DNA of 34,090 bases from Acidimicrobiaceae bacterium (GTDB lineage: Bacteria > Actinomycetota > Acidimicrobiia > Acidimicrobiales > Poriferisodalaceae), in assembly GCA_905182565.1 (NCBI GenBank), contig CAJJCB010000006.1:1-34090 (forward strand), written 5' to 3'. Shown here piece after piece: positions 1 to 34,090 of this stretch. The translations under genes were made by a program, and so were the position numbers. The notes under the pieces are model-generated. The model was not told the DNA's origin and made no database searches. It saw only the letters and a program-made list of their open reading frames with translations. Each line of letters opens with the position of its first letter. The first letter of the stretch is position 1.

Positions 1-63
1 CTTGACCAACATGGCAAAGAAATCCGCGCCGAACTAGAAGCAGATCAGAAAGCCGCTGAGTAA
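1..63 (+). CDS. C-terminal end of an unidentified protein (truncated by window edge)
   Basis: The first 20 codons are open and end at a TAA at 61-63. The tail is charged and helix-prone (ends ELEADQKAAE), which is typical of a soluble protein C-terminus but carries no diagnostic motif. The rest of the gene lies outside the window, so no function can be given. Confidence 0.55.
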   Translation, partial: LDQHGKEIRAELEADQKAAE

Positions 64-440
64 TGCATGGCTCTCACAAGGGTTAATCGAAAAGACCACC
101 ACCTCTGCCCACATCGGAGACTAGATAGTTCAAACGGCGCTCATGCAGCTGCAATTTTTTACGATTCGGCACAGGTGAGCGTGAGATACCGATTGGTCTG
201 ATTGCTATCTGTCGGCCATGACACGATGACCACAAGAAAACCGGACCAAGCGGGATTAATCATGTAACGATATATCTTGCCAAGTTGGTTACTAAAGAAA
301 GCGTTTACCTCTTCTCTCGGGGAGATTTTCTGTTTTTGGAGTCCGCAGCCATTCATTTCTTGTTACTGTTTGACATTCTCACACCCTGTTAAACTTTGAT
401 TGCAAGGGTTTGTCCAGGGTTAGTACTTAGGAGCCTGCAA
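64..440. other. Intergenic stretch with a possible promoter for the MDR gene
   Basis: There is no convincing gene in these 377 bases. A TTGACA at 369-374 is followed, 15 bases later, by TAAACT at 390-395. This could be a promoter for the gene starting at 441, although the spacer is shorter than the usual 16-18. A 65-codon minus-strand reading frame (159-356) has no good ribosome-binding site and no recognisable motif and is not called. Confidence 0.35.
429..433 (+). promoter_or_regulatory. Ribosome-binding site fixing the start of the MDR gene at 441
   Basis: AGGAG lies 7 bases before the ATG at 441. An in-frame ATT/ATG-like extension back to 396 has no such signal, and the family alignment begins with MRAVL, so 441 is preferred. 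Confidence 0.75.
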
Positions 441-1415
441 ATGCGAGCAGTACTGTGCAAACAATTTGGACCGCCAGAGGACTTGTCAATAGTCGAACTA
501 GATGACCCAGTTCCTGGGCCGCGTGAAATTCTCATCGAAGTCAAAGCTGCGTCTGTCACATTTCCGGACACGTTGATGCTCGAGGATAAATACCAGTTCA
601 AAGCGGATCTCCCTTATGTGCCTGGTGGCGAGGTCGCAGGCATCGTCACCGCTCTGGGTGATGGGGTTGACAACCTCAAACTTGGAGCACGGGTCCTTTG
701 TCCCCTCGGATCGGTAGGAGGATACGCGGAGCTTGCAGTTACCCGGGCGTCTGCAGCGCGGGTCCTTCCTGACGCCGTAGACTTCGCTGATGCTACCGGA
801 TTGCTGTACGCGCATGGAACCACCTACTACGGCTTGAAACACAGAGGTGGTCTTCAAAAGGGCGAAACTCTTCTCGTCCTTGGCGCTGGAGGACATGTCG
901 GATTGTCAGCGGTGGAGCTAGGCAAACTGATGGGGGCGCGTGTCATTGCTGCCGCCTCGACTGAAGAAAAGCTCGATCTCTGTCGAGAGCGAGGCGCCGA
1001 TGAAACGATCAACTACTCGAAAGAAAATCTCAAAGAACGAGCGAAGGAGCTGACTGACGGAGCCGGTGTCGATGTCATTTATGACGTCGTCGGTGGCGAT
1101 TACGCGGAGCAGGCATTGCGAGCAATTGGGTGGGGCGGACGCTTCTTAGTCATCGGTTTCACAGCCGGTATACCGGCCATACCGTTGAACCTGACACTTC
1201 TGAAGAGCTGTCAAATTATCGGTGTTTTCTACGGAGCGATGACTGCTCGACAGCCTGACTTAGCTAACGAAATAGCGGAAGAGCTGCTGCAGTTAGTTGC
1301 GAATGGCCAACTCCGTCCACATATCTCCGCCAGGTATGGCCTAGAACAGGCTCCGGATGCACTTCGCAGCCTGATCGACAGGAAAGCAATCGGCAAAGTT
1401 GTCATTGAGCCCTAG
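441..1415 (+). CDS. NADPH:quinone oxidoreductase-like zinc-independent MDR protein
   Basis: This 324-residue protein belongs to the quinone-oxidoreductase branch of the medium-chain dehydrogenase/reductase superfamily, which uses NADPH to reduce quinones or enones in the cytoplasm. It has an N-terminal GroES-like domain (about residues 1-120, with PGGEVAGIV in the usual place). A Rossmann domain follows with GAGGHVGL as the nucleotide-binding glycine motif, then the alanine-rich region ending in the usual IGKVVIEP tail. The cysteine/histidine ligands for catalytic or structural zinc are absent, as expected for this branch. The length is normal. It stands alone on the plus strand and faces a thioesterase gene. 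The substrate cannot be read from sequence; acryloyl-CoA-reductase-like activity is an alternative within the family. Confidence 0.9.
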   Translation: MRAVLCKQFGPPEDLSIVELDDPVPGPREILIEVKAASVTFPDTLMLEDKYQFKADLPYVPGGEVAGIVTALGDGVDNLKLGARVLCPLGSVGGYAELAVTRASAARVLPDAVDFADATGLLYAHGTTYYGLKHRGGLQKGETLLVLGAGGHVGLSAVELGKLMGARVIAAASTEEKLDLCRERGADETINYSKENLKERAKELTDGAGVDVIYDVVGGDYAEQALRAIGWGGRFLVIGFTAGIPAIPLNLTLLKSCQIIGVFYGAMTARQPDLANEIAEELLQLVANGQLRPHISARYGLEQAPDALRSLIDRKAIGKVVIEP

Positions 1416-1536
1416 CCTGCCTTCAAGGGCCAGTGAACTCGCTTCTTCTGAGCACACAGTTCTTTTCGGGTTATGGACTCGGTGCATGTTGGTTTAATAG
1501 CACCTACCGGTCGCCCCAACACTCAAAGCGAACCAA

Positions 1537-1884
1537 TCACCTATCCACGATGAAGCGCTGGTGGGTTCCCTCGGACACCAAGGTTTCCCTATGACTTACC
1601 TTCACATTAAACACGAGCCGTTTACGATCAACTTCGGCTAGGTCAGCATCGATTACGACACTTTCTCCCGACGCAATAGCTGCTTGATGGCTTACGCAGA
1701 CATGAATACCCACCGTGGTTTGTCCTTCGTCGAGGTGCGGTTGGACACCAAATAAACAAGTGCCCTCAATAAGTCGGACCATATCTGGAGTTGATAAAAC
1801 CTTGTTCGGTAGGTGCGGCGGCGACATCTCATCGGTTACTTCGACTGTGTCGCTGAAAAGGAGACCAACTTGGAGTTCACTCAT
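1537..1884 (-). CDS. FlK-like hotdog-fold thioesterase
   Basis: This 115-residue protein resembles the fluoroacetyl-CoA thioesterase (FlK) type of single-domain hotdog thioesterases. Thr32 (in LSTP), Glu40 (in RLIEG) and His66 (in VSHQA) keep the same mutual spacing (8 and 26 residues) as the Thr42/Glu50/His76 catalytic triad known for FlK. The C-terminal half shows the usual RLVFNVKV strand and the ending GTHQRFIVDR. It probably hydrolyses a small acyl-CoA thioester. Most family members are housekeeping or detoxifying thioesterases, so fluoroacetate specificity should not be assumed. It converges with the MDR gene. The ribosome-binding site is weak. Confidence 0.8.
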   Translation of the reverse strand: MSELQVGLLFSDTVEVTDEMSPPHLPNKVLSTPDMVRLIEGTCLFGVQPHLDEGQTTVGIHVCVSHQAAIASGESVVIDADLAEVDRKRLVFNVKVSHRETLVSEGTHQRFIVDR

Positions 1885-2196
1885 GAACCCATTTTAGCTC
1901 GAATAGCTACTTCAGGTAATAAGAAATCGGGTTGGTTGCTATGTGGCAGCCAGGACAAAGGCCCGAATAAACAAATTGATAAATGATGAAGATGATCAAC
2001 TAATCTCTGCGCCCAAACAGAAAAAGATCAAGTATCTCCTCTCGTTACACACCAAAGCACCGCTCATAGGCATCGTTGAGCTGTTAGAGGGTCTTCAGAC
2101 TTGCTTCATCGAACTCGAAGTTCCACTGCCAGAAGTCGCTCTAATAAAAATTCTAGTGTCGACAGGAATGCCATCACAGCCTTTCTTGAGCCATTT
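1885..2196. other. Gap between two minus-strand genes, at most one doubtful small ORF
   Basis: These 312 bases should contain the promoter of the thioesterase gene. Apart from the doubtful plus-strand frame listed separately I see no RNA gene, repeat or clear terminator. Confidence 0.4.
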
Positions 2197-2200
2197 TTAA
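1943..2200 (+). CDS. Doubtful small hypothetical protein
   Basis: An 85-codon frame with a GTG start runs through the gap and ends 4 bases inside the antisense end of the PPOX gene. The predicted product is lysine-rich at the N-terminus and leucine/isoleucine-rich in the middle, with no recognised motif. There is only a weak purine stretch upstream of the GTG. It fills the gap neatly and has a plausible composition, which is the only reason it is listed. It could equally be chance. Confidence 0.22.
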   Translation: MAARTKARINKLINDEDDQLISAPKQKKIKYLLSLHTKAPLIGIVELLEGLQTCFIELEVPLPEVALIKILVSTGMPSQPFLSHF

Positions 2201-2649
2201 CCTTGAGGAGAATTCCCAAGGATCCGGTCCGGCATGACAAAAACGGCTACCCGTCGCTCATGAGCCATCGCTCGGTCATATTCGTCAAAATCGTCATGGA
2301 CACCACCTGCAGCCTGATACACCTCTCGCAATAAAAGTCGGAGAGCTTCGCTATCCATACCTTCAGGTAAATTATCTGGGCCGACTATCTCGGCTGGGCC
2401 AGTTACCGAGATCCAATTCCAACCCCGACGGATCGCTACCGTGACTTCAGACCCTCGTCTTATGTGGGTAATTCGCGCTGCTTTCCCCATCGAGACCAAC
2501 GCCACAGAGGAAATACCGGTTATCGGGTGGTCGCTCACTCCGCAGTTAACAACGCTAGACAACACTCGACCATCTTGTTGGGTAGTGCTCACCGTCGCGA
2601 GCCCAGTTTCTTTGCTTAAATAGGCTTTTGCTTTCTCTAGATCCTGCAT
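2197..2649 (-). CDS. F420-dependent PPOX-class (split beta-barrel) protein
   Basis: This 150-residue protein has the pyridoxamine-phosphate-oxidase-like split-barrel fold of the actinobacterial F420-binding class. Visible traits are the N-terminal helix followed by GLATVSTTQQDGRVLSSVV, a central strand with GKAARITHIRRGSEVTVAI, and the VTGPAEIVGP strand. These proteins bind flavin or F420 and reduce diverse small molecules. The exact substrate is unknown. The start ATG at 2649 has an AGGGG-type ribosome-binding site about 9 bases upstream. It lies downstream of the SDR gene on the same strand, with a 123-base gap, and may share redox duties with it. Confidence 0.8.
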   Translation of the reverse strand: MQDLEKAKAYLSKETGLATVSTTQQDGRVLSSVVNCGVSDHPITGISSVALVSMGKAARITHIRRGSEVTVAIRRGWNWISVTGPAEIVGPDNLPEGMDSEALRLLLREVYQAAGGVHDDFDEYDRAMAHERRVAVFVMPDRILGNSPQG

Positions 2650-2772
2650 TCCAAAGTCCCCTTATCTTCAGTCCACTTTTTTAGTTTGACATTTTCAATT
2701 GTCGAAAACTATATTTCGTAGCTTCACAATAGGCCAGTAGCAATCTGGTTTTTGTCTCTCTCGGGGATTTCA

Positions 2773-3534
2773 TTATTGCGCTGTCCAACCACCATCGACC
2801 ATAAGAGTGGTTCCATTTATCAAGCCCGCTGCGGGTGATGCCAAAAATACTACCGCACCGACTACGTCTGAAACCTGTCCGAATCGCCCCATTGGGATTC
2901 TGGCTAACAGATCGCCTCCGATGGCAGGGTCGATTAGTCGATCATGTGTCATCGGTGTATCTATAGCGGTAGGACCAACGGCTACCACTCGCACTCCTGA
3001 AGGTGCTAGTTCTACGGCTATAGATTTAGTAAAACCTTCTATAAAGTGTTTGGTAGCAGCGTAGATGCTGTTATTTGGTCGGCCGTTCTTACCGAACGTT
3101 GATGACATGTTTATGATTACTCCAGAACCCTGTGGCTTCATAATTTTCGCTACAGCTTGAGCGACGAGCACTGCTCCTCGACAATTCACCTGCAAGAGCG
3201 TGTCTAGGTCCTCTTCAGTTAGATCGACTAGCGAAGATGCTTTGCTCACACCGGCATTGTTGACCAAGATGTCGAGATTGTTGATTCTAGATATTTGTGC
3301 TTTGACTGAGGCGCTATCAGAAACATCGCAGACTATCGCTCGTGCGACTCCGCCATTGTTTCTTATATCTGCGACAACCTCGTCAAGTTCAGCGGCTGTT
3401 CGGCTCATCACAATAACTTCAGCTCCCGCATTAGCCAGAGCTAAAGCACATCCTCGACCAATTCCACGGCCAGCTCCGGTTACGAGAGCTACCTGGCCAT
3501 CAACACGCATTGAAGGGAAAGAAGTTTCATTCAT
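2773..3534 (-). CDS. Classical short-chain dehydrogenase/reductase (SDR)
   Basis: With the start at 3534 the protein has 253 residues, the normal size for a classical SDR. It shows the cofactor motif TGAGRGIG (residues 19-26), the NNAG motif, a serine in INMSS, the YAATK active site (Tyr158, Lys162), and the C-terminal NGTTLMVDGG typical of 3-ketoacyl-ACP-reductase/glucose-dehydrogenase-like members. An upstream in-frame ATG at 3561 would add a nine-residue extension with no homologous look, so it was not chosen. ATG at 3510 is another possible start. The gene is divergent from the FAD monooxygenase, with a 280-base shared regulatory region. The substrate is not predictable. Confidence 0.85.
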   Translation of the reverse strand: MNETSFPSMRVDGQVALVTGAGRGIGRGCALALANAGAEVIVMSRTAAELDEVVADIRNNGGVARAIVCDVSDSASVKAQISRINNLDILVNNAGVSKASSLVDLTEEDLDTLLQVNCRGAVLVAQAVAKIMKPQGSGVIINMSSTFGKNGRPNNSIYAATKHFIEGFTKSIAVELAPSGVRVVAVGPTAIDTPMTHDRLIDPAIGGDLLARIPMGRFGQVSDVVGAVVFLASPAAGLINGTTLMVDGGWTAQ

Positions 3535-3814
3535 AGCTAAACCATACAGACACAAACACATTGAGCTTGTTGGTTTGAACCCATCAACTTGTTAAACCGA
3601 GTGAGCGCATAACTCTCTCGTCTATCAGCAAAGGATAAGTTATTTAGTCAGTGCATAAACAACTAACAGGAATGTCCAGTTGTAGTTAGCATGCTGCTAG
3701 CCGCTGACTTTTAGCGTGTTAGGAAAATTAAGGTTTGTTTGTCAACACACATGCGGATTTTCACGCTAGACGGGCTAGTCGCATTCTCCTTTCATCAATC
3801 TGTATTGTGTCTAT
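3535..3814. promoter_or_regulatory. Divergent promoter region between SDR and monooxygenase genes
   Basis: The region is AT-rich and carries a widely spaced inverted repeat, TAGCGTG at 3712-3718 and CACGCTA at 3762-3768. A TATTGT at 3803-3808 ends 6 bases before the GTG start at 3815, which lacks a ribosome-binding site. This arrangement is what a leaderless transcript would look like. Confidence 0.35.
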
Positions 3815-5449
3815 GTGACCGATACTCAAGTACTCATAGTTGGAGGGGGAAGCGTTGGGCTTTCACTTTCAGCAGAATTAGCTCATCATGACGTCACCAG
3901 CGTTGTTGTTGAAGAGCTAACGAACGTAAATCCACATCCGCGCGCTAACGCCATTGCTTGTCGGACAATGGAATATTATCGACGCTGGGGCATAGCTGAT
4001 TCTTTAGTTGCTGCCGGGATACCACCAGAAAACCCAGCGGATTACTACTGGATAAGTTCGCTTAGCGGGAGAGAAATCCACAGGCTATCTCTCCCTAGCC
4101 AAACCCAGTTAGAAACCCTGAGACGTACTACAGAGTTTTCAATAGACAATCGGCTGCATTGGTCGGCATACATTAAATGCAATGTTGGACAAAATGAAGT
4201 AGATCAAATTCTGCGTGATCATCTAGACACGCTAAGGCAGAGCCAACTGAAGTCAGGTGTTCGCGCTGTTCGGTACATCGAACATGATGACCACATTGAA
4301 ACCATCTTGTTTGATCCTGCGACCTCTACAGAGTCACAAATCACCTCCAAATTTTTGGTTGGGTGTGACGGTGGTCGGTCCGTTATCCGTAATCAACTCG
4401 GCATCGCTTATGAGGGCGACGGTAACCTCGCACAGTTCGTTTCTGTCTATTTCCGAGCGCCTGAACTAATGGCTGCACATGCCTTCGGCCCGGCCAACAT
4501 TTATTTCCCTCTGCACCATGACCACGCCGGATATCTGATTAATTGGGATCACGGAGAGTCTTGGACCTATCACATTCAACTAAAAGCCAATGAGTCTTGG
4601 GATGAGGTTGACGCGATCGCCCGAATAACAAACCTGCTTGGAGCTGAGACACCCATCACGATCGAATCAATCCAGCCTTGGACAGCGCATGCTCTTACTG
4701 CATCATCATTTGGCTCAGGACGAGTATGGCTAGCCGGCGATGCCGCTCACTTGTTCTCTCCCACCGGTGGATTCGGAATGAATACCGGTGTTTCTGATGC
4801 AGTTGACCTTGCCTGGAAACTCAGAGCGGTTATTGAGGGTTGGGGAGGCCCAAACCTTTTAGCGAGTTACGACACTGAGCGGCGCCCAATTGGGTCACGA
4901 AATACTCAGCTCGCGAAAGAGCTATATGAACGGCTTGCTTCAGTAATGGAGCTAGGCGATATTCTTAACGAGGACTCCGCAGAGGCTGACCAAGCAAGGC
5001 TGACGCTAAAAGCGGACCTAGTAGAACAAGAGAGTCTTATCGCTTCGTTCGGTGTTCTACTGGGTTACCGTTACGCTAATTCACCTATCTGCATTGCTGA
5101 TGGCACACCAGAACCTGAAGATCATCCCCAAATGTATGTACCCACATCAAGGCCTGGTCACAGAGCACCTCATATTTGGCTAACAGAAGATGAAACTCTT
5201 TACGATCGTTTTTCTGTCGGTTTCAACTTAGTCAGAACGAATCCATCGGTTGATATTTCTGATTTCGTGGCTGAAGCGACTAAGCGAGAGTTGCCCTTAG
5301 CTGTCGTGGATATAGACACCCCCGAAACCCAAACCGTTTATCCATGCGCTTTAACTCTTGTACGGCCGGATCTTATGGTCGCATGGAGAGCTAACTTAGC
5401 TCCAACAACATCAGAAGATCTTTGGGATAAAGTAACCGGTCATTTCTAA
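3815..5449 (+). CDS. FAD-dependent aromatic-ring monooxygenase (PheA/MhpA-like)
   Basis: This 544-residue flavoprotein belongs to the group A hydroxylases (FAD_binding_3), which use NAD(P)H and O2 to hydroxylate aromatic or polyketide-like rings. The FAD-binding GGGSVG is at residues 10-15. The DG motif sits in GCDGGRS (Asp185). The GD motif is in LAGDAAHLFSPTGGFGMNTG (Asp309). A C-terminal thioredoxin-like tail of about 130 residues matches the longer phenol/3-(3-hydroxyphenyl)propionate hydroxylase type. The GTG start has no Shine-Dalgarno sequence and may be leaderless. It opens a co-directional block with DUF169, amidohydrolase, CobW and CoA-transferase genes, which suggests catabolism of a hydroxylatable ring compound. 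Some relatives inactivate antibiotics, so the substrate remains open. Confidence 0.88.
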   Translation: MTDTQVLIVGGGSVGLSLSAELAHHDVTSVVVEELTNVNPHPRANAIACRTMEYYRRWGIADSLVAAGIPPENPADYYWISSLSGREIHRLSLPSQTQLETLRRTTEFSIDNRLHWSAYIKCNVGQNEVDQILRDHLDTLRQSQLKSGVRAVRYIEHDDHIETILFDPATSTESQITSKFLVGCDGGRSVIRNQLGIAYEGDGNLAQFVSVYFRAPELMAAHAFGPANIYFPLHHDHAGYLINWDHGESWTYHIQLKANESWDEVDAIARITNLLGAETPITIESIQPWTAHALTASSFGSGRVWLAGDAAHLFSPTGGFGMNTGVSDAVDLAWKLRAVIEGWGGPNLLASYDTERRPIGSRNTQLAKELYERLASVMELGDILNEDSAEADQARLTLKADLVEQESLIASFGVLLGYRYANSPICIADGTPEPEDHPQMYVPTSRPGHRAPHIWLTEDETLYDRFSVGFNLVRTNPSVDISDFVAEATKRELPLAVVDIDTPETQTVYPCALTLVRPDLMVAWRANLAPTTSEDLWDKVTGHF

Positions 5450-5450
5450 A

Positions 5451-5470
5451 TAAGTTGAGGTGCCAACTTA
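5451..5470 (+). terminator. Small hairpin after the monooxygenase gene
   Basis: TAAGTTG and CAACTTA form a perfect 7-bp stem around the 6-base loop AGGTGC, directly after the stop codon at 5449. There is no T-tract, so it may be an mRNA-stabilising stem rather than a terminator. Confidence 0.3.
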
Positions 5471-5611
5471 AACGTTCGACAAAACTCGTAGACAGCTGTT
5501 TCCCAGATGCAATGTCCCACAAAAAATTTTAAACATTTCGATGTATCTTCTGTTTTGACCCAACCCCACAGTCACACATAAAGCATTGAGCTTTAGATAA
5601 AGGCACCTAAT

Positions 5612-6325
5612 ATGAAACCATCTGAGATATCTGAAGCTCTCAATCGTTATTTGCATCCAGTCACAAAACCGGTTGCAATCACATTCCATAGCAGCGTGCC
5701 ATCTAGTCCTCGGGCTCACGCTGGGCGAAAGCCAGAGCCAACTGAAGATGGCCGGACGGGCGCTGTCTCTGCTGGTTGTGTTTTTTGGGTAGATGGTGCA
5801 GTCAACTCTTTTACTACAACGCCCGCTGATCACAGAAATTGCTCTGTGGGTTCTTACACTCACGGAATGATAAGTGCTGAAGCTGCTGCAACCTCAGCTG
5901 ATATTGCAACAGTGCTTGAAGTTGGTTGGATAACCCCTCAACAATTTGGTGACGTACCTGCTATCGCCATATCTCCAGCAGCAGTTACTTACGGGCCTCT
6001 ATGTGAACAGACTCAAATCCCCGATGTTGTACTCCTACGTCTCTCCCCACACGGAGTAATGTTGGTAGGTGATGCTTGTCCAGGGCTTCAGATAGAGGGA
6101 AAGCCCCAATGCCATATTGTTGCTATTGCTCACAATGACCAACGTCCTGCAGCTTCAGTCGGGTGCGCTCTATCAAGGGCCAGAACAGGAATGACAGTGA
6201 ACGAGATGACGGTAGCGCTACCGGGGCCTCAGCTTGACTCCATAATCACTGCTCTTGATTATGCTCACATAGCAGCTGCCAACGTAGCTAAATACGCCGC
6301 TTCCGATGCCCAACGTTTCCACTAG
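5612..6325 (+). CDS. DUF169 family protein
   Basis: This 237-residue protein matches DUF169, a family of unknown function. The best evidence is the C-terminal signature GC(ALS)R..TG....EM...P at residues 184-205. An N-terminal KPVAITF strand and a series of cysteines (56, 77, 131, 156, 167, 185) add to it, several lying in glycine-rich turns. The cysteines suggest metal, cofactor or thiol chemistry, but this is an inference. A likely promoter lies upstream (TTGACC at 5555-5560, CATAAA about 16 bases later), and AAGG precedes the ATG. It sits between the monooxygenase and the amidohydrolase on the same strand, so it may act in the same pathway. Confidence 0.7.
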   Translation: MKPSEISEALNRYLHPVTKPVAITFHSSVPSSPRAHAGRKPEPTEDGRTGAVSAGCVFWVDGAVNSFTTTPADHRNCSVGSYTHGMISAEAAATSADIATVLEVGWITPQQFGDVPAIAISPAAVTYGPLCEQTQIPDVVLLRLSPHGVMLVGDACPGLQIEGKPQCHIVAIAHNDQRPAASVGCALSRARTGMTVNEMTVALPGPQLDSIITALDYAHIAAANVAKYAASDAQRFH

Positions 6326-6545
6326 CAGAATGTAACTGAAACAGACCTGGAGCTCACACCATCGCCAGAACCGATATTTTTTGAGTGATTGATCTACGTG
6401 AAATTTAAACGAGATCAGCATGCACAAGTTCCTATGATGCTTGCCTTAAGGGTTTCCAGAAATTAAAAACTATTTGAAGACTCTCTATGAGCCTCATCGT
6501 CGGTTCCAAAAAGCATCAATTGTTTCGATGTGCGAAGATTAAATT

Positions 6546-8207
6546 ATGCATATAACAGTTTTCCCTGCTGCTCAGATTCACACAATGGACCCGGGAAGAC
6601 CTCACGCCTCCGCCGTTGCTGTTGCAGATGGCCGGATAGTCTCTACGGGAACAATTAAATCGATGCAACCCTGGCTGCGACGAAATACTTATGAAATCGA
6701 TGACAGGTACGCAGACAAAATTATCTTTCCCGGATTCATTGACCCCCACACACACCTTAGATATAGCGGTGTCTACATGGGACTCAACTATGTCGGCCCA
6801 ATCGATTCAGCATCACCTACAGGCCTCCGGAAAGGGCTACCAACCCGAGACGCTGTGCGTAACCAGTTACGAAGCCTCGTCTCAGAACATGATGACTCCT
6901 CGAAACCGTTAACAGCATGGGGCTATGACCCCGCCTCTCAAGAAGGCCATTTAGATCGAGACATGCTCGATGCTATTAGTGACACAATCCCTCTTTGGGT
7001 CGTTGCTTACGCCCCACATATCGTTTATGTAAATTCCCCGATGCTTAAATTAATTGGAGTAGATGAGGACAGTATCGGTCACGGTCTTGGCAGATACCCC
7101 GATGGCCGTTTAAATGGTTGGTTCGTTGAGACAGAAGCGATAGCGCGAGCGACACGTCCAGTGGCCGACAGCGTCTACGCTGACGATTCTGGAAGCCAAG
7201 CTATTGAACGGATGGGCGCAGTAGCTCAACGAGCGGGATTGACCACGACCGCTGACCTTGGTTGGGGTTTTAGCGAAAGCTTCGAAAAAGAATGGGCAGA
7301 CCACCGCTCGGCAATAGACAATGACAAGTTCCCTCTTCGAATACTGATGATTCCATTTGAGGCGAGATTGACTCGCGATTTCGGTGATGAGGCAATCAAC
7401 TACTTAGCAGGCAAACGCCTCGAAGGCGATGACCGGCTAAACACTCACGGAATCAAATACGTGAACGATGGCTCTTATCCATCAATGACTTTGGTAATGA
7501 ACCAACCTGGCTACCTAGATGATGACACAGCACATACCGGAGAAATTCCTTGGGAAAATATGGTTGATCGTATGCGACCTTTTTGGAAAGCTGGTATCCA
7601 AATTCACTCTCACGCTAACGGCGACCGAACTGTCGACATGACTTTAGACACCCTCGCAGCGCTGCAGTTAGAACATCCAAGATTCGATCACCGGTTTACG
7701 ATCGAGCATTACTGCTTAAGTAATCCATCGCAAGCAAAACGATTGGCGGCGCTAGGTGGTTTAGCGAGCGTCAACATTTATTTCGTGCATTATCGTGCTC
7801 AGCTGCACAGTGATCGTGGCTTTGGCCCCGACCGAAGCGAAGCAACTGCGCGTCTGGGCTCTCTGGAACGAGCAGGGGTTACGTTTGCGCTACACAGCGA
7901 CTTTAATCTAGTGGTAACACCCCTTTCGCCATTAACAGCTGCGTGGTGTGCCGTTAATCGGTTAGCGGCCGATGGTTCTACTGTGATGGCTCCCGGCGAA
8001 AGAATTTCCGTTGATAGAGCGCTTCGCGCTATGACCATAGATGCAGCTCATGTACTCAATCGTGACGATCGACTTGGTTCAATAGAAGTTGGAAAATACG
8101 CAGATTTCACTGTTCTAGATGACGATCCATATGAAGTAAATGTTCAAGAGCTAAACCGTATTTCAGTGCATGACACGGTTCTCGAAGGTATCCCGGTCAC
8201 AAAATGA
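6546..8207 (+). CDS. YtcJ-like metal-dependent amidohydrolase (copy A)
   Basis: This 553-residue protein belongs to the amidohydrolase_3/YtcJ family of TIM-barrel hydrolases, which usually carry one or two zinc ions and hydrolyse amide or imine bonds in small molecules. The HxH of strand 1 is His68/His70 in FIDPHTH. The HSHANGD and TIEH segments supply further ligands. LHSD supplies the catalytic aspartate, and IEVGKYADFTVLDDDP is the typical C-terminal signature of the composite beta-sandwich. There is no signal peptide, so it is cytoplasmic. Its stop overlaps the start of the CobW gene by four bases (ATGA), so the two are translationally coupled. A second copy with the same downstream partner lies at 29368-31026. 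The substrate is unknown. Confidence 0.9.
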   Translation: MHITVFPAAQIHTMDPGRPHASAVAVADGRIVSTGTIKSMQPWLRRNTYEIDDRYADKIIFPGFIDPHTHLRYSGVYMGLNYVGPIDSASPTGLRKGLPTRDAVRNQLRSLVSEHDDSSKPLTAWGYDPASQEGHLDRDMLDAISDTIPLWVVAYAPHIVYVNSPMLKLIGVDEDSIGHGLGRYPDGRLNGWFVETEAIARATRPVADSVYADDSGSQAIERMGAVAQRAGLTTTADLGWGFSESFEKEWADHRSAIDNDKFPLRILMIPFEARLTRDFGDEAINYLAGKRLEGDDRLNTHGIKYVNDGSYPSMTLVMNQPGYLDDDTAHTGEIPWENMVDRMRPFWKAGIQIHSHANGDRTVDMTLDTLAALQLEHPRFDHRFTIEHYCLSNPSQAKRLAALGGLASVNIYFVHYRAQLHSDRGFGPDRSEATARLGSLERAGVTFALHSDFNLVVTPLSPLTAAWCAVNRLAADGSTVMAPGERISVDRALRAMTIDAAHVLNRDDRLGSIEVGKYADFTVLDDDPYEVNVQELNRISVHDTVLEGIPVTK

Positions 8208-9184
8208 CTGAATTGGAATTTGCTTGGAACGCAACTGTAAATTCGATTTTATCTGCAAGGTCGGACTCACACAGGCCAGGGGGCACCGATCTGCCGGTTC
8301 TCATACTCACGGGTTTGCTAGGGAGCGGTAAAACAACCATCTTTCGTCAGCTTCTAAATGGCGACCATAAACTCCGTATTGCAGTAATCGTAAATGACGT
8401 GGCGTCTATTAACATCGACGGATTATTTCTCGCTGAGAGCGGCGTTGAACAAATTGAGTTGACTAACGGATGCATGTGCTGCTCTCTTTCCGATGATTTA
8501 GAAGCAGAACTTAATCAGATTGCTGAAGCCGAGATCTTTGATGCCGTCGTTATCGAAGCAAGCGGAGCTTCAGATCCAGTGTCAGTAGCGAACGCAATCA
8601 GAAACGTCAAAGGGTGCCGAATAGACGGAATTATCGCTGTCGCTGATGCTGAACAAATTTGTCGCCAGATTCATGACGAAAACATGGGGCACTTAGCTAA
8701 GCGCCAGCTTCAAACTTCGCAGTTGATTCTTCTATCTAAAGCAGACTATGTCGACGCAGACCAACTTGCGCAAGCAATAAAACAGATTGCAGAAGTCGCA
8801 CCCGGAAGAATGGTCCTTCCCTGTGAATTTGGCCACATAGATCCGCAGATTCTTATGAGCGCTGCGATGCGAGGCGTTGCATTAGAGCCTGAGCCCGAAA
8901 CGCACACTGTTGGGTTAGCTACCGAAGTGATAGAGCCTGCTGGGCCCTGGCCATTAGCTGATCTTCAAGAGTGGCTGATGAGCGATAATTTGGATCTGCT
9001 CAGAATAAAAGGCTGGTTTTTGGGATCCGATAATGAAACCTATGAACTTCAGCTAGTTGGTTCGCGTTGGACAATAACCGAGGTCGACATCCAAACTTAT
9101 AAACACGCATTAGCAATTATCGGTGGCGATAGCAAAGCCCTCAATGCTGCGGTTTCTGTTTTACAAAACCTGACCCCAACTTAA
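8204..9184 (+). CDS. COG0523/CobW-type G3E GTPase (copy A), putative metallochaperone
   Basis: This 326-residue protein has the hallmarks of the COG0523 metal-transfer GTPases. It has a Walker A GLLGSGKTT (residues 37-45), a metal-binding CMCC (residues 90-93), VIEASGASDP as the switch region, and a CobW C-terminal domain around the KGWFLG segment. The G4 motif reads SKAD instead of the usual NKxD. An N-terminal extension of about 30 residues before the first strand is longer than normal. It overlaps the amidohydrolase gene by four bases, so the proteins should be made together. The likely role is GTP-dependent delivery of zinc or another metal to that amidohydrolase; this is inferred from the pairing. 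Confidence 0.88.
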   Translation: MTELEFAWNATVNSILSARSDSHRPGGTDLPVLILTGLLGSGKTTIFRQLLNGDHKLRIAVIVNDVASINIDGLFLAESGVEQIELTNGCMCCSLSDDLEAELNQIAEAEIFDAVVIEASGASDPVSVANAIRNVKGCRIDGIIAVADAEQICRQIHDENMGHLAKRQLQTSQLILLSKADYVDADQLAQAIKQIAEVAPGRMVLPCEFGHIDPQILMSAAMRGVALEPEPETHTVGLATEVIEPAGPWPLADLQEWLMSDNLDLLRIKGWFLGSDNETYELQLVGSRWTITEVDIQTYKHALAIIGGDSKALNAAVSVLQNLTPT

Positions 9185-9334
9185 ATTGATCGGCAAAGCA
9201 AGGACGAAGCAGCAAATCGGCTTCATCTCAATCTAACGACTATCTGAAAGTTCCTTAACCAGCGTTAGAAGCCTCATCAGAACGCTACATAGAACATCTG
9301 ACTATGCTTCTTTCTATCGATCTGTAGGGGGAGC

Positions 9335-11746
9335 ATGCTCGGACACATCACAGTTATTGACCTATGTAACGGAGTTAGCCAATTCGGTAGTCATGTTTTG
9401 TCGCGTCTCGGCGCAGACGTCATAGCTGTAGAGCCACCAACCGGAGTAGCTACTCGACATACCGGTCCGTTCGTTGATGACATACGGGATCCAAATGCAA
9501 GTCTCACTCATTGGGCTTACAACCGAGGAAAGAAATCTATTGTCTTAGATTTGAGTGTGGCCGAAGATCGCGACAAGTTTCTCGAACTTGTCTCTACAGC
9601 AGATATTTTATTTGAAGATCAGGCTCCTGGCAGCCTTGCTTCCATCGGCTTGGCATATCCAGATTTAGCGTTAGTGAATCCTCAGCTAATCCACTCTTCC
9701 ATTACTCCATATGGCAGCACCGGGCCGCGATCTCATTGGCAAGGGTCAGATCTTACCGCTGTAGCAGGAAGCTCTTTTATGCACATCAGTGGCGACGCCG
9801 ACCGAGCTCCGCTTCGAGTTGGTTTGCCTCATAGTTTTCTCCAGGCATCAGCAGATGCTGCCGCAGCAAGCCTTATTGCACTGCAAGAACGTCACAAGAG
9901 CGGGCATGGTCAACACATTGACGTTTCAGCTCAAGAGTCTCTGACACACGCAAACCCTTCAGACCTCTCATACTTGGCGAATGCAACATCTGTTCGTCGA
10001 ATGGCTGGTGGTGTTAACACGGGTGGGATTGAGATACCGTTAGTTTTCCCGTGCAAAGACGGCTACACGATCTCAGTAATTTTACCCGGTGCAGCGTTCG
10101 GTCGATTCGCTGATCGCCTCACAAGCTGGATTGACGAAGAAGGAATGGCGGATCAAAACGTTCTTTCTTTAGACTGGGAGAATCTCGGCACACACCTACT
10201 GAACGGTGAAATAAGCGGTGACGTCGTCGTTAACGCTTTTCAGACATTCGGCACGTTTCTGGCGACTAAGACTAAAGCTGAATTGTGGGCGGCAGCGCTC
10301 GAAAAAAACTTACTTATTACTCCATCTATGACTATTGCAGACCTGGTCAAATACGAGCACCTAGAGGCTCGCCATTTTTGGGAGAGACAAGACGCAGGTA
10401 ACGGAAAAGATGCTCTATACCCCGGGCAGCTAGTTAAGTTCAGAAGCCCTCTAGACAACAGTTCTGATAAACCACCAAAGCTCGGCGAGCACAACGAGCT
10501 ACTCGACACCATACGTCGCAAGCCAACCCAAAGCAGCAGGCCAACGAGCACTTCTCTTCCGCTTGATGGCCTCAAAGTCTTAGAGTTCTCTTGGGTCATA
10601 GCGACCCCGTCCGCGGTCCGTATTCTCTGTGACTACGGAGCTACAGTTGTCAAAGTTGAAACAGCTAGCAGGCCCGACACGATGCGAACGGTGAATCCAT
10701 TCGTAGATAATGAGCCTCACCCTGATAATAGCGTTGGGTACGGTGTCTACAATGCCGGGAAACGTAGCATTAGCCTCGACTTGACTAACCCTGAATCGCG
10801 CGAGGTTGTACTTGATCTAATTCGCTGGGCAGATGTAGTCACGGAGTCGTTTGCTCCTGGAACTATGAAGCGTTTGGGATATGGGTACGAAACGCTTTCA
10901 GAAATTAACCCTCAGCTAATCATGCTCTCAAGCTCCCTGCTCGGACAGACGGGGCCACATTCAACAATTGCCGGATACGGATTCATGGCAGCAGCTATTG
11001 CCGGCTATTACGAATTAACCGGATGGGCGGATCGCCCTCCTGCTGGACCCTACGGACCTTATACCGACTATTTGGCACCAAGAGTTGTTGTTGCAACTTT
11101 GATGGCGGCGTTAGAAAATCGGAATAGAACTGGTGAAGGCGAATACATTGATTTATCTCAGACTGAAACCGCTTTGCATTATTTAGCGCCGGCGATTCTA
11201 GATCAGAGCGTCAATGGTCGGACGATACAACGCCAGGGAAATGATGACCCTCACATGTATCCCCACGGGGTTTATCTATCGGCAGGTGAAGACTCGTGGA
11301 TTGCGCTTGCTTGCACTAATGCAATGTGGCCAGCTCTTGCCAAAAAAATACGACTCGATAGCATGGCCGGCCTCAATCAATCAGATAGACGGGCTCAACG
11401 CGATATCATCGAAACCGCTATCTCGGCCTGGACCACAACAATCACGAATACTGCGGCGGCTGAAGAGCTTCAGGCATCTTTGATTGATGCTTACCCTGTT
11501 AACGATGCCAAAGAAGTAACCACTGACCCGCAACTACTTTTCAGGAACCACCAAATTCAAGTTCCTCAAAGCCACTCGGGTGAAATGTGGACCCACTCTT
11601 GCCGAACAAAAATGTCTCGAACACCTGCAAAGCTAGAACGTGGGGGGCCATGCCTCGGTGAAGATAACTTCGAAATCCTTAGTGAATTCTTGGGTTACTC
11701 AGTAGATCGGATCGCTGAAATAGCGGCTGCTGAAGCACTTGAATAG
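9335..11746 (+). CDS. Tandem-fused class III (CaiB/BaiF) CoA-transferase
   Basis: This 803-residue protein consists of two complete CaiB/BaiF-type family III CoA-transferase units, about residues 1-390 and 405-800; the usual single-domain length is about 400. Each half repeats the family landmarks: an N-terminal V(I/L)-D/E-(L/F) strand, NRGKKSIVLDL versus NAGKRSISLDL, ADIL/ADVV followed by the APG motif, and G(H/E)G(Q/E)(H/Y)IDLS. Only the second half has an aspartate (Asp578, in YTDYL) at the place of the catalytic Asp169 of formyl-CoA transferase. The first half has Ser167-Phe168 there. The enzyme therefore probably carries one active and one degenerate site. The ATG at 9335 has an AGGGGGA ribosome-binding site. 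It probably activates an acid of the local pathway with CoA. Confidence 0.9.
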   Translation: MLGHITVIDLCNGVSQFGSHVLSRLGADVIAVEPPTGVATRHTGPFVDDIRDPNASLTHWAYNRGKKSIVLDLSVAEDRDKFLELVSTADILFEDQAPGSLASIGLAYPDLALVNPQLIHSSITPYGSTGPRSHWQGSDLTAVAGSSFMHISGDADRAPLRVGLPHSFLQASADAAAASLIALQERHKSGHGQHIDVSAQESLTHANPSDLSYLANATSVRRMAGGVNTGGIEIPLVFPCKDGYTISVILPGAAFGRFADRLTSWIDEEGMADQNVLSLDWENLGTHLLNGEISGDVVVNAFQTFGTFLATKTKAELWAAALEKNLLITPSMTIADLVKYEHLEARHFWERQDAGNGKDALYPGQLVKFRSPLDNSSDKPPKLGEHNELLDTIRRKPTQSSRPTSTSLPLDGLKVLEFSWVIATPSAVRILCDYGATVVKVETASRPDTMRTVNPFVDNEPHPDNSVGYGVYNAGKRSISLDLTNPESREVVLDLIRWADVVTESFAPGTMKRLGYGYETLSEINPQLIMLSSSLLGQTGPHSTIAGYGFMAAAIAGYYELTGWADRPPAGPYGPYTDYLAPRVVVATLMAALENRNRTGEGEYIDLSQTETALHYLAPAILDQSVNGRTIQRQGNDDPHMYPHGVYLSAGEDSWIALACTNAMWPALAKKIRLDSMAGLNQSDRRAQRDIIETAISAWTTTITNTAAAEELQASLIDAYPVNDAKEVTTDPQLLFRNHQIQVPQSHSGEMWTHSCRTKMSRTPAKLERGGPCLGEDNFEILSEFLGYSVDRIAEIAAAEALE

Positions 11747-11785
11747 CGTTTCATAAGTCATTTTTTAGCTAGCTAAGATTAAGAT

Positions 11786-11818
11786 ATGACACCTTCGGCC
11801 GTTATCAGAGCAACTTGA
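11786..11818 (+). other. Possible leaderless 10-codon upstream ORF
   Basis: An ATG at 11786 lies 6 bases after a TAAGAT (11774-11779) that could be a -10 element, the geometry of leaderless transcripts. The frame has ten codons and its TGA (11816-11818) overlaps the TTG at 11815 from which the lipoprotein frame opens. This could couple translation of the two. It is an interpretation of spacing only. Confidence 0.25.
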
Positions 11819-13086
11819 TTGGAAACATCTTGGGTCCTCGTTTAGTTTGCATCTCGATTTTGTTTCTAATCACTTCATGTGGCACAAGTTCCAATGCCTT
11901 TAACAATTCGGTCTCTTCAGCTTCGCCTAGCTCCCTAACAACTTCCACCCCAGAAACCAATAACTCGTCGCAACCTTCACCAACTTCGGCCGCACCGTCC
12001 ACGACTACAATCGCCGAACCACCCATAGCTACAATCGCCGAGAAAACCATCCCGGAAGCCTTCAGGCCGGTTTCTGTTTTAATGGAAGCTCTAATTGAGG
12101 AACACGGCCTTACCGGAGCTGGCCTAATTGTTGTAGATGAAGATCAAGGCATTCTCTACCATGACCACTGGAAGAACTTTAACGAGGAACGAGTATCTCT
12201 TATCGCCTCGGCATCGAAGATAATTACTGCGGGTGTGCTCCTGCATCTAAACGATGCAGGGGTATTGGATATAGATGCACCGATAAGCGACGTTATCGAC
12301 TATGCCGGTGTTCTTGGAAATATCACCGCAGCGCAGCTCTTATCAAATAGTTCAGGTCTTGTCGGACTTGAAATTAACTACCTGTACCTCTGTAATTTTC
12401 TCTCATCAGGCACAATTCAGCAATGCGCTAAAAGTATTTTAGCTAACGCAGCGATTGACCCCCGCACTGTAGAACCTGACACCGAATTTCGCTATGGAGG
12501 TCCCCAGTGGCAGGTTGCAGGTGCTGTCGCTGAGGCCGCTTCAGGGAAATCTTGGCATGAGTTAGTCAATGATATTTACACCGAGCCATGTGGAATGAAA
12601 CATTTTGGGTACTCCAACCCCTTCGGGGAATTCGCGTTTTCAGATTTTGCGTATCCTGATTGGGATGGAGATTTGTCTGTTCTGAAGTACACCGATAATC
12701 CCAATCTTGGAGCCGGCGCCTACATCACCACGGGTGATTATGGAAAACTTCTCCAAATGCATCTAAATGGTGGAATGTGCGACACTAATCAGGTTCTTTC
12801 TCCAGAAGCGGTAGTAGCACTGCAGGAAAATCGGACAGGTCGAATGTACAACTCATCTGTCAACTACGGAATGGGCTGGTGGATCGATACGGAACCTGCC
12901 GGGATCGCTGAATCAACGACACGCGTAAGCAGTCCCGGAATTTTCGGGGCTATTTCATGGCTGCAGCCTGAAACGGGATTCGGTGCGTATCTGGTCATCG
13001 AAGACAAGTCCTCTACCCGTCAGGCTTTCGCTAAGCAACTTTTCGACTTAATAGAAACAGCGGTGCTCTCGCAGCGAGAGGAATAG
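11815..13086 (+). CDS. Secreted beta-lactamase-family serine hydrolase lipoprotein
   Basis: This protein of up to 423 residues begins with a lipoprotein signal peptide (hydrophobic core ILFLITS, lipobox ITSC, lipidated Cys22), followed by a Ser/Thr/Pro-rich linker to about residue 75. The catalytic domain is of the class C beta-lactamase/DD-peptidase/esterase type (PF00144), with SxxK at Ser132-Ala-Ser-Lys135 and the Tyr of the second motif at Tyr227 in FRYGG. It would be anchored outside the membrane and act on peptides, esters or cell-wall fragments; true beta-lactamase activity is not implied. There is no ATG in frame. TTG at 11815 or TTG at 11830 are the candidate starts, both with weak ribosome-binding sites. 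Confidence 0.8.
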   Translation: MIGNILGPRLVCISILFLITSCGTSSNAFNNSVSSASPSSLTTSTPETNNSSQPSPTSAAPSTTTIAEPPIATIAEKTIPEAFRPVSVLMEALIEEHGLTGAGLIVVDEDQGILYHDHWKNFNEERVSLIASASKIITAGVLLHLNDAGVLDIDAPISDVIDYAGVLGNITAAQLLSNSSGLVGLEINYLYLCNFLSSGTIQQCAKSILANAAIDPRTVEPDTEFRYGGPQWQVAGAVAEAASGKSWHELVNDIYTEPCGMKHFGYSNPFGEFAFSDFAYPDWDGDLSVLKYTDNPNLGAGAYITTGDYGKLLQMHLNGGMCDTNQVLSPEAVVALQENRTGRMYNSSVNYGMGWWIDTEPAGIAESTTRVSSPGIFGAISWLQPETGFGAYLVIEDKSSTRQAFAKQLFDLIETAVLSQREE

Positions 13087-13095
13087 GGAACCTCA

Positions 13096-13245
13096 TCAGA
13101 CATCTTTGGAATCATCTTCTGAGCTGGAATACCATACATCCCAAATATTCCCAACAATGACACCATATAGATTCCCTAACCAGCTGAATCCTCCTGGTTC
13201 ATAAGGCGGGGTGAGAAAGTCAACCGGGTTGGCACTTCGCCACAA
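13096..13245 (-). CDS. Small protein with TTG start, or remnant of a disrupted gene
   Basis: From a TTG at 13245 this frame encodes 49 residues with a strikingly protein-like composition: five tryptophans, an NPVDFLTPPYEPGG segment, a hydrophobic LYGVIVGNIW stretch that could be a short membrane-associated helix, and an acidic tail SEDDSKD. No ribosome-binding site precedes the TTG. The same frame continues upstream for 26 codons to an ATG at 13323, but with an in-frame TAA at codon 24. It may be an intact small gene with a TTG start, or a gene broken by a nonsense mutation. It converges with the lipoprotein gene, whose stop is only 10 bases away. Confidence 0.45.
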   Translation of the reverse strand: MWRSANPVDFLTPPYEPGGFSWLGNLYGVIVGNIWDVWYSSSEDDSKDV

Positions 13246-13507
13246 GAATGCTTAACGCAAAGCACTGCTATGGTGTTTTGGTTTGCCGTAAGTCTGGTGC
13301 GCAAATTTTGCCAAAGTCCACATTATGTATCCGATAAGACCTTTTCAGAACTGAGCCAAAAGTACTTAAATCTTTGTTTCGATCACACAGACATCGAGAG
13401 ACTTACTCAGATTCATAACTAATGAAGGTTCTGAACGAAGCCCTGCGGTAACAATCCATCATGAGATTTTCGACAATTTGAGAACCTGGACTAGGGTTGA
13501 ATTGTTC

Positions 13508-13513
13508 AGGAGG
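13508..13513 (+). promoter_or_regulatory. Ribosome-binding site fixing the DUF1015 start at 13519
   Basis: AGGAGG is a full consensus Shine-Dalgarno sequence 5 bases before the GTG at 13519. An earlier in-frame GTG at 13513 overlaps the motif itself and cannot be used with it, so the later GTG is chosen. Confidence 0.8.
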
Positions 13514-13518
13514 TGCAC

Positions 13519-14622
13519 GTGATACAGGCAATTGACGCATCAGTAATCGCATCAGACTGGGCTTCGTCGGTGATTCCTCCACCATATGACTCCATGAGCG
13601 CTGAGGAACGGCACGAACACTTGAGTCAGAATCCACACTCATTTCTCCACGTCACCCGCTCAGCAGACGCTAGCCATGGGCACCCGACAGAGCATCAGCA
13701 TCTTGCCAATAAGGGCGCCGCAGCCCTAAACCAACTAGTTTCCCAACAGGCATATACGTCACCATCTAAGCCGCATCTATTTGTTCAGAAAATTGAAACG
13801 ATGGAGGGCACTACTCAGCGTTCGATTATCGGCGCTATCAACCTTCGAGACGAAACGCTTTATGCACACGAAGATGTACACCCTGGCAGGGTTCGAGCAA
13901 TAGCGGCCCATTTACGCAAAGTTCGATCTATGTCAAGCCCGGTAGTGGTCACTTCACGCGATGAGAATCTGGACCTGCGAGTCTTTGAAGAACCTGGTCG
14001 GCCGAACCCCATCAGAGATTTTACAGCGATTGACGGAACCCGAATTACTTTGTGGGAAACAGACACCTCGATTGAGCTTCCAGGTTCCTCGCTATACATC
14101 ATTGACGGCCATCACCGAGTTGCCGCCGCAATCCAAGCTCGATTGACGCGAATACTCGTCGCATACGTTCCACATTCAGAATTACACCTCGGCAGCTTCG
14201 ATCGTGACATCGACGAACTTTCAACATTACCTCGATGGATACTGGACAAACTTTCTCAATGGTGCGACGTTCGAGCAGTTGGTTCACGCGAGTTAGCAGA
14301 CTCAACGCAGCGAGGTGAACTAGGTTTGAGACTTGGTGACCAATGGTTCGTTGCGCAACGCAGAGACTCCACCGGGCTCGATGCAGAATTCGTTCACAGG
14401 ACCCTTCTGCCAGAGGTTTTTGACATTCACACTGCAGATGACCAACGTCTCTCATACAGGCCGGCAGGAATTGACCGAAGGCTAGGACCAGTTACCTTAT
14501 GCCTCCCGCCACCTGAGCTGAACGAAATATTTCGTTCAGCTGACCTCGGCCAAGTGATGCCCCCCAAATCAACATATTTCCTTCCCAAAGCACGCTCTGG
14601 TGTGCTTATAATCTCCTGCTGA
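13519..14622 (+). CDS. DUF1015 family protein
   Basis: This 367-residue protein belongs to DUF1015 (COG4198-like), a family of unknown biochemical function often found near serine-biosynthesis genes. The diagnostic motif DGHHR is at residues 196-200, and the C-terminus carries MPPKSTYFLPKARSGV, the usual ending of the family. The N-terminal VIPPPYDSMS matches the normal VxxPPYDxxx segment. The length is a little below the common 400 or so. No serA or serC gene is nearby in this window, so context gives no further hint. The GTG start is set by a strong ribosome-binding site. Confidence 0.85.
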   Translation: MIQAIDASVIASDWASSVIPPPYDSMSAEERHEHLSQNPHSFLHVTRSADASHGHPTEHQHLANKGAAALNQLVSQQAYTSPSKPHLFVQKIETMEGTTQRSIIGAINLRDETLYAHEDVHPGRVRAIAAHLRKVRSMSSPVVVTSRDENLDLRVFEEPGRPNPIRDFTAIDGTRITLWETDTSIELPGSSLYIIDGHHRVAAAIQARLTRILVAYVPHSELHLGSFDRDIDELSTLPRWILDKLSQWCDVRAVGSRELADSTQRGELGLRLGDQWFVAQRRDSTGLDAEFVHRTLLPEVFDIHTADDQRLSYRPAGIDRRLGPVTLCLPPPELNEIFRSADLGQVMPPKSTYFLPKARSGVLIISC

Positions 14623-14807
14623 CGTAGCTTCCTTCATGCCTTTGGGTCATATACGAAGTGATGATCAGCAGCACGCACTTGCCATACATTTCACATAGTT
14701 CGACTATGCCTTGCTACTTCACACGACCAGATAATTTCATGTCACAACTATCGCTAGGGGTCTCTTAGCCCTGGCGTCTGAAATACAATTGCCAAGAGGA
14801 CTTAATC

Positions 14808-15230
14808 GTGCAAAAGCCACTCCCAAGGGAAGACAGCGAACCGGCAACATCTACCTCTTCACTAAACGGGTCTAAAGCCAATAAGTCGGCACTGCTATAT
14901 CTGCTTGTTTATCCTAAGTTTTTAGCTTTAAAAATCGGGGTCACAGCCGAAAGCTCACCGCAAAATCAAATTGCCGAAGAGCAACAAATTGGTTGGACAG
15001 TGCTTAAGACTTGGAAATTTGAGATTAGAAGCGCCGCAGAAGAACTTGAAAGTCACGTTCTTGCTCGCTGGAGAACTGAGCTATACACCGAAATTACAAC
15101 GAGTGCAGAAGAGATACTCTCAGGCGACGAATCAAAAACAGTATCGATGCATAAAATAAGCGTTAAAGAAACACTTGACTTTATAGACGAGTCAATCGAG
15201 TTTTATTTCACTCATCACGTACCTAAATAA
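14808..15230 (+). CDS. GIY-YIG-like small protein (T5orf172/MUG113 type), tentative
   Basis: The 140-residue product has a disordered Ser/Thr-rich N-terminus and then LLYLLVYPKFLALKIGVT, which resembles the YLL...KIGxT core of the T5orf172/MUG113 branch of the GIY-YIG fold. GWTVLKTW and an AEELESHVLARW helix, with a glutamate in the expected place, follow. Such domains are nucleases or DNA-binding modules. Whether this copy is catalytic cannot be judged. The GTG start has GAGGA upstream. A palindrome, CATAGT-tcg-ACTATG, lies upstream at 14694-14708. It is flanked by unrelated genes and convergent with the deacylase gene. Confidence 0.5.
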   Translation: MQKPLPREDSEPATSTSSLNGSKANKSALLYLLVYPKFLALKIGVTAESSPQNQIAEEQQIGWTVLKTWKFEIRSAAEELESHVLARWRTELYTEITTSAEEILSGDESKTVSMHKISVKETLDFIDESIEFYFTHHVPK

Positions 15231-15442
15231 TTCTGCCAGAGGGTACTTCGTTCCAACCTCTTAGACGGCTAGCAACGATCGGATAACAGTTGGTGGACAC
15301 AAACCCAACCGTTCCCATATTGAAAGCTTGCCGGTATCTCGCTCCACCTTGCTGACTGTCTTTACAAGGAGAGCGCTATAAAATTAACGTAATTACCGAC
15401 AACCTAATTTCGTTGTAAGAGACCTAGAAATTCCAAGAACAG

Positions 15443-17170
15443 CTATCTGCGTCCTCGTACCAACCGCCCCGGCCTCGCACCAGTAAATTCATCGTTTTCA
15501 CGGACAATTTCTCCTGCGACGATTGTTGCTTTATAGCCGAAAGACTCTTGCATGAGGCGCGGAGCACCAGTGGGAAGATCATAAACCATTTCTGGCGCAG
15601 AAATTCCCAGTGCATCATAATCAAGGACGTTCAGATCAGCACGTTTCCCAACCTCTAGGGTTCCCCTGTCTCCTAAAAGTCCGTAGATCTCAGCGGTGTC
15701 ATGTGTCATCAGCTTCACTGCTTCTTCGATTTTCATTTTTGGACCGTTGCTTCGATCACGTGTCCAGTGACTAAGCATGTACGTGGGTGTCGAAGCATCG
15801 CAAATTAATCGACAGTGTGCCCCACCATCAGAAAGACTCCAAAAAGCACCGTGGTGGTTCAGTCGCTCATAAGTTGGATCGAGTGTGTGCTCTGAAAAAT
15901 CGGTTAATGGGAAGAACATCAAGCCTTTTCCGCTATTACTCATCAGCACGTCATACGCGTACTCATACGGATCACAATCAGCTTGTTTGGCCAGAGCTCC
16001 AACCGAGTCTTCAGGTGTGGGCTCGTAGTTAGGTTGTTCAGTTAACGGGTACATCTTATGAAATCCATGAGCGACGTCATGGTTGAACCGCCCTGTGTAT
16101 CCAGTGCTTTCTGAAAGAATTTTTTTCTTTACCGACTCTTTTGACATTTCAGTTACGAGCTCGGTGCGTGACAGCGATTCCGCTAGTTGCACATATGTGG
16201 GGTGCATTTTGAAAGGGTGGAGAGAGGTCTCTAATCCGAACAGCAGTCCTGCGGGTCGCCCAGCTATTTGAGCCATAACTCTTCCCGGTCCGTCAAGTGG
16301 TGCAGATGACATTTCCAGCAAGTCCCTCCATTGTTGAGGGTCTCGGTCTGCTTGTGTTAGAGCATAGGTAACTGTCAGCCCATAGCTGCCGGCAAGTTCA
16401 CGCATCCATTCAATATCAGTGCCGAAATTACCTTCAAGGCCGCCAAGACCGATGTCAGAGGCTACTTCGACAACACCTCCGCCGGCTTCAGCTACCGCTC
16501 GGCCGAGAGCAATTATTTCTTCTGCTCCAGCGAATGTTCCCGGAACTGGCTCTCCATCAAGAGCGCGGTGGAGCATGGTCCGTGAAGAAGTAAAACCGAG
16601 GGCTCCTGCTTCGATTCCTTCTTGGACGATTTGTGCCATTGCGATCAAATCGTCTGCGGTCGGTTCTTCATTACGAGCTCCGCGTTCACCCATCACGTAA
16701 GCACGAACAGAACCGTGGGGTACTTGGGTAGCTATATCCATTACACGTGGCATCTTCTCGAGAGCTTCTAGGTATTCAGGAAAAGTTTCCCAATTCCATT
16801 CAATGCCTTCAGCTAGAGCAGCACCTGGTATGTCTTCCACTCCTTCCATGAGTTGAATCAACCAGTCATGACTATCTGGTTTAGCTGGTGCAAAACCCAC
16901 GCCACAGTTACCGAAGACGGTGGTAGTCACACCGTGAAACGAAGACGGACTCATCTCTGGGTCCCATGTGGCTTGGCCATCGTAATGAGTATGGACGTCC
17001 ACAAACCCTGGCGTCACCAGACAGCCATCTGCATCAACTTCTCTAAGCCCCGGTCCAACATTTGTCCCGAGTTCCGAAATGCATCCATCGTCGATAGCTA
17101 TATCAATTTTTTGTACTTTAGTTCCGGTCCCGTCAACCACATTGCCTGATCGAATCACCATGTCGTGCAT
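15443..17170 (-). CDS. N-acyl-D-amino-acid deacylase-type amidohydrolase
   Basis: This 575-residue protein is a D-aminoacylase/dihydroorotase-like amidohydrolase (COG3653). It has the HxH metal motif in VDVHTHYDGQ, the FGNCGVG cysteine-containing motif typical of D-aminoacylases (the cysteine is a metal ligand in that family), the SDGGAH aspartate segment near the C-terminus, and the closing LEVGKRADLNVLD signature. It removes acyl groups from N-acyl-D-amino acids or related amides in the cytoplasm. The start at 17170 has GGGGAG about 7 bases upstream. It is divergent from an esterase gene, with a palindrome in the shared region. D-amino acids from peptidoglycan are a plausible source, but this is inferred. 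Confidence 0.88.
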   Translation of the reverse strand: MHDMVIRSGNVVDGTGTKVQKIDIAIDDGCISELGTNVGPGLREVDADGCLVTPGFVDVHTHYDGQATWDPEMSPSSFHGVTTTVFGNCGVGFAPAKPDSHDWLIQLMEGVEDIPGAALAEGIEWNWETFPEYLEALEKMPRVMDIATQVPHGSVRAYVMGERGARNEEPTADDLIAMAQIVQEGIEAGALGFTSSRTMLHRALDGEPVPGTFAGAEEIIALGRAVAEAGGGVVEVASDIGLGGLEGNFGTDIEWMRELAGSYGLTVTYALTQADRDPQQWRDLLEMSSAPLDGPGRVMAQIAGRPAGLLFGLETSLHPFKMHPTYVQLAESLSRTELVTEMSKESVKKKILSESTGYTGRFNHDVAHGFHKMYPLTEQPNYEPTPEDSVGALAKQADCDPYEYAYDVLMSNSGKGLMFFPLTDFSEHTLDPTYERLNHHGAFWSLSDGGAHCRLICDASTPTYMLSHWTRDRSNGPKMKIEEAVKLMTHDTAEIYGLLGDRGTLEVGKRADLNVLDYDALGISAPEMVYDLPTGAPRLMQESFGYKATIVAGEIVRENDEFTGARPGRLVRGRR

Positions 17171-17246
17171 TGTGTCTCCCCTGTTCTGAGTACCAGTCTA
17201 TTGAATTTGGCAAATCCTTGTCGTCTTAAAACCTCATTTACTGTTC

Positions 17247-17262
17247 TATGTGAGTGCACATA
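17247..17262. promoter_or_regulatory. Palindrome in the divergent deacylase/esterase promoter region
   Basis: TATGTG and CACATA flank the spacer AGTG, making a 16-base interrupted palindrome midway between the two divergent genes. Such sites are common operators for GntR-, TetR- or Crp-type regulators. The regulator is not encoded nearby. Confidence 0.4.
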
Positions 17263-17357
17263 CATAGCAGCAACGATCACTTAATAGTATTTGCAAGGCG
17301 CCCATAGGTGTATTGTCCGATGAAAGAAGACGAATCAGTCAGAGCAGACTAAATCCT

Positions 17358-17362
17358 AGGAG
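17358..17362 (+). promoter_or_regulatory. Ribosome-binding site fixing the esterase start at 17370
   Basis: AGGAG lies 7 bases before the ATG at 17370. An upstream in-frame TTG at 17313 would add 19 Arg/Ser-rich residues without such a signal. Confidence 0.75.
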
Positions 17363-17369
17363 TCAGATT

Positions 17370-18263
17370 ATGGCCAGTCCGGAATACCATCGAATACGAG
17401 ACATTATTGCTTCCAGGCTGGTTCAAAGTGATCGTCCTGTGAACGTTGAGAAGTTCCGAGCGAATCAAGAAGCAACGGCTCGAGATCTACCAAGTCAAGT
17501 GGTCGGCACCGAGGTCGACGCCGCCGGAGTTCCAGCGGAGATGCAGACACCATCCGGAGCGGTTGACAACACCTTAATTGTTTACTTTCATGGTGGCGGT
17601 TACGTCGGAGGCTCCATTGCTAGCCACCGGAATTTAACTGGTCACTTAGCGATGCAGTCTAAATGTCGAATCCTTTCGGTCGAGTATCGTCTTGCGCCCG
17701 AGCATCCTCACCCTGCGCCGGTTAACGATGCCGTGACCTCTTATAAGTGGGCACTAGATGCAGGGTATGATCCAAGGAGAATTGCCCTAGCTGGCGATTC
17801 TGCTGGAGGTGGGCTAGTGGCAGCATGCCTCGTCGCACTTCGCGACCAACAAATAGAACTCCCAGCAGCAGCAATAATGATTTCTCCGTGGCTCGACATG
17901 AGTTCCACGGGTGAAAGCATGGTGACCAACGAAGAGCGAGATTCCTCAATTTCGGCGAGAAGCATGCCAAGGATGCGAGAGTTGTTCCTTGGTGAAGCTT
18001 CTATCGATGATCCGCTTGCTTCGCCACTCGAAGCAAATCTAGAAGGCCTACCTCCTCTGCTTATTCAAGTCGGTGACGAAGAGGTGCTTCTTTCTGACAG
18101 CGAACGCTTCGCAGAAAAAGCTCTTGCTGCCGGCGTGGATGTTGACTTACGAGTATGGCCAGAGATGTTTCATGTCTGGCCCGCATGCGTCGGCTTATTC
18201 CAAGAGGCTAAAGACGCCATCGATGAGATGGCTGAATTCCTGGGGCCTAAAATCGGACTTTGA
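17370..18263 (+). CDS. HSL-type alpha/beta-hydrolase (esterase)
   Basis: This 297-residue cytoplasmic hydrolase belongs to the hormone-sensitive-lipase (alpha/beta hydrolase_3) family. The oxyanion-hole motif HGGG is at residues 74-77. The nucleophile is Ser144 in GDSAGG, the acid is probably Asp236 in QVGDEEVL, and the histidine is His268 in MFHVW, so the triad is complete. The YRLAPEHP segment is a family signature. It probably cleaves short-chain acyl esters. It is divergent from the N-acyl-amino-acid deacylase, so the two could be co-regulated through the palindrome between them. Confidence 0.9.
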   Translation: MASPEYHRIRDIIASRLVQSDRPVNVEKFRANQEATARDLPSQVVGTEVDAAGVPAEMQTPSGAVDNTLIVYFHGGGYVGGSIASHRNLTGHLAMQSKCRILSVEYRLAPEHPHPAPVNDAVTSYKWALDAGYDPRRIALAGDSAGGGLVAACLVALRDQQIELPAAAIMISPWLDMSSTGESMVTNEERDSSISARSMPRMRELFLGEASIDDPLASPLEANLEGLPPLLIQVGDEEVLLSDSERFAEKALAAGVDVDLRVWPEMFHVWPACVGLFQEAKDAIDEMAEFLGPKIGL

Positions 18264-18520
18264 TTTGGGCTGTTCCCCCAGTTCTCCTGACAAGCTTTTT
18301 GCTCTGGACTCAGGAAAATTCTGGAGCGTGCGCCTTCCATGAAGGCACTTGCCCGAGACCTAGGTAACAGCCAAGGCGAAAAGTTAAACCCTCGACGCAG
18401 CAGGTGGCAACTGACAGCACTGATTCAAAAGCCTAAGCCTCAAAAAAACCATTATGAGTTTCAGTTATTTGTCAAACATCTGTGCTTATCTATTCTCTCT
18501 ACCAATCGAAAGTTAAACAT

Positions 18521-19129
18521 ATGTCCTATATGAGTGTTCTTCAATGCCGCATAGCTGATTTATCCAACTGGACCGAAACTTGGAATGAATGGGGAAAAGA
18601 TTTCAGTCTCAGTACAGGAGCGACAGGAGCTCGAATGTCACAAACGATGCTCGGGGGCGAACAAGCGGGAATCGTTATGATCAGTTTTGATTGGGACTCA
18701 ATCGACACTGCTATGAGTGGATTGACTGCGATGAACAACGAAGAGCGAGTCGTCTCTGCATTTAAAGCAGCAGGCGTTGTTCCTCAAGGGCGAAGCTTGA
18801 TGCAGATAGACCAAGAGCGTGGCGTTCCAGAAGGATCTTACTTCTCAGCCATCATGATGACTGGCAGCCCAATACCACCTGGGGACCAGGCAAAAGATAT
18901 GGACCGCAACTATGGGATTCTTTCAAACTACTCGGTCACTGGCATGAGATTAATGCAGGCCGTGGCCGCTGGAGAAATGACTGGATCCTACTTGAACGTC
19001 ACTTACACCAATTCGTTAGACCAGCTGATGGTAGGAAGTAAAGAGGTATTCTCTAATCCTGAGATGTTGGCACAGATGCAAAAACATAACATTCAGGTTC
19101 ACCGCAGGTCTATCTCAAGAATGCTCTAA
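18521..19129 (+). CDS. Internally duplicated protein, probably tandem ferredoxin-like (Dabb/NIPSNAP-like) domains
   Basis: I do not recognise the 202-residue product with certainty. Its two halves (about 1-95 and 105-202) resemble each other: TGARMSQTMLGGEQAG...FDWDSIDTAM in the first matches TGMRLMQAVAAGEMTG...TYTNSLDQLM in the second, and each half ends in a RSLMQI or RSISRM strand. This size and pattern suits two dimeric-alpha/beta-barrel units fused in one chain. The start ATG at 18521 has only a weak ribosome-binding site, and 18530 is an alternative. There is no signal peptide. A strong terminator follows it. Function unknown. Confidence 0.65.
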   Translation: MSYMSVLQCRIADLSNWTETWNEWGKDFSLSTGATGARMSQTMLGGEQAGIVMISFDWDSIDTAMSGLTAMNNEERVVSAFKAAGVVPQGRSLMQIDQERGVPEGSYFSAIMMTGSPIPPGDQAKDMDRNYGILSNYSVTGMRLMQAVAAGEMTGSYLNVTYTNSLDQLMVGSKEVFSNPEMLAQMQKHNIQVHRRSISRML

Positions 19130-19191
19130 CCAATCTAGAACGTTTTGATCAAGCCCACATGGGGCTGCGAGACAAAGGAGCAAAACGCAGT

Positions 19192-19218
19192 TGCGGGGGC
19201 CATTTTAAGGCCCCCGCA
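19192..19218. terminator. Strong bidirectional hairpin between convergent genes
   Basis: TGCGGGGGCC and GGCCCCCGCA form a perfect 10-bp GC-rich stem around the 7-base loop ATTTTAA. It lies between the stops of two convergent genes (19129 and 19244), so it can serve both. The T-tracts on either side are poor. Confidence 0.75.
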
Positions 19219-19243
19219 GCTCTGTCTTAATTTAGGTCAAGGG

Positions 19244-19765
19244 TTAAGGCAGGAGTACTTTGTCTATTACATGAATAACTCCATTTGATGCTTCGATGTC
19301 TGCGGTCACTACGGTCGCTTCATCGATAGTTACTGAACCCATGTACTCGGTCACAGAAACCTCTCCACCTTGCACAGTCGTCACCATCAGATCTGAAGCT
19401 CCAGCAAGATCAGCACTCATAACCTTCCCGGGCACAACATGATGCAAGAGTACTGAGGTAAGCAACTCAGTATTAGCAAGCAACTCACCTGCGGTTACTC
19501 CCAGGGTTGCGAGAAGCTCAGCAAACGCTTCCTCAGTTGGAGCAAACACAGTGAAAGGACCATCACCCTTAAGGGTGTCAACTAAATCAGCTGCCCCAAG
19601 TGCGGCAACCAAAGTTGGAAAAGCACCAGCAGCAACAGCAACATCAACTATGTCGCTAGCCACCGGCTCCTCAACAACGCTTGCATCGTTTTGGTCAGCA
19701 CCGCAAGCTGTTATGCCAAGCAGTAGGGCAGCCGTTACAGCAACGGCCTTGAGAAGTCGTGACAT
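19244..19765 (-). CDS. Fasciclin (FAS1) domain lipoprotein
   Basis: This 173-residue protein has a lipoprotein signal peptide (lipobox ITAC, Cys21), a short acidic linker and a single FAS1 domain from about residue 38 to the end. The two FAS1 signature boxes are present: FTVFAPTEEAFAEL and NGVIHVIDKVLLP. The HHVVPG segment between them is also typical. It would be anchored on the outer face of the membrane, where FAS1 proteins act in adhesion or surface interactions. The start has AGGAG 5 bases upstream, and the promoter carries two near-identical palindromes. It is transcribed alone, ending at the strong hairpin at 19192-19218. Confidence 0.92.
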   Translation of the reverse strand: MSRLLKAVAVTAALLLGITACGADQNDASVVEEPVASDIVDVAVAAGAFPTLVAALGAADLVDTLKGDGPFTVFAPTEEAFAELLATLGVTAGELLANTELLTSVLLHHVVPGKVMSADLAGASDLMVTTVQGGEVSVTEYMGSVTIDEATVVTADIEASNGVIHVIDKVLLP

Positions 19766-19781
19766 TATGTCTCCTTTTACT

Positions 19782-19827
19782 ATTTAGTGCTAAATGATAG
19801 CACCTAGACATTGATTTAGTACTAAAT
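19782..19827 (-). promoter_or_regulatory. Twin-palindrome operator around an extended -10 promoter of the fasciclin gene
   Basis: ATTTAGTGCTAAAT (19782-19795) and the perfect palindrome ATTTAGTACTAAAT (19814-19827) differ at a single base, and their centres are 32 bases apart, about three helical turns. Between them, on the minus strand, TGCTATCAT (19794-19802) reads as an extended -10 element, overlapping the nearer palindrome. This is the geometry of a repressor that occludes the promoter through two bound dimers. The regulator is unknown. Confidence 0.7.
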
Positions 19828-20224
19828 GCATCAAAAGTCACCATTGAGCGCCCTGCATCTCATTCCCTACCACTCCTACAGGTCTTGAGTTTTATTTTTA
19901 TTCGTCATCTACCTAACGGGAGCAGGGGGATGCATAGCAGCGCCCCCGTTTGGGGATCTTTAATTACTTCAGCGCAGGCAAACACTTGGCATTCAGTTGC
20001 ACTAGTTGCCGCCTGGAATACTTTCCCGTAAGGCAGTCGCTGCTCCTCGTGCTTATTCTGGTGGAGTTAAGGGTTCCAGAAAAGGAACTCTTGCAATCTG
20101 AGAGCCATCTGACAAAACAGCAACCAAAGTCAGTCCGAACAGCGACAGTCCTACCTTCACAACATCCTATAAATAGTCGCCATTTCGAGACTCCCTCAGC
20201 AGGCAACCCCTCTTTTCCAGAATC
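19828..20224. other. Gap without a convincing gene; GC-rich inverted repeat near 19915-19950
   Basis: AACGGG at 19915-19920 and CCCGTT at 19945-19950, with GGGGG and CCCCC nested inside, could fold on the minus strand as a distant terminator of the SMP-30 gene. The overlapping 80- to 92-codon frames on both strands here lack ribosome-binding sites and family features and are not called. Confidence 0.35.
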
Positions 20225-21127
20225 CTAAAAAGGTAACTTAAGTCCAGGCCGGGGCCACTCTGTCCGAATCAGCTTCCCGGTGCCCGACAACGTTATGTAA
20301 GCCGTTCTCATATCATCACCGCCAAAGCAAATATTGGTGCAGATCGGGTCGTCTACCGAAAAAAATTCGAGCTCGTCACCGTTGGGAGTAAAAGTACTAA
20401 TTCCCCCTGTCTGAATCGTAGCAACACTGACATTTCCATGAGCATCCATTGCCAACGAGTCAAACAGCTTCCTACCCGCAGGTCGTGCCAAAAACCTGCC
20501 ATGGGAAGATCCCGCTAGTTCGCCTGGCCCAAAAAGATCCCAATAAAAAATGGAGCCTTGATGGGTTTCAGCTACATATACTCGGTCTTGTTCGGGCGAC
20601 AATCCGACACCATTTGGTCCGTCGAGGGGAAATGCCATCTCTCGCACAAGTGAGCCGTCAGCGCGACCGTAGTAGAGCCCGCCTCGATCGCGCGTTCGAG
20701 CTCGAGTTTTGCCGTGATCGGTGAACCAAAATCCTCCCGACGAGTCGAACATAATATCATTGGGGCCCTTAAGAGGCTCTCCATCAACCTCGGCATAAAG
20801 AACTTCAACTTCTCCAGTGTTCATATCAATTCGTTCGATGCGACCAGACGAGTAGTCTTCGGCTACTAAACCTGGAACCGTCAATCCGCGAGCTTCACTC
20901 CATGCGAATCCGCCATTATTACAAACATAGAGAGCGCCATCAGGGCCAACTGCAGCACCATTGGGACCGCCGCCTGGTCGAGCTACCACATCGATTGCCC
21001 CATCTGTTGGGTCAACTCGAGAAATCGTTCCCCGCTTCACTTCGACAAGAATAATTGATCCATCCGGCATTACTACAGGACCTTCAGGAAACTGCAATCC
21101 GGTTGCGATGACGTCATATTCGTTCAT
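20225..21127 (-). CDS. SMP-30/gluconolactonase-family beta-propeller hydrolase
   Basis: This 300-residue protein is a six-bladed beta-propeller of the SMP-30/gluconolactonase/LRE-like type, which hydrolyses sugar or other lactones using a single divalent metal. The expected metal ligands are visible: Glu15 in FPEGP, the Asn in GPNDIMFD and the Asp in DSLAMDAHGN. Repeated DG-S/T-(I/L)-x-(V/F) strands such as PDGSIILVE and PDGALYVCN mark the blades. It has no signal peptide, so it should act in the cytoplasm on lactones from sugar acid or aromatic degradation. It is divergent from amt and is the first gene of its strand here. The substrate is unknown. Confidence 0.88.
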   Translation of the reverse strand: MNEYDVIATGLQFPEGPVVMPDGSIILVEVKRGTISRVDPTDGAIDVVARPGGGPNGAAVGPDGALYVCNNGGFAWSEARGLTVPGLVAEDYSSGRIERIDMNTGEVEVLYAEVDGEPLKGPNDIMFDSSGGFWFTDHGKTRARTRDRGGLYYGRADGSLVREMAFPLDGPNGVGLSPEQDRVYVAETHQGSIFYWDLFGPGELAGSSHGRFLARPAGRKLFDSLAMDAHGNVSVATIQTGGISTFTPNGDELEFFSVDDPICTNICFGGDDMRTAYITLSGTGKLIRTEWPRPGLKLPF

Positions 21128-21463
21128 CGACTGACACTAGCGCGATCACCTAAGTAAATGCTCGCTCGAGAGAGGCCATCTCTATTCTTAGGAAACTTAT
21201 ATAACGCTATCCCCTATTCGCTCGAAGAAGCTTCAAGGATGATGACGTGGACTGCCGCACTGATTATCTTTCGCAACAACTAACCAAAAACTTTAACAAG
21301 AAGAAAGGTTTGCGGCATTACAGCTGAATATTTCTCAAATAGCGCACTGCAGTATTCTGGTCCGCTAACCAGTTAATGCTCACGTAACTAACAAATCAGA
21401 AAAGCTCAACCATTAGGCTGAGCGCTGGTCCAATTTCGGATCTCTGCGCAGAAGGATTAACAG
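21128..21463. promoter_or_regulatory. Divergent region upstream of amt with a leader hairpin
   Basis: A stem GCTCAaCC-atta-GGcTGAGC (21404-21423, one mismatch) lies about 40 bases before the amt start. CTGGT-ccgcta-ACCAG is a second small inverted repeat just upstream. I could not fit a convincing GlnR or NtrC site. No gene is visible. Confidence 0.35.
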
Positions 21464-22666
21464 ATGGAAGGCAACATCGCCTGGATCCTAACATCAGCTG
21501 CCTTGGTTCTATTTATGGTTCCAGGCTTAGCTCTCTTCTACGGAGGCATGGTCAGAAGCAAGAACGCTCTAAACATGCTCAACATGAACATGTGGTGCCT
21601 CGGAATTGTTCCTGTGGTGTGGGTGCTAATTGGCTATAGCTTGGCCTCCGGAGATAGCGGTCGTAGCTGGCTTGGTGACCTAAGTATTGTTGGGATGAAA
21701 GGCATCCACGATGCTGAAGGAATAGCAATTTTTGCTTTCCTGATGACATTCGCGTGCATCACTCCTGCTCTAATTTCAGGCGCTGTGGCCGACCGGATGA
21801 AGTTCTCTGCATGGATGATCTTTGTACCGATCTGGACGTTGGTTGTCTATTCACCAGTCGTTTACTGGATATATGCAGCTGATGGATGGATCTTCAATTT
21901 ACCCGGTTATGACTTCGCCGGAGGTACAGCAATTCACGTGAACGCGGGCGCTGCAGCCTTGGCTTTGGTGATCGTACTGGGCAAACGAACTGGGTGGCCA
22001 CAGAACCGTTTCCTCCAGCCTCACAGCATCCCTTTCGTTATGTTAGGAGCCGGAATTCTTTGGTTTGGATGGTTTGGCTTCAACGCCGGATCAGCGCTAG
22101 CTGCAAACGGAGTAGCTGCACAAGCTTTTGTGAACACATTTATTGGTGGGGCAGCTGGCATGGTGGCCTGGATGATTGTTGAAATGATCAAGACTGGCAA
22201 AGTCAGCACCATTGGGATGGCATCAGGCATCATTGCTGGATTGGCAACCATCACAGGAGCCGCAGGCTATGTGGGGACTATGCATGCATTCGTGTTCGGA
22301 GCTTTAGGTGGCGTCCTATGCTTCTTCGCTATCGAAGCCAAATTCAGGTTCGGTTTTGACGACAGCCTAGACGTTGTTGGAATCCACTTGGTTGGCGGCG
22401 CTCTCGGTTCCATTCTTCTTGGTTTCATGGCCGACTCTTCGGCGGTCCCAGGCGGCGATTTCATTGATGGCGTTTTCTTCGGCGGCGGTATTCTGCTATG
22501 GAACCAGATCGTGTCAATCAGCGTGGTCTTCGCATACTCGTTTGCCGTAACCTTTGCGATCGCAAAAATCATTGACAAAACAATGGGGCTTCGCGTATCA
22601 GAAGAAGCTGAGCTCTCAGGGCTTGATCAAAGCGATCATGGAGAAGCTGCATACATCATTGAATAA
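21464..22666 (+). CDS. amt: Amt-family ammonium transporter
   Basis: This 400-residue integral membrane protein has about eleven hydrophobic segments and the Amt/MEP signatures. GTAIHVNAG carries the first pore histidine and VVGIHLVGG the second. MTFACITP lies around the phenylalanine gate, and DYAGG-like DFAGGTAIH forms the central motif. The C-terminal tail with EEAELSGLD...HGEAAY is the usual cytoplasmic regulatory tail that contacts PII proteins. It imports ammonium into the cell. No glnB/glnK gene follows, unlike in many bacteria. The start ATG has an AAGGA-like ribosome-binding site. The N-terminus begins directly with the first membrane helix, with no separate signal peptide. Confidence 0.95.
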   Translation: MEGNIAWILTSAALVLFMVPGLALFYGGMVRSKNALNMLNMNMWCLGIVPVVWVLIGYSLASGDSGRSWLGDLSIVGMKGIHDAEGIAIFAFLMTFACITPALISGAVADRMKFSAWMIFVPIWTLVVYSPVVYWIYAADGWIFNLPGYDFAGGTAIHVNAGAAALALVIVLGKRTGWPQNRFLQPHSIPFVMLGAGILWFGWFGFNAGSALAANGVAAQAFVNTFIGGAAGMVAWMIVEMIKTGKVSTIGMASGIIAGLATITGAAGYVGTMHAFVFGALGGVLCFFAIEAKFRFGFDDSLDVVGIHLVGGALGSILLGFMADSSAVPGGDFIDGVFFGGGILLWNQIVSISVVFAYSFAVTFAIAKIIDKTMGLRVSEEAELSGLDQSDHGEAAYIIE

Positions 22667-22856
22667 GAAGTTCCCTAGGTCTCAGCTTCGGGGCCTAGGC
22701 AAGTGCCTCTATCTCGATAAGCGAAGCCGATCGAGGTCATTATTTGTCGGTAGTTTGCTTCGTTTGTTGGTTAACAACAATGTCGAACACGACAGCAACC
22801 AGGACTCAAGAATTAAACCCTATTAGCGAGCGTCTTTGAGTTGCGTTAAGCGGCCG

Positions 22857-23642
22857 TCATATAATATCTGTAAAGAAATCGCCCGACCGAATACTGCCTG
22901 CAGCGATATACCACTCTGTGCCAAACGCCTTAGAGAAAATAGCGTCGGGCATCGCCAGGAAAAATGATTCTTCTGTGATCTGCGAGGCGTGCGCTTTCAT
23001 TGCGTTGCGTTTACGGTCAGAGAACGCTTCTACATTTACTGCATGGGTTATCTGACTTTCTGGTGTCCCAAAGGTGTCGACGTCAATTTCTAGATCTGCC
23101 GTTTCACCATTTTCATCATTCTCACGAAAATACTCTATTTGCTCAATGATCTGGTTGCGGTTCATCGTCGATTCAAAAACTCGAAGAACTCCGGCAATCT
23201 CTGCAGCGCGGTGACCAACCCTATGCACTTGAATATGGTCCGGGTGACCGTAGCCACCATGGTCATCATAAAGAGTTAGAACATCGGCATTAACATCGAT
23301 GAGGATCGCCGCTAACTTCCCGGCCGCCTCCTCGACGTCTGCCTGCCAAAAACATGCTGGGTTGCGATTGGCGGGCTCATTAATCATGCCGGAATCTTCA
23401 TAGGGCAAGAATTCAATACGGTCAACGTCAAGGATCTGAGCGGATGCGCGAACTTCTCGCTCTCGTCGCTCGCCAAGACGTTCACCATCATTCAGCACAC
23501 CCTGCGCTGGCTCACCTTGTTCACCGCGTGTTGCCATCACCAAAACCACATTATGGCCGGCTGCTGCTGCCTTCATCATCGTGCCACCAGTAGCTATGGC
23601 TTCGTCGTCAGGGTGCGCATGAAAACACACGAGCGTCAGCAT
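22857..23642 (-). CDS. PIG-L/LmbE-family N-acetyl deacetylase (MshB/Mca-like)
   Basis: This 261-residue protein is a PIG-L-type zinc deacetylase. AHPDDE at residues 9-14 supplies zinc ligands His10 and Asp13 and the catalytic aspartate. GHPDHIQVH near the middle supplies the third histidine ligand. The length fits the actinobacterial mycothiol enzymes MshB (deacetylase of GlcNAc-inositol) and Mca (mycothiol-conjugate amidase), but the residues after HPDDE are generic, so neither can be assigned. Other members deacetylate natural-product or bacillithiol-type sugars. It is on the minus strand, about 200 bases after the lipoprotein gene. Confidence 0.85.
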   Translation of the reverse strand: MLTLVCFHAHPDDEAIATGGTMMKAAAAGHNVVLVMATRGEQGEPAQGVLNDGERLGERREREVRASAQILDVDRIEFLPYEDSGMINEPANRNPACFWQADVEEAAGKLAAILIDVNADVLTLYDDHGGYGHPDHIQVHRVGHRAAEIAGVLRVFESTMNRNQIIEQIEYFRENDENGETADLEIDVDTFGTPESQITHAVNVEAFSDRKRNAMKAHASQITEESFFLAMPDAIFSKAFGTEWYIAAGSIRSGDFFTDII

Positions 23643-23851
23643 TCAATTCCTAACAGCGCTTTAAATTGCGAAATGAAACGCATTACAACCTTCAAATACA
23701 CTGGTCACCAATTTCACATCTCGGGCGCTTCCACCCAACGGACAGATTCAACATACAAACCGGCAGAGACTCCGTCAACAACCAACAGGGAACCACCAAA
23801 TAGGTGATTGTTGATGGGATTATACAACGGGAAGGTTAAGACTTAGTAGTC

Positions 23852-25201
23852 CTAGGAGCCCGACGGAATTTCAGGACAAAAGTTCCAGGGCGCTGTCGGG
23901 AAATAACGCACAATCATCTCGTACAGATCTGGGTCATTTCGCTCAATCCATTCCCGAGTGTCATGCGAATTCTTAAAGCCGGCTCGGTCCATGAGATATC
24001 CCTCAACTGTGGTAGCCCAATATTCACCAACCCACTGAACCATCTCAGCCTCATCTCCGTCCGGCAAGTACTGATCCCCAGGTATGAAAACACCTTTTTT
24101 AATTGCCTTTTCAGCCAGTTTATAGATGCGTTCATAGAAGTAGGTTTCGTTCAGTTGCTCGAAAACCACATGATTTAACGTGTGCACCATTTCGTGGAGA
24201 ATTGGATCACCTCCCCTGTCTGGATTTCCAGGGAAGCAAACCCAATTTGCGTTCGCTGTCATACTGGCGTCGGTGAGTCCTTGAGCAAATCCTCCGGGCT
24301 CAAACTCTCCTTGATACTCCGGCAGACCTGAGGTGTCTTCACTAGCGAACAAAGAAATACGCACTCTGCTATCAATTAGCATGTCGCGAAATTCAGGCCT
24401 AGCTGAAGTTTGATAAACAACTGATTTACGTGCTTGCAGCATTGCAGCATCAGGAACCTCAGCTCCACCAACTATTACTATGCCTGCCCCGGCAGTATAT
24501 TTTTTGTAATGCTCTAACCCGTTGATCGTTGGAGCGGCAACTACTTGACTACCAATATCGAGGTACGGGAATGGCTGCCAGTTCGAAGCGTGACCTGGCC
24601 AATCAGTTCGATAGTGCGTGAATCTGCCATGTTCCACGACCGAATCTCTAATCGAGCCATTGCCTGACTTCGCCCGACATACAGCTTCGCGCCACCTTAT
24701 ATAGTTAGACCACAGAAAGCTTTTTTCACCAAGTCGCGTCTCAGCGAATTCTGAGGGTTCATAATTAGCCAAGTGTTTTTCGAAAGCTTCTTGCATCCAA
24801 AAGGCCCTAGGACCTAACCGGCTTCGCGTTCCGTCAAGAGTCACAAAGTCGTATATATCTCGTTGCTCAACTGAGTCCACTACATCTGCTAAGTCATCTA
24901 CGAACTTGTTTACTGAAATTGTTTTGGCATCAGGGAACTGATTATCGCAACTAGCGGTTGAATGATACTCATTTGTGCTTTCTTCAAAATCTGAGTCAGC
25001 CATTGCTTGAAGTTTCGCTTCGATCTCTTCAGGTGAGGACTCTGAACTCACCGATATGTCACTACTCATCATCGGCGGAACAGTCATCGATACCGCAGCG
25101 CTCGACGAGGAAGCTGACCTCGATCCGACAGCAGTTTCGACACTAGCGGCACACGAAACTAGTACTAACGCTCCTACGAATAGAACCCACACAAAGCGCA
25201 C
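23852..25201 (-). CDS. Lipoprotein with HExxH zinc-peptidase motif (putative secreted gluzincin)
   Basis: This 449-residue protein starts with a lipoprotein signal peptide (lipobox LVSC, Cys17), then a Ser-rich low-complexity linker to about residue 65. The remainder is soluble. HEMVH at residues 336-340 fits the HExxH zinc motif. A GEYWATTVEGYL helix, 53 residues later (Glu393, with Glu400 also available), could provide the third glutamate ligand as in gluzincins. The helix resembles the equivalent helix of anthrax-lethal-factor-like peptidases, though I cannot place it in a family with confidence. The protein would be displayed outside the membrane. A hairpin lies in the 5' leader. No neighbour suggests a substrate. 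Confidence 0.65.
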   Translation of the reverse strand: MRFVWVLFVGALVLVSCAASVETAVGSRSASSSSAAVSMTVPPMMSSDISVSSESSPEEIEAKLQAMADSDFEESTNEYHSTASCDNQFPDAKTISVNKFVDDLADVVDSVEQRDIYDFVTLDGTRSRLGPRAFWMQEAFEKHLANYEPSEFAETRLGEKSFLWSNYIRWREAVCRAKSGNGSIRDSVVEHGRFTHYRTDWPGHASNWQPFPYLDIGSQVVAAPTINGLEHYKKYTAGAGIVIVGGAEVPDAAMLQARKSVVYQTSARPEFRDMLIDSRVRISLFASEDTSGLPEYQGEFEPGGFAQGLTDASMTANANWVCFPGNPDRGGDPILHEMVHTLNHVVFEQLNETYFYERIYKLAEKAIKKGVFIPGDQYLPDGDEAEMVQWVGEYWATTVEGYLMDRAGFKNSHDTREWIERNDPDLYEMIVRYFPTAPWNFCPEIPSGS

Positions 25202-25566
25202 GATTCACTCCAAAGATACTGAGGACAAAAAGCACACTAACTTTGCGATTCCTATCTGACACTGGCTGTGGCAAGAAATGCCACAAATACGGAAGGGCCT
25301 CTGTTACGACGCATGGGAACAAACATGTTTTCGCACACTTTTGGTTCTGTCACGTTGTTCAAATTCTTTTATTGGAGCCTTCTGCCAAGGTTTTCAAAGG
25401 CCCATTTAGTTAAACATGCTGTGTAACTGTTCATCAATTCTACTTCGATTTCGACAAATCATTTGCGTTGAATTGAGTTGAGGAACTCGTTTTCTGATCC
25501 TAAGCAATTACGTACATATGTGAAAATAATCTTCGGAAGCATCTTGGAGCACGGCAAACTGTTTAC
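25202..25566. other. Intergenic region with a perfect leader hairpin
   Basis: TGTGGCA (25267-25273) and TGCCACA (25279-25285) form a 7-bp perfect stem around AGAAA, about 65 bases upstream of the minus-strand lipoprotein start. It may be an operator or an mRNA leader hairpin. The right half, AT-rich, should hold the promoter of the small plus-strand gene at 25567. No RNA gene is recognised. Confidence 0.4.
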
Positions 25567-25725
25567 ATGAGTTCTTGTTTGCTTCTCGCACTAGCTGTAT
25601 TTGGAATCGGCATGTGGGCGAGAAGGCGACCCTCCTCAGATACGCAACAGGAGATCACCAATGGAACCCCTATTGAACTAGATGACCCACCCTGGAAGCA
25701 ACGCTTTGAAAAACCCTGGTCTTAA
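25567..25725 (+). CDS. 52-residue single-pass membrane peptide
   Basis: The frame starts with ATG at 25567 and encodes 52 residues. A hydrophobic segment at about residues 3-18 (LLLALAVFGIG) is followed at once by ARRR, the positive-inside signal that would put the tail in the cytoplasm. The tail is hydrophilic and proline/tryptophan-rich, ending PPWKQRFEKPWS. There is no good ribosome-binding site, so a leaderless message is possible. It converges with the DUF805 gene. The family is not recognised. The topology pattern makes chance less likely. Confidence 0.5.
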   Translation: MSSCLLLALAVFGIGMWARRRPSSDTQQEITNGTPIELDDPPWKQRFEKPWS

Positions 25726-25830
25726 ACCCTCCAGCTAGCTATGAAGACATAGACCTATTCGCAGTTAACGGGTTGCATAAACCAAACAGTTGTAAGAGTC
25801 CGACACCTATCAAATTACTTTTAGAATCGA

Positions 25831-26268
25831 TTACTGGTCTGCTCCAGAAAGAATACGGTCAGCTCCCACTGTTACGACTTCGTCGGTGTCTTTTCTCGTC
25901 GTGCTGCCCCAGATGTTCAATTCACTTGAACTGGGTTTAAGGCTCCACCACATCAGTGGGACAATTCCGATTCCAGTGAAACTAAGCCAGAGCCACTTGC
26001 CACTTCGACCAACGTCGTGAAGGCGACGTACGCCTAATGCGATCATTGGAAGTAAAGCAACTAACGAATAAATAGCTTCTAATGGACCTAGGTCATTGCT
26101 CTCGAGGTTCCAAATTGCTGCTGAGATAGCTCCAAGAAGAAAACTCACAATAAGGTTGACTATCGATGCCGACCAATAGGCCGCACGCGTCGACCTTCCT
26201 CGGAAATCTCTGCCACGACTCCACATGTCGACGTAATGTTTCAAAATTGGCTTGTTGCTTGATTCCAT
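25831..26268 (-). CDS. DUF805 membrane protein
   Basis: This 145-residue protein matches DUF805, a family of small inner-membrane proteins of unknown function. The N-terminal FRGRSTRAAYW is the usual start of the conserved region, and GVRRLHDVGRSGKWLW is its most diagnostic motif. Three or four hydrophobic stretches surround them, and the C-terminal tail is hydrophilic. The ATG at 26268 has GAGAGG 6 bases upstream and is preferred over a GTG at 26292. It is a single gene, convergent with the small membrane peptide and divergent from the DUF1330 gene. Confidence 0.85.
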   Translation of the reverse strand: MESSNKPILKHYVDMWSRGRDFRGRSTRAAYWSASIVNLIVSFLLGAISAAIWNLESNDLGPLEAIYSLVALLPMIALGVRRLHDVGRSGKWLWLSFTGIGIVPLMWWSLKPSSSELNIWGSTTRKDTDEVVTVGADRILSGADQ

Positions 26269-26274
26269 CTTAAA

Positions 26275-26280
26275 CCTCTC
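26275..26280 (-). promoter_or_regulatory. Ribosome-binding site fixing the DUF805 start
   Basis: GAGAGG on the minus strand is 6 bases before the ATG at 26268. The upstream GTG at 26292 would place this site within the coding sequence. Confidence 0.65.
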
Positions 26281-26469
26281 AGACTTAGCCACATGGTAGC
26301 TCTACTCAACGCTTATAGCGGCTCCGATGCCGTCGTTAAGTTAATCACGTGATGGTACCTCATTCTGGGACGTCAGGTCTAAAAGCAAAAAAAACCATAA
26401 AAGTATGGCTGTTGTCCGTGTCAGCACTTTCAAAATCCTTCGATACTCGGAAAGAGCAAACATCAAAGA

Positions 26470-26515
26470 AGCGTTGATGAAACGCTGGGTGGGATAATTT
26501 AAGCCCAACCGAGGC
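26470..26515 (+). promoter_or_regulatory. Cluster of small stem-loops upstream of DUF1330
   Basis: AGCGTT-gatga-AACGCT (26470-26486) is followed closely by complementary GGG/CCC blocks around an AT-rich loop and by AGCC-caaccga-GGCT. This gives a compact structured segment about 50-90 bases before the DUF1330 start. It does not match a riboswitch class known to me. Confidence 0.25.
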
Positions 26516-26561
26516 TGGTGACATAAAGTCTCAGTTACCACTTAGATTTGGAGATGTAGCT

Positions 26562-26846
26562 GTGACTGCTTATGTGATTTTTCAGGGGGAGATAACGGAT
26601 TCGGAGGACTATGAGGCTTATAAGCCATTGGCCGGTGCTTCGGTAGAGGCCCATGGTGGCAGGTATTTAGTGCGCGGCGGAAAATTCATTGCTCTTGAGG
26701 GTGAGGCTCCGAGTTCAAGAACAGTAATTCTGGAGTTTGACTCGATGAAAGCGGCGTCGGGTTGGTACGAGAGTTCTGACTACGCAATAGCTAAGCAAAT
26801 CCGCCAAAGGGCAAGTGAAGGTTCGTTGTACATAATCGAAGGTTGA
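26562..26846 (+). CDS. DUF1330 family protein
   Basis: This 94-residue protein is a typical single-domain DUF1330 member (dimeric alpha/beta-barrel fold). It begins with the strand AYVIFQGEITD, contains EDYEAYKPLAGASVEAHGGRYLVRGG, then VILEFDS and WYESSDYAIAKQIRQRASEG, the family signature. No catalytic role is established for the family. The GTG start has GGAG about 7 bases upstream. It is a single plus-strand gene; downstream lies a long hairpin that may end its transcript. Confidence 0.9.
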   Translation: MTAYVIFQGEITDSEDYEAYKPLAGASVEAHGGRYLVRGGKFIALEGEAPSSRTVILEFDSMKAASGWYESSDYAIAKQIRQRASEGSLYIIEG

Positions 26847-27010
26847 ATCTTCAAGTCTTCATAAATTGACAAACTAGGCGCATGAAGGTGAGCCACTATT
26901 TTAGCCAAATTTTTGTTTCTTGCCCATTCCAAACTTATCTGAATATTAGAAAAAGGGCTGCTGGCTAGCCACAACAAGGTCTAAGTGTTTGCCCCTTTCC
27001 GCTTAGGTAG

Positions 27011-27055
27011 TGCATGTCTTTTGGGTCCTCCATCGAAGGACTCAAAAGACATGCA
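27011..27055. terminator. 19-bp hairpin between convergent genes
   Basis: TGCATGTCTTTTGGGTCCT (27011-27029) and AGGACTCAAAAGACATGCA (27037-27055) pair along all 19 positions, with one G-U wobble, around the 7-base loop CCATCGA. It lies between the DUF1330 gene and the minus-strand small-protein gene, so it can end either transcript. No T-tract follows on either strand, and the stem is much longer than a normal terminator. Confidence 0.65.
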
Positions 27056-27075
27056 AAGTCCCGGTGCCACAATCA

Positions 27076-27273
27076 CTATTTGCGTTGCTGCCACTCCATA
27101 GCACGCCGCTTTGCTACAACGTTCGCTCGCTCTATCGCAGCAGCATCTAAATGCGGACTTAGGGCGTCAACAACTTCCATCGCCTCAGCAGATTTTGCAT
27201 CCGAGGAAGCAACAATGGCAAGCGTTAAAGCCCCTGCCAATGCTTCTTCAAAATCAGCAGGTTCAGTGTCCAT
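27076..27273 (-). CDS. Small acidic/alanine-rich hypothetical protein
   Basis: The 65-residue product is alanine-rich, with an acidic N-terminus (MDTEPADFEEALAGAL) and a basic C-terminus (VVAKRRAMEWQQRK). It looks like a two- or three-helix bundle, with no motif I can name. AAGGA precedes the ATG at 27273 by 5 bases, which supports it as a real gene. It follows the PhyH gene on the same strand after 89 bases and may be cotranscribed with it. It ends just before the 19-bp hairpin. Confidence 0.6.
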   Translation of the reverse strand: MDTEPADFEEALAGALTLAIVASSDAKSAEAMEVVDALSPHLDAAAIERANVVAKRRAMEWQQRK

Positions 27274-27362
27274 TATTCCTTCAATTTGCGGCCGTAGTCG
27301 TACCTGTTGTCATCATACCCTCGATCACGAGCCCAGGTTATTGCTTAAAGAGACCTCACCCG

Positions 27363-28265
27363 TCAAGAGACAAACCGAGGAATTCTTTCTGTTTGTTGCG
27401 TATAAGGAAATTCGTCTACGAATCCCGCGAGCAGTCTGAACATCTCGGGGTCAGAACAATCATCGACGAGTTCCTGTGGGAAGAGGTTTTTAATATCGTC
27501 CTGCGGGAGGATCATGTAATGGCGGAAATAGTTAGCGATGGATAGACGCATGCCAGGGCTCACTCGTGGAAAAGCTCCATGCCAAGTCGCTCCATGAAAC
27601 ACGATTAGTGATCCAGCAGGGGTTTCTATAGGTACCGCTAGTTCAACTGCTTCAGGAAAACGCGGGGGTTCCATACGGCGATGTGATCCCGGCACGTAAG
27701 CCATGGCTCCATTCTCTTGGGTGTAATCGGTTAGACACCAGTTGGTGTTCGCTGTGAGAGCATTACGGCCCCATGGTCGAGGTACCGCCATTTGGTCACA
27801 GTGCAATCCAAGGTTCCGTCCGTAACCGAACTCGCCTTGCCATTTGATGAAAGCGTTGTGGCTGCTGAAACGCGTGGCATTGTTTCCGATCATGTGCCGG
27901 ATCAGCGCTAATCCAACTGGGTTAATTGCAAGGTCGCGAAATAAACGATCACGAGCACAAAGTTGCTGGACAAGAAATTGAGTTGGTTCTCCGCTATCTC
28001 CACTGAATCGGGCAATGACGTTTTCATCTGGGTTCATAGTGAGCGGAGTATCTGGTCCTCTATCCAAGTCGAATCCACATCCAACAATTTGTTCGGCTTC
28101 CTCCAGAAGATGATCACGAATGGCTTTTATTGTCTCTGGTTGCACACCAGTTTTCTCGGGCGGCACTACACAAAGGCCGTCAACTTCTAGCTGTAGGACA
28201 AAATTTTCTAGTCCGAGCTCTTGAACCTCTAAGCTCAAACGGGTCTCTAAAGCCGCTCTTTCCAT
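27363..28265 (-). CDS. Phytanoyl-CoA dioxygenase (PhyH)-family oxygenase
   Basis: This 300-residue protein belongs to the PhyH family of Fe(II)/2-oxoglutarate-dependent dioxygenases. The metal-binding HxD is His155-Cys-Asp157 in LHCDQ. The distal histidine is His224 or His229 in FHGATWHGAF, and the following Arg in GMRLSI is placed to bind 2-oxoglutarate. The double-stranded beta-helix strands between (GAMAYVPGSHR, SLIVFHG) are normal. It hydroxylates an unknown small molecule in the cytoplasm. It lies 199 bases downstream of the copy-B CobW gene on the same strand, so it may be a separate unit or the end of the same catabolic block. Confidence 0.9.
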   Translation of the reverse strand: MERAALETRLSLEVQELGLENFVLQLEVDGLCVVPPEKTGVQPETIKAIRDHLLEEAEQIVGCGFDLDRGPDTPLTMNPDENVIARFSGDSGEPTQFLVQQLCARDRLFRDLAINPVGLALIRHMIGNNATRFSSHNAFIKWQGEFGYGRNLGLHCDQMAVPRPWGRNALTANTNWCLTDYTQENGAMAYVPGSHRRMEPPRFPEAVELAVPIETPAGSLIVFHGATWHGAFPRVSPGMRLSIANYFRHYMILPQDDIKNLFPQELVDDCSDPEMFRLLAGFVDEFPYTQQTERIPRFVS

Positions 28266-28464
28266 AGTTTGAAACTAGCTCTTCTGTCCCGAAGGTGCGC
28301 TCTTGCCTTTGCGAAATCATCGATCTATCGCAAATGCTCAGATGGTTAAAGCTGCACTCAAAGTAAGCAATTCGTTGTTCCAGCAACGCAAAACTCTTCA
28401 CTCTCAGGATCCACATGGCGGCGTTCGCTAATCTTGATGAACGTCTCTCAACCGTCTGGCTCTT

Positions 28465-29361
28465 TCATCTGAGAAAATTATCCCACGCTATTGGTATCGA
28501 TCCTTTCGGCCCTATCACTACCAACCGGTTCCCCTCAGGGGATTTTTCTCGGTCTGCTAAAGCGCGCAGGTCCCAACTTCGCCCAACTAATTGAAACACC
28601 ATCGGGATGCGAGGGGCTTCAGCAAGCCGAATGATGCCTTTCACCCGCTGAATGTCTGAGGGCAAGTTCTTTATTAAGGCTTCAAGGTTCTCTCTCAGTA
28701 TCGGTTGAGTTGATTCGTGAGTTCGCGACTCGAACGTTCCCACGTGGCCAGCAGAGCTAACTGTTCTGAGTATTTCTCGGCCAAACAAAAGATCAAGATC
28801 TGCTTTCGCCTCGCTCGTATAAATCAAAAGCGCTTTTGGGTTTAACTCGGATAATTCGGCATTCACACTCGTCAACGTGTCACACAGATCGATTTTGTTG
28901 AGCACAATTACGTCTGCGGCTCGTATCTGACCCGCAACTGTTTGCCCAACTAGCGGGTCAGCTATCTGTTCGATCAGCCTCACCGCATCAGCTACTACGA
29001 TGACAGCATCAAGAGCGAAACCGGGACCGTGTCCATGTGCGGCTATAGTTCCTGGGTCAGCTACCCCACTTGCTTCGATCACCAAACGGGTGGGTCTCGG
29101 CCGAAAAGATACTACCGATTCCAATGCAGTAGCGAAACCGTCAACGAGAGAACAGCAGATACATCCATTGGTTAAGCTGATCGTGTTTTCATCGCTCGAA
29201 TCGATCAAACTTTCATCGATATTAATTTCTCCGAAGTCGTTCACCATTACAGCGACGCGTTCCGAAGCTTCACGTAAAATATGATTGACAAGTGTGGTTT
29301 TGCCGGCTCCGAGATACCCGCCGATGACCGACACTTCTATCAAGTCTCCAGAGAGCTTCAT
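28465..29361 (-). CDS. COG0523/CobW-type G3E GTPase (copy B), putative metallochaperone
   Basis: This 298-residue protein is a second COG0523 GTPase. It has Walker A GGYLGAGKTT (residues 14-23), VNDFGE, the metal-binding CICC (residues 67-70), VIEASGVADP, a canonical NKID G4 motif, and a CobW C-terminal domain (VKGIIRL onwards). Compared with copy A it lacks the N-terminal extension and has the standard G4. The start is 6 bases after the stop of the amidohydrolase gene, on the same strand, so the two are certainly cotranscribed. The likely role is metal delivery to that amidohydrolase; the metal, probably zinc, is inferred from the family. Confidence 0.9.
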   Translation of the reverse strand: MKLSGDLIEVSVIGGYLGAGKTTLVNHILREASERVAVMVNDFGEINIDESLIDSSDENTISLTNGCICCSLVDGFATALESVVSFRPRPTRLVIEASGVADPGTIAAHGHGPGFALDAVIVVADAVRLIEQIADPLVGQTVAGQIRAADVIVLNKIDLCDTLTSVNAELSELNPKALLIYTSEAKADLDLLFGREILRTVSSAGHVGTFESRTHESTQPILRENLEALIKNLPSDIQRVKGIIRLAEAPRIPMVFQLVGRSWDLRALADREKSPEGNRLVVIGPKGSIPIAWDNFLR

Positions 29362-29367
29362 TTTGCC

Positions 29368-31026
29368 TTACTTCGAACTCGCAACGTGCGGGGTTCCTCC
29401 TACTACAGTGCCCCAGACGGCAATGTTTTTCAGTTCTGCTGGGCTGACTTCAAAAGGGTCTTCCTCCAGTACGGCAAAGTCAGCGAGTTTGCCTGCTTCT
29501 AGAGACCCAATATCATGGTCTAACTTAAGTTGATGTGCTGCGCCGAGAGTGCAGGCTTCAAGTGCTTTAGCAACACTTATTCGCTCCTCAGGGCCAAGTA
29601 CTCTGCCAGAAGCTGTAAGGCGGTTCACAGCGGACCATGCCGTGTGCAATTGGCTCATCGGAGTAATGGGAGCGTCGCTGTGGACAGAAAAAACTACCCC
29701 TTCTCGCTCAGCAGTCGCGCATGCGTCCATTCGCGCCGCACGTTCTTCGCCAATGGTGACGGCGGCGTGCTGGTCGCCCCAGTGAAAAATGTGGTTGCTG
29801 AAAATATTTGCGTTTATTCCCAGTGCGGCCATCTTTTTGTATTGGGCTGCCGTAGTCATCTGAGAGTGTTGGACTGTATGGCGGTGGTCCCACCGAGGGT
29901 GTCGCTGTAGAGCTAGCTCTACAGCATCAATGAAAACTTGTGTTGCCTCATCTCCGTTGCAGTGACAATGAACCGTAAGGCCAGCTTCGTGGTAACCACT
30001 CACGATGTCGGCGAGTTGTTCCGGGGGAATCAGCCACAATCCATTTCCCGGGTGACCCGGTGGCGGATTTACATAATGAGGCCATGAAATACGAGCAGTA
30101 AATCCTTGAATGGAACCGTCAAGGACCAGTTTCACTATTCCGAACCTGAGCTTGGGGGTTTCTTCTTCGTCGCGCAGCCTCACGGCAAGAGACACTATTG
30201 AGTTTGAGTCGAAGTGTCCGACGGCTACCACTACTCGTGCAGGATAATTGGCGTCATCAGTAGCTTCACGCCAAGCTTCAAGCTGGCCTTCCATTGTCAA
30301 GCGGGTGGTTCCAAGATCGGCAATAGTCGTGACGCCGCAATTGCGTGCTTCGCGCGCATAGTTCCATTTAGCGTTGGAGGACATCATGGCAACTCCAATC
30401 GCTGAGAAACCATCCTGAGCCAGTGACATTGCCGCAGGTTCCTGAAGTTCGCCGTTTGGTTCTCCGTCAAAGTCTTTAGCTACGCCCGGCGTTGGGGTAT
30501 AGCGATCTATACCGGACCGGCGCATCATCGCTGAGTTCACTGTCGCTAGATGCCCGCTCGCATGGAACACGAAAATTGGGCGGGTGACAGAAATTTGATC
30601 TAAGTGTTTCGCAACAAGGCGTTCACCTTCGAGGAATATAGGGTCAAGGCCCCATGCGACTAATGTCTGATCAGGATCCTTAAGTTCCCGTTCACACTCC
30701 GCTAGCCGATCTACTACTGCTGCGATAGTTTGACATCCCAACCAGGTGTGTCCTAGCGGATCAGGGCGGTCATAAAACCCGACGTATGGGAACTCCCAAA
30801 CAGCGCCCGCCATGACATGGCTATGGGCTTCAACAAAACCTGGCATCAAGATATGATCCTTGAACTGTTCATCAAGTTCGTAATCGCCCCATTGAGCGAG
30901 GTCTCCGACTGTCCCGACGCCAAGAATTCGGTCACCTTGCACAGCAATTGCCTGGGCGACGGGCACCGCAGGGTTCATAGTGATGATTTTCTTTCCAGTG
31001 AAAATCGTGACTTTTGCGTCGCTCAC
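29368..31026 (-). CDS. YtcJ-like metal-dependent amidohydrolase (copy B)
   Basis: This 552-residue protein is a paralogue of copy A. The HxH motif lies in FVEAHSH, with HCHCNGD, TVQH and VHSD in the same order as in copy A, and the C-terminal signature is LEAGKLADFAVLEEDPFEV. The C-terminal third is the most similar part, for example TAW.AVNRL and ERISV.(K/R)AL. The GTG start at 31026 has AGGAG about 9 bases upstream. It is followed, after 6 bases, by the copy-B CobW gene. A VOC-fold and a carboxymuconolactone-decarboxylase-like gene lie upstream on the same strand. The substrate is unknown. A formamidase- or imidazolonepropionase-like reaction would fit the family. Confidence 0.9.
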   Translation of the reverse strand: MSDAKVTIFTGKKIITMNPAVPVAQAIAVQGDRILGVGTVGDLAQWGDYELDEQFKDHILMPGFVEAHSHVMAGAVWEFPYVGFYDRPDPLGHTWLGCQTIAAVVDRLAECERELKDPDQTLVAWGLDPIFLEGERLVAKHLDQISVTRPIFVFHASGHLATVNSAMMRRSGIDRYTPTPGVAKDFDGEPNGELQEPAAMSLAQDGFSAIGVAMMSSNAKWNYAREARNCGVTTIADLGTTRLTMEGQLEAWREATDDANYPARVVVAVGHFDSNSIVSLAVRLRDEEETPKLRFGIVKLVLDGSIQGFTARISWPHYVNPPPGHPGNGLWLIPPEQLADIVSGYHEAGLTVHCHCNGDEATQVFIDAVELALQRHPRWDHRHTVQHSQMTTAAQYKKMAALGINANIFSNHIFHWGDQHAAVTIGEERAARMDACATAEREGVVFSVHSDAPITPMSQLHTAWSAVNRLTASGRVLGPEERISVAKALEACTLGAAHQLKLDHDIGSLEAGKLADFAVLEEDPFEVSPAELKNIAVWGTVVGGTPHVASSK

Positions 31027-31223
31027 AAGCGAGCTCCTAGACCATCGTTGCTACCAATTACGAAGTGTAATAGGAATGTTTAAGTTCACTTAAATGCAGG
31101 CAACCACAAAAATCAAAAAGAGTGCTATCAAAAGCATCAGATTTCGACAAGATGACGTAACCCAGTTCTATGCACTTAGGCCTTCTTGATGCAACCGAAC
31201 CAAAATATCTCAGATAGTCCCGA

Positions 31224-31784
31224 TCAATTTCTCGGTGCTGCGGGCCATCCTGGGACACCTTCGTCTCGTTGCACCCCACATGAGTTTAAAAGTCCGCTGA
31301 CTAGCCGATACTGCAGGGCCGAGGCCATGAACTCTAAAATATCTGAAACCGAGAAGTGGCTATTGAGTTGTTCCCATGTGGCATCGCTTACACAGTCATC
31401 ACCGTATAGGTCATCAACCATCTCCAGTAACGCAACTTCGTCTTGCTCCCAAAGAAAGTGGCTAGCAGGTCTCGTCAACCAATAAATCTCACTTTCGGTA
31501 AGCCCAACATCGAGCCCAAAGAGGGTGTGTTGTCCAAATTCATAAACTGATTGGCAATTCCATCCCATACGCAGGATCACTATTTCTCGAAGGCGAGGAT
31601 CCACCGATCCCTTGAAAAGTAATTGCCGAGAGAATCGTCCCACGCCAGTGGAAACCAGTTCGTTATGAGCGAGAGTTGCGGTGACGTTTATCGCGTTCGC
31701 CACCGAATCCTTCATTGCTTCTTTAGCTTCTTCCAGAGCGATAGGTAAAGGTTCGACGCGAGGTGTGCTAGGGCGAGAGGACAT
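31224..31784 (-). CDS. Carboxymuconolactone decarboxylase (AhpD-like fold) family protein
   Basis: With the ATG at 31784 the protein has 186 residues and matches the CMD/AhpD-like family. RLREIVILRMGWNCQSVYEFGQH is the conserved helix pair. Here the usual CxxC of peroxidase-type members is not present (only one Cys in WNCQS), so a redox role through a dithiol is unlikely. Related proteins are decarboxylases or gamma-lactone enzymes of aromatic degradation, and others are of unknown role. An upstream start at 31832 would add 16 residues with no family match. It lies between the VOC and amidohydrolase genes on the same strand, about 200 bases from each, so it probably belongs to the same block. 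Confidence 0.8.
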   Translation of the reverse strand: MSSRPSTPRVEPLPIALEEAKEAMKDSVANAINVTATLAHNELVSTGVGRFSRQLLFKGSVDPRLREIVILRMGWNCQSVYEFGQHTLFGLDVGLTESEIYWLTRPASHFLWEQDEVALLEMVDDLYGDDCVSDATWEQLNSHFSVSDILEFMASALQYRLVSGLLNSCGVQRDEGVPGWPAAPRN

Positions 31785-32017
31785 AGACCAATTATTAGCG
31801 CACCTTTTACAGTTCTCTTGCAAGATCAACACATTCGCTCTTTAAAACTTCGGCTAATAGCTTCTAAGGTGATCTGTTCAGCCGGGGTGTGTCGAGACTT
31901 CCGTACGACTAAATGCTATTTAACGTCATAAGCTCGTATCTGGTTACGAGACAGGAAATCAAGCAAACTAGCGAATTGTTTCGTGATCTCAGCTGTATCT
32001 GGGCTATGGGGCGCTCT

Positions 32018-32551
32018 TTATCTAAGCCGGTTGTTGGGCGAGTGGTCACCTGCCACCCAACGCTCTAACTCGCTATGCGCATTCGCTTTTTGCCATGCGT
32101 CAATTTTTTTGAACTGTTCACTGTCGACAGTGAATTCGACAGACAAGCCATCGGGGTCAACTACGTACAACGAGGTGCAGTAACCGTGATCAATCGTTCG
32201 AAAATCTATGCCGTGTTTGTCAAGTCGTTCAGCGACTGCAGCTTGATTCAATGCATCAGAATTTAGAGCGACATGGTTGAGTGACTCCGCCGAGTCCAAA
32301 AACATTTCATCGTGATCATTAGGGTCAGTGAACTGAAAAAAAGCAAGTGCAGACCCATCTTTAAGCTCAAAAAAGGTGTGGCAGTAAGTACGGCTTTTCC
32401 CGCGAACAGTTTCTATTTCACACCATGTAGCGACTAGGGGGAATCCCAAAATATCTTCATAAAAATGTCTAGTTGTTTCTAGGTTTTTTGAAACGTAGGC
32501 ATGGTGGTGTAACCGATTCGCCGGGACGTTTCGTACAGTTTCGCTGCTCAT
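32018..32551 (-). CDS. VOC-superfamily (glyoxalase/extradiol dioxygenase-like) enzyme
   Basis: This 177-residue protein has the paired beta-alpha-beta-beta-beta modules of the vicinal-oxygen-chelate superfamily. Likely metal ligands are His17 in HHHAYV, the His in LNHVAL, and the Glu in LSVEFTVD, so the H/H/E set is complete. SKNLETTRHFYEDILGFPLV is the typical first module. The protein should be a metal-dependent enzyme such as an extradiol dioxygenase, glyoxalase or epimerase. The start has GGGGAGG in place. It is the first gene of the minus-strand block and is divergent from the NodB gene, 91 bases away. Confidence 0.85.
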   Translation of the reverse strand: MSSETVRNVPANRLHHHAYVSKNLETTRHFYEDILGFPLVATWCEIETVRGKSRTYCHTFFELKDGSALAFFQFTDPNDHDEMFLDSAESLNHVALNSDALNQAAVAERLDKHGIDFRTIDHGYCTSLYVVDPDGLSVEFTVDSEQFKKIDAWQKANAHSELERWVAGDHSPNNRLR

Positions 32552-32642
32552 TATCCTCCCCTATTGTCTTTCCCTTATTGTCGCAGGCTAAAGCAGAGCC
32601 GCAAGATGCGCTCTACTGTGTGAGATTAGGAGGCAATCAAAT

Positions 32643-33311
32643 ATGAATAAGCTGACTTTAACATTTGATAATGGTCCTTCGATTGAGGCAACTCCTTCTG
32701 TTCTGGACGTCCTTGACCAACGAGGTCTCCATGCTTGGTTTTGTGTAATTGGAAAATCTTTGGCTACGCCTGAAGCGCATCAACTAGTCACTGAGATGAT
32801 CTCTAGAGGCCACCGAATAGTGAATCACTCTTTAACCCACCGCACACCTCTCGGAGATGACCCATCAGACCAACATGCTCAGCGAGAAATAGTGGAAATG
32901 CATTCTCTCATGGATGACACGCTCGGCGACTGGGGAGATCGCTGGTTCCGACCATTCGGTCGGGGCGGCGAACTCGGACCGCATCTATTTAGCGACGCTT
33001 CACTGGCAACCCTCACAGAACTAAGCTACTCAGTGCTTCTCTGGAACAGTGTCCCTCGCGATTGGGAAGATCCACTTGGCTGGGTTGAAACCGCCTTAGC
33101 TGACGTTATTACTCAAGATCACACGGTATTGGTTCTACATGATCTTCCGACTGGCGCTATGAATAGGTTGCCTGAGTTTCTCGATAAGGTTGATCAACTC
33201 GGCGTCGAAATAACTAACGATGTTCCCGATGAATGCGTTTTGATGCGTTCCGGCGAAGAAACTTTAGCGCTGAGAACAGCCCTAATAGAGCTACCGACAT
33301 CTTCAAATTAA
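32643..33311 (+). CDS. NodB-type polysaccharide deacetylase family protein
   Basis: This 222-residue protein has the NodB/CE4 fold. The first motif reads TFDNGP (Asp9-Asn10) instead of the usual TFDDGP. The second motif HSLTH is at residues 62-66, RPFGR begins at Arg103, and the last motif LHDLP has His166-Asp167. It lacks a signal peptide, which favours a cytoplasmic small-molecule or sugar deacetylase rather than a cell-wall enzyme. The Asn10 replaces an Asp that binds the metal in canonical members, although TFDN variants are, as far as I know, not rare. The start has AGGAGG about 9 bases upstream. It is a single gene, divergent from the VOC gene. Confidence 0.82.
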   Translation: MNKLTLTFDNGPSIEATPSVLDVLDQRGLHAWFCVIGKSLATPEAHQLVTEMISRGHRIVNHSLTHRTPLGDDPSDQHAQREIVEMHSLMDDTLGDWGDRWFRPFGRGGELGPHLFSDASLATLTELSYSVLLWNSVPRDWEDPLGWVETALADVITQDHTVLVLHDLPTGAMNRLPEFLDKVDQLGVEITNDVPDECVLMRSGEETLALRTALIELPTSSN

Positions 33312-33466
33312 GAAATGAAGTAATACGTTTAATGTTGCAACTATCGCACATTTAGGTCGCTCATCTCACCCAATTAGAACAGTAGCTTGACTACGACTCA
33401 TTACTACCCACCAACCATTTTGTACTTACTGATCGTTCATTAACTTAATATTTCGTCTAGGGTGAC

Positions 33467-33506
33467 AATTGGGTAAATGGAATTATCCAATTTTTGTTAA
33501 CAAAAA
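33467..33506 (+). promoter_or_regulatory. Overlapping hairpin and palindrome in the leader of the ABC binding-protein gene
   Basis: AATTGGGTAA (33467-33476) and TTATCCAATT (33483-33492) make a 10-bp stem with one G-U pair and a 6-base loop. The T-run that follows it merges into the perfect 16-base palindrome TTTTTGTTAACAAAAA (33491-33506), 21 bases before the GTG start. The set could be an attenuator, an operator, or the terminator of the NodB gene. Confidence 0.55.
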
Positions 33507-33527
33507 ATCACAGATCTAGGGGGAAAA

Positions 33528-34090
33528 GTGATCAAGAAACGTATTTTACGCCTATTGGCGTTGCTCTTCGCATTCTCACTCGTCGCTGCCGCTTGTGGCG
33601 GAAGCAGCGACAATGGCGATAGCGGAGACAGCAACGACACCGGAACGCAAGCCGCTGAAAGCGAAGCGGAAGAAGAACAAGAGGACGAAGGTGGCGGGCT
33701 ATCACAAGACGCCATAGAAAAAGCTGTATCGGGCAACGATGCGGAAGAAGAAGTAGATGACGATGCTCCTACCTTCGATCGATCCACTCTCGATGGCATC
33801 TGGGAAGAAGCCGACTACAACCGCCAAGTCATGATCGATGAGATCACCGAGAAAATGAACGCCGGTGAATGGGGCGTGGGCAGTGACAACATTCTGCGCG
33901 GTCCATCTGGCTTTGAGGCTGACCTCAATGACTGCCCAGCAGACTGGTCAGATACTAGTGGCCTTCTTGATGATGAGCTGCGAGTTGGACAAACCACCGT
34001 GCAGTCAGGAAACCTTGCTGCCTACGGCAACATTTCAGTGGGTTGGGAAAACTATTGGAACTGGATTAACGACGAGCTCGGTGGCATCGG
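33528..34090 (+). CDS. ABC transporter substrate-binding lipoprotein (N-terminal part, runs off the window)
   Basis: The first 187 codons are inside the window. A lipoprotein signal peptide (KKRILRLLALLFAFSL, Cys23 in AAACGG) leads into a very acidic Ser/Asp/Glu linker up to about residue 85. After it, a domain begins with a segment LRVGQTTVQSGNLAAYGN that resembles the first strand and loop of periplasmic binding proteins for branched-chain amino acids, amides or urea (Peripla_BP_6 type). The GTG start has AGGGGG at 33518-33523. Membrane and ATPase subunits, if present, lie beyond the window. The ligand cannot be predicted. Confidence 0.8.
   Translation, partial: MIKKRILRLLALLFAFSLVAAACGGSSDNGDSGDSNDTGTQAAESEAEEEQEDEGGGLSQDAIEKAVSGNDAEEEVDDDAPTFDRSTLDGIWEEADYNRQVMIDEITEKMNAGEWGVGSDNILRGPSGFEADLNDCPADWSDTSGLLDDELRVGQTTVQSGNLAAYGNISVGWENYWNWINDELGGI

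Follow-up and report, generated by a model that had tools for sequence, protein, structure and literature searches.

A YtcJ-like amidohydrolase and its COG0523 GTPase as a probable client and metallochaperone in Acidimicrobiaceae

In an Acidimicrobiaceae bacterium (Poriferisodalaceae), a YtcJ-like hydrolase of the Amidohydro_3 type and its own COG0523 GTPase form a two-gene module, in which the GTPase probably acts as a dedicated, GTP-driven metallochaperone for the hydrolase. The two genes are paired and overlap, their products carry the corresponding motifs, the pairing recurs over lineages and phyla, and the trees of the two proteins agree. According to the available portions of two sources, most COG0523 GTPases have unknown clients (PMC9164220) and over half of them may serve unknown proteins (PMC2770081). 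A hydrolase that stays next to its GTPase in several paralogous lineages and in more than one phylum offers a testable client for this large family of metal chaperones. The pairing also cautions against screening these hydrolases without the partner GTPase. The two-gene unit also replaces a degradation pathway of five genes that a preliminary description had guessed from the same DNA.

The window, by which we mean the whole stretch of DNA analysed, comprises 34,090 nt (assembly GCA_905182565.1, contig CAJJCB010000006.1, positions 1-34,090 of the forward strand). ORF calling and Pfam searches confirmed five plus-strand open reading frames (544, 237, 553, 326 and 803 aa) at the positions, and with the enzyme classes, that the preliminary description had given them. 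The features discussed here are the following.

3815-5449, plus strand: FAD monooxygenase of group A type (544 aa); Pfam FAD_binding_3 with Rng_hyd_C, closest solved structure RebC
5612-6325, plus strand: DUF169 protein (237 aa); Pfam DUF169, 42.0 bits against a cut-off of 27
6546-8207, plus strand: Amidohydro_3 (YtcJ-like) hydrolase, the proposed client (553 aa); PF07969, 204.5 bits against a cut-off of 29.7
8204-9184, plus strand: G3E GTPase of CobW/COG0523 type, putative dedicated metallochaperone (326 aa); Pfam cobW 147.5 (cut-off 20.7) and CobW_C 27.7 (cut-off 22)
8204-8207, plus strand: ATGA overlap of 4 nt between the hydrolase and CobW genes, read from the sequence
9335-11746, plus strand: fused class III CoA-transferase (803 aa); Pfam CoA_transf_3 in two stretches
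29368-31026, minus strand: second, diverged Amidohydro_3 hydrolase; 36% identity to the first
28465-29361, minus strand: CobW partner of the second hydrolase; P-loop GYLGAGKT, CxCC at 67-70, 6-nt gap to the hydrolase gene

Among the five genes, overlap is limited to the hydrolase and CobW, and the remaining gaps measure 162, 220 and 150 nt. The plus-strand run continues past 11746 with a beta-lactamase-like gene (11815-13086) and more plus-strand ORFs at 13513 and 14808. A consensus scan of positions 3500-12000 returned promoter-like matches (8 found, 9.6 expected) and terminator-like matches (9 found, 7.9 expected) at chance level.

Within the family, 28 matches in 27 genomes are hydrolase orthologues of at least 70% identity. 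CobW follows on the same strand in 26 of them, and contig ends cut off the remaining two. Paralogues of 30-69% identity have CobW downstream in 39 of 48 cases, with a CobW fragment at a contig end in one more; six paralogues in a single genome (G006) have no adjacent CobW. The window itself holds two diverged pairs, at 6546-9184 and 28465-31026, and the genome gives no CobW match other than the GTPases of these pairs. Amidohydrolase and CobW adjoin each other far more often than chance would give, and the overlapping genes picked out in the preliminary description are a real unit. Comparison of the hydrolase and CobW trees over 62 pairs gave r=0.86; shuffling partners within genomes gave a mean of 0.11 and a maximum of 0.46, and 0 of 5000 shuffles reached the observed value. 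Each paralogous hydrolase lineage retains its own GTPase, and the tree agreement is a sign of joint descent, not of contact. Conserved adjacency and co-inheritance, the marks of a dedicated chaperone-client pair, are both found in the family and are weaker outside it.

The product of 8204-9184 belongs to the COG0523/CobW-type G3E GTPases, having both the cobW and CobW_C domains, a P-loop (GLLGSGKT, 37-44), a CxCC motif (CMCC, 90-93) and a G4-type motif (SKAD, 178-181). All 62 partner GTPases have both the CxCC and the P-loop. The G3E fold family, P-loop and CxCC are held in common with YjiA, ZigA and cobalamin-type CobW, but the window protein falls far below the NCBIfam cut-offs of all three: it is neither a true cobalamin CobW (TIGR02475, 107.6 bits against 332.1) nor a ZigA-type zinc metallochaperone (NF038288, 119.3 bits against 600), and it scores 98 bits against the YjiA-type cut-off of 361. 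There is no Rfam match in the window, and therefore no B12 riboswitch there. Pfam searches of the window ORFs in 396-13086, and of ten ORFs after 15000, revealed no nitrile hydratase, the neighbour expected of Nha3. The most likely role for this CobW is that of a cofactor-loading protein for the amidohydrolase rather than a pathway enzyme. Five non-linked CobW proteins that were compared form a group separate from the partner GTPases; in both cases examined by Pfam (n=2) the non-linked CobW gene adjoins a WD40 gene.

The hydrolase has the ligands of a two-metal site (HxH, Lys, His, His, Asp) at H68, H70, K304, H356, H388 and D452. No variation is seen at these six positions among the 87 CobW-linked hydrolase sequences; the residues were equated with the mutated ones of metalloBSH by motif, not alignment. 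The superfamily fold and ligand pattern are common to YtcJ-like metalloBSH, epsilon-lysine acylase and the uncharacterised structures 3ICJ and 3IGH (available portions of PMC13081902 and PMC10699109), but those same portions mention no CobW partner for these enzymes. The window hydrolase scores below the NCBIfam equivalog cut-offs for named Amidohydro_3 enzymes in all 23 families listed, its best score being 51.1 bits against 391. Its AlphaFold model has a mean pLDDT of 66 and parts of the barrel are weak, and it was therefore used for superfamily confirmation only. The bond attacked is presumably that of an amide, a lactam or a similar C-N compound, and the metal is most likely Zn, with Co, Ni or Fe possible. 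An extra histidine, H354, was considered as a marker of CobW-linked hydrolases (82 of 87 linked against 17 of 27 unlinked, a count that omits two sequences with linkage cut by contig ends) and was dropped after thinning at 60% identity (16/19 against 11/19, Fisher p=0.15).

In the proposed mechanism, the CobW GTPase would use its CxCC motif to bind a divalent metal, and would dock on the apo-hydrolase and hand the metal to the two-metal site described above. GTP hydrolysis would power release, as is thought for Nha3 with Fe-type nitrile hydratase, and the ATGA overlap may couple translation of the two proteins. Nha3 (COG0523 subfamily 2) is the closest known system, likewise a GTPase coded beside the metalloenzyme that it matures (available text of PMC9164220 and PMC2770081); here, by contrast, the client would be a two-metal amidohydrolase, there are several paralogous pairs per genome, and the chaperone action is deduced. 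The chaperone-client arrangement is thus already known, and it is the amidohydrolase as client that seems to be new. This hydrolase-CobW pair is not described in the available portions of the COG0523/CobW-amidohydrolase literature consulted (PMC2770081, PMC9164220, PMC10699109, PMC7174638, PMC9478397, PMC13081902). Two observations count against the chaperone reading: related enzymes acquire their metal with no chaperone known for the step (PMC13081902), and in S. meliloti a CobW gene adjoining a formamidase of another superfamily is dispensable for its pathway (PMC9478397).

A bolder extension, which we hold only tentatively and consider rather unlikely, is that an amidohydrolase clade with members in no fewer than three phyla, and in several paralogous lineages, relies on private, one-to-one GTP-driven chaperones, and that the chaperone, not the affinity of the enzyme, selects the metal, possibly one other than zinc. 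If this were true, enzymes expressed alone would appear dead or mis-metallated, which could explain the lack of known substrates in this hydrolase branch.

The GTPase might instead serve general metal homeostasis in a Zur-type zinc response, the hydrolase being one of several co-regulated proteins and not a dedicated client. Other COG0523 subfamilies are known to play such a role, with examples that co-localise with paralogues of zinc enzymes such as PyrC (available text of PMC2770081). However, Zur-type sites in the window number 17 against 21.7 expected, using a box adapted from mycobacterial sites that may not fit this group, and the best matches to the box in the 300-nt stretches preceding 66 hydrolase genes all have at least two mismatches, their spread differing little from that within genes. 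The one-to-one way in which the GTPases are co-inherited with distinct hydrolase lineages also fits a dedicated role better, and we consider the homeostatic role unlikely.

It is very unlikely that hydrolase and CobW are simply neighbours in a shared pathway, with CobW maturing another metalloenzyme coded elsewhere, for instance the next to act on the same substrate. One genus has genes for an SDR and an ERG4/ERG24-type membrane protein separating hydrolase from CobW, so the pathway may be wider, and the rate of change is 2.5-6 times higher in CobW than in its hydrolase. Yet, antisense frames of the pair aside, no further gene family recurs at more than four of 14 diverse loci; at eight loci from three genera the pair lies between shared, seemingly unrelated genes; and the hydrolase itself has the metal site.

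Outside the family, linkage of hydrolase and CobW is not universal. A survey of 198 genomes of the class yielded 18 homologues outside the bacterium's own genome, with CobW downstream on the same strand in five, upstream in one, convergent in two and not adjacent in 10, so that eight of the 18 adjoin CobW in some orientation. Four genomes (G202, G261, G360 and G394) have no CobW of the partner type at E≤1e-15. Among the best 20 plasmid-borne hydrolase relatives, 16 carry the pair, from nine genera in two phyla (Pseudomonadota and Bacteroidota), and four are unlinked to CobW, as are five of five sampled hits below 30% identity. A Mesorhizobium plasmid bears a 51% orthologue with a CobW gene next to it. 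In Sulfitobacter, Burkholderia and Caballeronia, too, the annotated hydrolase and CobW genes overlap by 4 nt. Natural hydrolase-CobW fusion was considered for long open frames in two genomes and rejected, since the G069 stretch gave no CobW match and the CobW of G149 is convergent.

The five genes, in contrast to the overlapping pair, are not one conserved unit: their order is not kept in relatives, the outcome that the preliminary description had itself named as refuting its degradation route. Relatives of DUF169 were found in 0 of 38 other family genomes at E≤1e-5, and the FAD monooxygenase has a match in one of 38 at E≤1e-60 (30% identity). Orthologues of the fused CoA-transferase (62-71% identity) are widespread in the family, but none of the other four genes occurs at the loci examined around them (L023-L027, L102 and L103). 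For the single genome of the same genus (G038), the contig that matches begins at a point equal to window position 10264, inside the CoA-transferase, and the comparison covers only what lies beyond. A single route that breaks down an N-heterocycle or an aromatic amide could still have been assembled recently in this lineage, combining ring hydroxylation, C-N hydrolysis and CoA activation, as the common strand and the fitting enzyme classes would allow. Mo-hydroxylases are typical of N-heterocycle attack, and genes for them are found close to the pair in one genus of the Acidimicrobiia and on a plasmid of Mesorhizobium; at four of 14 diverse loci, CaiB-type CoA-transferase genes are close by. 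Some proximity of the latter is to be expected, however, given how plentiful CaiB-type genes are in these genomes (the bacterium's own has 12 long matches), and the intergenic gaps of 150-220 nt also speak against the route, which we regard as highly doubtful. Beyond shared direction, none of the tests run supports the five-gene block, and the genes for the FAD monooxygenase, the DUF169 protein and the CoA-transferase are, on this evidence, no more than neighbours of the pair. The CoA-transferase itself resembles benzylsuccinate CoA-transferase BbsEF (9FN0): its N half best matches BbsE and its C half BbsF, but it is a single polypeptide that stands outside the two-gene module.

The five plus-strand genes of the preliminary description lie where it placed them, and their Pfam families agree with its naming: an FAD monooxygenase (3815–5449), a DUF169 protein (5612–6325), an amidohydrolase (6546–8207), a CobW GTPase (8204–9184) and a fused CoA-transferase (9335–11746). 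Overlap among them is restricted to the amidohydrolase and CobW genes (4 nt), the remaining spacers are 162, 220 and 150 nt, plus-strand genes continue past the block from 11815 onward, and promoter and terminator scans of the region gave chance-level results. The proposal that all five form a degradation route for a nitrogen-containing ring or amide is not supported in the sense of a conserved unit. Relatives were sought in 39 family genomes, own genome included; at E ≤ 1e-5, DUF169 relatives occurred in 0 of the 38 others, a single one (1/38) had a relative of the FAD monooxygenase at E ≤ 1e-60 (30% identity), and at the loci inspected CoA-transferase orthologues lie apart from the other four genes. 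The FAD enzyme and DUF169 are also missing from the stretches of seven loci retrieved via the amidohydrolase. The DUF169 protein contains six cysteines, and no relatives were found in the PDB at E ≤ 1.

Among the matches listed, the fused CoA-transferase occurs at E ≤ 1e-100 in 36 of the 39 family genomes, with at least 12 in the own genome, and its orthologues share 62–71% identity (a same-genus fragment, 93%). None of the other four genes was found around orthologues at loci L023–L027 (1.5 kb flanks) or L102 and L103 (approximately 6 kb), L102 and L023 being one and the same genome. A relative (45%) lies 5–6 kb from the amidohydrolase–CobW pair on the opposite strand at locus L006, and a partial one at the far end of locus L009. 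The protein reads BbsE then BbsF, residues 5–388 best matching 9FN0_A and residues 403–802 9FN0_B. D578 in the C half aligns with an Asp of BbsF, which we take to be the catalytic residue, and the corresponding segment of the N half lacks one.

What is conserved is smaller: the two-gene hydrolase–CobW module is real. The own genome has only two CobW matches, both in the window and each directly behind an Amidohydro_3 gene; a third such enzyme (15443–17170, 575 aa) has no adjoining CobW. The second pair (hydrolase 29368–31026, CobW 28465–29361, minus strand) is flanked by:

27363–28265, PhyH dioxygenase
31224–31832, CMD-family protein
32018–32551, VOC protein

CobW lies downstream in all seven amidohydrolase-retrieved loci, from records labelled Acidimicrobiia, Acidimicrobiales, Acidimicrobiaceae or Microthrixaceae; this count and that of the family sample are not independent, because at least five of the seven apparently recur there. 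When 79 amidohydrolase matches (E ≤ 1e-20) were compared with 80 CobW matches (E ≤ 1e-10) in the family sample, 65 of the 79 had a same-strand CobW within 2.6 kb downstream. By hydrolase identity, pairing was 26/28 at ≥70% (one of the 28, G010:C10, is reduced to 81 aa by the end of its contig), 39/48 at 30–69% and 0/3 below 30%. The two unpaired orthologues end 415 and 129 nt short of contig ends; among the nine paralogues without a partner, contig ends cut off two, a third has part of a CobW where its contig stops, and the remaining six all come from one genome, G006. There, the sole CobW of the second lineage sits 7.6 kb from the nearest of the six unpaired second-lineage hydrolases (L091–L093), and perhaps one chaperone is common to several hydrolases.

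Trees of the two proteins were compared for 62 pairs of usable length, with smaller lineages pooled as one. The same lineages appear in both trees, nearest neighbours are concordant by lineage in 62/62 pairs, and the distance correlation between hydrolase and CobW is 0.86; over 5000 within-genome partner shuffles it averaged 0.11 and never exceeded 0.46. This agreement shows joint descent without partner exchange; by itself it is no proof of contact. Mean distances are 0.26 for the hydrolase versus 1.57 for CobW in the first lineage (25 pairs), and 0.65 versus 1.60 in the second (25 pairs), the hydrolase of the first lineage being the slower-changing of the two. The first hydrolase (6546–8207) is unusually conserved, at 75–80% within the family, while its partner CobW is merely 38–45% identical.

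Outside the family, CobW lies downstream on the same strand in 16 of the best 20 plasmid matches (145 records): Mesorhizobium, Persicobacter, Pukyongiella, Sulfitobacter (2), Burkholderia (3), Paracoccus (5), Caballeronia, Tistrella and Variovorax. Those of Shewanella, Cupriavidus P-10, Paracoccus TOH p1 and Ensifer are unlinked, and linkage was found in 0/5 sampled plasmid matches below 30% identity. The hydrolase occurs at E ≤ 1e-60 in 7/246 phylum genomes, own included; across 198 class genomes, CobW is downstream of five of the 18 homologues outside the own genome, upstream of one, convergent with two and non-adjacent to ten. Some lineages therefore show strong linkage and others none. At L117 (genome G149) and L118 (G192) the genes adjoin yet converge, so the link outlasts a change of orientation.

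All six ligand residues of the two-metal amidohydrolase site are present in the hydrolase (H68, H70, K304, H356, H388 and D452), and they are invariant in 87/87 CobW-linked sequences. According to PMC13081902, a related enzyme requires every one of its corresponding ligand residues (matched here by motif only), is predicted to carry a carboxylated lysine and is activated best by zinc. The nearest folds to the hydrolase model (pLDDT 66) are the uncharacterised hydrolases 3IGH and 3ICJ (Foldseek E 7.9e-20 and 2.1e-18; VIA Z 19.5 and 18.2, rmsd 5.5 and 5.9 over 454 and 427 residues). The GTPase carries P-loop, CxCC and G4-type motifs and reached no cut-off among NCBIfam families. Five CobW proteins of these genomes unlinked to such hydrolases cluster separately; four adjoin a similar gene, WD40 by Pfam in the two examined, and COG0523 subfamily 5 is given as WD40-linked in PMC2770081.

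The simplest reading is that CobW would act as a dedicated metallochaperone for the hydrolase beside it; the metal, the transfer step and the substrate we infer. The principle of a COG0523 GTPase adjoining its metalloenzyme is familiar from Nha3 and nitrile hydratase (PMC9164220, PMC2770081), and the present pair shares that arrangement of neighbouring genes. A counter-example comes from S. meliloti, where a CobW gene adjoining a formamidase from a different superfamily was dispensable for the pathway tested (PMC9478397). Among the papers listed in a literature search of limited coverage, none describes the amidohydrolase–CobW pair. The module lends itself well to testing how specific COG0523 GTPases are for their clients.

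A shared set of genes, which look housekeeping by eye, flanks the pair at eight of nine wide loci (three genera), the ninth, L049, being flanked differently. In one further genus, hydrolase and CobW are separated by genes for an SDR and an ERG4/ERG24-type membrane protein, with P450, luciferase-like, Mo-hydroxylase, TPP-enzyme and glyoxalase-fold genes nearby (Pfam). The Mesorhizobium orthologue (51%) is preceded by five ABC-importer genes, with a Mo-hydroxylase approximately 12 kb off, and a sodium:solute symporter gene lies upstream of the pair in Burkholderia multivorans and Caballeronia. Across 14 diverse loci, where hydrolase and CobW fell into one 14/14 cluster and so were not separately counted, the commonest other neighbour family is a CaiB-type gene (4/14, antisense frames of the pair excluded). 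Genes for Mo-hydroxylases of the xanthine dehydrogenase family are found within approximately 15 kb of the pair on the Mesorhizobium plasmid (L108/L127) and in an Acidimicrobiia genus (L028–L029), and this proximity in two unrelated lineages is a possible hint at N-heterocycle substrates.
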